Shown: one piece after another, positions 1 through 47,377 of the stretch
Layout: every line of letters begins with the position of its first letter
Position numbering within the stretch: position 1 is the first letter of the stretch
NCBI RefSeq assembly: GCF_000813965.1
Contig: NZ_JWLI01000018.1
Span: 1 to 47,377 of the forward strand
DNA: 47,377 bases
Reading direction: 5' to 3'
From: Leisingera sp. ANG-M7
GTDB lineage: Bacteria > Pseudomonadota > Alphaproteobacteria > Rhodobacterales > Rhodobacteraceae
Translations under genes and position numbers: made by a program
Notes under the pieces: generated by a model
What the model was told of the DNA's origin: nothing
The model's database searches: none
Seen by the model: only the letters and a program-made list of their open reading frames with translations

Positions 1-2201
1 CCGCCGGAGACCCGGAAATGCGCCACCAGCTCGGCCAGCTTGCCGGCATCGGTGTTCAGCATGTGGCCGGCCGCAGTGGCCTCTTCGACCATCGCCGCGT
101 TCTGCTGAGTCACCTGGTCCAGCTGGGTCACGCCGGTGTTGATCTCGTTGAGGCCGGTGGACTGCTCCGCCGCGCCCTCGGCAATGCCGGAGACCAGCTG
201 CGAGATATGGGTGACCTGCTCGACGATGCTCTGCAGCGCCTCGCCGGCCTTGCCGACCAGGTCAACTCCGCGCTCCACCTGTTTGGAGCTGTCGGAGATC
301 AGCGTCTTGATCTCCATCGCCGCGTCCGAGGAACGCTGCGCCAGGGCGCGCACTTCGCTGGCAACGACCGCAAAACCCTTGCCGGCCTCGCCCGCCCGCG
401 CCGCCTCGACGCCGGCATTAAGCGCCAGCAGGTTGGTCTGGAAGGCGATGTCGTCGATCACGGAGATGATCTGGCTGATGTGGTTCGAGGACTGTTCGAT
501 CTCGGTCATTGCCGCGACCGCGCTCTGCACCACTTCGCGGTTGTTTTCCGCCTCGGTGCGGGCCTCGGCCATGGTGGCCTCGACGCTGCGGGCGCCGTCG
601 GCGGCGGATTTCACCGATGCCGTCAGCTCATCCAGCGCTGCCGCGGTTTCCTCCAGCGTTGCCGCCTGGCTTTCGGTGCGGTGCGACAGGTCGTCGGAGG
701 CCTGGCTGATCTCGGCAGCGCCGTTGCGGATGCTGCCGGAGGCTTCGATCACCTGCTGCACGGTGGTGCTGAGGTTGCTGACGGTGCTGTTGAAGTTCTG
801 CCGCAGCTGCTCGTACTCTTCCGGGAAGGCGGAGGTGATCGGCTGCGAGAAATCGCCATCGGCGAGCTGCACCAGGCCGAAACTCAGTTTCTCGACCACC
901 TGCTGCTGCTGGCGCTGCATCTCGGCGCGTTCCTCTTCGGCGGCGCGGGCCAGTTTCAGATCGTCCTGCATGGAGACCAGTGTCTTGCCGATCTTGCCGA
1001 TCTCGTCGCCGCGGCTGGCCGCCTCGACCTCAGTATCGAGATCGCCAGAGGACACGGCCTCCATGTCAGCGCAGATCCGGTCGATCGGCTTGGTCACCGA
1101 CCGGGCGAACAGCCACCCGAAGAAGGAGATGCCCCCAGCGCAGATCAGAGAGATCAGGATCATGATTTTCCGCTTCTCAACTGCAGGCGCCATCAGTTCT
1201 GCCCAATCCTGTTCGGCGATGATTGCCCAGTTGGCAAAGGCCAGCGGCAGCGGTTCGGAATAGGCCAGAACCTTCTGGCCATTGAGGCCGGTTACACCTT
1301 GCAGAACATGTGATTCGCCGTCAAAGGCAGTTTGCACCTGTTCCGTTTTCGGCAATTGCGACAGCACGTCGAAACCGCCTTCGAACCGGGAGTTGGTCCG
1401 TGCAAGCATGTCTGCGCCGGCCAGATAAACCTGTGTGGTTTGCCCCATGCCCTGCTCGTTGTTGACGATGGCACCCAGCAGGTCCACGGGGATCTGCACG
1501 GCCAGCACGCCGACGGTCAGATTGGCATCATTTACCACCGGAGAGGCTGCAAAAGCGGCAGCTGCACCACCGGAGGGCGCATATGGCTTCATGTCGGCAA
1601 AGAAGACTTCGCCACGGCTGCCTTCCAGGGCTGCACGGTAAACATCGGCCAGACCGGAGTCCTTGAACGGGCCGGTCATCATGTTGGTGCCGAAGTCGTT
1701 TTCCTTGAACACCGAATAGACGATGTCGCCGGCCAGGTTGATCAGGAAAGCATCATAGTAGCCTTTGCTCTCGATCAGTGTCTTGTAGGCCGGGTGGAAG
1801 GTCTCATGGTGCATGTGGTAGGGCGACTCACCCTGGCCGCGCACCAAAAGGTGCTTCTGCCCGATCGGATTCGGGTTGTCGTCGATATAGGCCTGGCGCA
1901 GGATCTGGCCCGGATTTCCTTCCAGGTCGTTCCAGGTCATCGTCAGCCATTCGATGGCGGTTGCCGTCGATGGAACAGCCGCCAGCGTCTGCACATCCGC
2001 GTGAATGCCGTCCAGCAGGGTCTGCACTGAGTACTTCCGGTCCGCCACCATGGAGCGGAACTGGTCTTCCGCGGTTTTCTCGGCGCTTTTTTGGAAGCTG
2101 ATCGTGCTGATGGTGACGAGAATCGCCGTCACAAGCACACCGAACCCAACAACAAACAGCGGCAATTTATGTGCCAGCTTGAGCGATTTGAACGTTTTCA
2201 T
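1..2201 (-). CDS. Methyl-accepting chemotaxis protein (3' end beyond window)
   Basis: This is a membrane chemoreceptor that senses a ligand outside the cytoplasmic membrane and controls CheA through CheW. The reverse strand is open from an ATG at 2201, preceded by a strong AGGAGGA ribosome site at about 2205-2211, to the left edge, giving about 733 residues. In order it has a first membrane helix (residues about 12-32), a roughly 310-residue periplasmic Cache-like region, a second helix (about 344-366), a HAMP domain, a second HAMP-like segment and the cytoplasmic signalling coiled coil. The hallmark hairpin tip [18 protein letters not shown] lies near residue 585. The last residues and any CheR/CheB docking tail are outside the window. 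It diverges from the che operon, so it is probably one of that operon's receptors, which is inference. The ligand cannot be predicted. Confidence 0.95.
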
Positions 2202-2615
2202 TCCGTCCTCCTAAGAGAAGTGCGGTCTAGGCCACCGCAATAGTGATGCCAGTCAGATTGGAGGGCAGATGTTAATTTGCCGCTTACGGCGCAGGGCCTC
2301 TGCCGCATTTCAATGTGGAATCCGGCCGAATCCTGCTGCGCTCCGGCGTCACTTTCTGAAGACCTGGTAAAGATGCGGCCATAGGTTGTTTTGAGCGCTG
2401 AAAAACACGCCTTCTCAGGCCCCGCCGGGTGATTCTCCGACCGTCAGAACACAGATAAAAATTGATCGGATTTCTGCCGCGAAAATTGCGCCGGTCTCCT
2501 TATGAATCCCCTTCTGCACGGGTGTGGCGGCAATCAAATGTTAAGGCCCCGCCCCTAAGAATTGCCTCATCGAACTCGAACTGATCGCCGACAACGGGGG
2601 TGCGAATCGCCGACA
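2202..2615. other. Intergenic region between divergent MCP gene and che operon
   Basis: These 414 bases must carry the promoters for the minus-strand receptor gene and the plus-strand che operon. I found no convincing sigma-70, sigma-28 or sigma-54 element and no strong hairpin. An A/T-rich patch near 2453-2475 is the most promoter-like spot for the plus strand, but it lacks a matching -35 box. No small gene with a good ribosome site was seen. Confidence 0.4.
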
Positions 2616-2903
2616 ATGACTACGGAAACGCAAAAGCATAATCTGGATCTGCCGAACGCCTTCGCGGAGCTGGATCCGCTGATCGCCTTCCTGCAAGGGG
2701 CGCGCGCCAAGGCGGTCGAAATCGACTGCAGCGGTGTTGCCCTGATGCCCTCGCGCTGCTTGCAGCTTCTGCTTGGTGCAGAGCAGCAATGGCGGTCCGA
2801 GGGGGTGGGCTTCGCAGTCACCAATATCACCGAATCCTGCCGCAAGTCCCTGACGCTTCTGGGGCTGGAGCCCAACCGTTTTGAAGACGAGGAAACAGCA
2901 TGA
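2616..2903 (+). CDS. STAS-domain protein, first gene of che operon
   Basis: This is a small cytoplasmic protein of 95 residues resembling anti-sigma-factor-antagonist (STAS) domains. The core VEIDCSGVALMPSRCLQLLL (residues 34-53) matches the STAS strand-turn-helix. The usual Asp-Ser-Ser turn is replaced by Met-Pro-Ser-Arg, so Ser46 is the only obvious phosphorylatable residue there. The ATG at 2616 is chosen because conserved sequence begins just after it; an in-frame TTG at 2562 would add 18 poor residues. Its stop overlaps the following cheY start by 4 bases, so the two are probably translationally coupled. Related small STAS proteins open che operons in other Rhodobacteraceae (recalled knowledge). 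The partner is unknown. Confidence 0.8.
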   Translation: MTTETQKHNLDLPNAFAELDPLIAFLQGARAKAVEIDCSGVALMPSRCLQLLLGAEQQWRSEGVGFAVTNITESCRKSLTLLGLEPNRFEDEETA

Positions 2904-3274
2904 AAACCAAAGTTCTGGCAATCGACGATTCCCGCACGATCAGGAATCTTCTGGCCGCGACCCTGGAAGAAGCGGGTTTTGAATACCATTGTGCGGTTGA
3001 TGGCCGCGAGGGTGTGGACATGTACCCCGACGTGGATCCCGATGTTGTGATCACCGACATCAATATGCCCAACCTGGACGGGTTCGGCGTGATTGAGGAA
3101 CTGCGCGGCACCGGCATCAATTCCAAGGTGCCGATCCTGGTTCTGACCACCGAAAGCGCACCTGAGCTGAAGGCCCGTGCCCGCGGCGCCGGTGCCACCG
3201 GCTGGATCACCAAGCCGTTTGACGATGCCTCGCTGATTTTCGCGCTCAAGCGCGTGACCGGAGCCGCGGCCTAA
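2900..3274 (+). CDS. cheY: CheY-type single-domain response regulator
   Basis: This 124-residue stand-alone receiver domain is expected to accept phosphate from CheA and signal to the flagellar motor or another output. The receiver residues are all visible: acidic pair Asp9-Asp10, phosphoacceptor Asp53 in the sequence TDINMPNLDG, Thr83/Thr84 and Lys105 in TKPF. No output domain follows. The ATG overlaps the stop of the STAS gene, and the cheA start follows one base after its stop, which supports a tightly coupled operon. A second receiver gene lies at 6810, so the two may divide motor output and phosphate-sink roles, as in other alphaproteobacteria; that is inference. Confidence 0.93.
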   Translation: MKTKVLAIDDSRTIRNLLAATLEEAGFEYHCAVDGREGVDMYPDVDPDVVITDINMPNLDGFGVIEELRGTGINSKVPILVLTTESAPELKARARGAGATGWITKPFDDASLIFALKRVTGAAA

Positions 3275-3275
3275 G

Positions 3276-5444
3276 ATGTCGGGATCTATTCAGGATACCT
3301 TCTTTGAGGAGTGCGAAGAGCTCCTTGAAGCAACGGATGAGGGTCTGACCGCCATCGAAGGAGGCGATCACGACCCTGAGGTGGTCAATGCGATCTTCCG
3401 CGCCGTGCACTCGATCAAGGGTGGCGCGGGGGCCTTTGGCCTCGATGATCTGGTGGCCTTTGCCCACCGGTTCGAAACGGTGTTTGACGAAGTGCGGTCC
3501 AACCGGCTGGACTTGGATGAGAAGCTGATCCAGCTGCTGCTGCGCTCCAGCGATCAACTGTCAGCACTGGTCGAAGTTGCCCGGGACGGTGGCGAGATCG
3601 ACGAAGCGCACAATGATACGCTGTTGGCGGCGCTGGATGAATACATTCCGGAAGAAGAGGAAGACCTCACCTTCGAGCCGATGGGGCTCGGCGGCCCGGC
3701 ACCCATGATGGATCTTGGCGATCTGGGCGGCGCCCCGGCGGAACCGCAGGAAGAAACCTACCGGATCCGCTTCCAGCCGCTGAAGGAAATGTATGGCACC
3801 GGCAACGAGCCGTTCTTCCTGTTCCAGGCGCTCAAGGATCTGGGTGAGCTGACCGTCACCATGGACGAGAATGAGTTGCCCGGTTTTGATGCCATGGACA
3901 TGGCGGAAGCCTATCTGGCCTGGGATCTGGTGCTGGTCACCAAGGAGACGCGTTCGAAGGTTGAGGCCGTGTTCGAATTCGTTGAGGGCCTGTGCGAGCT
4001 GTCGATCAACGGTGATGGCGATGCCGAGGCGGAAGCCAATGCGTTGGCCGCGCTGGATGCGATGTTCGCTGCACCGCCAGCCGCAGATGCCGCAGCTGCC
4101 CCTGAGGGGGAGGCGCCTGCAGCCCCTTTTGAGCCGCCGGTCCCCGCACCTGAACCCGAAGCCAAACCGGCAGCCGCCGAAGAAAAGGCCTCGGCCCCGA
4201 AAGCCGAGAGCGGCAAGCAGGAGCAGCGCGGCGGTCCCAAGCCGACGCTCCGCGTCGAGCTCGAGCGGGTGGACCGGCTGATCAACGCTGTCGGGGAGCT
4301 CATCATCAACCATTCGATGCTGGCCCAGCAGATCGCCAATCTCAACGTTTCGGATACCCGCGACGTCGAGACCGAGCTGGAAGGTTTCAAAAACCTTGCA
4401 CGCGACATCCAGGAAGGTGTCATGGCCATTCGCGCGCAACCCGTGAAGCCGCTGTTCCAGCGGATGGCCCGGATTGTCCGCGAGGCTTCGGCTGCCACCG
4501 GAAAGACCTGCAAGCTGGTCACCGAAGGCGAAAACACCGAGGTCGACAAGACGGTCATCGAACGGCTGTCTGACCCGCTGACGCATATCCTGCGCAACGC
4601 GGTTGACCACGGCGTGGAGAAGCCCGAGGACAGGGAAGCCGCGGGCAAGTCCAAGGTCGGTGAGATCCGGCTGTCAGCCTCCCACCGGTCCGGCAGCGTC
4701 TGCATCGAGATCAAGGACGACGGTGCCGGTGTGAACCGTCCGCGCGTCAAGCAGATTGCGATCGAGAAGGGGCTGATCCCGGAAAACGCTGAACTGACCG
4801 ATGGCGAGATCGACAACTTGCTGTTTGCGCCCGGCTTTTCAACGGCCAAGGAGATTTCCAATCTCTCCGGCCGCGGCGTCGGCATGGACGTGGTGAAGAA
4901 TGCGGTGACCGGCCTCGGCGGACGCATCAACATCTCTTCCGCGCCGGGCAAAGGCTCCACCTTCACCATCATCCTGCCGCTGACGCTTGCGGTGATGGAC
5001 GGCATGGTGGTGTCGGTTGCCGATCAGACCATGGTGGTGCCGATCACCTCGATCGTCGAAACCATGCGCGGCAGCGACGACATGATCAACAGCCTGGGGG
5101 CCGACGGCACCCTGCTGTCGATCCGCGGCAATTTCGTGCCGATCTGTGATGTCGCCGGCGCCCTTGGCCTGTACCGTGAAAGCGACCAGCAGGCCGGCGT
5201 CTACCTTCTGGTGGAAACTGAAACCGGCCAGCGCTGCGCCTTGGCGGTGGATGACATCCACGACCAGCGCCAGGTGGTGATCAAAAGCCTGGACGGCGTC
5301 TGCGGGGAAATCCCCGGCGTCGCCGCGGCGACCATTCTTGGCGACGGTAAAATCGCCATGATCCTGGACCCTGAAAGCATCATTGCGGCCTCGCCCACTG
5401 CGGCCGCCTTTGACACCGAGCGGAGAATGAGCAATGCAAGCTGA
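3276..5444 (+). CDS. cheA: Chemotaxis histidine kinase CheA
   Basis: This 722-residue kinase autophosphorylates on a histidine when receptors are active and passes phosphate to CheY proteins. The N-terminal Hpt domain contains FRAVHSIKGGAGAFGL with phosphoacceptor His45. A P2-like docking region spans about 165-245, followed by an Ala/Pro/Glu-rich linker (about 265-320). The dimerisation helices start at LRVELERVDRLINAVGEL. The HATPase domain shows the N box HILRNAVDHGVE, the G1 box DDGAGVN and the G2 box SGRGVGMDVV. A CheW-like domain ends the protein from about 565. The length is normal for CheA and no residues appear lost. It overlaps cheW by 11 bases. Confidence 0.97.
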   Translation: MSGSIQDTFFEECEELLEATDEGLTAIEGGDHDPEVVNAIFRAVHSIKGGAGAFGLDDLVAFAHRFETVFDEVRSNRLDLDEKLIQLLLRSSDQLSALVEVARDGGEIDEAHNDTLLAALDEYIPEEEEDLTFEPMGLGGPAPMMDLGDLGGAPAEPQEETYRIRFQPLKEMYGTGNEPFFLFQALKDLGELTVTMDENELPGFDAMDMAEAYLAWDLVLVTKETRSKVEAVFEFVEGLCELSINGDGDAEAEANALAALDAMFAAPPAADAAAAPEGEAPAAPFEPPVPAPEPEAKPAAAEEKASAPKAESGKQEQRGGPKPTLRVELERVDRLINAVGELIINHSMLAQQIANLNVSDTRDVETELEGFKNLARDIQEGVMAIRAQPVKPLFQRMARIVREASAATGKTCKLVTEGENTEVDKTVIERLSDPLTHILRNAVDHGVEKPEDREAAGKSKVGEIRLSASHRSGSVCIEIKDDGAGVNRPRVKQIAIEKGLIPENAELTDGEIDNLLFAPGFSTAKEISNLSGRGVGMDVVKNAVTGLGGRINISSAPGKGSTFTIILPLTLAVMDGMVVSVADQTMVVPITSIVETMRGSDDMINSLGADGTLLSIRGNFVPICDVAGALGLYRESDQQAGVYLLVETETGQRCALAVDDIHDQRQVVIKSLDGVCGEIPGVAAATILGDGKIAMILDPESIIAASPTAAAFDTERRMSNAS

Positions 5445-5916
5445 AGCGAAGCAAACCGATCAGGAAGTGAGACACGCTGAACACAGCGAGTTTGTCAGCT
5501 TCACCGTGGCCGGACAGGCGTTCTGCCTGAAGATCACCCAGATCCGGGAAATCCGGCGCTGGTCTCCGGTGACCATCCTGCCGCATGCCCCGGCCGACGT
5601 TCTGGGGGTTATGAACCTGCGCGGCGCGGTGATCCCGATCTATGATCTTTCCGCCCGTTTCGGCCTGCAGCAGACCGAAGCAAGCGAGCGCAACGTGGTC
5701 ATCGTCGTCTCCGTGCACGGAAAACCGGTGGGCCTTCTGGCTGAGTCGGTTTCCGAGATCATCTCGATCAACCCGGACGACATCCAGGACACCCCGCCGG
5801 TGGATAGCCGCAACACGATGGAGTACATCCAGGGTATCATCTCGCATGATGACACCATGGTGCGCATCATCAATCTTGATGCGGTGATCTCGGCTCCGGA
5901 GCAGGTGATGCCGTGA
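5434..5916 (+). CDS. cheW: Chemotaxis adaptor CheW
   Basis: This is a 160-residue cytoplasmic scaffold that links receptor tips to the CheA CheW-like domain. The conserved region FVSFTVAGQAFCLKITQIRE and the signature VMNLRGAVIPIYDL (about residues 60-73) are typical of CheW, and the length fits a single SH3-like double barrel. Its start lies inside the end of cheA. Its TGA overlaps the GTG of cheR, so cheA, cheW and cheR are probably translationally coupled. Nothing is unusual except the slightly extended charged N-terminus. Confidence 0.96.
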   Translation: MQAEAKQTDQEVRHAEHSEFVSFTVAGQAFCLKITQIREIRRWSPVTILPHAPADVLGVMNLRGAVIPIYDLSARFGLQQTEASERNVVIVVSVHGKPVGLLAESVSEIISINPDDIQDTPPVDSRNTMEYIQGIISHDDTMVRIINLDAVISAPEQVMP

Positions 5917-6770
5917 GCGCTGAAGGTACCATCACTCCCAATGCGGACAGCTTTTCGCTGTCGGACCAGGAATTCGAAGCCATTGCGCAGTTCGCGCATA
6001 AACACTTCGGCCTGGCCATGGCGGCCAGCAAAAAGCCCCTGGTGTCGTCGCGCCTGGCCCGCAAGCTGCGCCAGCGTAACATCACCAATTTCAAGGACTA
6101 TCTTGCCAGCCTGGACGGCCCCAATGCCGACGACGAACGCAGCGGGCTGCTGTCGCTGCTAACCACGAATGTGACCCATTTCTTCCGGGAGCCGCATCAC
6201 TTCGAAACCCTGCGCAATGACGTGCTGCCACCCTTGGTGGAACAGGCGCGGCGCGGCGGCCGGGTGCGGTTGTGGTCGGCAGGCTGCTCCAACGGGCAGG
6301 AGCCCTACTCGATTGCGATGACGCTGCTGGACGTATGCCCGGAAGCCGCAAAGCTCGACATCAAGATCCTGGGCACAGACATCGACCCGGTGGTTGTGCG
6401 CCATGCCCAGGCGGCCAAATACCCTGAGGACGAGCTGGCCCAGATCGACGCCAAATACAGCAAGCTGGTGCCGAAACGCGACCCTGACGGGCGGTTGCCG
6501 GACAGCCTGCGCAAGCTGATCACATTCGGGGTGCTGAACCTGATTGAACCGTTTCCCTTCAAAGGGAAGTTCGATGCGATTTTCTGCCGGAACGTTGCGA
6601 TCTATTTCGACAACCCGACCCAGCAGAAAGTCTGGAGCGCCTTTCAGAATGCCCTGAACCCGGGCGGTACCCTCTTCATCGGTCATTCCGAGCGCATGTC
6701 AGGCCCGGCTGCGCAGCACCTGAAGACGGCCGGGATCACCACTTACGTCAACTCACCCGCTGGCAGGTAA
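5913..6770 (+). CDS. cheR: Chemoreceptor glutamate methyltransferase CheR
   Basis: This enzyme transfers methyl groups from S-adenosylmethionine to receptor glutamates for sensory adaptation. The 285-residue protein has the N-terminal helical CheR domain and the methyltransferase fold. Visible motifs are TTNVTHFFREPHHF (84-97), the SAM-binding SAGCSNGQEP (122-131), FDAIFCRNVAIYFD and a C-terminal LFIGHSE. The GTG start overlaps the cheW stop (GTGA). The unusual point is context: the partner methylesterase CheB, often next to cheR, is absent from this operon, so demethylation must come from elsewhere or the system adapts differently. Confidence 0.95.
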   Translation: MSAEGTITPNADSFSLSDQEFEAIAQFAHKHFGLAMAASKKPLVSSRLARKLRQRNITNFKDYLASLDGPNADDERSGLLSLLTTNVTHFFREPHHFETLRNDVLPPLVEQARRGGRVRLWSAGCSNGQEPYSIAMTLLDVCPEAAKLDIKILGTDIDPVVVRHAQAAKYPEDELAQIDAKYSKLVPKRDPDGRLPDSLRKLITFGVLNLIEPFPFKGKFDAIFCRNVAIYFDNPTQQKVWSAFQNALNPGGTLFIGHSERMSGPAAQHLKTAGITTYVNSPAGR

Positions 6771-6809
6771 CCCTGGCCACGGCTGCAAGCAGAGCAGAAG
6801 GAAAGAAAA

Positions 6810-7196
6810 ATGAGCTTGAAAGACTCTCTCCGCGTCATGGTTGTTGACGATATGTCGACGAGCCGGGGAATCATCACACAAAGCCTGGATGAGATCGGCA
6901 TCAAGAACTACATGGTCGAAAACTCCGGCCAGGGCGCCTATCAGAAGCTGACCCAGACCCCGGTTCACCTGGTGCTGTCCGATTACAACATGCCTGGCAT
7001 GGACGGTCTGGGACTGTTGAAGGCACTGCGCAGCCATCAGGTGACCCAGCGCGTCGGTTTCATCCTGGTGACCGGCAAGCCGACACCGGAGATCATCCAG
7101 GTTGGCAAGCAGATCGGCCTGAACAACATCGTCCGCAAACCCTTCACGGTAGCCACCATGAAGCAGGCCATCGAACAGGTCGTCGGGCGGCTCTGA
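6810..7196 (+). CDS. Second CheY-like response regulator
   Basis: This 128-residue receiver-only protein has Asp13-Asp14, phosphoacceptor Asp58 in SDYNMPGMDG, Thr88 in LVTGKP and Lys110 in RKPF. It is more CheY-like than the first copy in its opening segment LRVMVVDDMSTSRGII, which carries the Met-Ser-Thr pattern of motor-binding CheY proteins. A good ribosome site (AAGGAAAG) precedes the ATG. It lies 39 bases after cheR and two bases before the next gene. It may be the motor-directed CheY, with the operon's first receiver as sink; this is inference. Confidence 0.92.
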   Translation: MSLKDSLRVMVVDDMSTSRGIITQSLDEIGIKNYMVENSGQGAYQKLTQTPVHLVLSDYNMPGMDGLGLLKALRSHQVTQRVGFILVTGKPTPEIIQVGKQIGLNNIVRKPFTVATMKQAIEQVVGRL

Positions 7197-7198
7197 TC

Positions 7199-7525
7199 AT
7201 GGAGCATCCCGACAAAGCCTTGGGCGAACTCTGTGCCGCATCGGCCTGGGAAATGGAGCAGCTGCGCAGCCAGATGCAAGCGCTGGAGGACGTTGTCCTC
7301 GACGTTCTGGAACGGGGCACCGCTCCAACCAGCCAGGAGCTGCGCTCGCTGCAAGACTTCGACCTGGTGATCCAGACCTTGTCGGGCCTCTCCGGGTTCT
7401 ACAGGCGGGTGCAGTCCCAGGTCGACGAGTCCGGCCCGGCAGATCTTCCGGCCGCTGCGGCAGGAGTCACCCTTGAAAAGCTGCGTGACCGGCTCCGCTC
7501 GGCCAGCAGCATGGCCAGTACCTGA
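7199..7525 (+). CDS. Unrecognised 108-residue protein ending the che operon
   Basis: I do not recognise a family. The protein is acidic, predicted almost wholly helical, and has no signal peptide or membrane segment. A likely coiled-coil stretch spans about residues 15-75, including EMEQLRSQMQALEDVVLDVL and FYRRVQSQVDES. The ATG starts two bases after the preceding cheY-like stop, so it is almost certainly co-expressed with the chemotaxis genes. By position it sits where cheB or cheD might be expected. It could be a small phosphatase-like or scaffolding chemotaxis protein such as CheZ, CheT or CheS analogues, but no CheZ catalytic motif is evident. Confidence 0.75.
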   Translation: MEHPDKALGELCAASAWEMEQLRSQMQALEDVVLDVLERGTAPTSQELRSLQDFDLVIQTLSGLSGFYRRVQSQVDESGPADLPAAAAGVTLEKLRDRLRSASSMAST

Positions 7526-7532
7526 AACTTCC

Positions 7533-7560
7533 CTGCCCCGCCCGGAAACAGGTGGGGCAG
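7533..7560 (+). terminator. GC-rich hairpin after che operon
   Basis: CTGCCCC (7533-7539) pairs with GGGGCAG (7554-7560) just after the last che gene. A second imperfect hairpin follows at about 7566-7592 (GCGGGCAAAT against ATTTGCCGC). No clean U-tract follows, so this may be a weak or Rho-assisted terminator. Confidence 0.4.
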
Positions 7561-7644
7561 ATGCCGCGGGCAAATTTGCTTTCTATTTGCCGCCGCGAAC
7601 GCGTACATTGGGGCATAGCAAAATTCGCGAGCCCGGGTACCCGC

Positions 7645-9144
7645 ATGTCCTTTCTTTTCAAACCCTTGATTTTCACACTGTGCCTGCTCACCGCTGCCGG
7701 CGCACAGGCTGCAAGCGATCGCATCGCTCTGGTCATCGGCGTGGCGGACTACCAGTATCTGCCGCCGCTTGAGAACACCCGCAACGATGCTGTTGCCATG
7801 GCGGATACGCTGGAGGGCATCGGGTTTGATGTGAGCCTGGCCTTGGATCCCGGCACCTCCGAAATGGAGCAGATGCTCGATGATTTTGCCTTCCGCTCTG
7901 AAGTCGCCGATCTGGCGCTGGTTTATTTTGCCGGCCACGGGATCGAAGTGCAGGGGGAGAACTTTCTGATCCCTGCCGACGCAAAGGTGGCCAGCAACCT
8001 TGATGTGCAGCGCCAGTCACTGTCGCTGAAGCAGCTGCTGAATGCGGTCGACCGGGCGCGCAAGATGCGGATCGTGATCCTGGACAGCTGCCGCGACAAC
8101 CCGCTTGGGGATTCCATTGCGCTGGAGGCAAGCATCAGCCAAACAACCGAGACCACGGAAACCACCCGCGGCGGCGGCGGCATGGCACCCGCTGACCCGG
8201 ATCGCGGCACCCTGGTGGCCTTTGCCGCCAAGGACGGCCAGGTGGCGCTGGACGGCAGCGGCAGCAACTCACCCTATGCCACCGCGCTGATGGAAAAGAT
8301 GGTGCAGCCCGGGCTGGAGATCAGCCTGATGTTCCGCCAGGTGCGCGATCAGGTGCTGCAAAGCACCGCGAACCTGCAGGAACCGCACACCTATGGCTCG
8401 CTGACCGGTGTGCCCTTCTACCTGGCGGGCCCCGGCGCAAATGACGCTCCAGTTTCCGTTGCTGATGCGTCTGCTGCTTGGGCCGCATTGAAGCCAGACC
8501 AGGAAGAACAGCTGCTGGCACTTGCCGAATTGGGCGACACCCGCTCAATGCTGGGTCTCGCCTACATCCGGCTAAACCCGAACCAGGGCCGTTTCGACCC
8601 TAAGGCTGCAGTGGATTTCCTGCAGCGTGCAGCGGATGCCGGCTCACCCGAGGCGCAATTCGAGCTTGCCAAGCTCTATGAGCGCGGCACCGGTGTCGAC
8701 GCGGACCCCGCCAAAGCGCTGGAGCTTTACCAGGACGCGGCCGCCCAGGATTTCGCCGATGCGATCAACGACCTCGGCTTCCTGCACTATCAGGGCGGCT
8801 TAGGTCTGCCGGCCAATCCGAAAAAGGCGCTGACATTCTTTGAACGGGCTGCCGACCTGCGCCATCCGCAGGCCCAGTTCAACTTTGCTGCGCTGATTGA
8901 TGACGGGCTGATCCCCTCGAAAGGTCCGGGGGATTCCGCCCATTACCTCTATGCTGCGCTGCGCAGCGGAAGTTCTGACGTTCTTGACCTTCTGAGTGAG
9001 CGCCCGAACATGTTCACCACCGAAACCCGGAGAGCTCTTCAGCAGAAGCTGAAAGAGAACAACTTCTATGCCGGGGCAATTGACGGAGACTTCGGGCCCG
9101 GAACACAGCGGGGCATCCGTCAGGCTTACGGGCTTGAAGGCTGA
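7645..9144 (+). CDS. Secreted caspase-like protein with Sel1 repeats and peptidoglycan-binding end
   Basis: This 499-residue protein begins with a signal peptide (hydrophobic core 8-18, probable cleavage after AQAA). A caspase p20-like peptidase domain (about 25-270) has the catalytic dyad His98 in YFAGHGIE and Cys149 in ILDSCRDNP. About three Sel1-type repeats follow (about 285-440), for example ELAKLYERGTGVDADPAKAL and FLHYQGGLGLPANPKKAL. The protein ends with a short peptidoglycan-binding-like motif YAGAIDGDFGPGTQRGI. It is thus probably a periplasmic protease or proteolytic regulator anchored to cell wall. The ATG at 7645 directly precedes the signal peptide; an in-frame upstream ATG at 7552 would bury it. 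The next gene follows closely. The substrate is unknown. Confidence 0.88.
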   Translation: MSFLFKPLIFTLCLLTAAGAQAASDRIALVIGVADYQYLPPLENTRNDAVAMADTLEGIGFDVSLALDPGTSEMEQMLDDFAFRSEVADLALVYFAGHGIEVQGENFLIPADAKVASNLDVQRQSLSLKQLLNAVDRARKMRIVILDSCRDNPLGDSIALEASISQTTETTETTRGGGGMAPADPDRGTLVAFAAKDGQVALDGSGSNSPYATALMEKMVQPGLEISLMFRQVRDQVLQSTANLQEPHTYGSLTGVPFYLAGPGANDAPVSVADASAAWAALKPDQEEQLLALAELGDTRSMLGLAYIRLNPNQGRFDPKAAVDFLQRAADAGSPEAQFELAKLYERGTGVDADPAKALELYQDAAAQDFADAINDLGFLHYQGGLGLPANPKKALTFFERAADLRHPQAQFNFAALIDDGLIPSKGPGDSAHYLYAALRSGSSDVLDLLSERPNMFTTETRRALQQKLKENNFYAGAIDGDFGPGTQRGIRQAYGLEG

Positions 9145-9167
9145 CATTTTATAACGAGGATACGCGT

Positions 9168-9791
9168 GTGCATCGGTCATTTTTTACTATTCTAACAGTG
9201 TTTTGCCTCTCGGGCCCTCTGTACGGGCAAGAAACTGGCGACGAGGGTGAAGGCAGCACAGGAGAAGAAGGCGTTTCTGCTGAAACAGGCGGCAGCCACA
9301 GCGGTGAAGGCGGAGCCAGCGCAGAAGGCCGCTCCATCACAACACGGATCACGGCGCCTTCCGGCGTGCCCGCGCGCATTGCGGAAATCGAGGTGTTATG
9401 CGGTGCTGCTGGAGATTACAAAATCGACTGTATGGCTGAACGGTTTGAAGCCATGGAGAAGGATATGGCTTTGCTGGCCGGGCATGCGCCGGTGCGTGAA
9501 ATTCTAGCGCAAACCGCCCGCGGCCTGCGCGGGATCGCCCGCGAGAACCGTGACCCGCAGCAACCAAGGATCAAGCTGCGATCTGGAAGCCCTGAACAAT
9601 CCTCGCATCGCCCGATTGTCGCGGTAGCCCCGCAACGGAAAGCTGCCGCATTGGCTGCGGCGGTGGCAGTGCTGGAAGAGGCGGAAACTCTTCTGCTGCG
9701 CTCTGCCGAGAATTCCGCGTCCCGGGCGGTCAACTACCAGCAAATCGCCGCCGCGATCGGCTCCAGCAAGGTCTTGCTGCGGTCCAGCTAG
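9168..9791 (+). CDS. Small secreted protein of unknown function
   Basis: This 207-residue protein starts at a GTG with a GAGGA site upstream, 23 bases after the caspase-like gene, so the two are probably co-transcribed. It has a probable signal peptide (FFTILTVFCLSGPLYG, cleavage near residue 20) and then a Gly/Glu/Ser-rich low-complexity stretch (about 21-54). A mostly helical region holding two cysteines follows, in VLCGAAGDYKIDC, which may form a disulphide. I recognise no family. A role with the neighbouring periplasmic peptidase-like protein is plausible from position only. Confidence 0.7.
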   Translation: MHRSFFTILTVFCLSGPLYGQETGDEGEGSTGEEGVSAETGGSHSGEGGASAEGRSITTRITAPSGVPARIAEIEVLCGAAGDYKIDCMAERFEAMEKDMALLAGHAPVREILAQTARGLRGIARENRDPQQPRIKLRSGSPEQSSHRPIVAVAPQRKAAALAAAVAVLEEAETLLLRSAENSASRAVNYQQIAAAIGSSKVLLRSS

Positions 9792-9813
9792 CATATTCCG
9801 GACTCACCGCGCG

Positions 9814-10656
9814 TCACAGCAGCCCGTCAGCGATCCATTGGTCCAACTGGCGGCGGCTGATTTCAAAATGCATACTGTCTTCGCGCCGGAAACCAGCCCC
9901 CCAGACCCAGCCCTGATCGTAAAAGAAATCCGCCATGATGGTGAGCCCAAGCTGGGTTTTGCCATCCGTGAAATTGTCCAGCTTGCCGTCAATGTTCAGA
10001 TCCACGGCAAGGCCATAGCTGTGGGTGGACAGCGAATTTGTGGTGCCGCGGATCCGCCGCACGCACAGCGCCCCGGCGGTGTTGATCCGGGCATAAAGGT
10101 CGGGGTCGGCCTGGCGGATGTTCTCAAACACCACTTTCAGGCTTTCGATGGCCGGGCGCAGCATGCTGACCCGGATCGGCCCGACCTGTTCAGTCACCAA
10201 CTTTTCCTTGAGATCCGGATTGGTCATCGGCTGGCAGGTGTCGTTCAGATCTTCCCGCGGGCGGCCCAGCCTCTCAGTCAGATAAGAGCCGCCGGTGACC
10301 CGCAGGCCGCGGTTCACGTTCAGCCGGTCGGCGATCAGCACCACTTGGGCATAATCCAGATCGGCGCCGCCGGTCTGGTTCCAGATCGCGGCCTCTCCGG
10401 CCGCGTCATCAGTGAAAGGGCTTCCGGCGCCTGCCCCTCCTGCGGGCAGGCTGGCGACTTCATTCTGCAGATCTGACATCCGGGCCTGCAGATCTTCGAC
10501 CTGCTGGCGCAGCATTTCGATCTCGATCCGCGCGGTGGAATCAACGCCTCCGGCGCCTTGATAGTCCTCCTCGCTCAATAGCCAGCTGAGCCCGAACCAT
10601 ATAGCCGGGGCCAGCACCAGGCCAATCGCGATAATCACTGCTGGTAAAACCCGCAT
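9814..10656 (-). CDS. Membrane-anchored M15-type (VanY-like) peptidase
   Basis: This is probably a zinc D,D-carboxypeptidase or L-Ala-D-Glu-type peptidoglycan hydrolase in the periplasm. The 280-residue protein has one N-terminal membrane helix (about 5-25), a short coiled coil (about 45-70, IEMLRQQVEDLQARMSDLQ), and a C-terminal M15 domain. Candidate zinc ligands are His and Asp in STHSYGLAVDLN and the His of SMHFEIS. The ATG at 10656 is chosen because GGAGG lies six bases upstream; in-frame ATGs at 10683 and 10809 lack good sites. It diverges from the OmpA-domain gene and converges on the small secreted gene. It could remodel cell wall for the nearby secretion apparatus, which is inference. 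Confidence 0.82.
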   Translation of the reverse strand: MRVLPAVIIAIGLVLAPAIWFGLSWLLSEEDYQGAGGVDSTARIEIEMLRQQVEDLQARMSDLQNEVASLPAGGAGAGSPFTDDAAGEAAIWNQTGGADLDYAQVVLIADRLNVNRGLRVTGGSYLTERLGRPREDLNDTCQPMTNPDLKEKLVTEQVGPIRVSMLRPAIESLKVVFENIRQADPDLYARINTAGALCVRRIRGTTNSLSTHSYGLAVDLNIDGKLDNFTDGKTQLGLTIMADFFYDQGWVWGAGFRREDSMHFEISRRQLDQWIADGLL

Positions 10657-10772
10657 TTTTCCTCCAGGACCGTTTGCGCCCATTTCAATCCCTAGCCGCC
10701 GGGCAGTAAACCCCCTGTTTACAACTTGCCGGAAACACCGTGTTTTTTTCCCGTGCGCAGCCCTGCCCGCCA

Positions 10773-10799
10773 TTGGCAGCCTGATAGTGCTGGTATAGA
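10773..10799 (+). promoter_or_regulatory. Possible sigma-70 promoter for OmpA-domain gene
   Basis: TTGGCA (10773-10778) and TATAGA (10794-10799) are separated by 15 bases and lie 40 bases before the ATG at 10839. The boxes are good, but the spacer is short, so this is only a candidate. Confidence 0.3.
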
Positions 10800-10838
10800 C
10801 TGCCTGCAATGTTGAAACGGTAGGGGAGGGCGCAGAGC

Positions 10839-11414
10839 ATGATCCGCCTGAAAGGTATTTTCACAAGTATTCTGGGCGCCGGCCTGATTTTGGCACCGAT
10901 GGCGCAGGCGCAGTCGAACAGCGGCGAACTGTCGGTCGAAGAGATCACCGAAGCGTTCAAGAAACAGAAGACCCGCGGTCTGGTCATCGTGCCCAGCAGC
11001 ACGGACGCAAGCCAGGACAGCACCGAAGAGGCCACAACCGTGGCCGCTGCTGCGGAGGAATATACCCCCGTTGATCAGCAGGCGCAGATCAACATTCAGA
11101 TCTCCTTTGACTTCGACAGCGCAGCCCTGCGCGCCGATCAGGAGCCGAAACTGGCGAATATGTGCGCCTCGATGAAAGCGCTGGACGGTACCGTCTTCCA
11201 GATCATCGGCCATACCGACAGCTCCGGCTCAGCCGCCTACAACGAACGGCTATCCCTTCTGCGCGCGCAGGAAGTGCGCCGCCATCTGATCAGCTCCTGC
11301 GGCGTGCGCGAGGATATGCTCAAAGCAATCGGGATGGGTGAGACCGCTCCGTTCAATCAGGACAACACGCGCGCCGATGAAAACCGCCGCGTTGAGTTCC
11401 AGGCTCTGGGCTAA
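10839..11414 (+). CDS. OmpA-domain outer-membrane/periplasmic protein
   Basis: This 191-residue secreted protein has a signal peptide (LGAGLILAPMAQAQS, cleavage after AQA near residue 25). A variable linker follows, and a C-terminal OmpA-like peptidoglycan-binding domain spans about 85-190. Visible landmarks are FDFDSAALRADQ, the IIGHTDSSGSAAYNERLSLLRA motif region and the closing DENRRVEF, which carries the conserved Asp and Arg residues for diaminopimelate binding. There is no lipobox and no beta-barrel, so it is a free periplasmic wall-binding protein. It sits 44 bases ahead of the PpkA-like kinase and may share its transcript. Confidence 0.88.
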   Translation: MIRLKGIFTSILGAGLILAPMAQAQSNSGELSVEEITEAFKKQKTRGLVIVPSSTDASQDSTEEATTVAAAAEEYTPVDQQAQINIQISFDFDSAALRADQEPKLANMCASMKALDGTVFQIIGHTDSSGSAAYNERLSLLRAQEVRRHLISSCGVREDMLKAIGMGETAPFNQDNTRADENRRVEFQALG

Positions 11415-11458
11415 CAATAGCCCGGACCCGCGCCGGATAAGAGGTCAGGGAGACTTCC

Positions 11459-13621
11459 ATGCTTGAATCGCGCCCTGGCGACTTGTTCCAGCCGGGTGAT
11501 TTGCTGAACAATACCTACAGGATCGAATGCCTGCTGGGCCGCGGCGGCACGTCCGACGTGTACAAGGCCCGGTCGGAAATTTCCGGCAACCTGGTTGCCC
11601 TGAAGGTGCTGAAACAGGAACTCGCCGCGAATGAGGACTTTACCGTCCTGATGGCGCGCGAGGAGAACATCCGCGAAATCCGCCATGCGGCGGTGGTGCG
11701 CTATTCTGAGAACCACCGCACGCCGGACGGCCACATTTACCTGCTGATGGACTATGTTGACGGCCCCGGCCTCGACAAGCGCCTGAAGCAGGGGCCGATG
11801 CCGGCTGAAGACCTGATGGTGATCTGCCGCCGGGTAGCTCAGGGTCTGCAGGCGGCGCACGCGCGCAATATCGTGCACCGCGATCTCAGCCCGGACAACA
11901 TCATCCTGCGCGGCGGCGACCCGGCAGAAGCCGTAATCATCGATTTCGGTATTGCCAAAGATACCAACCCGGGTGCCCAAACCATTGTCGGCAATGAATT
12001 TGCCGGCAAGTACTCTTACGCTGCGCCGGAACAGATGAGCGGTGATACAGACGCCCGCTCAGACATTTATTCGCTGGGCGCGCTCTTGCTTGCCAACTTC
12101 CGAGGCGCCGCGCCCAAGCTGGGCGCCAACCCGATGGAAGTGGTTGAAAACAAGCAAAAGCCGCTGGACACCGACGGTGTGCCTGAGCCGCTCAAGACTT
12201 TGATCGGCCGGATGTGCGCGCCAGATCCTGCCGACCGGTTCCAGAATGCAGGCGAAGTGCTGGCTTTCCTCGACAATCCCGACGGCGGCAGTCTGGACGA
12301 CGTGCTCGATGCCCCGAACGAAGACGCCACCATCATTGTGCCGAAGGCCAGCAAGCCAGCTCCAGCTTCTCCTCCGGCTTCCAAGCCCGCGCCGGACAAA
12401 GCAAAGAAGAGCGGTGGCGGCGGGCTCTGGGCTGCGTTGGCTGTCCTCCTGCTGCTGGGCGGCGGCGGGGCGGGCGCCTATTTCGGCGGCTTTCTCGACA
12501 GTGTCCTCGATCCTGGCTACCCGGAAGTGCGCCCCTATTCCTTCATTGCCGAAAAACCAGCCGATGGCCCGGTGGAAATTGTCGGAAACGTGCCGTCTGA
12601 GGCAGTGCGGGATGCGCTACTGGCGGTGTCTCAAGATGCTGACCTCACTCTGGCATCCGGCGCGATTGCCGACACCTGGGGGGCCGACGTCCTGGATACC
12701 GTGAAGCCGCTTGAAGGCCTGCGCGAATGGCGTCTGGTCATCAGCAACAACAAGGCCCGGCTGACCGGCACCACGGATGACACCAACGTGGCAGAGATGC
12801 TGAATGAGCTGTTCCGCAACGGATTGCCCGGGGCCTTGGAAGGCAAAGCCGAAATCCGGTTTGAGCTGCCGGTGCTGCCGGTGGCTGAGGTCAAGGCAAT
12901 CATGGACAGCTTTGCGGACTGCGGACCGCTGGCACGCCAGGGCAATGGCCATTTCGACGGCTACGGCCCTGCAGACCCGATCCTGATCAGCGGCCGTGTT
13001 GCCAGCACGGCCACCCGGCTGGAACTGTTCGATGCGCTGCGCGCGCTGGCGCACGAACGCCAGGTGGTTCTGGATGTCGAAGTTTTGAACGACTCGCTCT
13101 GCGTGGTTGAACAGCACCTGCCCAAGGCCCCGCCGGGCGGTGCCGAAGTGGAGTTTGCAGTCGGCGGAACCACGGTGGAGCCGAACCCTTCCGGCCGCTT
13201 CTTTGTGGGTGAGAACCCGGTGATCGATGTGGTGCTGCCTGATGACGTGACCGACGGCTACCTGACCGTCTCCATCCTCGATGTTTCGGGCAATGTGTTC
13301 CACCTGCTGCCCAACATTTCGCGCGAAGACAATGCGGTTGCCAACTTGCGCGACGGCGCCGCCGGAGAGATCCCGGTGCGGGTTGCCTACAGCCTGGAGG
13401 AATCGGCGGCCAACGGCGGCATTGCCTTCAAAGTCGACGACAGCACCTTGGGCAAGAGCAAGGTGCTGGTGCTGCATTCCGCTGAACCGCTGTTTGACGG
13501 CATGCGCCCGACCTCGGAAAGCGCGGTGGGTTTCGCCGAAGCGCTGAAGGCAAGCTACGAGGCAGACTCCAGCCGCATCCGTTCGCTCGACAGCCGTATC
13601 CTGGTCACCGCCAAACCCTGA
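11459..13621 (+). CDS. ppkA: Transmembrane Ser/Thr protein kinase, PpkA-like
   Basis: This 720-residue kinase probably activates T6SS assembly by phosphorylating threonines read by the FHA protein TagH. The cytoplasmic kinase domain (about 18-270) has the Gly loop LLGRGGTSDVYKA, Lys49 in VALKVLK, HRDLSPDN with Asp142 and Asn147, DFG at 162-164 and APEQ. An Ala/Pro linker and one membrane helix (about 321-343) lead to a periplasmic half of about 375 residues. Its late part (VDVVLPDD-like strands and FHLLPNISRED) resembles the DUF4384 fold seen in such kinases. A Thr in EDATIIVPK (Thr291) is a candidate FHA-binding site. It converges on pppA, the cognate phosphatase gene, across a shared hairpin. 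Confidence 0.9.
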   Translation: MLESRPGDLFQPGDLLNNTYRIECLLGRGGTSDVYKARSEISGNLVALKVLKQELAANEDFTVLMAREENIREIRHAAVVRYSENHRTPDGHIYLLMDYVDGPGLDKRLKQGPMPAEDLMVICRRVAQGLQAAHARNIVHRDLSPDNIILRGGDPAEAVIIDFGIAKDTNPGAQTIVGNEFAGKYSYAAPEQMSGDTDARSDIYSLGALLLANFRGAAPKLGANPMEVVENKQKPLDTDGVPEPLKTLIGRMCAPDPADRFQNAGEVLAFLDNPDGGSLDDVLDAPNEDATIIVPKASKPAPASPPASKPAPDKAKKSGGGGLWAALAVLLLLGGGGAGAYFGGFLDSVLDPGYPEVRPYSFIAEKPADGPVEIVGNVPSEAVRDALLAVSQDADLTLASGAIADTWGADVLDTVKPLEGLREWRLVISNNKARLTGTTDDTNVAEMLNELFRNGLPGALEGKAEIRFELPVLPVAEVKAIMDSFADCGPLARQGNGHFDGYGPADPILISGRVASTATRLELFDALRALAHERQVVLDVEVLNDSLCVVEQHLPKAPPGGAEVEFAVGGTTVEPNPSGRFFVGENPVIDVVLPDDVTDGYLTVSILDVSGNVFHLLPNISREDNAVANLRDGAAGEIPVRVAYSLEESAANGGIAFKVDDSTLGKSKVLVLHSAEPLFDGMRPTSESAVGFAEALKASYEADSSRIRSLDSRILVTAKP

Positions 13622-13650
13622 CCGGATATCCATACTGAAACAAAATTCGA

Positions 13651-13674
13651 CCCGGGAAACATACGTTTCCCGGG
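13651..13674. terminator. Perfect hairpin between convergent kinase and T6SS operon
   Basis: CCCGGGAAAC (13651-13660) and GTTTCCCGGG (13665-13674) form a perfect 10-bp stem with an ATAC loop, between the ends of the plus-strand kinase and minus-strand pppA. On the minus strand it is followed by a U-rich stretch (complement of 13637-13647), so it best terminates the long T6SS transcript; it may act in both directions. Confidence 0.8.
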
Positions 13675-13701
13675 CCGTCCTCTAAGCCGGAAACAATTGC
13701 C

Positions 13702-14427
13702 CTACAAAACGTCAATCACAACGGCAGTGATGTTGTCCGCGCCGCCTCCGGTCAGGGCAATCTGGATCAGCTGATCCCCCACTGTTTCCAATGGTGCGCT
13801 GCCCAGCAAGTCCTCCAGAATTTGGAAAGTGGCATATTTTGTCAGCCCGTCCGAGCAGACCAGGAACCGGTCGCCAGGCTCCGTATCGCCGCGGATCTTG
13901 TCGATCTCCAGCTCATCCCCGACCCCGACGGCGCGGGTAATGGCATTGGAATGGGGGTGCTGTTCTGCCTCGTCCCAGGTCATCTTGCCCGCCAGAACGT
14001 ATTCCGCCACCGCGGAATGATCCTCTGTCAGCATCTCGATATGGCCATTGCGCAGCCGGTAAATCCGGCTGTCCCCGGCCCAGAGACCAACAAAATGCTG
14101 GTTTGCCATGATCAGCGCCGCAACGGTTGATCCGATGGTCCCGCCACCGCGGGCCGCGGCCTCGGCGCGGATCGCCTTATGCGCATTCTGGATGGCATCG
14201 CGCAGCGCATGCATCCGCGCCGCCGGGTCAAGGCCCAGCGGTATCATCGCCACGGCATCCGCGATCAAGCGGCTGGCAAAATCACCTGCGTCATGGCCTC
14301 CCATGCCATCAGCCACCAGCCAGATGTCATGTTCAGGCAACGCCAGAACGGAGTCTTCATTGACCTTACGCTTCAGTCCCACATGGGTCTGCGCGGTATA
14401 GCGGTACTTGCGCAGTTGATTCATCAT
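13702..14427 (-). CDS. pppA: T6SS PP2C-type protein phosphatase PppA
   Basis: This 241-residue metal-dependent Ser/Thr phosphatase is expected to reverse PpkA phosphorylation. PP2C motifs are clear: VNEDSVL near residue 23, VADGMGGHDAGDFAS (about 38-52), LWAGDSRIYRLR and the final GGADNITAVVIDVL, supplying the metal-binding aspartates. The length matches stand-alone T6SS phosphatases. The ATG-ATG start overlaps the tagF stop by 4 bases, so tagF and pppA are coupled. It is the last gene of the long minus-strand T6SS operon. In Agrobacterium TagF and PppA are fused into one protein, so adjacency here fits a shared regulatory role. Confidence 0.93.
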   Translation of the reverse strand: MMNQLRKYRYTAQTHVGLKRKVNEDSVLALPEHDIWLVADGMGGHDAGDFASRLIADAVAMIPLGLDPAARMHALRDAIQNAHKAIRAEAAARGGGTIGSTVAALIMANQHFVGLWAGDSRIYRLRNGHIEMLTEDHSAVAEYVLAGKMTWDEAEQHPHSNAITRAVGVGDELEIDKIRGDTEPGDRFLVCSDGLTKYATFQILEDLLGSAPLETVGDQLIQIALTGGGADNITAVVIDVL

Positions 14428-15092
14428 GCAGCCTCAACCCCGGCCCAGACCGGCGCCCCCAGATCAAACAGGCCCAAGGCGACGCTTCCCGCTGGCAGCC
14501 CCTTGCAAGCCAGTGTCCGCGGCACCCCGTCCAGAACCGCGGTCCACAGGCTGCAGTCTGCAAGGCCAGGATGGATCCGGCCGTCAGATTCCGAAACCGT
14601 CAGCCGCTCCAGGCCTTTGGGCCCGGCCTTGACCACATCCGTTGCCTCTGACTGAACATCATCGGGCACCGTCAGTGCTGCAAGCCGGTCTGCTAGCCTG
14701 TCTTTGGTCATGCTGTCCTCCAATGCGTCCAAGGCCAAATCCTCCAGCCGCTCAAACAAGACGCCTGCGCCCAGGTGGCCAGGGCCGTTATCGGCAACCG
14801 CCGACAGCGGTGCAACCAAGGTCAGCGGAAACCGCCGCCCGACCCGGTCAACCGACGGCATCATCACGCCCCAGACCGGCGCCACCCCTGCCAGTCCTGC
14901 TGGTAAGGTAAACCGCCAGATCGGCGCGGTCATGTAATGCGCGTCAAAGCCAGCGCCGTATGCCGTCTTGCCGTCCAGCATAAGCTGTTGCAGCCAAGCG
15001 TCCCAAATGCGCACGAAGCCGCCGGGTGTGTTCAGCCGGAAAAAGTCCCCGGCTGAAGGCATCTTTCCGAAGGCACCAAAGCCCGCCATCAC
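14424..15092 (-). CDS. tagF: T6SS-associated protein TagF
   Basis: TagF proteins repress T6SS assembly post-translationally, typically through the FHA protein or by counteracting PpkA signalling. The 222-residue protein opens with FGAFGKMPSAGDFFRLNTP, the TagF signature, and holds GVMMPSVDRVGRRFPL, also typical. No membrane segment is seen. It overlaps both neighbours by 4 bases (tssM upstream, pppA downstream), indicating translational coupling. The length is normal for a stand-alone TagF. Confidence 0.92.
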   Translation of the reverse strand: MMAGFGAFGKMPSAGDFFRLNTPGGFVRIWDAWLQQLMLDGKTAYGAGFDAHYMTAPIWRFTLPAGLAGVAPVWGVMMPSVDRVGRRFPLTLVAPLSAVADNGPGHLGAGVLFERLEDLALDALEDSMTKDRLADRLAALTVPDDVQSEATDVVKAGPKGLERLTVSESDGRIHPGLADCSLWTAVLDGVPRTLACKGLPAGSVALGLFDLGAPVWAGVEAA

Positions 15093-18000
15093 ATCGACTT
15101 CGGGCAGCTGAACTTCGCCATGGCCGGCAGGGCGAAGGGGTTGATGACAGACCCGGACTGCAGCTCGAACAGTGCCAGCCGCCCACCGACGCGGAAGTTC
15201 ACCCGCCGCCGGTCAGAGACATTGGTGCGCCGCACCTCCGCCGCGTCCAGCAGCCGGAACCAGGCCCATGGCCCGTCCCGCGACAGCACGTTCTCAGCAT
15301 CGCGTTTCTGCGGCAGCAGGGTCAGCCGCGCCAGCCCGACCGAGCCCGGCCAGGTTACGGCCACCGGCGTCGGCGCGCCGGATCGGTGGTTATAGGCGAC
15401 CTTGGTACCGTCGATTTCCAACAGCACCTCCTTGGCCTTGGGATCCAGCGCGTTGACAGTAATCTGGAAATTCACCGCAGGCTGCGCGCCGCCGGCAAAG
15501 AACGCCTCCTTGATCTCAGACGCATACTGCATCTGCTGCAGCACCGCGGGGCTGATGCCCAGATCCACGTCATTCACCCGCTTCCAGGTCCAGGGGCGGC
15601 TGCGGGTGTCGACATATTTCAGCAGGTGTTCGTTGAAGAAGCTGTCGATCATTCCGTTCGGGGAAAACAGCTTGGCAAAGTCCGCCATCGCCACATCCGC
15701 CCGCGCCGAGCGGTTGAACGGATAGCGGTTGGACAGCGCCTTGTCACAGAAAGGCAGCACCGCCGATTGCCAGCGCGCGTTGATCGAAGCGCGGGTGCCT
15801 TCCGAGGTGATGCCCGACGAGCCTGCCGAGATCTGCGTGGCCCAGCGGGGCAGCGGCCCGCCCATGCGGCTTGCAGTCTGCTGGAACTGCAACAGCGCCT
15901 GACCGCTCTGACCGCCGTTGGCAACGCCAGAGAAGGACATCTTGTTCAGTTCCTGATAGACCAGCTGCAGCTGCCCCATCAGATCATCCAGCTGCGAGGG
16001 CTGGCCCTCAGGCCGGTTCACCAGGTCATACAGCCACTGGAACCGTTCCTGCACATAGGCCCCCGGCGGCTTGGCTGCCTGGCCAGGCGCATTTTCGGCA
16101 GAGCCGACCAGCGCCTCCAGCAGGATCTGCCCTTGGATCGACAGGTTTGAACGCGCCTCAATCGCTGCGACGTTCTGAGCGCCCGCGGCAAGCGTACCCG
16201 CGTCCAGAAGCGATTTGTCCTCGTTCAGCCGGGTTTCGTTGCTGACGTCAGTCAGGATATTGACGATGGGCGAGGTCGGCCCCGACAGCACATTGGTGAC
16301 TTCCACCGCATGGGACAGCGACTCCAGCGGCACGATGTCGATATCGCCCAGGATCTGATCATAGCGGCTGATGTAGTCGTTGTAGTAGAGATCCAGCACA
16401 TCGCGGCTGAGCTTCAGCAGCACCGCCTCGTTCTGGGCCGCTTCACTTTGTTCACCCAGCACCCAGGCCTCTCGGTGGACCCGCTCGGCAACGCTGACCG
16501 CCTCCGGCAGGAACACGTTGTGGAAGCCGTCATAGGTGAAAATGCCCTCGATCCCATCATTCAGCGGCTTGCCGGAACTGCGCACAAGTACCCGTTTAAC
16601 CGACGGTCCGCCAACATCGGTGATCCGCCATTTCGGAAGCGCGGTCGCCTGCTGCGAATTCAGGATGCCGTTGTAAACCCGCTGGGCCAGCGGCATCTCC
16701 GACAGGATGTTCTGTGCCTGCTCGATCAACGGGCCATTCAGCGCGATCTCCTCCATGGGCTGCGACAGCAACGCCGTAAGGTGATCCATCAAATCAGCGC
16801 GCAGCTGATTGCGGGCAATGCCTGGGTAGGCAATGTTTTCCCAGTCCAGCCGCATCCACTCCTTGACCAGATCGGGGTTCATCGGCCCCTGCAGGCCCAG
16901 CATCAGATAGATCTTCAGCGCCTCATACAGCGTGTCGGGGTTGTTCATATTCCCCTCAATCTGCTGCTCCAGCCGCACCAGCAGGCGCGGCAGCAAGCGC
17001 CGGTTCAGCGCCCCGCGATAAGTCTGCGCCGCCTGGGTGCCGATCACCTCGCCCTGATACAACCCATAGGTCATGGCCCCCTCAGGCTCCGGGTCGGACA
17101 GCACGGGATTGCCCGGCATATCGCGCAGATTGTTCAGCGCGGCGGCCACCGGAACTAGATCGGTATCGCCAACCGGGCTGGGCGGCAGCTGCGCCGCGGC
17201 GGCCTGATAGGCGGCAACCTGTCCCTCTGCCTGGGCGATCAGGTCGGTGTTCTTAAGATATGACCGCACCCAAAGCGCGCCCATTGCCAGCGCCACCAGC
17301 ACGGTGGCAGTGATCGCAATCCGGCGGGTCCAGCGGTATCGGCGCTCCACCTTGTCATCGGCGGACACCAGCCCTGCTTCCGGGAACATCACGCTTTCGA
17401 ACAGACGGGTCAGGAAGAAGCTTCTGCCGGTCCCCTGCCCCGTGCCGATCGCCTGGCGCCCGATACCAAAGGTCTGCGCCATGCCCAGCATCAGCCGGTC
17501 AATCGGCGTGCCTTCCTGGGTGCCAGAGGTGAAATAGACCCCGCGCAGCATCTGGCGCTGCTCATAACGGTTGTCCTGAAACACTTCCATCAGGAACTCG
17601 CGCGCCACTGCACGCATCGAGGCAACCTGCGCCGGGAAACCGGCAATCAGGGCCCGGCGCTGGTGGTCGGTCTCGGTCTGCATCTTCTCCAGCAGCTGCG
17701 CGTTGATCTGCCCTAGCAGCAGGCCGAATTCCTCGTCAAACCCGGCAATCGGCGGCTGTTCCTTCTTGCCCTTGGGCAGCGGCAGGGTGAAGCCCCAGAC
17801 CTGCTCGCGGTCCTCCTTGCCTAATGAATCATGGAATTCCTGGAAGCCGGCAATCAGGTCGGCCTTGGTGAACAGCACATAGACCGGGAAACGCACGCCC
17901 AGTTTCTCGCGCAGCTCCGCCAGGCGGCGGCGCACGGCAGCGGCGTGGCTTTTCTGGGTGATTTCATCCTGCAAGGACAGGTCAGACAGCGAGATCGCAA

Positions 18001-18661
18001 TGATCGCGCCGTTGATCGGCTGCCGCTTGCGGTACTTCTTCAGCAGTCCCAGGAAGCCCAGCCAGGCCGCATTATCCGCCTCGGCATCGCTTTCCTGCGT
18101 GGTATAGCGCCCGGCGGTATCAATCAGCACCGCCTCATTGGTGAACCACCAGTCGCAATTGCGGGTGCCGCCAACGCCGCCGATGGCGGCCTTGCCCATC
18201 TTCTCAGCCAGGGGAAACTGCAGGCCAGAGTTCACAATGGCAGTGGTCTTGCCCGCGCCCGGCGGGCCGATCATGATGTACCACGGCAGATCGTTCAGAT
18301 GGCGCCGTCCCCCCTTGGACTTACGCAGCTCCTTCATCGCGTCCTTGAATTTGCCGCGCAGCTCGCCAATTTCCTCCGACAAGACATCGTCTTCCGAGGT
18401 GTCGACAGCCTCCGCCATCTCCTCGGTCATCTCCTTGTCCTTGCGGCGGCGGCGCCAGAAGATGATGCCGATAATGATGAAATACAGCAGGAAGATCACC
18501 CCGATGGTGATCAGCCGCGCCATCACGCTGTCAAACGGGCGCCACTCCTCGCCGCCGATGAACGGCGCAAAATACCACACGCAGGCCGACAGCACCGCTG
18601 CCAGGATCAGCAGGATGGTGTAGATCGACCGGAACAGGGGAAAGATATAACGGCGGATCAT
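15089..18661 (-). CDS. tssM: T6SS membrane-complex protein TssM (IcmF)
   Basis: TssM is the large inner-membrane protein that spans the periplasm and anchors the baseplate with TssL. The 1190-residue sequence has two N-terminal membrane helices (about 12-34 and 49-69) and a cytoplasmic ATPase-like domain with an intact Walker A, GPPGAGKT (132-139). A third helix follows near 443-465, then a long periplasmic region. Length and layout match IcmF proteins. The intact Walker A suggests nucleotide binding may be functional, as reported for Agrobacterium. It overlaps tssL and tagF by 4 bases each. No TssJ lipoprotein, its usual outer-membrane partner, is encoded in the window. Confidence 0.97.
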   Translation of the reverse strand: MIRRYIFPLFRSIYTILLILAAVLSACVWYFAPFIGGEEWRPFDSVMARLITIGVIFLLYFIIIGIIFWRRRRKDKEMTEEMAEAVDTSEDDVLSEEIGELRGKFKDAMKELRKSKGGRRHLNDLPWYIMIGPPGAGKTTAIVNSGLQFPLAEKMGKAAIGGVGGTRNCDWWFTNEAVLIDTAGRYTTQESDAEADNAAWLGFLGLLKKYRKRQPINGAIIAISLSDLSLQDEITQKSHAAAVRRRLAELREKLGVRFPVYVLFTKADLIAGFQEFHDSLGKEDREQVWGFTLPLPKGKKEQPPIAGFDEEFGLLLGQINAQLLEKMQTETDHQRRALIAGFPAQVASMRAVAREFLMEVFQDNRYEQRQMLRGVYFTSGTQEGTPIDRLMLGMAQTFGIGRQAIGTGQGTGRSFFLTRLFESVMFPEAGLVSADDKVERRYRWTRRIAITATVLVALAMGALWVRSYLKNTDLIAQAEGQVAAYQAAAAQLPPSPVGDTDLVPVAAALNNLRDMPGNPVLSDPEPEGAMTYGLYQGEVIGTQAAQTYRGALNRRLLPRLLVRLEQQIEGNMNNPDTLYEALKIYLMLGLQGPMNPDLVKEWMRLDWENIAYPGIARNQLRADLMDHLTALLSQPMEEIALNGPLIEQAQNILSEMPLAQRVYNGILNSQQATALPKWRITDVGGPSVKRVLVRSSGKPLNDGIEGIFTYDGFHNVFLPEAVSVAERVHREAWVLGEQSEAAQNEAVLLKLSRDVLDLYYNDYISRYDQILGDIDIVPLESLSHAVEVTNVLSGPTSPIVNILTDVSNETRLNEDKSLLDAGTLAAGAQNVAAIEARSNLSIQGQILLEALVGSAENAPGQAAKPPGAYVQERFQWLYDLVNRPEGQPSQLDDLMGQLQLVYQELNKMSFSGVANGGQSGQALLQFQQTASRMGGPLPRWATQISAGSSGITSEGTRASINARWQSAVLPFCDKALSNRYPFNRSARADVAMADFAKLFSPNGMIDSFFNEHLLKYVDTRSRPWTWKRVNDVDLGISPAVLQQMQYASEIKEAFFAGGAQPAVNFQITVNALDPKAKEVLLEIDGTKVAYNHRSGAPTPVAVTWPGSVGLARLTLLPQKRDAENVLSRDGPWAWFRLLDAAEVRRTNVSDRRRVNFRVGGRLALFELQSGSVINPFALPAMAKFSCPKSM

Positions 18662-20085
18662 CCCTCAACCTCCTGAACCAGCAGAATCTCGATCCGGCGG
18701 TTCTTAGCCCGGCCGGCACGTGTGCCGTTGTCTGCAATCGGTTCCTTATCGGCGCGGCCCTCTGCCGACAGCCGGTCCGGGTCGGTCATAACCTTGGCCA
18801 TGCCCGCCATCACCGATTTCGCCCGCGCCAGCGACAGCGCCATGTTGGACGGGAACCGGGAGGAGCGGATCGGCACGTTGTCGGAATGCCCTGCCACGAT
18901 GATCTTGCCCTTTTCGTCATTCAGCGACTCGGCCACCCGGTTCACCGGGTTGACGAACGCCTTGCTCAACTGATCCGAGCCGGAACCGAACATGCCGGAG
19001 CCGGTCAGCCGGATGATGAGCGTGTTGCCCTTCTGGAAGACCTGCACAATGCCTTCCTTGATCTCAGGCTCCAGAAAACCGGAAACCTTGGCGACCTGTT
19101 CTTCGGTCGTCGGCGCCAATGGCGGCGGCGGCGGCGGCGGTGCGCGCCGCTCCAGCTCTGCCTTGGGGCCGGAATCCACAATTGTCAGCTGACCAACCAC
19201 GTTTTCGGTCTGGTTAGACAGCATCCAGCTGAGGCCCAGAAACTGCAGCGCCAGAATGGCACAGGTCGCCGCCATGGTGATCCACACCAGCCGCCACACA
19301 GACAGCGCCTTGAACGGTTTAATGATGCCTTCCCAATGCGGCGACAGATCGCGCTCTACCGGACCGCGCTGGTTGCGGATGATCCGGGCCAGCGCACCGC
19401 GGATCTGCAGGTGCTTCTCGGAACCGCCCTGCTCCACCCGAAGTCGGCCCTCGAACCCGAGCGACAGGCACATGTACAGGAACTCGAGCATGTCGATATT
19501 GTTGCCCGGCTCCTTCTCCAGCCGTGCCAGCAGGTCATAAAACCGGTCGCCGCCCACCACCTCGCGGTGGAAGGTGGCCACCATCGACTGCAGCCCCCAG
19601 GCGGACTGGCCGCCCCAGGGCGTGTTCAGCACCACGTCATCCAGCGTCGCGCACAGCGCGTAACGCGCAACCTTCACCGTCTGCGCGGCAATGCCCGCCT
19701 GCAGGGCGCGGTTTTCAAACGCGCGCACTTCGGCCACCACGCTTTTGCGCAATGCGTCCGGATCCATATGCTGCGCCCGGTTGCGGATGCGCGAAATCAG
19801 CGCAAACAGGGTCGAGGCGCAGGCCGTCAGCTGGTTCATCCCCGTCAGCGCCATCTTCGGCGCCTTGGCCCCGCCCGCCGCGGCCTGCGGTTTCGGTGCC
19901 GCCGCCTGCGGCACCCCATAGGCATCCAGATCAGGCTCCGCAGGTTGTTCCGGCACCGGCTGGGTCTGCTGCGGCACATCGGGCTGCTGCATCGGCGTGG
20001 CCGTGCGCCGCCCGCCCGGGTTCGGCTTGATCACCGTCTTGTCGGTATCCCCCGGTTCAGCAAAGGGATCGTCATAATCAGCCAT
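18658..20085 (-). CDS. tssL: T6SS membrane-complex protein TssL with OmpA domain
   Basis: TssL joins TssM to the baseplate. The 475-residue protein has a cytoplasmic DotU domain (about 80-255), one membrane helix (about 265-287), a Pro-rich spacer and a C-terminal OmpA-like peptidoglycan-binding domain (about 345-472). The latter includes IIVAGHSDNVPI and GRAKNRRIEI. The N-terminus carries GDTDKTVIKPNPGGRR (residues 12-27). A threonine in the equivalent region of Agrobacterium TssL is phosphorylated by PpkA and bound by Fha, so Thr14 or Thr17 is a good candidate here. The fused wall-binding domain could partly replace the missing TssJ anchor; that is inference. Confidence 0.96.
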   Translation of the reverse strand: MADYDDPFAEPGDTDKTVIKPNPGGRRTATPMQQPDVPQQTQPVPEQPAEPDLDAYGVPQAAAPKPQAAAGGAKAPKMALTGMNQLTACASTLFALISRIRNRAQHMDPDALRKSVVAEVRAFENRALQAGIAAQTVKVARYALCATLDDVVLNTPWGGQSAWGLQSMVATFHREVVGGDRFYDLLARLEKEPGNNIDMLEFLYMCLSLGFEGRLRVEQGGSEKHLQIRGALARIIRNQRGPVERDLSPHWEGIIKPFKALSVWRLVWITMAATCAILALQFLGLSWMLSNQTENVVGQLTIVDSGPKAELERRAPPPPPPPLAPTTEEQVAKVSGFLEPEIKEGIVQVFQKGNTLIIRLTGSGMFGSGSDQLSKAFVNPVNRVAESLNDEKGKIIVAGHSDNVPIRSSRFPSNMALSLARAKSVMAGMAKVMTDPDRLSAEGRADKEPIADNGTRAGRAKNRRIEILLVQEVEG

Positions 20086-20099
20086 CTCAGCGCCTTCCC

Positions 20100-21440
20100 T
20101 TATGCATTACGGATCGCCCAAAGCTCCATCTTGAGCCCCGGATACTGTCCCGACACATGCACCGCGATACCGCCCGAAGTGGTCATCTTGCGCCAATAGG
20201 GGCTGTCCGCATCCATCTCGAAATAGACCACACCTGAATGATAGGGGATCTGCCGCGGCGCCACCGGCAGGGGCCGCAGGGTGATCCCCGGCAGGGCCGA
20301 GTTCACCAGCTGGCGGATTTCCTCCACGGGGCCGATCTTGGCCTGGCCGGAGAAATGCTTGCGCACATCCTCGGCCGGAATGTCGGCGCTGACCGCCAGC
20401 ACAAAACCCGCGTTGCCCAAAAGCTTGCGGTCGGCAATGACCCCCACCGAGATGCCGTATTTGCGCGCCTCCAGCTTGATCGGAATCGCGGTCTGCTCCA
20501 GCACCGAGCTCAGATACTGGCGCAGCACCCGGATCACCGGTGCGAAGCATTCGACCAGATTGTCGTGCGTATAGGGCGGAAATTCCGGCGCCTGTTTTTC
20601 CGTCGACATGAACACCGACAGCTCCCCCGCCATGCCCGCGCAGGTGGTGAACAGCCGTTCCGGGTGCAGGTTCTCGATGTTGCGCAAGTGGCGCACCTGC
20701 GGCAGCATCCGGTTGACCACGGCCAGAAGCATGAAATCCGACACATCCGCGACACCGCGGGCGCCGCCCGCCTCCGACAGGCGTCCCGCCAGCGCCTCCA
20801 TCCGGTGCGCCAGAAGCCCTTCAAGCTCGCGCAGGAAACCGCTCAGCGCAGGTGCCGCCCGCACGTCCAGGCAGGACGGGATAAAGGCTTGGTCCAGCAC
20901 AATCTCCTTGTCCGGCCGCACCTCGATGATACGCGCGACCGGCACCGCCAGCAGGTCGGCCAGATCATCAACCTCCAGCGCAAACTGCAGGCGCATCTTG
21001 CCCACGTCCAGCTCCACCGGTTTGCGCTCGGTCGAGGTCACATCGGTCACTTCCACCTTGTCGGGACGCAGGCGGCTGGCCGAACGTTCGGCGCCGCTCA
21101 GATCCACCTCGGTCGCGCCCTGGCGGCGCTGCGGCACGGTCAGGTAGACAATGCAGTCCTTGACGGTGGTCGGCACTTCCATTGCCGGCGGATGCGGGTC
21201 TGCCATCGGCACCCGGAACACCGTGCCGTCATGGGTCAGCCCCTCGCAGGACTTGACCGCGAATTGGCCGATCTTCAGCGCCTCATGGTCGATCTCCAGC
21301 CCGTTCACACCCCAGGCATAGGGGCTGAGCCGCCGCGCCAGCCCGGCCACCAGCGCTTCGTTGTAACGGTCGGACTGCTGGAAATGGTGCGGCTGCAGAA
21401 ACAGCCCCTCCGTCCAAAGTACCTTGCTGTCCCAGGACAC
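20100..21440 (-). CDS. tssK: T6SS baseplate protein TssK
   Basis: TssK is a trimeric baseplate adaptor that connects the TssFG wedge to the TssL/TssM membrane complex. The 446-residue protein has the family opening KVLWTEGLFLQPHHFQQSDR and ends with strands such as YFEMDADSPYWRKM, both typical. Translation appears to start at a GTG (21440) with AGGAG eight bases upstream. The length is normal. It lies 47 bases after tagH and 14 before tssL in the operon. No odd features are visible. Confidence 0.96.
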   Translation of the reverse strand: MSWDSKVLWTEGLFLQPHHFQQSDRYNEALVAGLARRLSPYAWGVNGLEIDHEALKIGQFAVKSCEGLTHDGTVFRVPMADPHPPAMEVPTTVKDCIVYLTVPQRRQGATEVDLSGAERSASRLRPDKVEVTDVTSTERKPVELDVGKMRLQFALEVDDLADLLAVPVARIIEVRPDKEIVLDQAFIPSCLDVRAAPALSGFLRELEGLLAHRMEALAGRLSEAGGARGVADVSDFMLLAVVNRMLPQVRHLRNIENLHPERLFTTCAGMAGELSVFMSTEKQAPEFPPYTHDNLVECFAPVIRVLRQYLSSVLEQTAIPIKLEARKYGISVGVIADRKLLGNAGFVLAVSADIPAEDVRKHFSGQAKIGPVEEIRQLVNSALPGITLRPLPVAPRQIPYHSGVVYFEMDADSPYWRKMTTSGGIAVHVSGQYPGLKMELWAIRNA

Positions 21441-21487
21441 CGGGATCTCCTCTTACTTGCGGGCACGCGCGCGGGGCGCGGTGCCGG

Positions 21488-22957
21488 TCATTCCTTCAGC
21501 CTGTCCAGCTGGTCCTTGTAGGCCCGCGCAAATTCGCGGCTGAACAGGTCGTGAAAATCATTCTCAGCCTGGTCGGAAATCTCCGCATAAAGCTGCTCGT
21601 AGACGTCCCAATACTGCGCTTTCTTGCCACGCAAGAGGCCGCTGAAGCCGCCCTTGGTCTCGATCTGGCTTTCCAGCGCCTTGGGGTCGAGCCGCTTCAG
21701 CACGCCTTTCAGCGCCGCCTCCATGCCGGTGACCATCGCCACCTCATGCGCCTTGATATCCCGCAGCGCCTCTTCGGCAGCAGTCTCAGGCGACAGGTAG
21801 CCCTTGGTTGCCGGCCGCACCATCGCCTCGATGGCTTGCTCCGGCGTGATCGAGAATTTCAGCGGGTTGTTCCCGCCGGCGGAAATCATCGTCTGCTCAA
21901 TGCGGAACTCGGATTTGATTGAGGTCCGCGTCATCAGGATTTCCCGCAGCCCCGTCACCAGCGTCTTCATCACCCGGCCCATCCGCGCCATGGTGCTGGC
22001 GTGGTCTGCGGGATCAAGACTTGCTTCCGCACCAACGCCCTTGAGAAAGGCCTCGACCGCCTCTTGCGATGCTTCCGAGGACGCCGGCGCGGCTGGCGCG
22101 ACGGTCTTTTCACCGCTGTCCTGCTGCGGCGGGATTTCCTGCGGCGGCGCAGGCGGGGCCTCATGCGGCGGGGCCGAAGGCGGCACCTCTGCTGGCGGCG
22201 GCGGCACTTCGCGCGGCGGCGGCACAGGCTGCGGATCCGGCTGAGGCGCGGGGACCTCAGGCTCACCGATGCCGGACAGGAAATCATCATCCCAATCGTC
22301 CGGGATCAGGCTGGACTGCGACGCAGGCGCAGCAAACCCGTCCGAGGCGGTCGGGTTATGGTTGGGCAGGCTCGCCCCCTCCCCTTCCCGCCCGTCGCTG
22401 GCCTTCTGGAAGAACGGATCTTCTTCTTCGCCCAACGGCGGCAGCAACTCGTCGATCGGGTCCACTGGATTGAACTGCGCAGGCCCCTTCGGCCCCTCGC
22501 CCAAGAGATCGTCCAGGAAATCACCGCCCGGCCCGGCATCCTCCAGCAATTGCAGCGGATCAGGTGCATTGGCAGCATTCCCGTGCGAGGCAGGCCCTTG
22601 TGCCGCAGGCGCTGCAATCATGTCGCCCACATCCGCCAGATCATCGCGGATTTCCACCACCAGCTCATAATTGCCGACACACAGAACATCGCCATTGTTC
22701 AGCGGTGTCGGGGTGCGGCCCAGCGGGATCTTCGAATAGTTCAGGAAGGTGCCGTTGGAGCTGAGGTCCACCACCACCACATTGCCATTGTGATCCTCGA
22801 TCACACAATGGTTGCGCGACAGCATCTGGTCCGGATCCGGCAGCACCAGATCACAGCTCGCGCCGCGCCCCACGGTCAGGCTCGGCCCCCGCATCGGAAC
22901 AGGGGCCGCATCGCCGGGCATCGCACCCGAGCTCTGGAATTTCAGTGTCACTCCCAT
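21488..22957 (-). CDS. tagH: T6SS FHA-domain protein TagH (Fha)
   Basis: This is a 489-residue phosphothreonine reader that promotes T6SS assembly. The N-terminal FHA domain (about 25-100) shows Arg31 in GRGASCD, Ser47 and His50 in SRNH, and Asn68 in SSNGTFLN, so phosphopeptide binding looks intact. A long acidic then Pro/Glu-rich linker (about 105-290) leads to a conserved C-terminal TagH domain (about 300-489, ending SREFARAYKDQLDRL). Probable ligands are phosphorylated TssL and the kinase. Its gene precedes tssK, as in many T6SS loci. Confidence 0.94.
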   Translation of the reverse strand: MGVTLKFQSSGAMPGDAAPVPMRGPSLTVGRGASCDLVLPDPDQMLSRNHCVIEDHNGNVVVVDLSSNGTFLNYSKIPLGRTPTPLNNGDVLCVGNYELVVEIRDDLADVGDMIAAPAAQGPASHGNAANAPDPLQLLEDAGPGGDFLDDLLGEGPKGPAQFNPVDPIDELLPPLGEEEDPFFQKASDGREGEGASLPNHNPTASDGFAAPASQSSLIPDDWDDDFLSGIGEPEVPAPQPDPQPVPPPREVPPPPAEVPPSAPPHEAPPAPPQEIPPQQDSGEKTVAPAAPASSEASQEAVEAFLKGVGAEASLDPADHASTMARMGRVMKTLVTGLREILMTRTSIKSEFRIEQTMISAGGNNPLKFSITPEQAIEAMVRPATKGYLSPETAAEEALRDIKAHEVAMVTGMEAALKGVLKRLDPKALESQIETKGGFSGLLRGKKAQYWDVYEQLYAEISDQAENDFHDLFSREFARAYKDQLDRLKE

Positions 22958-22965
22958 GCCTGGGC

Positions 22966-23268
22966 TTATCCTCCCACCAGAACGGTGACTTCACCCTTGG
23001 CAACCATGCCGCCGCAGGCGGTGCTGTCGAGGATGCGCGCGGCCGGCAGGTTGTTGATCAGCACAGTTGCCGACCCCTTGATGATCGGGTGCGGCGATGG
23101 CGCCGCGGTGCACATGTCGCTCAGCCGCGCGGCCGGCAGCTTGGCCACCAGCACAGTGACCGCACAGGGCGGCAGAATCGGCGTCGGCACCGGCAGCACC
23201 GGCGGCGGCGGGGTGGAGGGCAGCATGCAGGCATGCAGATCCGTCACCCGGGCCTGTGGCATTCCCAT
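22966..23268 (-). CDS. PAAR-domain spike-tip protein
   Basis: This 100-residue protein is expected to cap the VgrG spike with a zinc-stabilised cone and may attach effectors. It consists of a PAAR domain only, with repeated PAAR-like motifs (LPAARLSDMCTA, LPAARILDS) and a histidine/cysteine set (DLHACM, CTAAPSPHP, STACGG) suited to metal binding. No N- or C-terminal toxin extension is present, so effectors would have to bind non-covalently. It sits 8 bases after tagH's start side and 18 bases from the DUF6931-like gene, within the vgrG group. Confidence 0.93.
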   Translation of the reverse strand: MGMPQARVTDLHACMLPSTPPPPVLPVPTPILPPCAVTVLVAKLPAARLSDMCTAAPSPHPIIKGSATVLINNLPAARILDSTACGGMVAKGEVTVLVGG

Positions 23269-23286
23269 CTGTTACAACCCTCCCAT

Positions 23287-23895
23287 TCAGTCGTGCGCAG
23301 CCTGCATCGGGACTTCGATCACCTGCCCCTTGCCACCGCGCGCAATATCCAGCGCCCGCTCGATCAGAACGGCGCCGTGTTCTTCAAACTTATCAGACAA
23401 TTGACCCAAGGCCACCATATTCATGGCAAAGGCAGCCGCCTCAGAGGCCCCTGCCGGGGCAGGATATTGATTCAATTCTCCGGGTCCCAGCGTTCCGGCC
23501 GCATAAAGCACCGCCAGCGCGCAATTCACCGTGTCATCATCCACATAAGCATGATCCAGGGTGATCCGCGCCTTGTCGCGGTTTTCCTCGCTGGGCTCGA
23601 AAACCCAGGCCTCTGACGCGGTCAGCGAGGCCGGGTCCTTGTCCGACCGCGGCCCGATGTAATCGCGCGCTGCCAGGCAAGCCCACCACACCCGCTCCCG
23701 CGGGGGCAGCAGCACGGCCAGCGTGCGCAGCAGATCAACCAGAGCGCCCTTGCGGTCCAGCTCTTCCAGCACAGCCCCTGCCTGCGCCGTAGGCGGCGCC
23801 TCCAGCGGGGTTTTCAGGATGACATTTGCCCGAGACAGCAGCTTCGCTACCGGGTCAGCGGGCATTTTCACCAGCTTTTCAAATCTTGCCGACAT
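23287..23895 (-). CDS. T6SS-associated DUF6931-like protein
   Basis: This 202-residue cytoplasmic protein is mostly helical. I recall similar proteins between vgrG and PAAR genes, annotated DUF6931, but cannot verify the match here. Landmarks are LLPPRERVWWACLAARDYIG and an acidic C-terminal half rich in Ala helices (ASEAAAFAMNMVALG). The ATG at 23895 is preferred; a GTG at 23901 would add two residues. It begins 10 bases after the vgrG stop. A chaperone or adaptor role for loading cargo on VgrG/PAAR is plausible from position, but no function is shown. Confidence 0.8.
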   Translation of the reverse strand: MSARFEKLVKMPADPVAKLLSRANVILKTPLEAPPTAQAGAVLEELDRKGALVDLLRTLAVLLPPRERVWWACLAARDYIGPRSDKDPASLTASEAWVFEPSEENRDKARITLDHAYVDDDTVNCALAVLYAAGTLGPGELNQYPAPAGASEAAAFAMNMVALGQLSDKFEEHGAVLIERALDIARGGKGQVIEVPMQAAHD

Positions 23896-23905
23896 CTGCA
23901 CCCGC

Positions 23906-26017
23906 CTAGTTGATCATCGTGAGGCCGCCCTTCAGGGTCAGCATGGCCTCGCCTTTGACGGTGGTCATCGGCGCTTTTGCCTCAACCATCCCGGTGCCTT
24001 CAATCTTGATCATCGGCCCCTTGATGGTGACGCCCGAGTTGTCGATCTTGACCGAGGACGCGCCTACGGTCAGCTTGATCTCCTGGCCCGCGCTCATCGC
24101 GATCTTGCCTGCCGTCACATCCACGGTCAGGTTGCCCAGCGACACGGTTTCCGAATGGTTTCCCTTGGCAATGGTTTCGGTCAGGTTGCCGGTATCCACG
24201 TCCAGGGTCATGTTGCCCTTTTCGATGGTCTCGGACTTATCACCCATCTTGACGGTCTCGGTGCGGTCGCCCTTGTTCACCGTCTCGGTGACATGCTGCT
24301 CAACCGTCATGACATAGCTTTTCTCATCCGCCGAGGTCACCTCCGGCGATGGCGCATCCAGGCCAACCGTCACCGTCGAGCGGTCTTTGACCAGCATCTG
24401 GTGATCCTTCTCGGCCTGCACCCGCATCAGTTCGCTGTCTTTCTTGTCGTCGAACATCAGCTCGTTATAGCCGCCCCCGCCCTTCGAGGAATTTGTCTTG
24501 ATCCCCAGCTGTGTCTGATCGTCGGGGTAGGTATAGGGCGGCATGGTTTCGGCATTATAAAGCATGCCGGTGCAGATCGGCCGGTCCGGGTTGCCGTCCT
24601 CGAACTGGATCACAACTTCCTGCCCCATCCGCGGGATCGCCACCATGCCCCAGTTCTTGCCCGACCAGGGCGTCACCACCCGCACAAAGCAGGACGAAGT
24701 CTCGTTCTTCTTGCCCTCGCGGTCCCAGTGGAACTGGATCTTGATGCGGCCATGCTCGTCGGTCCAAATCTCCTCACCGCTCTTGCCGACCACAGTGGCG
24801 GTCTGCAGCCCCTGCACTTCCGGCCAGGGCGTCACCAGCGGCGCCCGGAACTGGTCCGACTTCAAAATCGCCGAGAACGTCGACGCGTAAACGTCGTGCT
24901 CCATCTCCTCCGGCACATCCATGTTTTTAGGCTTCAGATCCCGCCGCATGGCGCCCTTGGTGGCAACCTGTTTGGTCTTCTGGCTTTCGCGCTCGCCGTA
25001 ATCCCAAGCCACCTTGATGTGGTGCTCGGCATTGATGACCAGGTATTCCTTGTTATTCTCGGAGACCGGGTGCTTCTTCATTTTGAAGGTGTTGCCAGTG
25101 ACCAGCGTCGCAACACTTGAGGCCCCGCGCCAAGTGATGTGCTTGATCGCTTCCGCTTCCATCTGCACACGGGCAAGCTTGGTCCCCAGGCCGGAGTTCT
25201 TCCGGTAGTGGCCCTGGTAATCGTAGACCTCGTAGTCCTTGTAGGAATGCTTGCCCTTCTGAATGGATGACGTCGCCTTCAGATCCGCCGATGGCGTCAG
25301 AAAATCAAAGTCATTCAGCGTGACCTTGCCGCGTGTGATGCGCTCATCCTTGGTCCATTCCGAGATATGCTCCTCGCGCCGCCGGTCGCTGTCGTCGCGT
25401 GCGTGGAACTCGACATCGGAACCGCCATTGATCAAGGGATGGGCGCCGACACCATCGCACAGTACCAGCTTTTCGACAGCGGTATCGCCAGCTACGCTGT
25501 CGAAGTAAAAGTAGATCCCTTCTTCCTCCATCAGCCGGCACAGGAACGCATAATCGCTCTCGCGGTACTGCAGGCAATATTCCCGCTTTTCATAAGACTC
25601 GCTCAGCTTGTCAGAAAAATCGCTGAAACCGTATTCCCCGAACAGCTGCTTGATGATCTCCACCGTGGTCTTGTCCTGGAACACCCGCAAATCGGCGGTC
25701 CGTGTCAGCATCCAGAACCACGGGCGCACCTCGGCCACATACATCTCATAGCCGTTGCGGAATCCCAGGTACTCGACAGAGACGCACATGCCGTTGAACT
25801 GATGCTCCGTCTGCTGGCGCATCACATGCACGTTCATCTGCTTGCCGACCAGATCCTCCAGCTTGGGCTGCTTCTTGGTGGCGGCAAATTCGATCGTGGT
25901 CTCGGTGAGTTTGCTCAACCCCTCGCGCACAATGGCCCGGCTCATCATCAGGCCGTCGGTGGAATATGTCCCCGACATCCAGGCGAGGTCGTTCTCATGG
26001 CCCTTGCTTACAACCAT
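23906..26017 (-). CDS. vgrG: T6SS spike protein VgrG (TssI)
   Basis: VgrG trimers form the puncturing spike on the Hcp tube. The 703-residue protein has the gp27-like head (about 1-370, including REYCLQYRESDYAFLCRLME) and a gp5 OB-fold with WTDEHGRIKIQFHWDREGK. The spike stalk follows, made of repeated short beta-helix units (VTETVNKGDRTETVKMGDKS and related, about 560-640), and a final strand-rich region ends at GGLTMIN. No catalytic effector extension is fused to the end. AAGGAGGAG precedes the ATG. Its gene lies 64 bases after the TssB-TssC fusion gene, which is an unusual upstream partner. Confidence 0.96.
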   Translation of the reverse strand: MVVSKGHENDLAWMSGTYSTDGLMMSRAIVREGLSKLTETTIEFAATKKQPKLEDLVGKQMNVHVMRQQTEHQFNGMCVSVEYLGFRNGYEMYVAEVRPWFWMLTRTADLRVFQDKTTVEIIKQLFGEYGFSDFSDKLSESYEKREYCLQYRESDYAFLCRLMEEEGIYFYFDSVAGDTAVEKLVLCDGVGAHPLINGGSDVEFHARDDSDRRREEHISEWTKDERITRGKVTLNDFDFLTPSADLKATSSIQKGKHSYKDYEVYDYQGHYRKNSGLGTKLARVQMEAEAIKHITWRGASSVATLVTGNTFKMKKHPVSENNKEYLVINAEHHIKVAWDYGERESQKTKQVATKGAMRRDLKPKNMDVPEEMEHDVYASTFSAILKSDQFRAPLVTPWPEVQGLQTATVVGKSGEEIWTDEHGRIKIQFHWDREGKKNETSSCFVRVVTPWSGKNWGMVAIPRMGQEVVIQFEDGNPDRPICTGMLYNAETMPPYTYPDDQTQLGIKTNSSKGGGGYNELMFDDKKDSELMRVQAEKDHQMLVKDRSTVTVGLDAPSPEVTSADEKSYVMTVEQHVTETVNKGDRTETVKMGDKSETIEKGNMTLDVDTGNLTETIAKGNHSETVSLGNLTVDVTAGKIAMSAGQEIKLTVGASSVKIDNSGVTIKGPMIKIEGTGMVEAKAPMTTVKGEAMLTLKGGLTMIN

Positions 26018-26081
26018 GTCTCCTCCTTTCCGCGACGGGAACGGGGCCGGTAATCGCCGGCAGTGTTCTCAAACATTCGCA

Positions 26082-29000
26082 TCACAAATCATCCAAAAGC
26101 GCGGCGAGGTCCGCATCCATTTCGTCATCATCCCCATCGTCGCCGTCATCGTCATCCCCAAACGATGACAGCAAGTCATCCAGATCCCCGAGGCCATCGT
26201 CATCCCCGTCATCGCCTCCGAAATCAAGATCATCCAGGCCGAGATCGTCCTCATCGTCTCCGCCCAAATCCAAATCAAGATCCAGCTCTTCGTCTTCATC
26301 GCCACCCCCGGCAGGCGGCTTGGGCTTCGGCAGCCCGCGCGGGTCCGGCGGCGAGGGCTCAGGCGCCGGCAATCCGGTCCAGGGCCCCAGGATCTCAGCA
26401 CCCTTCAGGGAGTTGAAAGAGGTCAGCCGCACCTCATCCCGCCCCTTGACCGCACTCACCGCCATAAACCCGCGTTCCTGTGCCAGCGCGATCTTGTCCA
26501 GATCAATATTGCGCTCAGTGCAGGGCAACGCCACCTGGTCGCCGAATTTGTCGTTCACATAATGATAGGGCATCCCGCCCAGAGACATAATTTTCCCCAG
26601 CTGCAACGATGGCCCGTTTTCCTTGAAGGAGCGCCCGAGCAAAATCGCAACCAGCACCACCGGATTGGCCCAGAGCAAGCCCTTCAGGCCTTCCGTTTCG
26701 GTAAACTCCTCGAAATCAAACTCATAGCAGGGATCGGTTTTTTCACCATAGGGCCGGCGCAGCAGGAACCGCGGGCTGGCCAGCCCCAGATGGCCGGCCT
26801 CCGCCATGCCCTGAAGCGTGTTCCAAGAATCAGCCACCAGCTTGGGCCGCTCTGCTTTGGGCGTTTTCAGAAACTCCGGTGAAATCGACGCAAAGAACGG
26901 CGCATCCACATGTGCCGCGACTCTTGCGATCCGGCCCAGCAGCTCTGCATGCGGCGGGGTTTCCTCGAACTGATACATCCCGATCAGCGCCGAATAGCCG
27001 CCGCGCCCGTTTTCCTCGTCCAGCGGCTCCTCTGTCAGCAGCCGCACGAGGCCGGTCTTGGACAGGTCGTCTTCGGCCGCCAGATCCGCCGCCAGCTCCT
27101 CTGCCGAGATGTCATAGAGCATCACATCCAGCGTATCGTCTGCCTCAATGGAGCGCGCCATCAGGTCCAACGAGCGCCACTGCGCCTCGACCGACTGGAA
27201 CTCCGGGTGATGCAGCACCAGCCGCATTGCATCCGACAGCGCTTCATCCACCGCCTTCTGCATCTCGGCCACCTGCGGGTCCGGCAGTGCCCGGATATGC
27301 GGGCCAACAACGCGCGCCAGCAGTTCCTCCACCGGCGAGGCCTCGCGCAGCGTGTTGCCGGTATCGCCAATCAGTTGCTGAAAGGCGCTCAGCCGCTTGT
27401 CCGCCGGCACCGAGTTCCCGGCAGATGTCCGCTTGGGCGCCCGCGCCTTGGTGCCGAATTTCTCAGCCCAGGCTTTCAGCGTCTTGGCTGCATGATCCGC
27501 CGTCGCGCCGCTTTGCAATTGCTTGCGCAGGCCCACCAGCTCGGAAAACAGTTCCACGTTTTCATACAACTCATCCGGGTGCAGCCCGTCCAGGTCCTCC
27601 AGCTTGACCGCAATGCCCGCACCGTCCTTGCCAATCGGCAGCACCAGTTCGGTGGCAAAACCTTCGATCACATCTTCGACCGTATCCGGGTCCAGAAGGA
27701 TTGCCTTGCGCGCCGCCAGCGCATCACCGGTCTCAACCTGCCCCTTGGCCGCCCGCCCGGAAAAGTCCCCCAGAACAGCCATCCGGAACCGCTTGCGCTC
27801 CAGCCTCGAGGCCGCGGGCCGTTCGGCACTCATGGTGCCATAGGCAAACTCCGGCTCGTCCGAGGCCTCTGCCGCCGCCGCTGCCGGTTCATCGCCGCCT
27901 GCGTCCAGATCCCCCAGAAGCGCATCCAGATCGTCGCCGCCCGCCTCGGCGGAGTCCTCGTCATCACCGCCAAGCCCGCCCAGCAGATCATCCAGGTCCA
28001 TATCCCCGCCGTCACCGCCAATCAGGCTGTCGAGATCCGCATCCGCGTCCCCCAGCCCGCCCAGCAGCGCGTCGAGATCATCTTCGGCGCTGTCCGCGTC
28101 CTCTGCCTCTTCGGCCTCCGCTTCCTCGCCAAGCCCCGCCAGCAAACCGTCCAGATCGCCGTTCTCTTCCTCATCGCTGCCAAGATCGCCCAGCAGGTCA
28201 TCCAGATCGGCATTCCCGCCAGCCTCATCCAGGCCGCCAAGCAGCGCGTCCAGATCATCCTCCGCGTTTGCGGAATCCTCTTCGCCAGCAAAAAGTGCAT
28301 CCAGATCAGAACTGTCTGTGTCTTCCGCTTCCGTATCCAGACCGCCCAGAAGATCATCCAACCCGTCTTCGCCGTCAGCAGCCTCAGTTGCGGTCTCTTC
28401 CTCCGCACCGCCCATGAGCGCATCAAGATCGTCCGCGGCATCATCCTCGCCGCCCAGGTCTCCCAACAGGCTGTCCAGATCGCTGTCTCCCGCGGAGTCT
28501 TCCGCCAGCAAGGTCTCCAAACCGGCCCCGCCGCCTTCAGCATCCTCGTCAATGCCGGCGTCCGCGAGGCCCGCCAGCACATCATCAGCGCCATCCTCCG
28601 CGGCCTCTTCCGGTTCATCACTGCCAAGATCCGCAAGCAGATCATCCAGACCGCCGTCGTCTGCTTCAGCGTCTTCAGGAGCCTCCAGCGTATCCAGCGC
28701 CGCGCTCAGATCCTCTTCGCCGGCGTCGTCCTCCGGTTCCTCAAGACCGCTCAGGATGTCATCCAGATCAGTGCCGGCACCGGTGTCTTCCTCAGGCGCG
28801 TCCTCTGCCAGCCCGGCCAGAATATCCCCGGCATCATCCGCCTCTCCGGCTTCTTCGGGCGCATCAAGGCTGTCCAGAACGGCGCCTAGGTCGCCGTCTT
28901 CCGCGTCATCCTCTTCAGGCGCAGCGTCAAGCAGTCCGTCCAGAATATCGTCGGAGCCGTCATCTTCCGCATCTTCAATCTCAACGGCGGCGAGGCTTTC

Positions 29001-31055
29001 CAGCGCATCTTCCGCATCGCTGGCGGTTTCGTCCTCCCCGGGCGCCTCCTGCAGCAGCCCGTCAAGCACGTCGTCCAGTCCGGCGTCCTCCTCATCATCG
29101 GACACAACCGCGTCCGCCAGGCTCTCCAGGGCAGCAGCCGCTTCTTCGCCGCTGTCTTCCTCTGCCAGATCCGTATCTGCAAGCCCGGTCAGAACATCGG
29201 AAGTATCGTCATCTTCGTCTTCGGCAACATCCACCGCAGCCAGGCTTTCCAAAGCCGCACCAGACTCATCCTCCTCCTCAGCCGCGTCCGGTTCCAGATC
29301 TGCCAGCCCCTCCAGAATGTCCGAATGGTCCTCATCTTCAGTCTCAGCCACCTCTGCGGCTGCAAGGCTGTCCAACGCGGCGCCCGCAGCATCATCGGCC
29401 TCATCCTCTACTTCGATCGCGGCCAGGTCATCCAAAACCGAGGCATGGTCCTCTTCCTCGTCAGCGTCCGGCACATCCGCAGCCGCAAGGCTCTCCAAGG
29501 CCGCGCCGGCAGTGTCGTCTTCCGCGGCATCGCCGGTTTCCAAAGCGGCCAGGCTTTCGAGCGCATCCTCCGCCGCGGTGTCTTCATCCTCTTCCACCGC
29601 GGCATCTGCCAGCGCATCCAGAACGCCGGAATGATCTTCTTCGCCATCCTCCGCAATTTCGACAGAGGCGAGGCTCTCCAGCGCATCATCAGCAGCCGTA
29701 TCGGCTTCCTCCGGCACTTCCAGATCCGCCAGCGCATCCAGCACACCAGCGTGATCCTCTTCTTCCGCGTCAGTCACTTCAACGGACGCCAGGCTTTCCA
29801 GCGCCGCTCCCGCGGTATCTTCTTCGGCCGCCTCCTCCACGTCCTGCGCCGCCAGCCCGGCCAGCACATCGCCGGAGGTGTCCTCCTCCTCTTCGGGGAG
29901 GTCGGCCTGCGCCAGCCCTTCGAGGACAGAACCCGTCTGATCATCTTCTTCAGCATCCGGAATTTCCGCCGCAGCCAGCGAGGCCAGCGCTTCTCCGGCC
30001 TCATCGCCCTGGTCTTCTTCTTCGGGTGCGGCAGCGCTCAGTCCCGCCAGCACATCAGCGGACCCATCATCCGTTTCAGCCTGCTCAGGCGCAGCAGCCC
30101 GCAAGTCATCCAGAACGCTGCCGGAGCCATCCTCTGCTTCAGCTTCTTGCGGGGCCTGTGCGGAAAGCCCGGCCAGCACCTCACCGGACGTATCTTCCTC
30201 TTCTTCCGGAAGGTCAGCCTGGGCCAGCCCCTCCAGCACCGCCGCAGAGGTGTCCTCCTCAGCGGTCTCGGGAACCTCAGCCGCCACCAGCGACGCCAGG
30301 GCATCTGCGGCTTCATCCGGCTGGTCTGTGTCCTCAGGCGCCGCCGCGCTCAAACCGGCCAGCACGTCCGCTGACGTGTCTTCTGTCTCCGCAGCTTCCG
30401 GCGCGGCGTCGCGCAGCGCATCCAGAACCCCGCCGGAGGTATCCTCAGGCCCGGCATCTTCCGGCGCCTTCACGGCGAGGCCGGCCAGCACGTCACCCGT
30501 GGTGTCCGCCTCTTCCTCCGGCAGTTCCAGATTGCGCAGGCTGTCCAGCGCCGCGGCACTGTCCGCATCCGCTGCCGGTGCCGATACTGCCGCCAGCAGC
30601 GACGGGTCGTTCAGGATCGTCTCGATCAGCGCCTCGGCGCCGGTCTTGCCGTCCATATACGCCATCAGGTTCTGCAGCTGGGTACGCGCCTCCAAAAGCG
30701 GGCGCAGCGCATCCACTTTGGCGGCAATCGCGCCGGGCGCGAAATCCGCCATGCTCTCAAACGTCAGATCCACCGCCAGGTTGCCCTCGCCGGTCAGCGT
30801 GTTGGGCACGGTGAAGGCGGCGCGCGGCGCCAGGCCCTTCATCCGCTCGTCAAAATTGTCGACGTCAATTTCCAGGAACTTGCGGTCCGCAACCGCGGGC
30901 TGCTCAACCGTGGACTTGCCAATCAGATCGCTCATCACCCCCATGACAAAGGGCAGCTGCACCTTCTTCTCGGCGCCATAAAGCTCCACGTCATATTCAA
31001 TCTGCACCCTGGGCGCCCGGTTCCGGGCGATGAACTTCTGCGAACTGTCAGCCAT
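26082..31055 (-). CDS. Giant TssB-(acidic repeats)-TssB'-TssC' sheath-protein fusion
   Basis: This 1657-residue protein is not a standard T6SS component. Residues 1-155 are nearly identical to the canonical TssB at 42337-42852. Residues about 184-1052 are a very acidic Leu-containing repeat region. Residues about 1085-1185 form a second, divergent TssB-like domain (FRMAVLGDFSGR, then RKAILLDPDTVEDVI, then an LELFSELVGLRKQL-like helix). Residues about 1240-1555 resemble the TssC core (HHPEFQSVEAQWRSLDLM, GLASPRFLLRRPYGEKTDP). The C-terminal roughly 120 residues of normal TssC are absent, replaced by an Asp-rich tail ending ALLDDL. The ATG overlaps the sodium-channel stop by 8 bases. It may be a minor sheath, cap or baseplate-adaptor protein; its function is unknown. 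Confidence 0.9.
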   Translation of the reverse strand: MADSSQKFIARNRAPRVQIEYDVELYGAEKKVQLPFVMGVMSDLIGKSTVEQPAVADRKFLEIDVDNFDERMKGLAPRAAFTVPNTLTGEGNLAVDLTFESMADFAPGAIAAKVDALRPLLEARTQLQNLMAYMDGKTGAEALIETILNDPSLLAAVSAPAADADSAAALDSLRNLELPEEEADTTGDVLAGLAVKAPEDAGPEDTSGGVLDALRDAAPEAAETEDTSADVLAGLSAAAPEDTDQPDEAADALASLVAAEVPETAEEDTSAAVLEGLAQADLPEEEEDTSGEVLAGLSAQAPQEAEAEDGSGSVLDDLRAAAPEQAETDDGSADVLAGLSAAAPEEEDQGDEAGEALASLAAAEIPDAEEDDQTGSVLEGLAQADLPEEEEDTSGDVLAGLAAQDVEEAAEEDTAGAALESLASVEVTDAEEEDHAGVLDALADLEVPEEADTAADDALESLASVEIAEDGEEDHSGVLDALADAAVEEDEDTAAEDALESLAALETGDAAEDDTAGAALESLAAADVPDADEEEDHASVLDDLAAIEVEDEADDAAGAALDSLAAAEVAETEDEDHSDILEGLADLEPDAAEEEDESGAALESLAAVDVAEDEDDDTSDVLTGLADTDLAEEDSGEEAAAALESLADAVVSDDEEDAGLDDVLDGLLQEAPGEDETASDAEDALESLAAVEIEDAEDDGSDDILDGLLDAAPEEDDAEDGDLGAVLDSLDAPEEAGEADDAGDILAGLAEDAPEEDTGAGTDLDDILSGLEEPEDDAGEEDLSAALDTLEAPEDAEADDGGLDDLLADLGSDEPEEAAEDGADDVLAGLADAGIDEDAEGGGAGLETLLAEDSAGDSDLDSLLGDLGGEDDAADDLDALMGGAEEETATEAADGEDGLDDLLGGLDTEAEDTDSSDLDALFAGEEDSANAEDDLDALLGGLDEAGGNADLDDLLGDLGSDEEENGDLDGLLAGLGEEAEAEEAEDADSAEDDLDALLGGLGDADADLDSLIGGDGGDMDLDDLLGGLGGDDEDSAEAGGDDLDALLGDLDAGGDEPAAAAAEASDEPEFAYGTMSAERPAASRLERKRFRMAVLGDFSGRAAKGQVETGDALAARKAILLDPDTVEDVIEGFATELVLPIGKDGAGIAVKLEDLDGLHPDELYENVELFSELVGLRKQLQSGATADHAAKTLKAWAEKFGTKARAPKRTSAGNSVPADKRLSAFQQLIGDTGNTLREASPVEELLARVVGPHIRALPDPQVAEMQKAVDEALSDAMRLVLHHPEFQSVEAQWRSLDLMARSIEADDTLDVMLYDISAEELAADLAAEDDLSKTGLVRLLTEEPLDEENGRGGYSALIGMYQFEETPPHAELLGRIARVAAHVDAPFFASISPEFLKTPKAERPKLVADSWNTLQGMAEAGHLGLASPRFLLRRPYGEKTDPCYEFDFEEFTETEGLKGLLWANPVVLVAILLGRSFKENGPSLQLGKIMSLGGMPYHYVNDKFGDQVALPCTERNIDLDKIALAQERGFMAVSAVKGRDEVRLTSFNSLKGAEILGPWTGLPAPEPSPPDPRGLPKPKPPAGGGDEDEELDLDLDLGGDDEDDLGLDDLDFGGDDGDDDGLGDLDDLLSSFGDDDDGDDGDDDEMDADLAALLDDL
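27900..30506 (-). repeat. In-gene acidic tandem repeats with 312-bp higher-order period
   Basis: This encodes residues 184-1052 of the fusion. The first part is built from about 21-residue units of the form D-[TS]-x-x-x-V-L-x-x-L-x-x-x-x-P-E-acidic. Five units make a 104-residue block that recurs starting at residues 184, 288 and 392 (bases 30506, 30194, 29882), with the five unit types in the same order in the first two blocks. Later units degenerate to shorter DLDALLGGL-type repeats separated by Asp/Glu/Gly/Ala. The pattern looks like repeated unequal duplication under selection for acidic, short amphipathic helices. Confidence 0.9.
30591..31055 (-). repeat. Duplicated tssB segment, copy in fusion gene
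   Basis: The first 155 codons of the fusion match tssB at 42388-42852 at high nucleotide identity, including an uninterrupted 42-base identity at 30780-30821 (against 42577-42618). This indicates recent duplication or gene conversion between two loci 11.8 kb apart in direct orientation. Confidence 0.9.
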
Positions 31056-31902
31056 TGCCCTGCCCCTTCAGCTCGGCAATCTCCGCCCGCAGCGCCTTGA
31101 TCTCGTCATGCAGCTCCATCACATGCGCATCCACCACGTCGGTCTCCGACTTCACCAGATCACGCAGCTTCTCGAACTCCGCCTCGGCATCGGCCTCCAC
31201 CGCCGACTGCATGGTGTTGACCAGCAGGCCGATGAACAGGTTCAGCACCGAAAACGCGGTGATCACGATGAACGGCACAAAGAACGACCATGCAAACGGG
31301 AATTCCTCCATCACCGGGCGCACGATCCCCATCGACCAGCTTTCCAGCGTCATGATCTGGAACAGCGAATAGAGCGACCGGCCGAGCGTGCCGAACCATT
31401 CGTCAAAGGCGGCGCCATACATCATCGTCGCCATCACGCCAAAGACGTAGAACACGATGGAGATCATCACAATCACCGCGCCCATGCCGGGCAAGGCATC
31501 CAGAAGCGCCTGCACAACAGCCCGCATCTGCGGAATGACCGACAGCAGGCGCAGTGCCCGCACCACCCGCAGGCCGCGAAGCGCCGACAGGCCCTGGCTG
31601 TCCGGGAACAGCCCGAAGGAGACGACAACCAGGTCGAAGATGTTCCAGGCAGAGGAGAAGAACCGGAAGCCATAGGCAAACAGCTTCAGCGCCAGCTCCA
31701 GCACAAAGATCGCCAGAACAGCGGTGTCGATCACATCCAGCAGCCCGCCCGCATGCGCCCGCACCGCCGCCGAGGTGCCAAGGCCCAGCGTGATCGCATT
31801 GAAGATGATGATGCCCAGAATGGCATTGGTCACCGACCTGCGTTCAACAAATTCGCGGGCCTTGTCCCGAAGCGTCTCTGCGGATTGCGCGCTGCTGTCC
31901 AA
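31048..31902 (-). CDS. Bacterial voltage-gated sodium channel (NavBac type)
   Basis: This 284-residue six-helix channel monomer, expected to tetramerise in the inner membrane, has S1 (about 24-44), S2 (54-78) and S3 (83-99). The S4 voltage sensor RGLRVVRALRLLSVIPQMR has Arg109, 112, 115 and 118. S5 spans about 138-162, then a pore helix and the selectivity filter TLESWSM (185-191), S6 about 205-232 and a C-terminal coiled coil (about 236-280). The filter is the sodium-selective NavAb/NaChBac signature, and the length fits that family. Its stop overlaps the fusion-gene start by 8 bases, embedding it in the T6SS operon. Nav channels are not known T6SS parts; whether the link is functional is unknown. 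Confidence 0.93.
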   Translation of the reverse strand: MDSSAQSAETLRDKAREFVERRSVTNAILGIIIFNAITLGLGTSAAVRAHAGGLLDVIDTAVLAIFVLELALKLFAYGFRFFSSAWNIFDLVVVSFGLFPDSQGLSALRGLRVVRALRLLSVIPQMRAVVQALLDALPGMGAVIVMISIVFYVFGVMATMMYGAAFDEWFGTLGRSLYSLFQIMTLESWSMGIVRPVMEEFPFAWSFFVPFIVITAFSVLNLFIGLLVNTMQSAVEADAEAEFEKLRDLVKSETDVVDAHVMELHDEIKALRAEIAELKGQGNG

Positions 31903-31966
31903 TGTGTGTCTCCACCGGTCTTTCAGTTATCCGGACGCAGTCTGCGCCCAGCTGTCTTGTTTGGTC

Positions 31967-33214
31967 TCAGGCCGCGTCAAACACGGTTCCGTCCAGCACC
32001 TTGCTGGTGATCTTGTCATAGGCATAGCCGCCAACCGCGCCGCCCACACCCAGGGCCAGATCCTTGGCGCCGGTGGCGATCGAGTTGCCGTCGATCGGCG
32101 ACAGCGCCAGGGCTGCGAACTTCAGCCCTTCGCGGAACACCTTCAACGCCTTCGGATCCTTGATCGTCAGTGCCTTCACCCGCTTCATCAGGTCCTTGAT
32201 GTTGTTGGCCCAGCCGCGGGCGTCCGCATACATGATCTGGATCTTGTCGATGGCTTTCTGAACTTCAGCGTAGTTGCCCGCCAGGGCCGTATCCAGCGCC
32301 TTGCTGATCATCACCAGCTGAGTCTTTTTGTCCTTCACCGGGTGCTTCTTCAGCTTCTTGCCAACCTCCGCCAGAAATTCCTTCTTGAGCTTTTCCTGCT
32401 CCTTCAGGATCTTGTTCAGCGTCTTCGACAGGTCATGCATCTTGACGACCATCTGGGCATATTTCGCCTTCAGCGTATCGGCCGCATCCTCCACCGTCTT
32501 GACCGACGGCTGTGAGATGCCCAGGAACTCCTGGAACACCGCTGCCGAAACCTCATTCGCGGCATTCAGCGCCGGGTTGGAGGCTGCCTTTTCCACCACC
32601 ACCAGGTTTTTCACCAGAATGGTCTTGGACTGGTTGATGTCGATCGCCAGCTTGCCGATGTCCTTGGCCAGCGACACGCCGGACTTGATCAGCCCGATGA
32701 TACCAAAGGCCGCGCCGGCGCCACCGGAAAACGGCGAGGTCGCCATCGCCGCGATGCTCACCGCCAGCCCGGCCAGAGTGCCGGCAATCGACACGCCTAC
32801 CTTGATCTTGAACTTGGACCATTCCTTTTTCTTCTTCTGAAGGTTCGTCCAGGCCTTCTGCGCGGCCAGTTCCGCCGCCTTCTCGCCGACCTTGATGTCG
32901 TTCTTGATGGCGTCGTTCAGCCCCTTCAGCTGCTTCTCCATCGCCTTCTTGTCGGCGCCTTTGTTGGCCATCTCGACAAAGGCCTTGTCGAACACCTTGC
33001 ACTTCTTCTCGATGGTATCGCGGGTCTGTTCAAAGACCTCGCTGGCACCGGCATGGAATTCCTGCTGCAGAAGCGGGTCTTTCTCGACCCCCTTCTCCAT
33101 TTTCTTGTCCAGTTCGACCACAACTTTGAAGGACAATTGGGGCGGCTTGACCATCTCCAGCCCCGAAGCGCCGACTTCGACGTTCTTCATGTCCATGACA
33201 ACATGTTTAACCAT
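31967..33214 (-). CDS. Lys-rich helical protein with hydrophobic hairpin, candidate T6SS effector
   Basis: I do not recognise a family with certainty. The 415-residue protein has no signal peptide. After a short strand-rich start (about 1-35) it is predicted to be long, charged helices (about 36-135 and 235-350), interrupted by a hydrophobic segment at 137-183 (VGVSIAGTLAGLAVSIAAMA, then a Gly-rich turn, then FGIIGLIKSGVSLA). A second Ala/Gly-rich patch lies at about 364-398. This layout of long helices with a buried membrane hairpin resembles alpha-pore-forming toxins such as the ClyA/HBL/Xax class, by shape only. GGAAGGAG precedes the ATG. It lies just after clpV, where the Agrobacterium locus carries its tai-tae immunity-effector pair. 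A structural T6SS accessory role is the main alternative. Confidence 0.75.
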   Translation of the reverse strand: MVKHVVMDMKNVEVGASGLEMVKPPQLSFKVVVELDKKMEKGVEKDPLLQQEFHAGASEVFEQTRDTIEKKCKVFDKAFVEMANKGADKKAMEKQLKGLNDAIKNDIKVGEKAAELAAQKAWTNLQKKKKEWSKFKIKVGVSIAGTLAGLAVSIAAMATSPFSGGAGAAFGIIGLIKSGVSLAKDIGKLAIDINQSKTILVKNLVVVEKAASNPALNAANEVSAAVFQEFLGISQPSVKTVEDAADTLKAKYAQMVVKMHDLSKTLNKILKEQEKLKKEFLAEVGKKLKKHPVKDKKTQLVMISKALDTALAGNYAEVQKAIDKIQIMYADARGWANNIKDLMKRVKALTIKDPKALKVFREGLKFAALALSPIDGNSIATGAKDLALGVGGAVGGYAYDKITSKVLDGTVFDAA

Positions 33215-33250
33215 AGGAACTCCTTCCCTACTTGTTACCGTTTTGTGCGA

Positions 33251-35974
33251 TCATTCGAATGCGTAGGTGAACTCTCCGTCCTTGACATCGATGGCGACTT
33301 TCTCGACTTCCGCGCCCTCCATCAAGCGGCGCAGGAACTCGTTGGAAATCTCCGGCAGCATAGTGTTGGTGACAATCGCGTCGATCATCCGCCCGCCGCT
33401 GTCCAGCTCCTGGCAACGGTTGACGATCTCTTCCACCACAGCATCCGAATACTCGAACGGCACCCCATGCGCCTCCTGTACCCGTTTCTGGATGCGGCCC
33501 AGCTGCAGCTTGGTGATCTCGCCGATCATCTCCGGGCTGAGCGGGTAATAGGGAATTGCCACCAGACGCCCCAGCAGCGCCGGCGGGAACACTTTCAAGA
33601 GCGGATCGCGGATCGCCTTTGCCATGCCCTCCGGGTCCGGCATCAGTTCCGGGTCGGAACACAGGTCCATGATCGTCTCGGTGCCGACGTTGGAGGTCAG
33701 CAGGATCAGCGTGTTCTTGAAGTCGATGATGCGGCCTTCGCCGTCTTCCATCACGCCCTTGTCGAACACCTGGAAAAAGATCTCATGCACATCCGGATGC
33801 GCCTTCTCGACCTCATCCAGCAGCACCACGGAATAAGGCTTGCGCCGCACCGCTTCGGTCAGCACCCCGCCCTCGCCATAGCCGACATAGCCCGGAGGCG
33901 CGCCTTTCAGCGAGCTGACGGTATGGGCTTCCTGATACTCCGACATGTTGATGGTGATGACGTTCTGCTCGCCGCCATACAGCACCTCTGCCAGCGCCAG
34001 CGCGGTTTCGGTCTTACCGACGCCGGAGGTGCCGGCCAGCATGAACACCCCGATCGGCTTGTTCGGATTGTCCAGCCCGGCGCGGCTGGTCTGGATGCGC
34101 TTGGCGATCATCTTCATCGCGTGATCCTGGCCGATCACACGCTGCGACAGCCGTTCTTCCAGGTTCAGGATGGTCTCGATCTCATCCTTGACCATGCGGC
34201 CCACCGGGATGCCGGTCCAGTCCCCCACGACCGAGGCCACCGCCTGATGATCGACAATCGGAAGGATCAGCGCAGAGTCGCCCTGCAGCGCTTCCAGCTC
34301 CGCGTTCTTGTCCTTCAGCTCCTGCATCAGCTTGGCGCGTTCTTCATCCGACAGCGGGCTACCGGCAGCGCCCTCCGCGCCGTCTTCCCCGGCATCCGCC
34401 GGGGCGTCCACGGGCGCGGCGCCCTCCCGCAGCTTGGCGCGCAGTTCCAGAATGCCCTCAACCACCGCCTTTTCGTTGTCCCAGCGCTCGGTCAGCCCGG
34501 CCAGCCGTTCCTCCTCTGCAGCCTTGGCGGCTTCCACCGCCTCGCGCCGGTCCGCAACCTCATAGCCTGCGGTCTCGTCGCGGCCGATGATCTCAAGCTC
34601 GGTGGTCAGCGCCTCGATCCTGCGCTGGCTGTCGTCGACCTCGGCGGGAACCGCGTGCTGGCTTACCGCCACCCGCGCACAGGCCGTATCCAGCAGGCTG
34701 ACGGACTTGTCTGGCAGCTGCCGCGCCGGGATATAGCGCGCCGACAGGCTGACGGCCGCCTCGATCCCCTCGTCCAGCACCTGAACCCGGTGGTGGTTTT
34801 CCAGCATCGAGGCAATGCCGCGCATCATCAGGATCGCCTTCGGGATGCCCGGCTCCTCGACCTTGACCACCTGGAAGCGGCGGGTCAGCGCCGGGTCTTT
34901 CTCGATGTATTTCTTGTACTCGGCCCAGGTGGTGGCGCCGATGGTCCTGAGCGTCCCGCGCGCCAGCGCCGGTTTCAAGAGGTTCGCCGCATCGCCGGTG
35001 CCGGCCGCACCGCCCGCACCGACCAGCGTGTGGGTTTCATCCACGAACATCACAATCGGCGTCGGGCTTGCCTGAACCTCGTCGATCACCTGGCGCAGGC
35101 GGTTTTCAAACTCGCCCTTCATGCTGGCACCTGCCTGCAGCAGGCCCACGTCCAGCACCAAGAGCCGCACATCCTTCAGCGCGGGCGGCACGTCGCCGCG
35201 GGCGATCCGCAGGGCAAAGCCCTCGACCACAGCCGTTTTACCCACGCCCGCCTCACCGGTCAGGATCGGGTTGTTCTGCCGCCGCCGCATCAGGATATCG
35301 ACGATCTGGCGGATCTCCTCGTCCCGGCCCACGATCGGGTCGATCTCGCCATTTCGGGCCTGTTCGGTCAGGTCGGTGCAGAATTGCTCCAGCGCCTCGC
35401 CCTTGCCCATCGCGCCCGGCGCCATCGAGCCGGAGGCCTCGCCCGGTTCAGCGCCGCCGCCGGTCACGTTGGAGCCGTCCTGCGCCCCCAGCCGTTCCTC
35501 GGGCGAGCCATCGGTGGCCTTGTGGAAATTGTCGGCCAGATCATCCGCGCCGATCTTGGCCAGCTCCGGCGACATGTTCGACAGGATGTTGCGCAGCGCC
35601 GGTGTCTTCAGCATCCCCAAGAGCAGATGGCCGCTGCGGACCTGACCCGCGGAATAGAGCAGCGAGCCCCAGACCCAGCCGCGTTCCATCGCATCCATCA
35701 GATGATCTGACAGGTCGGAAATCGTCGAGGCCCCGCGCGGCAGCATATCCAGCGCCCGGGTCAGCTCGCTGGCAATCTTGCCGGTGTCCAGGTCGTAATG
35801 CTGGATGATCCGGTGCATGTCGCTGTCCTGCTGCGCCAAGAGCTGATGCATCCAATGCACCAGTTCCACATAAGGGTTCCCGCGCATCTTGCAGAACACG
35901 GTTGCGCTCTCGACGGCCTGGTATCCCAGCTTATTCAACTTGCCAAACAGCGCCACGCGGCTGATCTCGGTCAT
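33251..35974 (-). CDS. clpV: T6SS sheath-recycling ATPase ClpV (TssH)
   Basis: ClpV is a hexameric AAA+ unfoldase that disassembles contracted TssB-TssC sheath. The 907-residue protein has a Clp N-domain (about 1-160) and a first AAA domain with Walker [16 protein letters not shown] and the sensor stretch [20 protein letters not shown] shorter middle domain and a second AAA domain with [16 protein letters not shown] follow. The start has a GGGAGGG site and lies one base after tssG. Everything expected for a working enzyme is present. Whether it also acts on the TssB-TssC fusion encoded downstream is open. Confidence 0.97.
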
Positions 35975-35975
35975 C

Positions 35976-37031
35976 TCAAATCCCTCCCTCTACAGGCATC
36001 TCAGCCCCGGCGCCTAATCCCGGGTACAGGTACAAATCATTCACATCCGGCTGATCCGCATCCGGATCCGGGCGCGAGCGCACCCAGCTGGTATGCCCCA
36101 GCCGCGTGGTGCCGCCCAAGGATGCCCGCGGCACCTCGTCGCCCGCCAGAACCAGGTTCACATCCCAGTCCAGCACATCGCCGGCATAGGACCGCACAAT
36201 GGCCCGCAGCCGCTTCAAGGCCTCACCGCCCGGCAGCAGCCGCTCATAATCTTCCAGCTTCAGCGGCCCGATGCGGATGCGGAATTTCGCGGTGCGGCTC
36301 CAGACCTTGTCGCCGATGCTGGTGGTCTGCCCCAGCCCCCCATAGCCCAGCTGCCAGCGGTCATCCGGCTCCAGCTCCAGCCAGCTGCCGATATATTCCT
36401 CCAGCGTCACCGGCACCTCAAAGAACGCCGACAGGATCGACACCAGCCCCTCGGCGTTCTTGGCCCCCTTCGCCAGATGGCCCGCAAAATGCAGCTTGGC
36501 GAGGTCCGGCATGTCGTCGCGGTCGCCGAATTTGAACCCGTTGTATCCGATCAGCGACGCAACCTTGCGCGCCATCGGATCATCAGCCCGGTCGAAACTC
36601 ACAGCCGGCGAGCCTTGCGTCCAGGCCCGGTACAGAAGGCTCATCAGCCGGTGCGTCAGCATATCGGCAAAGGCCACCATCGTCGGATCGCGGTGGTTTC
36701 TTTTGCGGTCGCGGGCGTATTCGGTCAGATGCAGCGGCAGCGGGCCCTGCGGGCCGAACAAGCCGAAGAAGCGGTTGGTCAGAACTGCCGGTTTGTCCCC
36801 CTCCGCCGGTTTGAACGCGGCAATGGTGGAGGGCGGGAAAGCCAGTTCCGCCTCCTGCCCCAGACGCAGCCGGTCCTGCCGCGGGCGGCGGCTTTCGCCC
36901 AGGCGCGGGGCGTCATCGAAATGCGCCTCCAATACACGCAGGGCCTGAAAAACGTGGTGTTTTTCAGGATCCATGGCCAGCCGGCCATAAAGACTCAGAT
37001 CATCCGGCCGAGGCCCTTTTCCGGTCGCCAT
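35976..37031 (-). CDS. tssG: T6SS baseplate protein TssG
   Basis: TssG forms the baseplate wedge with TssF and TssE. The 351-residue protein has the typical opening HHVFQALRVLEAHFDDAPRLG and a central NRFFGLFGPQGPLPLHLTEYA, the clearest TssG signature. The ATG at 37031 overlaps the end of tssF by 37 bases; an in-frame ATG at 36974 would leave a 20-base gap instead and cannot be excluded. Length is normal for the family. clpV follows after one base. Confidence 0.95.
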   Translation of the reverse strand: MATGKGPRPDDLSLYGRLAMDPEKHHVFQALRVLEAHFDDAPRLGESRRPRQDRLRLGQEAELAFPPSTIAAFKPAEGDKPAVLTNRFFGLFGPQGPLPLHLTEYARDRKRNHRDPTMVAFADMLTHRLMSLLYRAWTQGSPAVSFDRADDPMARKVASLIGYNGFKFGDRDDMPDLAKLHFAGHLAKGAKNAEGLVSILSAFFEVPVTLEEYIGSWLELEPDDRWQLGYGGLGQTTSIGDKVWSRTAKFRIRIGPLKLEDYERLLPGGEALKRLRAIVRSYAGDVLDWDVNLVLAGDEVPRASLGGTTRLGHTSWVRSRPDPDADQPDVNDLYLYPGLGAGAEMPVEGGI

Positions 37032-38872
37032 CTGGCAATTTCCCCGCGTTTTTCGGTTTTCAGGACGGTCTCCGTGAACGAGTTGATGCTGGCATAGCCG
37101 CGGAAGAACCGTTCCAGCACGGCCCCCAGCGCATAGATATTGCTGCCCTCGAAAAAGCTCTCGTCAAAGCCCAGGGTAATCTCCAGCCCGCGCACCGCGG
37201 TGGACAGCACCTCATCGCTCATCCGGCGCACGATGGGCCGGGCGCTGACCGACAGGATGCCCTCCAGCTGCTTTTCCGTCACCCGGTCGCCCAGGGGCGC
37301 ATAAAGCCCGACCAGCTCCCGCAGCGCTTCCGCCGACTGGCCCTTGCCGGTTTCGGCAATCGAGACATAGTTCAGGCTGAGGTGAGAAATCAGACGCCAG
37401 GCGGTATCCCCCTGCGCCAGGGTGGGATGCGGACGGGTTGGCGACACCGGCAGCGTCACTTTCTTGACCGGACCGCCCTCGGGCAACTGGAACACATCGT
37501 CATTGCCGGTGGCCAGCAGCATCGGCAGATCGCGGTTGGTGCACAACGCCTTGACCGCCAGCTGCTCCAGCCCGGCGGAATAGGGTGCCTGCGCCCGGTC
37601 CACCAGCGTCAGGAACACTTCCGATCCCAGATAAGAACTGCGCACCCCGCGCAGGCGTTCCTTCTCCGACCGCTGCCGCATCCGCCGCTTGATTGTGTAA
37701 TAGGCCGGGTGGCTTTCGCCGGCAGCGGTGAAATCATTGGCGGAATAGAACGGGCGGAACACCACGTCGTCCTCGCCCTCACCGCTGATGCCCACCACGC
37801 TTTGCAAACCGTAGATCTCGAAATCAAGGCCCGCAGTACGGTTCGGGATCACATGGTGCTCGGTGTCAATCGGCGCGATCCGCACCCGGTCGCAGCGCTT
37901 CTCGAACAGGTTCACGGCTGGCACCGCGTTCAGCTTGAACACCTCCGGCACCACGATCGGCGCAATCTCCGGCATCCCCTCGCGCAGCAGGATATAGAGA
38001 TCAACCTCATTGCCTTCGGATTTCCGCAAACCCTCGCGCAGCCCCTGCAGCTCGACAAAACGGAACCGCTCCGGCATCGCGAAATATTCCTGCAGCAGCC
38101 GGTAGCCGTCATAGACCCGGCGCGGCAGCGGCAGCAGCGCTTCCTCTGGGCTGAACCCCTTTTGCGCCACCCGGGCCTCGCGCAGCGGCAGCTGCCAGTC
38201 GGCGCGGCGGTCGGTGGAGCGCGCCACGATCCCTTGCACCTGCGTGCACAAGAGTTCCAGCAGCGGCCAGCTGTTGCCCGCCTCGCCGGTCAGGTACAGC
38301 GTCAGCTTGTCCATTTCCAGCTTGCTGATCGGGTCGCCGTCAATGCGCTTGATCCGCAGCCGGATGCCTGCGCGCGCGTCATATCCGGTGGCAACCCCTG
38401 CCGCCACCAGCTCACCGCGGCCGTCAATATACTGCGCCTCGGTGATCTGGATCGGCCACATGGTCAGATCAGCGGCGGTGCGGAATTCACAAGGCGTCTG
38501 CTCGCCCTCGGTCAGCCGCGACCGCAGGGTTGAGCCGCGCTGCAGCACATAGCCGCTTTTGACGGCAGAGTTCGCCACATCCGGCTCAAACGCCGCGATC
38601 ATCATCGAGGGCGTCGGCGCGAGGTAATGCGGATAGATGATTTCCAGGAGGTTGGAGGTGAAATTCGGATACTGCAGCTCCAGTTCCAGCTGCACCCGCG
38701 CGGTCAGGAACGCGGCGCCCTCCAGCAGACGCTCCACATAAGGGTCAAGAACCTCGACCCCTTCCATGCCCAGACGGGCCGCAATCTTGGGATAGGCAGC
38801 CGCAAACTCCGCGCCCATGTCGCGCAGATAGTTCAGCTCATTCTCGTAATGGGTCAGCAACCGTGTATCCAT
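36995..38872 (-). CDS. tssF: T6SS baseplate protein TssF
   Basis: TssF is the large wedge component of the T6SS baseplate. The 625-residue product begins MDTRLLTHYENELNYLRDMG, the family's usual first line, and includes YPHYLAPTPSMMIAAFEPD and the late SFTETVLKT typical of TssF C-termini. The ATG at 38872 shares a base with the tssE stop (TGATG), so the pair is translationally coupled. An earlier in-frame start at 38959 is rejected because it adds low-quality sequence inside tssE. Nothing unusual is seen. Confidence 0.96.
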   Translation of the reverse strand: MDTRLLTHYENELNYLRDMGAEFAAAYPKIAARLGMEGVEVLDPYVERLLEGAAFLTARVQLELELQYPNFTSNLLEIIYPHYLAPTPSMMIAAFEPDVANSAVKSGYVLQRGSTLRSRLTEGEQTPCEFRTAADLTMWPIQITEAQYIDGRGELVAAGVATGYDARAGIRLRIKRIDGDPISKLEMDKLTLYLTGEAGNSWPLLELLCTQVQGIVARSTDRRADWQLPLREARVAQKGFSPEEALLPLPRRVYDGYRLLQEYFAMPERFRFVELQGLREGLRKSEGNEVDLYILLREGMPEIAPIVVPEVFKLNAVPAVNLFEKRCDRVRIAPIDTEHHVIPNRTAGLDFEIYGLQSVVGISGEGEDDVVFRPFYSANDFTAAGESHPAYYTIKRRMRQRSEKERLRGVRSSYLGSEVFLTLVDRAQAPYSAGLEQLAVKALCTNRDLPMLLATGNDDVFQLPEGGPVKKVTLPVSPTRPHPTLAQGDTAWRLISHLSLNYVSIAETGKGQSAEALRELVGLYAPLGDRVTEKQLEGILSVSARPIVRRMSDEVLSTAVRGLEITLGFDESFFEGSNIYALGAVLERFFRGYASINSFTETVLKTEKRGEIARWRPEKGLGRMI

Positions 38873-39369
38873 CACATGGCCCTTTCCATTTCCACCTCGC
38901 CGGTGGTCAGATCGACCTTGCTGCGCAGGTAAAGCTCCAGCGGCATCGGCTGTGCCCACATGTCGGCGCGGATTTCCAGCCCCACGGTCATCTCGGTCGC
39001 GTCGGTGCCATCCTGCAACCGCACATCGACAGAGCCTTCGATGATCCTCGGCTCATAGGTGGCAATCGCCTGCTTGATCGAGCGCCGGATCGCCTCTGCC
39101 TTCTCGGTGGTCGAGGCCTCCCCCGCCACTTCAATCAGACCGTAGTTCAGCACCGAGGCCGACACCGCCGGGTATTTCTCCGCATCGAAATGGCTTTCGA
39201 CATTCTGCGTGTTCAACAGCCACGACAGATCGCGCTGGATGATTTCCCGCAGCCGCACCAGATCAATCACCCGGCTCTCGCGGGTTTCCTTCTGATCGGC
39301 AGGCGCATTGTCGGTCAGCCGGTCCAGCAGCGAGGGCTGCAGGCGCTCGGCCAGTGTCTTGTCAGCCAT
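38872..39369 (-). CDS. tssE: T6SS baseplate protein TssE (gp25-like)
   Basis: TssE is a gp25-like protein that starts sheath polymerisation on the baseplate. The 165-residue product, starting MADKTLAERLQPSLLDRL, contains the diagnostic LREIIQRDLSWLLNTQN, VLNYGLIEVAG and IRRSIKQAIATYEPRI segments. The chosen ATG (39369) lies within the end of tagJ, overlapping it by 8 bases. The in-frame ATG at 39483 would run deep into tagJ and is rejected. Confidence 0.96.
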   Translation of the reverse strand: MADKTLAERLQPSLLDRLTDNAPADQKETRESRVIDLVRLREIIQRDLSWLLNTQNVESHFDAEKYPAVSASVLNYGLIEVAGEASTTEKAEAIRRSIKQAIATYEPRIIEGSVDVRLQDGTDATEMTVGLEIRADMWAQPMPLELYLRSKVDLTTGEVEMERAM

Positions 39370-40165
39370 TCTCTTCGCCGTGCCCATCCATCCGGAGTGT
39401 GCGCACGTCCATGATGGCAATGTCCTCATCGCCGATCGCCAGCAGCCGCTGGCCCAGACCGGTATAGGTTTCCGCGCCGGCATCCTGCCACACGGTGGCG
39501 CGCGCCAGCATCGACAGCCCGTCTGCCTTCTCGCTGCCGGGATAACGGGTCGGGATCATCGCCGCTACTTCACCGCCGCCCGCCAGGGTCAGCGTGCCCG
39601 CGGTCCAAACCGCATCGCGCAGGTCGCTCGGCTCCTCTGCTTCAAAGGAGACGATCTTGGAAAACGGCAGCCAGTAGTATTTACCGTTGATCACCGCTTC
39701 CAGCACCGGTCCCAGCCGCATGTCAGCATCCGCGATCCACTCGAACCGCTTGCCGTTCACCTCACCGGGGCTGGCAGGTGCCGCATCAAACGCCTTGGCG
39801 CGCAGCTCTGCTGCTTCCTTGGGATTGCCGGTTGCCAGCAGTTTCTGCGCCTCGATCAGATGCGCCAGCCATTCCTCCGGCTCGCCCAGGATCAGCGGCG
39901 ACTTCTCACCCGCAAACACCTTCTCGCGGTAGACCTCGCAGATGATCGCCTCGCGGTAGGCCTGCGCCATCACGGTGGCGCCTTCGTCCAATCCCGCCGC
40001 CGCCTTCAGCTGCGCAATCGCCCGGTTCCAGTCGCCCAGAACGCACAGCAGCTGAAACAGAAACACCCGCAGCTTGGGATTGCTCGCATCCGCGCGGATC
40101 TTGGCTTGCAGCGCCTCCAGCGCCGCCTTGGGATCACCAGCTTTCAAATGCTCTTCAGGTGTCAT
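39362..40165 (-). CDS. tagJ: T6SS accessory protein TagJ (ImpE family)
   Basis: TagJ binds the N-terminus of TssB in some systems and is thought to modulate ClpV recognition. The 267-residue protein has an N-terminal tetratricopeptide-like helical part (HLKAGDPKAALEALQAKIR, LLCVLGDWNRAIAQLKAAA) and an ImpE C-terminal domain (about 140-265) with GKRFEWIADADMRLGPVLEA and YYWLPFSKIVSFEAEEPSDL. Presence of tagJ next to tssE is characteristic of one T6SS subgroup. It is the first gene after the hcp terminator. If TagJ here also binds TssB, it could bind the near-identical TssB domain of the fusion; this is inference. Confidence 0.94.
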   Translation of the reverse strand: MTPEEHLKAGDPKAALEALQAKIRADASNPKLRVFLFQLLCVLGDWNRAIAQLKAAAGLDEGATVMAQAYREAIICEVYREKVFAGEKSPLILGEPEEWLAHLIEAQKLLATGNPKEAAELRAKAFDAAPASPGEVNGKRFEWIADADMRLGPVLEAVINGKYYWLPFSKIVSFEAEEPSDLRDAVWTAGTLTLAGGGEVAAMIPTRYPGSEKADGLSMLARATVWQDAGAETYTGLGQRLLAIGDEDIAIMDVRTLRMDGHGEENG

Positions 40166-40209
40166 GGGGCTCTACTCCGCAACGGGGATGGATGCTGGAA
40201 ATACGTCAG

Positions 40210-40243
40210 AAAAAACGGACCCCGGGCGGCAATACGCCCGGGG
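40210..40243 (-). terminator. Strong intrinsic terminator after hcp
   Basis: CGCCCGGGG and CCCCGGGCG (40235-40243 and 40220-40228) form a perfect 9-bp GC-rich stem with a 6-base loop. On the minus strand it is followed directly by a U-rich tract (complement of the six A bases at 40210-40215). It lies between hcp and tagJ and should stop most transcripts after tssA-tssB-tssC-hcp, leaving reduced read-through to the other T6SS genes. Confidence 0.92.
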
Positions 40244-40256
40244 CCAGTCAAATGGT

Positions 40257-40757
40257 TTACTCGACCTTGCCGGTCTGCACGTTCCACTTGAAGGTGCCTT
40301 CAGTGGTGAGCTTGCCGGTTTTCTGGTTGGTCGACTTGTACTCGTGCTCGATCGCAGCATAGGCCAGCGACCAGGTCTCTTCCGGAATGCCGTCTTCGCT
40401 GGCGGAAATCGAGTAGCTGTCGACAACCACGTCTTTCAGCTTCCAGACCGAATAGACCAGCAGGCCCTGGCTGGCGCTGTCACCCGAACGGCACCAGTGC
40501 ATGATGATTTCCGGGCGCACGGTGCCATTGGCAACCGACAGCGCCAGGTCGTTCGAGGCTTTGCCCATCTGCGAGGTCAGCTCGATCTTGCCGAAGTTGG
40601 AGTTCGCGTGCATCCGCTGGGTCGAGCCCAGATCGGTCATTTCCACCGCGCGCTCCACGTTCCAGCTCGCCGACTGGATCACGATCCACTTCTTGTGGTT
40701 TTCCTCGGTTGCATCGCCATCGATGTCCGAGATCTGTACGAACATGTTTGCAGCCAT
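40257..40757 (-). CDS. hcp: T6SS tube protein Hcp (TssD)
   Basis: Hcp hexamers stack into the tube expelled by sheath contraction and can carry small effectors in the lumen. The 166-residue protein shows the Hcp pattern FVQISDIDGDATEENHKKWI, then SASWNVERAV, and LTSQMGKASNDLALSVANG. No fused effector domain is present. A GAAAGGA site precedes the ATG. It is the last gene before a strong terminator, which fits the need for high Hcp expression. Confidence 0.97.
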   Translation of the reverse strand: MAANMFVQISDIDGDATEENHKKWIVIQSASWNVERAVEMTDLGSTQRMHANSNFGKIELTSQMGKASNDLALSVANGTVRPEIIMHWCRSGDSASQGLLVYSVWKLKDVVVDSYSISASEDGIPEETWSLAYAAIEHEYKSTNQKTGKLTTEGTFKWNVQTGKVE

Positions 40758-40824
40758 TTTGCTATCCTTTCAAAAATTAAGAACTCTACTGCACTATGCT
40801 TGGTTAAGGCTGGGGAGTGGGAAA

Positions 40825-42321
40825 TCAGCCTCCTTTTTCCGAGGGCAGTTTCGATACCAGACGCAGCGAGACAGAAAGCCCCTCCAGCTGGTAATGCGGG
40901 CGCAGGAAGAATTTTGAGGTGTAATACCCCGGGTTGCCCTCGACCTCTTCCACAACCACTTCGGCTGCGGCCAGAGGTTTGCGCGCCTTCTCGTTCTCCG
41001 AAGAGATGTCTGCGTTGAAATCAACATAGTTGTTGATCCAGTCCTGCAGCCAGGACTCCATGTCCTGACGGCTTTTGAACGAGCCGACTTTGTCTCGCAC
41101 CATGCACTTCAGATAGTGCGCGAACCGGCATGTGGCGAACAGATACGGCAGCCGCGCGCCCAGGTTGGCGTTAGCGGTGGCGTCCGGATCGTCGTATTCG
41201 GCCGGCTTGTGCAGCGACTGCGCCCCCATAAAGGTCGCAACGTCGGTGTTCTTGCGGTGAATAAGCGGCATCATGCCGTTCTTCGCCAGCTCCGCCTCGC
41301 GCCGGTCATCAATGGCAATCTCGGTCGGGCATTTCTGATCGACGCCGCCATCGGTGGTCGGGAAGGTGTGGCTGGGCAGGTTCTCCAGCGTGCCGCCGCT
41401 TTCAACGCCGCGGATCCGCGAGCACCAGCCGTACATCTTGAACGAACGGGTGATGTTCACCGCCATGCCATAGGCCGCGTTGACCCAGCCGTATTTGTCG
41501 CTGCCGGCACCGGCGGTGTCTTCCTCGAATGCAAACTCCTCAACCGGGTCGGTCTTGGAGCCATAGGGCAGACGGCCCAGGAAGCGCGGCATCGCGAGAC
41601 CCACGTATTTCGCATCCTCGCTGTCGCGCAGCGACCGCCATGCGGCATATTCAGGGGTCTGGAAGATCTTGGTCAGATCGCGCGGGTTCGACAGTTCCGC
41701 CCAGCTGTCCATCTGGAACAGGGTCGGCTTGGCGCCGGTGATCAGCGGCGCATGCGCGGCTGCTGCAATCTTGGACATCTCGCCCAGCAGCTCGATATCC
41801 GGCGGCGAATGGTCAAAGTGGTAGTCCGCCACCAGAGAGCCGTAGGGCTCGCCGCCCAGCTGGCTGAATTCCTCGGTGTAGATCTTCTTGAAGATCGGCG
41901 ACTGATCCCATGCCGTGCCCTTGAATTTCTTCAGGGTCTTCGACATTTCCTTCTTGGTGATCGGCATCACCCGGATTTTCAGCTGCTCATCGGTCTCGGT
42001 GTTGTTGACCAGATAATGCAGGCCCCGCCAGGCGCTTTCCAGCTGCTGGAATTCCTCGTTGTGCAGGATCAGGTTGACCTGCTCGGTCAGCTTCTCGTCA
42101 ATCGCCGCCACGATGCTCTCGATCGAGCGCAGCGCGTCATCGGAAATCAGCGCAGTGTTTGCCAGCGCCTGTTCGGCCAGGGTTTTGACCGCGCTTTCAA
42201 CCGCAGTCTTGGCCTGATCCGACTTGGGGCGGAATTCTTTCTGCAGCAGGCTCGCGAATTCGGCAGAGCCAAAGGCGGCTTCACCGGCAGCGGCTTCCGC
42301 CTGGAGTTCTTCTTCAGCCAT
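40825..42321 (-). CDS. tssC: T6SS sheath large subunit TssC
   Basis: TssC forms the contractile sheath with TssB. The 498-residue protein has all family landmarks: NEEFQQLESAWRGLHYLV, a YGSLVADYHFDH segment, GLAMPRFLGRLPYGSKTDP, and a complete C-terminus with FATCRFAHYLKCMVRD and the closing LSVSLRLVSKLPSEKG. The C-terminal strands, which in TssB-TssC sheaths interlock neighbouring subunits, are intact here, unlike in the fusion at 26082-31055. A GGAGGA site precedes the ATG. It lies directly after tssB. Confidence 0.97.
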   Translation of the reverse strand: MAEEELQAEAAAGEAAFGSAEFASLLQKEFRPKSDQAKTAVESAVKTLAEQALANTALISDDALRSIESIVAAIDEKLTEQVNLILHNEEFQQLESAWRGLHYLVNNTETDEQLKIRVMPITKKEMSKTLKKFKGTAWDQSPIFKKIYTEEFSQLGGEPYGSLVADYHFDHSPPDIELLGEMSKIAAAAHAPLITGAKPTLFQMDSWAELSNPRDLTKIFQTPEYAAWRSLRDSEDAKYVGLAMPRFLGRLPYGSKTDPVEEFAFEEDTAGAGSDKYGWVNAAYGMAVNITRSFKMYGWCSRIRGVESGGTLENLPSHTFPTTDGGVDQKCPTEIAIDDRREAELAKNGMMPLIHRKNTDVATFMGAQSLHKPAEYDDPDATANANLGARLPYLFATCRFAHYLKCMVRDKVGSFKSRQDMESWLQDWINNYVDFNADISSENEKARKPLAAAEVVVEEVEGNPGYYTSKFFLRPHYQLEGLSVSLRLVSKLPSEKGG

Positions 42322-42336
42322 CTTCGTCCTCCGCTC

Positions 42337-42852
42337 TTATTCTTCGCTGTCGGCTTCGCCGCCGGGCTTCGGCTGCGCGGCCAGGGTTTTCAGCAGGCTC
42401 GGGTCCTGGATGATCTTGGAGATCAGATCCTCGGCGCCGGTCTTGCCGTCCATATAGGTCATCAGGTTCGACAGCTGGGTGCGCGCTTCCAGCAGCTCGC
42501 GCAGCGGCTCCACCTTGGCGGCAATCGCAGCAGGCTTGAAATCGTCCATGCTCTCGAACGTGATGTCGACCGCCATGTTGCCCTCGCCGGTCAGCGTGTT
42601 GGGCACGGTGAAGGCGGCACGCGGTGCCATCGACTTCATCCGGTCATCGAAGTTGTCCACGTCGATTTCCAGGAACTTGCGGTCCGCGACTGCAGGCTGC
42701 TCCACTTCGGATTTGCCCACCAGGTCGCTCATCACGCCCATCACGAAGGGCAGCTGCACCTTCTTCTCGGCGCCGTACAGCTCCACGTCATATTCGATCT
42801 GGACCCTTGGTGCCCGGTTGCGGGCAATGAATTTCTGTGAACTTCCGGCCAT
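42337..42852 (-). CDS. tssB: T6SS sheath small subunit TssB
   Basis: TssB pairs with TssC in the sheath. The 171-residue product opens SSQKFIARNRAPRVQIEYDV and includes LPFVMGVMSDLVGKS and RKFLEIDVDNFDDRM, standard for TssB. It ends after an Ala/Pro/Glu tail. Its first 155 residues are almost the same as those of the fusion protein encoded at 26082-31055, so the two TssB domains probably bind the same partners. An AAGGAGA site precedes the ATG. The tssB stop and tssC start are 15 bases apart. Confidence 0.97.
   Translation of the reverse strand: MAGSSQKFIARNRAPRVQIEYDVELYGAEKKVQLPFVMGVMSDLVGKSEVEQPAVADRKFLEIDVDNFDDRMKSMAPRAAFTVPNTLTGEGNMAVDITFESMDDFKPAAIAAKVEPLRELLEARTQLSNLMTYMDGKTGAEDLISKIIQDPSLLKTLAAQPKPGGEADSEE
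42388..42852 (-). repeat. Duplicated tssB segment, canonical copy
   Basis: This is the counterpart of 30591-31055, in the same orientation, with a 42-base identical run at 42577-42618. Recombination between the two copies would delete tssC, hcp, tagJ, tssE, tssF, tssG, clpV and the two following genes, so they are a potential instability hotspot. Confidence 0.88.
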
Positions 42853-42922
42853 CTAGGTCTCCTTACTCGTCTTGCTTTCACGGGATCCGCAGCAGGTTCC
42901 GCCGCAGAAATCCCCGTGTCCG

Positions 42923-43996
42923 TCAGTCGTCATCGTCTTCATCAATGCCGCCGATCAGGTGGACGTTCTCCACCCCCTGCGGCGCCATGTCATTCATAAT
43001 GGTGAGGAAGTCGGCCCCCACCAGCCGTTTGCACCGCTCCAGCAGGATCGGCAGCGGGCTGGAAGGTTCCGCCCGCCGGTAATAGCTGATGATGCGGTCC
43101 AGCGTGTTGGACACATCGGCATGAGAGTTGATCGCCCCAGGCGCGGATGGCATCGCGCGTCCGCCACCAGCCGGCGCCGCGCCGCCGCCGCCGTCTTCCG
43201 CACCGTCCTCTTCGGCCTCATCCCCGGCAGCATCGTCCTCGGCGCTCAAATTGGCATAGGTGCCGATCCGCTTGCCGATCTGCTGCAGCAGCTTGATCAG
43301 CGCGCTCAGGTCCGGCCCCTGCCCCGGTGTCTGCTCGTCAAACACCGCAGAGATCGCGCGCACGTTTTCCTCAGCCGTTTTCACCGCCGCCAGCCGCGCC
43401 GCAACGATTTCCTCGTCGCTGTCCTGGAACGCCGCGCCGATGGTGGCGCTGTCCGGGATATGCTCCATGCTCTCCGGCGCCGCCATCACCCCTTCGGCGA
43501 TTTCAATGTCGCGCAGGCAGAACCGGCCAAAGCCGCGGCTTTCGCTCAGCGGCGCCCGGCGCAGCGAGCGGTACAAGGGCGACGCCCCCGCCATCCCGTC
43601 CGGCTGGCCGCAAAGGTCCTGAATCGCATTGATCCGCATCGTGGGGTCGCCGTCGTCCTCATCCAGCTCCGGATGGCAGGTCTCCCAGAACTCCTCCAGG
43701 CAGCCGCGGATATAGGTGGTCACATCGGCAAAGCCGGGCAGCCCCTCGGAATGCAAAAGCGCATCGCCCAGAAACACCGCCGCGCGCAGATCGTGGCTGC
43801 GCTCCAGCACCTCCAGCGCTTTCTTCTGAACTTCGCGGTAATCGGGATCAGTGGCTTCGATCGTCTCGTTGCCCACCACCGATTCCTCGCCCGGTTGGGC
43901 CGCCAGCTCCATCTCGGTGAAAGCCGGATCATATTCGAGATTCTCACCGCTAGGGGCATCATCCCCTTTGGATTGCAGCAATACTGCAGGATCCAT
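42923..43996 (-). CDS. tssA: T6SS cap/assembly protein TssA (ImpA)
   Basis: TssA primes or caps sheath-tube polymerisation. The 357-residue protein has an ImpA N-terminal domain (about 10-150) with SGENLEYDPAFTEMELAA and PDYREVQKKALEVLERSHDL. A middle helical region and an acidic Gly/Ala/Glu linker (about 250-285) follow. A short C-terminal domain has NTLDRIISYYRRAEPSSPLP. This C-terminal layout is that of short TssA types. The ATG at 43996 is chosen because the family sequence begins there and an AGGGGGG site lies upstream; a longer frame to 44071 is unlikely. It is the first gene of the minus-strand T6SS locus. Confidence 0.94.
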   Translation of the reverse strand: MDPAVLLQSKGDDAPSGENLEYDPAFTEMELAAQPGEESVVGNETIEATDPDYREVQKKALEVLERSHDLRAAVFLGDALLHSEGLPGFADVTTYIRGCLEEFWETCHPELDEDDGDPTMRINAIQDLCGQPDGMAGASPLYRSLRRAPLSESRGFGRFCLRDIEIAEGVMAAPESMEHIPDSATIGAAFQDSDEEIVAARLAAVKTAEENVRAISAVFDEQTPGQGPDLSALIKLLQQIGKRIGTYANLSAEDDAAGDEAEEDGAEDGGGGAAPAGGGRAMPSAPGAINSHADVSNTLDRIISYYRRAEPSSPLPILLERCKRLVGADFLTIMNDMAPQGVENVHLIGGIDEDDDD

Positions 43997-44032
43997 TGTC
44001 TTTCGCCCCCCTGGGTGCATTCTTTTTTGGTC

Positions 44033-44052
44033 ACGTTCCCGTGTGGTAACGT
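44033..44052. promoter_or_regulatory. Inverted repeat upstream of tssA, candidate operator
   Basis: ACGTTCCC (44033-44040) and GGTAACGT (44045-44052) are inverted arms with one mismatch around a GTGT centre. The repeat lies 37-56 bases before the tssA ATG in the divergent intergenic region and could bind a dimeric regulator. No regulator gene is seen nearby. Confidence 0.35.
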
Positions 44053-44055
44053 AAC

Positions 44056-44070
44056 GGAAAGCAGGTGCCA
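44056..44070 (-). promoter_or_regulatory. Weak sigma-54-like element upstream of tssA
   Basis: On the minus strand TGGCAC, five bases, then TTCC resembles the -24/-12 pattern TGGCAC-N5-TTGC. The -24 box is perfect, but the nearly invariant GC of the -12 box reads CC. It lies 60 bases before the tssA ATG. This is a low-confidence candidate; no enhancer-binding activator is encoded in the window. Confidence 0.2.
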
Positions 44071-44185
44071 CTCTTTTTGAGCCTGGTGGTTAAACCCGCG
44101 GAAACCTCAAACAATAACTTGACCCCAACAGAGCCTTATCGCCATCCTAATGTCAAACCTTTTCCAAGCATTCAATAGCGGCTGA

Positions 44186-45034
44186 ATGATGAGTATTGAT
44201 CGTATTTCTGGCAAGGAAGTCAAAGAGATGGTTCGCGAAGGGGCCAAGAAGCGGATGAGTTTCGCCTTCTGCCTCGACGCCAGCAAGGACCCGCTCCTGA
44301 TGATCCAGCCGGGCAAGAAACCTGAAACGCTGAAGGCCCCGATGAAGAAAGAGGGGGGCGGCCCGCCCATGGCCTGGGGCACCTATGTGGTCCGCTCCGG
44401 CAATATGGAGATGATCTGCGAAAGCGCGCCGCAGCGCATGGTCACTGAACTCAAGAAATTCCTCAAACGCAACCCGGCCAAGGTCAACGTGCTGTTCTAT
44501 GATGACGGCGGCAACCTCCTGGACAGTCTCAAACCTGAGGCCTCCGACAGCCAGGTGACAGAGGATGACGCCTCCGACATCAACGCCTCCGGCATCGACG
44601 CCAAGGCAATCGCACCGCTAAAACGCCGCCTGAAACGGATCCAGCCGCGCATCGGCCTTGCGCCCGGCCCCCTGGAGCTGAAACTGAAACGCGCGCTGGC
44701 CAAATCCGTCAGCCTGATCAACGACGGCCGCCTGCAGGAGGCCGAAACCATGATCGTAGTGATCGAACGTGCCGTCGCCCGCATCGGCGCCGACCGCGAG
44801 GATGAGGCCAAGTCGATGAAACGCGGCCAGCGCGAGATGGACCAGCGCTCGCTCGGTGCCCAGGTCAAACGCGCCCAGTCTCTGCAGGCCAATGTCGCCC
44901 GCGCCCCGGGCAAGGTCCGCGACCGGCTGGGCCGTGCCCTGCATGTGGCCGCCCGCCACCTCAAGCGCCGCGATCTCGACTCGGCCCGCGACGCAATGGA
45001 CAAGATCGAAAAGGCTCTGACCGCCCTGGTCTGA
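44186..45034 (+). CDS. Unrecognised protein divergent from tssA
   Basis: I do not recognise this 282-residue cytoplasmic protein. The N-terminal part (about 1-112) looks like a small alpha/beta domain (KKRMSFAFCLDASKDPLLMI, GTYVVRSGNMEMICESAPQ, KVNVLFYDDGGNLLDSL). After an acidic spacer (about 113-136) the C-terminal half is basic and helical (PLKRRLKRIQPRIG through MDKIEKALTALV), perhaps two helical hairpins with alternating charged heptads. Two adjacent ATG codons stand at the start, with no strong ribosome site. It shares a 189-base divergent promoter region with tssA, which suggests co-regulation with the T6SS, but no function can be given. Confidence 0.75.
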   Translation: MMSIDRISGKEVKEMVREGAKKRMSFAFCLDASKDPLLMIQPGKKPETLKAPMKKEGGGPPMAWGTYVVRSGNMEMICESAPQRMVTELKKFLKRNPAKVNVLFYDDGGNLLDSLKPEASDSQVTEDDASDINASGIDAKAIAPLKRRLKRIQPRIGLAPGPLELKLKRALAKSVSLINDGRLQEAETMIVVIERAVARIGADREDEAKSMKRGQREMDQRSLGAQVKRAQSLQANVARAPGKVRDRLGRALHVAARHLKRRDLDSARDAMDKIEKALTALV

Positions 45035-45045
45035 CCCCGAACACA

Positions 45046-45074
45046 GCCCGGCCCGCAGCGGTTGCGGGCTGGGC
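45046..45074 (+). terminator. Long GC-rich hairpin between the two plus-strand genes
   Basis: GCCCGGCCCGCA (45046-45057) pairs with TGCGGGCTGGGC (45063-45074) with one G-U pair and a 5-base loop, just after the preceding stop at 45034. No U-tract follows. It may partly terminate or protect the upstream message. Confidence 0.45.
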
Positions 45075-45099
45075 ATCCCACCGGACCCCGGAGACAGTG

Positions 45100-45519
45100 A
45101 TGCCCATGACCCGCCTGCTGACTGCCCTCGCCCTGACCTGCCTGCCGCTCACCGCAGCGGCGGACACCGGCCCGCTGCGGGTTGAGCTGAACAAGACAGA
45201 AGAAATCGAGGGCGGCGGCTGCCGCGCCTTCTTCCTGTTCCGCAACCAGACCGGCAAAAGCTTCGAAGGCTTCGAGATGTCGTTGGCCATCCTCGACGGC
45301 CAGGGCGTGATCGACCGCCTCCTGTCGATCGACGCCGCCCCCCTGCCTGTCCAGCGCACCACCCTGAAACTGTTCGAGATCCCGGTGATATCCTGCAGCA
45401 ACATCTCTGAGATCCTGCTGCACGACATCACCTCCTGCCAGCCCCAGAACGAGGATCCGATAGACTGTTTCCCGATCCTGGAACTTGGCTCCCGCGCTGC
45501 CGCGCCGCTGGTGAAATAA
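45100..45519 (+). CDS. Small secreted protein upstream of exbB
   Basis: This 139-residue protein has a signal peptide (LLTALALTCLPLTAAAD, cleavage after AAA near residue 21). The mature part is probably a small strand-rich domain with four cysteines (GGGCRAFF, ISCSN, SCQPQ, DCFPIL) that could form two disulphides. I recognise no named family. The ATG at 45100 has GGAG six bases upstream; a GTG at 45097 and an ATG at 45106 are alternatives. It ends three bases before exbB, so it is in the same operon as the proton-motor genes and may be a periplasmic partner of that complex. Confidence 0.78.
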   Translation: MPMTRLLTALALTCLPLTAAADTGPLRVELNKTEEIEGGGCRAFFLFRNQTGKSFEGFEMSLAILDGQGVIDRLLSIDAAPLPVQRTTLKLFEIPVISCSNISEILLHDITSCQPQNEDPIDCFPILELGSRAAAPLVK

Positions 45520-45522
45520 GCC

Positions 45523-46140
45523 ATGGCCGGCACCTGGGATATGCTCGGCACCGGCGGGCCAGTGATCGTGATCCTGGCGCTGATGTCGCTTCTGTCGCTG
45601 ACGGTGATTGCCGTCAAACTGATCCAGCTCTGGCCGGTGCGATCCGGCGGGCAAGCCCGCGAACAGGCGCTGACCCAATGGAAAGACGGCGACCGCAAGC
45701 AGGCGCAGGACAGCGTTGCGGGCGGTAAATCCCCCGCCGACCGGGTCATGACCTACGCCATGCAGGCGCTGCAAGAAGGTCTGCGCGGCCCGCTCCTGCA
45801 AGACGAACTGCAACGCCGCGGCAATGAGGAAGTAAGCCGCATGAACTCCCTCATCCGCCTCCTGGAACTGATCGCCATGGTCTCGCCCCTACTCGGCCTC
45901 CTCGGCACCGTCCTTGGCATGATCCAGTCGTTTCAGGAACTGGAACTGGCGCAGGGCGCCGCCAACGCGTCGGTGCTCGCGGGCGGCATCTGGCAGGCGC
46001 TCCTGACCACCGCCGCAGGCCTTCTGGTCGCCATCCCCGCCGCCATAGCCGCAGGCCTGTTCGCCGCCCGCATCGACGCCGCCGCCCAGGCCATCGAAAG
46101 CGCCGCCGGCCGCCTGCTGCTGATCGACGGGTCGCGCTGA
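45523..46140 (+). CDS. exbB: ExbB/TolQ/MotA-type proton-channel protein
   Basis: ExbB-type proteins form the inner-membrane pentamer that couples proton flow to TonB- or TolA-like partners. The 205-residue protein has a first membrane helix (about 13-36) and a cytoplasmic stretch. Two further helices carry the family core LLELIAMVSPLLGLLGTVLGMIQ (about 110-132, split here across the helix) and WQALLTTAAGLLVAIPAAI (about 153-171). The conserved Thr residues of the proton path are in place. It starts three bases after the small secreted gene and is followed by two exbD genes. Confidence 0.92.
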   Translation: MAGTWDMLGTGGPVIVILALMSLLSLTVIAVKLIQLWPVRSGGQAREQALTQWKDGDRKQAQDSVAGGKSPADRVMTYAMQALQEGLRGPLLQDELQRRGNEEVSRMNSLIRLLELIAMVSPLLGLLGTVLGMIQSFQELELAQGAANASVLAGGIWQALLTTAAGLLVAIPAAIAAGLFAARIDAAAQAIESAAGRLLLIDGSR

Positions 46141-46157
46141 CACGGGGGAACGCCGCC

Positions 46158-46571
46158 ATGATGATCAACCGGCCCGCCCGCCCCCGCGCCCTGATTTCGC
46201 TGGTACCGATGATCGACGTCATGCTGATCCTTCTGGTGTTCTTCATGGTGACCTCCACCTATCTGAACCTCGACATGATCCCGGCGGTGAAACCGTCCGA
46301 GGCCACCGCAACGGGCGACACCCAATCCCCGGCAGGCACCCTGATGATCCGCCTCGGCGCCGATGGCGTGCCGGTGCTGCGCGGCACCGCACTGGACGCG
46401 GAAACCCTGCAATCCACGCTCTCTGCCGCCGTCGCAGAGGAAACCCTCACCCAAGTGGTGATCCTGCCCTCCGGTGCCGCGCAAACCCAGGCGCTGATCA
46501 CCGTGATGGACGCCGCCGCCCTGGCCGGGGTCACCCGCCTGCGCGTCCTGCGGCTGGAGGCGGCGCAATGA
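46158..46571 (+). CDS. ExbD/TolR-family protein, copy 1
   Basis: This is the inner-membrane partner of ExbB. The 137-residue protein has one N-terminal membrane helix (about 12-35) with the essential aspartate, Asp20, in VPMIDVMLIL. A periplasmic domain of about 95 residues follows. GGGGGAA precedes the double ATG. Its end overlaps the second exbD copy by 4 bases. Two adjacent ExbD-like genes suggest a hetero-oligomeric motor, as seen in some TonB and Tol-like systems. Confidence 0.92.
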   Translation: MMINRPARPRALISLVPMIDVMLILLVFFMVTSTYLNLDMIPAVKPSEATATGDTQSPAGTLMIRLGADGVPVLRGTALDAETLQSTLSAAVAEETLTQVVILPSGAAQTQALITVMDAAALAGVTRLRVLRLEAAQ

Positions 46572-46975
46572 AACTCAACCGCCCGGCCCGCGGGTCCCAT
46601 TCCGAAACCATCATCGCCCTCATTGACGTGGTGTTCTTCCTCCTGGTGTTTTTCATGCTGATCGGCCGCATGGACGCCACCGCGCCCTTCGATGTCCGCC
46701 CCGCCACCGCCGTCACCGGCCGCGACATGCCCGCTGGCGGCATCACCCTGGCTGTGTCGGCCACCGGCGACCTGGCCCTTGACGGCGAAGCGATCCCCCG
46801 CGACGCCCTCTCCCCTGCCCTCTCGGCCCTCTTGGCAGACGATCCGGACCTGCGGCTGCGCATCAACGCCCACCGCACAGCCGAGCTGCGCAACGTGCTG
46901 CCGCTGGTGGCCGAGGGCGAGGCGCTGGGGTTCACTGACGTGGTGCTGGTGGTCACCCCGGAAACCGGCGGATGA
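46568..46975 (+). CDS. ExbD/TolR-family protein, copy 2
   Basis: This second ExbD-like protein has 135 residues, one membrane helix (about 13-36) and Asp20 in LIDVVFFLLVFF. The periplasmic part (about 45-135) differs from copy 1, but the N-termini start alike (MKLNRPARG against MMINRPARP), consistent with an old tandem duplication. Both copies keep the motor aspartate, so both may be active. Its TGA overlaps the ATG of the following TonB-like gene. Confidence 0.92.
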   Translation: MKLNRPARGSHSETIIALIDVVFFLLVFFMLIGRMDATAPFDVRPATAVTGRDMPAGGITLAVSATGDLALDGEAIPRDALSPALSALLADDPDLRLRINAHRTAELRNVLPLVAEGEALGFTDVVLVVTPETGG

Positions 46976-47377
46976 TGCGCGCGCCCTTCATATGGGCGCT
47001 GGGGCTGGCCGCCTCCGCCGTGGTCCACGCAGGCGGCGCCGGCGCGCTGCTGATCTCGCTGACCCCAGACCCGCTGCCGCAGCAGCCAACGCCCGAAAGC
47101 AGCCTCAAACTCCAGGCCCACCGCATCCCAAGGTCAGAGGCCGTGCCGCAGGCAGCCGAAGGCGAACAAGCCCCTGAAAGTCAAGCACAAACCCAGGGCC
47201 TCGCCGCTGGCAGCATCCCCCAGTCGAGGGCGCAGCCCAAGACCCCCGCCGCAGCCAGCCTCACTCCCGCGGCGGCCAAAATCTCCACAACCGCGCCCGC
47301 ACAGGCACCCGCAGACAGGCTTGCCAGCGCCGCCCCCGCAGCCGCTGCCCTTCCCGCCGCCGCCATGGCCCCTACCC
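46972..47377 (+). CDS. TonB-like energy-transducer protein, 5' part only
   Basis: The reading frame from the ATG at 46972 stays open to the right edge (135 codons). It begins with a short basic start and a single membrane helix (FIWALGLAASAVVHAGGAGA, about 7-26), then a long Pro/Ala/Gln-rich region typical of the periplasm-spanning TonB or TolA linker. The C-terminal domain that would identify the receptor or wall partner lies outside the window. Position after exbB-exbD-exbD supports a TonB-type role; a TolA-like protein is the alternative. Confidence 0.75.
   Translation, partial: MMRAPFIWALGLAASAVVHAGGAGALLISLTPDPLPQQPTPESSLKLQAHRIPRSEAVPQAAEGEQAPESQAQTQGLAAGSIPQSRAQPKTPAAASLTPAAAKISTTAPAQAPADRLASAAPAAAALPAAAMAPT

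Follow-up and report, generated by a model that had tools for sequence, protein, structure and literature searches.

The window, by which we mean the whole stretch of 47,377 nucleotides from Leisingera sp. ANG-M7 analysed here, encodes an orthologue of TssCL (26082..31055, minus strand, 1657 aa), in which a TssB domain, an acidic motif array, a sheath-like TssB'C' core and an acidic tail form a single chain. By profile comparison, the TssB'C' core is part of a wider family that also occurs outside Alphaproteobacteria, there without TssB and linker. The layout itself is already known. In its available text, PMC9515649 (2022) described it from bobtail squid symbionts of the roseobacter group under the name TssCL and left the function open. 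For ANG-M7 that text gives a TssCL of 1684 aa with two VipA domains and one VipB domain, the VipA domains being 86.2% and 26.3% identical to TssB, and places its gene in a cluster that also has ordinary tssB and tssC. The window protein is alike: the same three domains (two VipA, one VipB) lie within a single chain, the first VipA domain is 86% identical to the cluster TssB, and separate tssB and tssC are likewise kept in the cluster. Since PMC9515649 names TssCL, we treat the layout as known, and the claim of the initial annotation that no type VI secretion system (T6SS) protein with this layout had been described does not hold. No second paper on TssCL with type VI secretion was found in the open-licence literature, and stand-alone TssB'C' may have been described elsewhere; the available text of PMC4337385 names no such gene. 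As far as the text of PMC9515649 was available, TssCL is confined to roseobacters (20 of 28 references, and no other bacteria analysed there), whereas here the TssB'C' core, not the whole layout, was found beyond Alphaproteobacteria. The words "acidic", "disordered" and "repeat" are absent from the text of that paper. Our comparisons of sequences add to it the wider TssB'C' family, the lack of connectors, a docking-like motif of relatives, a kept TagJ arm and an ordered linker array.

The fusion is a real coding sequence and neither an assembly nor a pseudogene artefact. Its reading frame runs uninterrupted from an ATG through 1657 codons, with AAGGGG 7 nt upstream of the start. The closed plasmids NC_023136.1 and NZ_CP042263.1 likewise have no break in the frame between a TssB start and the end of the linker. 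Among six pairs of loci, TssB and TssB'C' each gave dN/dS of 0.02-0.06; the linker gave 0.15-0.28 in four pairs and was saturated, so that no value could be computed, in the other two. The open frame in the closed plasmids and dN/dS together rule out an assembly artefact, and the repeat region, which the initial annotation had considered a possible assembly error, is intact in both plasmids. Public gene calls often start within the linker and thereby lose the TssB domain, as for the window fusion, L006 and L007; one 777-aa call (P0121) begins at fusion residue 881. The annotated starts in NC_023136.1 and NZ_CP042263.1 also lie inside the linker, although the frame reaches the TssB start.

Pfam T6SS_VipA matched the fusion in two stretches, best at residues 10-158 (E 5.8e-63). 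The N-terminal TssB domain (residues 1-158, 30582..31055, minus strand, as are all parts of the gene) scored 201 bits with the NCBIfam TssB model TIGR03358, above its cut-off of 97.25. It is followed by the acidic linker (residues ~159-1085, 27801..30581), in which short [LIM]xx[LI] motifs recur in order with a period of ~20-21 aa, and by TssB' (residues ~1090-1205, 27441..27788). Scanned alone, this second VipA-like part matched only positions 28-122 of the 155-position VipA profile (E 2.2e-07), that is, without the TssB N-terminal arm. The junction motif LSAFQQLIG (27366..27392) precedes the TssC' core (residues 1267-1550, 26406..27257), which was delimited by Pfam and by a structural model and comprises the VipB N-terminal domain only (E 2.9e-41). 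VipB_2 (PF18945), the gp25-like handshake domain, had no match in the window fusion in the Pfam scan, and the NCBIfam TssC model TIGR03355 reached 139.1 bits, far below its cut-off of 271.5. The acidic C-terminal tail (26085..26363) contains two conserved motifs, DLDDLLSSF (26160-26186) and, at the C-terminus, EMDADLAALLDDL (26085-26123). Layout, borders and divergence of the second sheath module had thus been read correctly from the letters, and the profile searches proposed at that stage matched the TssB end and the TssC core to VipA and VipB-N, respectively.

As one chain, TssB'C' matches the sheath protomer's middle layer. For the structural models, the alignment with chain 3j9q_A of the R2 pyocin sheath spans residues 23-290 and 24-292 of 385, and that with TssC chains reaches about residue 400. 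Among the 86 scanned relatives (from the best 120 of 855), VipA and VipB-N were matched in all and VipB_2 in none. Both connectors, namely the N-terminal strand arm of TssB and the C-terminal handshake domain of TssC, are therefore missing. Canonical TssB/VipA and TssC/VipB (P. aeruginosa TssB1C1, 5N8N) are two proteins; TssB'C' is one chain without arm and handshake domain. The single-chain sheaths of phages, eCIS and pyocins share the sheath fold in one chain with TssB'C', but their own N-terminal arm and C-terminal part fall outside the aligned range. Because the connectors are missing, a cap or length control that acts through handshakes, as suggested in the initial annotation, is unlikely: the VipA match begins at profile position 28, VipB_2 is not matched and the 3j9q_A alignment covers the middle only. 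A cap, terminator or length ruler of this kind was set aside also in view of the widely varying linker length. A second divergent TssC in one locus is likewise known from rhizobial T6SSs, where ImpD/TssC40 is required for Hcp secretion in A. tumefaciens (PMC3702570, available text). Identity with ImpD/TssC40 was rejected. Two ImpD-like proteins have VipB and VipB_2 and no TssB part; one of them, the second tssC product of Phyllobacterium (L005), has VipB_2 and no VipA match, and an ImpD-like gene coexists with TssB'C' in L174.

A search of 390 Rhodobacterales genomes with a TssB'C' profile (A1, E 1e-20) gave any match in 111 and a full-length match in 37. Full-length matches scored at least 682.8 bits, the next best 222.2 bits. 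All 37 genomes have at least one further profile match, those listed being TssC-sized frames. Among the 32 loci with an uncut left side, 28 carry the N-terminal TssB and four do not; L055 of the latter keeps a long linker, whereas L070, L071 and L073 are short. In a second, overlapping set of named loci (80 kept out of 131; TssB called from the best match and 60 bits), we counted 55 with TssB-linker-TssB'C', 15 cut by contig ends, eight with TssB'C' only and two with linker-TssB'C'. One of the eight (L093) has TssB and linker in a separate frame ahead of TssB'C', and one of the two (L130) matched TssB weakly once the threshold was lowered. Contig ends fall within the fusion gene in 5/37 and 15/80 loci, so linker lengths in single draft genomes may be wrong.

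The core is not confined to Alphaproteobacteria, a restriction we had considered and rejected: a TssB'C' relative was found in Eleftheria terrae, a betaproteobacterium. At E 1e-55, 3 of 398 genomes sampled by phylum and 2 of 385 sampled by class were positive, the own genome being counted in both. Around three distant matches, scores above 335 bits were obtained in 4/115, 5/185 and 4/17 genomes, one of the last four being a partial match at a contig end. The TssB'C' frames there, the partial one excepted, measure 477-638 aa and are therefore too short to hold TssB and a long linker. G1359 gave a weaker match (214 bits, 476-aa frame) and may be a further member. A profile search yielded 855 proteins, whose best 120 include Microbulbifer, Agaribacterium and one record named Planctomycetes and divide into 114 tail-less relatives and 6 with a tail; since this search was restricted to 0.55-1.75 times the query length, long fusions could not appear in it. 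Because TssB'C' exists in other bacteria without TssB and linker, we read the fusion as not primary, and TssB plus linker as the part that comes and goes. Two loci stood out for other features: L174 (G1161:C1:2838000-2857900) holds TssC, an ImpD-like TssC and TssB'C' together in one T6SS locus, and at G1137:C3:184354-185799 a 652-aa open frame combines TssB' and TssC' without a stop (249 bits), perhaps a true TssB-TssC fusion.

The TssB domain of the fusion resembles the TssB of its own genome with a median identity of 0.80 (28 pairs, range 0.40-0.92; 0.86 for the window pair). Its residues 7-30 (30966..31037 in the window) correspond to the TagJ-binding segment of HsiB1 and to part of the handshake arm (PMC4239648 and PMC5807055, available texts). 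According to the text available of PMC4239648, HsiB1 residues 8-30 bind TagJ, and TagJ binds ClpV. Among fusions, L052 left out, residues 7-30 are 96% identical, compared with 62-82% in other segments. As this arm is also the most conserved part of ordinary TssB (99% versus 78-95%), its conservation does not necessarily reflect a role with TagJ. Each of the eight TagJ-contact residues is kept in 23-28 of the 28 fusions, and all eight are present in 21 of them, the window fusion included; the TagJ-binding arm is thus preserved in the fusion TssB. The tagJ gene is found in all 28 loci with a TssB-bearing fusion and missing in two of the four without, a correlation that rests on two related loci; clpV is present in 32/32. 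In a tree from which L052 was left out, the fusion TssB domains fell mostly into one clade (21 of 27 rows, support 99/93), and six rows lay near tssB genes, among them L067, which grouped with the tssB of its own locus (100/95). This tree requires more than a single switch between fusion and gene, and TssB was therefore recaptured or converted in some lines. In others it was lost or has decayed (L055, L144 and L052), the L052 domain having diverged to 40% identity to its own tssB.

Between TssB' and TssC', most tail-less relatives carry a motif that recalls the ClpV-docking helix of TssC. In the available text of PMC4239648, the motif by which TssC docks ClpV is LLDEII, and HsiC1 has EFASLL in the corresponding position; PMC5048182, likewise consulted as far as available, is a second source on this N-terminal helix. 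An LLDEII-type hexapeptide occurs at the junction of 92 of the 114 tail-less relatives (among the best 120 of 855), whereas 200 shuffles gave 0.3 on average and never more than 3; the pattern was defined only once junctions had been inspected, and the 114 sequences are related, 22 of them reading MLDAIL. The motif is thus common to the docking helix and most tail-less junctions, but it is N-terminal in TssC and internal, between the halves, in TssB'C'. None of the six tailed relatives in that set has the pattern, and roseobacters possess another motif type. The window junction LSAFQQLIG is similar only and lacks an LLDEII-type motif; it follows the pattern [LMV][ST][DEA]F..L[ILV], found in 37/37 Rhodobacterales junctions, and may be equivalent to the docking helix. 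The TssC proteins of the Rhodobacterales loci themselves contain EFxxLLxKEF[RK]PK (32/32), comparable to EFASLL of HsiC1. In a model of one protein (md7e3133107af, P0241), ILDTML at position 129 lies on a short helix (129-136), modelled with low confidence and flanked by stretches with pLDDT below 50.

Comparing each junction with the TssC of its own genome gave permutation P values of 0.0014 (n=16) and 0.006 (11 non-Rhodobacterales). Only one of the 16 (L075) beat all 50 shuffles and one (G1161) tied, many best matches lay outside the helix, and the likeness is only suggestive. With a TssC-helix profile, the window-type junction motif was not the best site in most fusions. According to the available text of PMC4239648, full-length ClpV1 still binds HsiC1 lacking its first 33 residues, in a system with TagJ and an EFASLL-type TssC, the class to which the window T6SS also belongs. 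The docking argument is consequently strongest for the tail-less relatives and weakest for the window. ClpV sequestration, which the initial annotation had listed among possible roles, or ClpV recruitment would be compatible with the docking-like motif of the relatives and the kept TagJ arm.

We consider it quite possible, though short of probable, that the fusion serves as an accessory in ClpV/TagJ-dependent recycling of the sheath, to which its TssB would tether it. This reading accounts for more of the facts than its rivals; we infer each of its steps beyond the anatomy. The N-terminal TssB would pair with real TssC, so that some fusion copies might enter the sheath or the subunit pool, each with a non-polymerising TssB'C' head at the end of its extended acidic tether. 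The ClpV ATPase could then be held near the sheath at two places, by the junction segment of the head and, via TagJ, by the arm of TssB, and the timing and speed of disassembly of contracted sheaths and of subunit reuse would be tuned. The motif array may act as a multivalent platform for a partner of the tail motif, and in other bacteria TssB'C' alone could have the same role as a soluble sheath mimic. The sequence fits either recruitment or restraint of ClpV and does not tell them apart. A broader claim is more doubtful: TssB'C' proteins may form an unrecognised accessory family of several T6SS lineages, a connector-less single-chain sheath protomer with a ClpV-docking helix, as a mimic that controls the disassembly ATPase. 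TssCL would be its roseobacter form, in which a TssB copy, captured once and refreshed in some lines, and a motif array reaching ~1200 residues leash the mimic to the real sheath. That the TssCL core belongs to a wider connector-less family, with a docking-like motif in most tail-less relatives among the best 120 of 855, raises the directly testable question of whether the recycling motor of the T6SS is controlled by a sheath mimic. C-terminally tagged TssB is used in sheath imaging. If the N-terminal TssB enters sheaths, the fusion would be a natural, selected counterpart of such constructs, bringing a long acidic motif array to a contractile machine.

The gene neighbourhood bears on other readings. 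The locus order is tssA-B-C-hcp-tagJ-E-F-G-clpV-orf415-ion-fusion-vgrG-DUF6931-PAAR-tagH-K-L-M-tagF-pppA, where tssK, tssL, tssM, tagF and pppA were named solely by position in the annotated L. methylohalidivorans plasmid and fusion, tssB, tssC, hcp, ion, vgrG, clpV, tagJ, tssA/E/F/G, tagH, DUF6931 and PAAR by family match. Pfam and NCBIfam confirmed the ordinary tssB (42337..42852, minus), tssC (40825..42321, minus, with VipB_2 and the EFASLL N-terminal motif) and hcp (40257-40757) that had been placed in the same locus at the outset. Family matches also identified tagJ (ImpE; 39362..40165, minus) and clpV/tssH (33251..35974, minus; AAA_2, ClpB_D2-small and AAA_lid_9), tssH lying at the same place in NC_023136.1. 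Upstream, an Ion_trans transporter gene (31048..31902, minus) shares 8 nt (ATGGCTGA) with the start of the fusion gene and is present in 27/32 loci. Downstream, vgrG (23906..26017, minus) is the next gene, and a vgrG frame lies 4-315 bp from the fusion in 37/37 loci.

TssB'C' could be imagined as a sheath-like adaptor at the VgrG/TssK/TagH side, a baseplate-side assembly factor whose tethered TssB fishes sheath subunits and aids sheath nucleation. We regard this as unlikely, since the handshake elements needed for sheath seeding are missing and the Rhodobacterales gene order is one inherited operon rather than independent evidence. Moreover, T6SS queries found no other T6SS gene in the fetched stretch around TssB'C' in seven loci (L159, L161, L175-L177, L180 and L181), and in structural comparison other eCIS sheath chains tie with baseplate ones (Z within 1).

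The linker invites a different explanation. An acidic linker of about 870 residues had been noted initially, and this stands at about 900: the window linker, 907 aa with the borders used here, holds 327 D+E and 4 K+R. Linker length ranges from 184 to 991 aa in 28 loci and from 363 to 1217 aa in 55 loci, and the linker is retained where TssB is gone (L055, L144). All three observations would suit a sheath surface modifier, in which TssB brings a long acidic bristle into the sheath or subunit pool and keeps these soluble or apart, with TssB'C' as anchor or plug. We think this improbable, because the linker is more than composition and because TssB'C' without linker would be left unexplained. In 28 linkers, [LIM]x[x][LI] matched 1030 times (shuffle mean 181, maximum 214) in an ordered array with a period of 20-21 aa, and the linker dN/dS of four of the six pairs given above argues likewise; in two short linkers (L069, L072) the motif count was not above the best shuffle. 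The C-terminal motif is present in 36/37 and 80/80 loci (overlapping sets), L073 being a variant, and such an acidic tail was seen in six of the best 120 of 855 relatives. We infer that the linker is an expansion of the tail motif. A profile test for mimicry of the TssC ClpV helix by the linker was not specific: 31 matches were found versus 14 in shuffled linkers, but 7 of 60 column-permuted profiles equalled this.

It is very unlikely that the fusion is cargo or an evolved effector, delivered by way of VgrG or the tube: vgrG, DUF6931 and PAAR are its neighbours, but sheath families are its only Pfam matches, dN/dS is very low and some relatives lie away from vgrG. Least credible is a functionless relic of duplicated sheath genes, which the diverged TssB of L052, its loss in L055 and the split frame in L093 would fit, but against which stand the low dN/dS of TssB and TssB'C' in all six pairs, the near-invariant C-terminal motif and the full-length module in 37/390 genomes.

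Several other frames of the window deserve mention in their own right. Between clpV and the ion channel gene, 31967-33214 encodes a 415-aa protein (orf415) with no Pfam match, which is variable or was not found in relatives and is a candidate effector or adaptor. In the region 44186-46975, a protein that matches no Pfam family adjoins tssA; the next frame occupies the position that a MotA/TolQ/ExbB gene has in NC_023136.1, and two small frames there resemble ExbD on reading of the sequence. Beside the T6SS locus, at 2900-7196, lie chemotaxis-like frames (CheY/CheA/CheW/CheR, judged from their translations).
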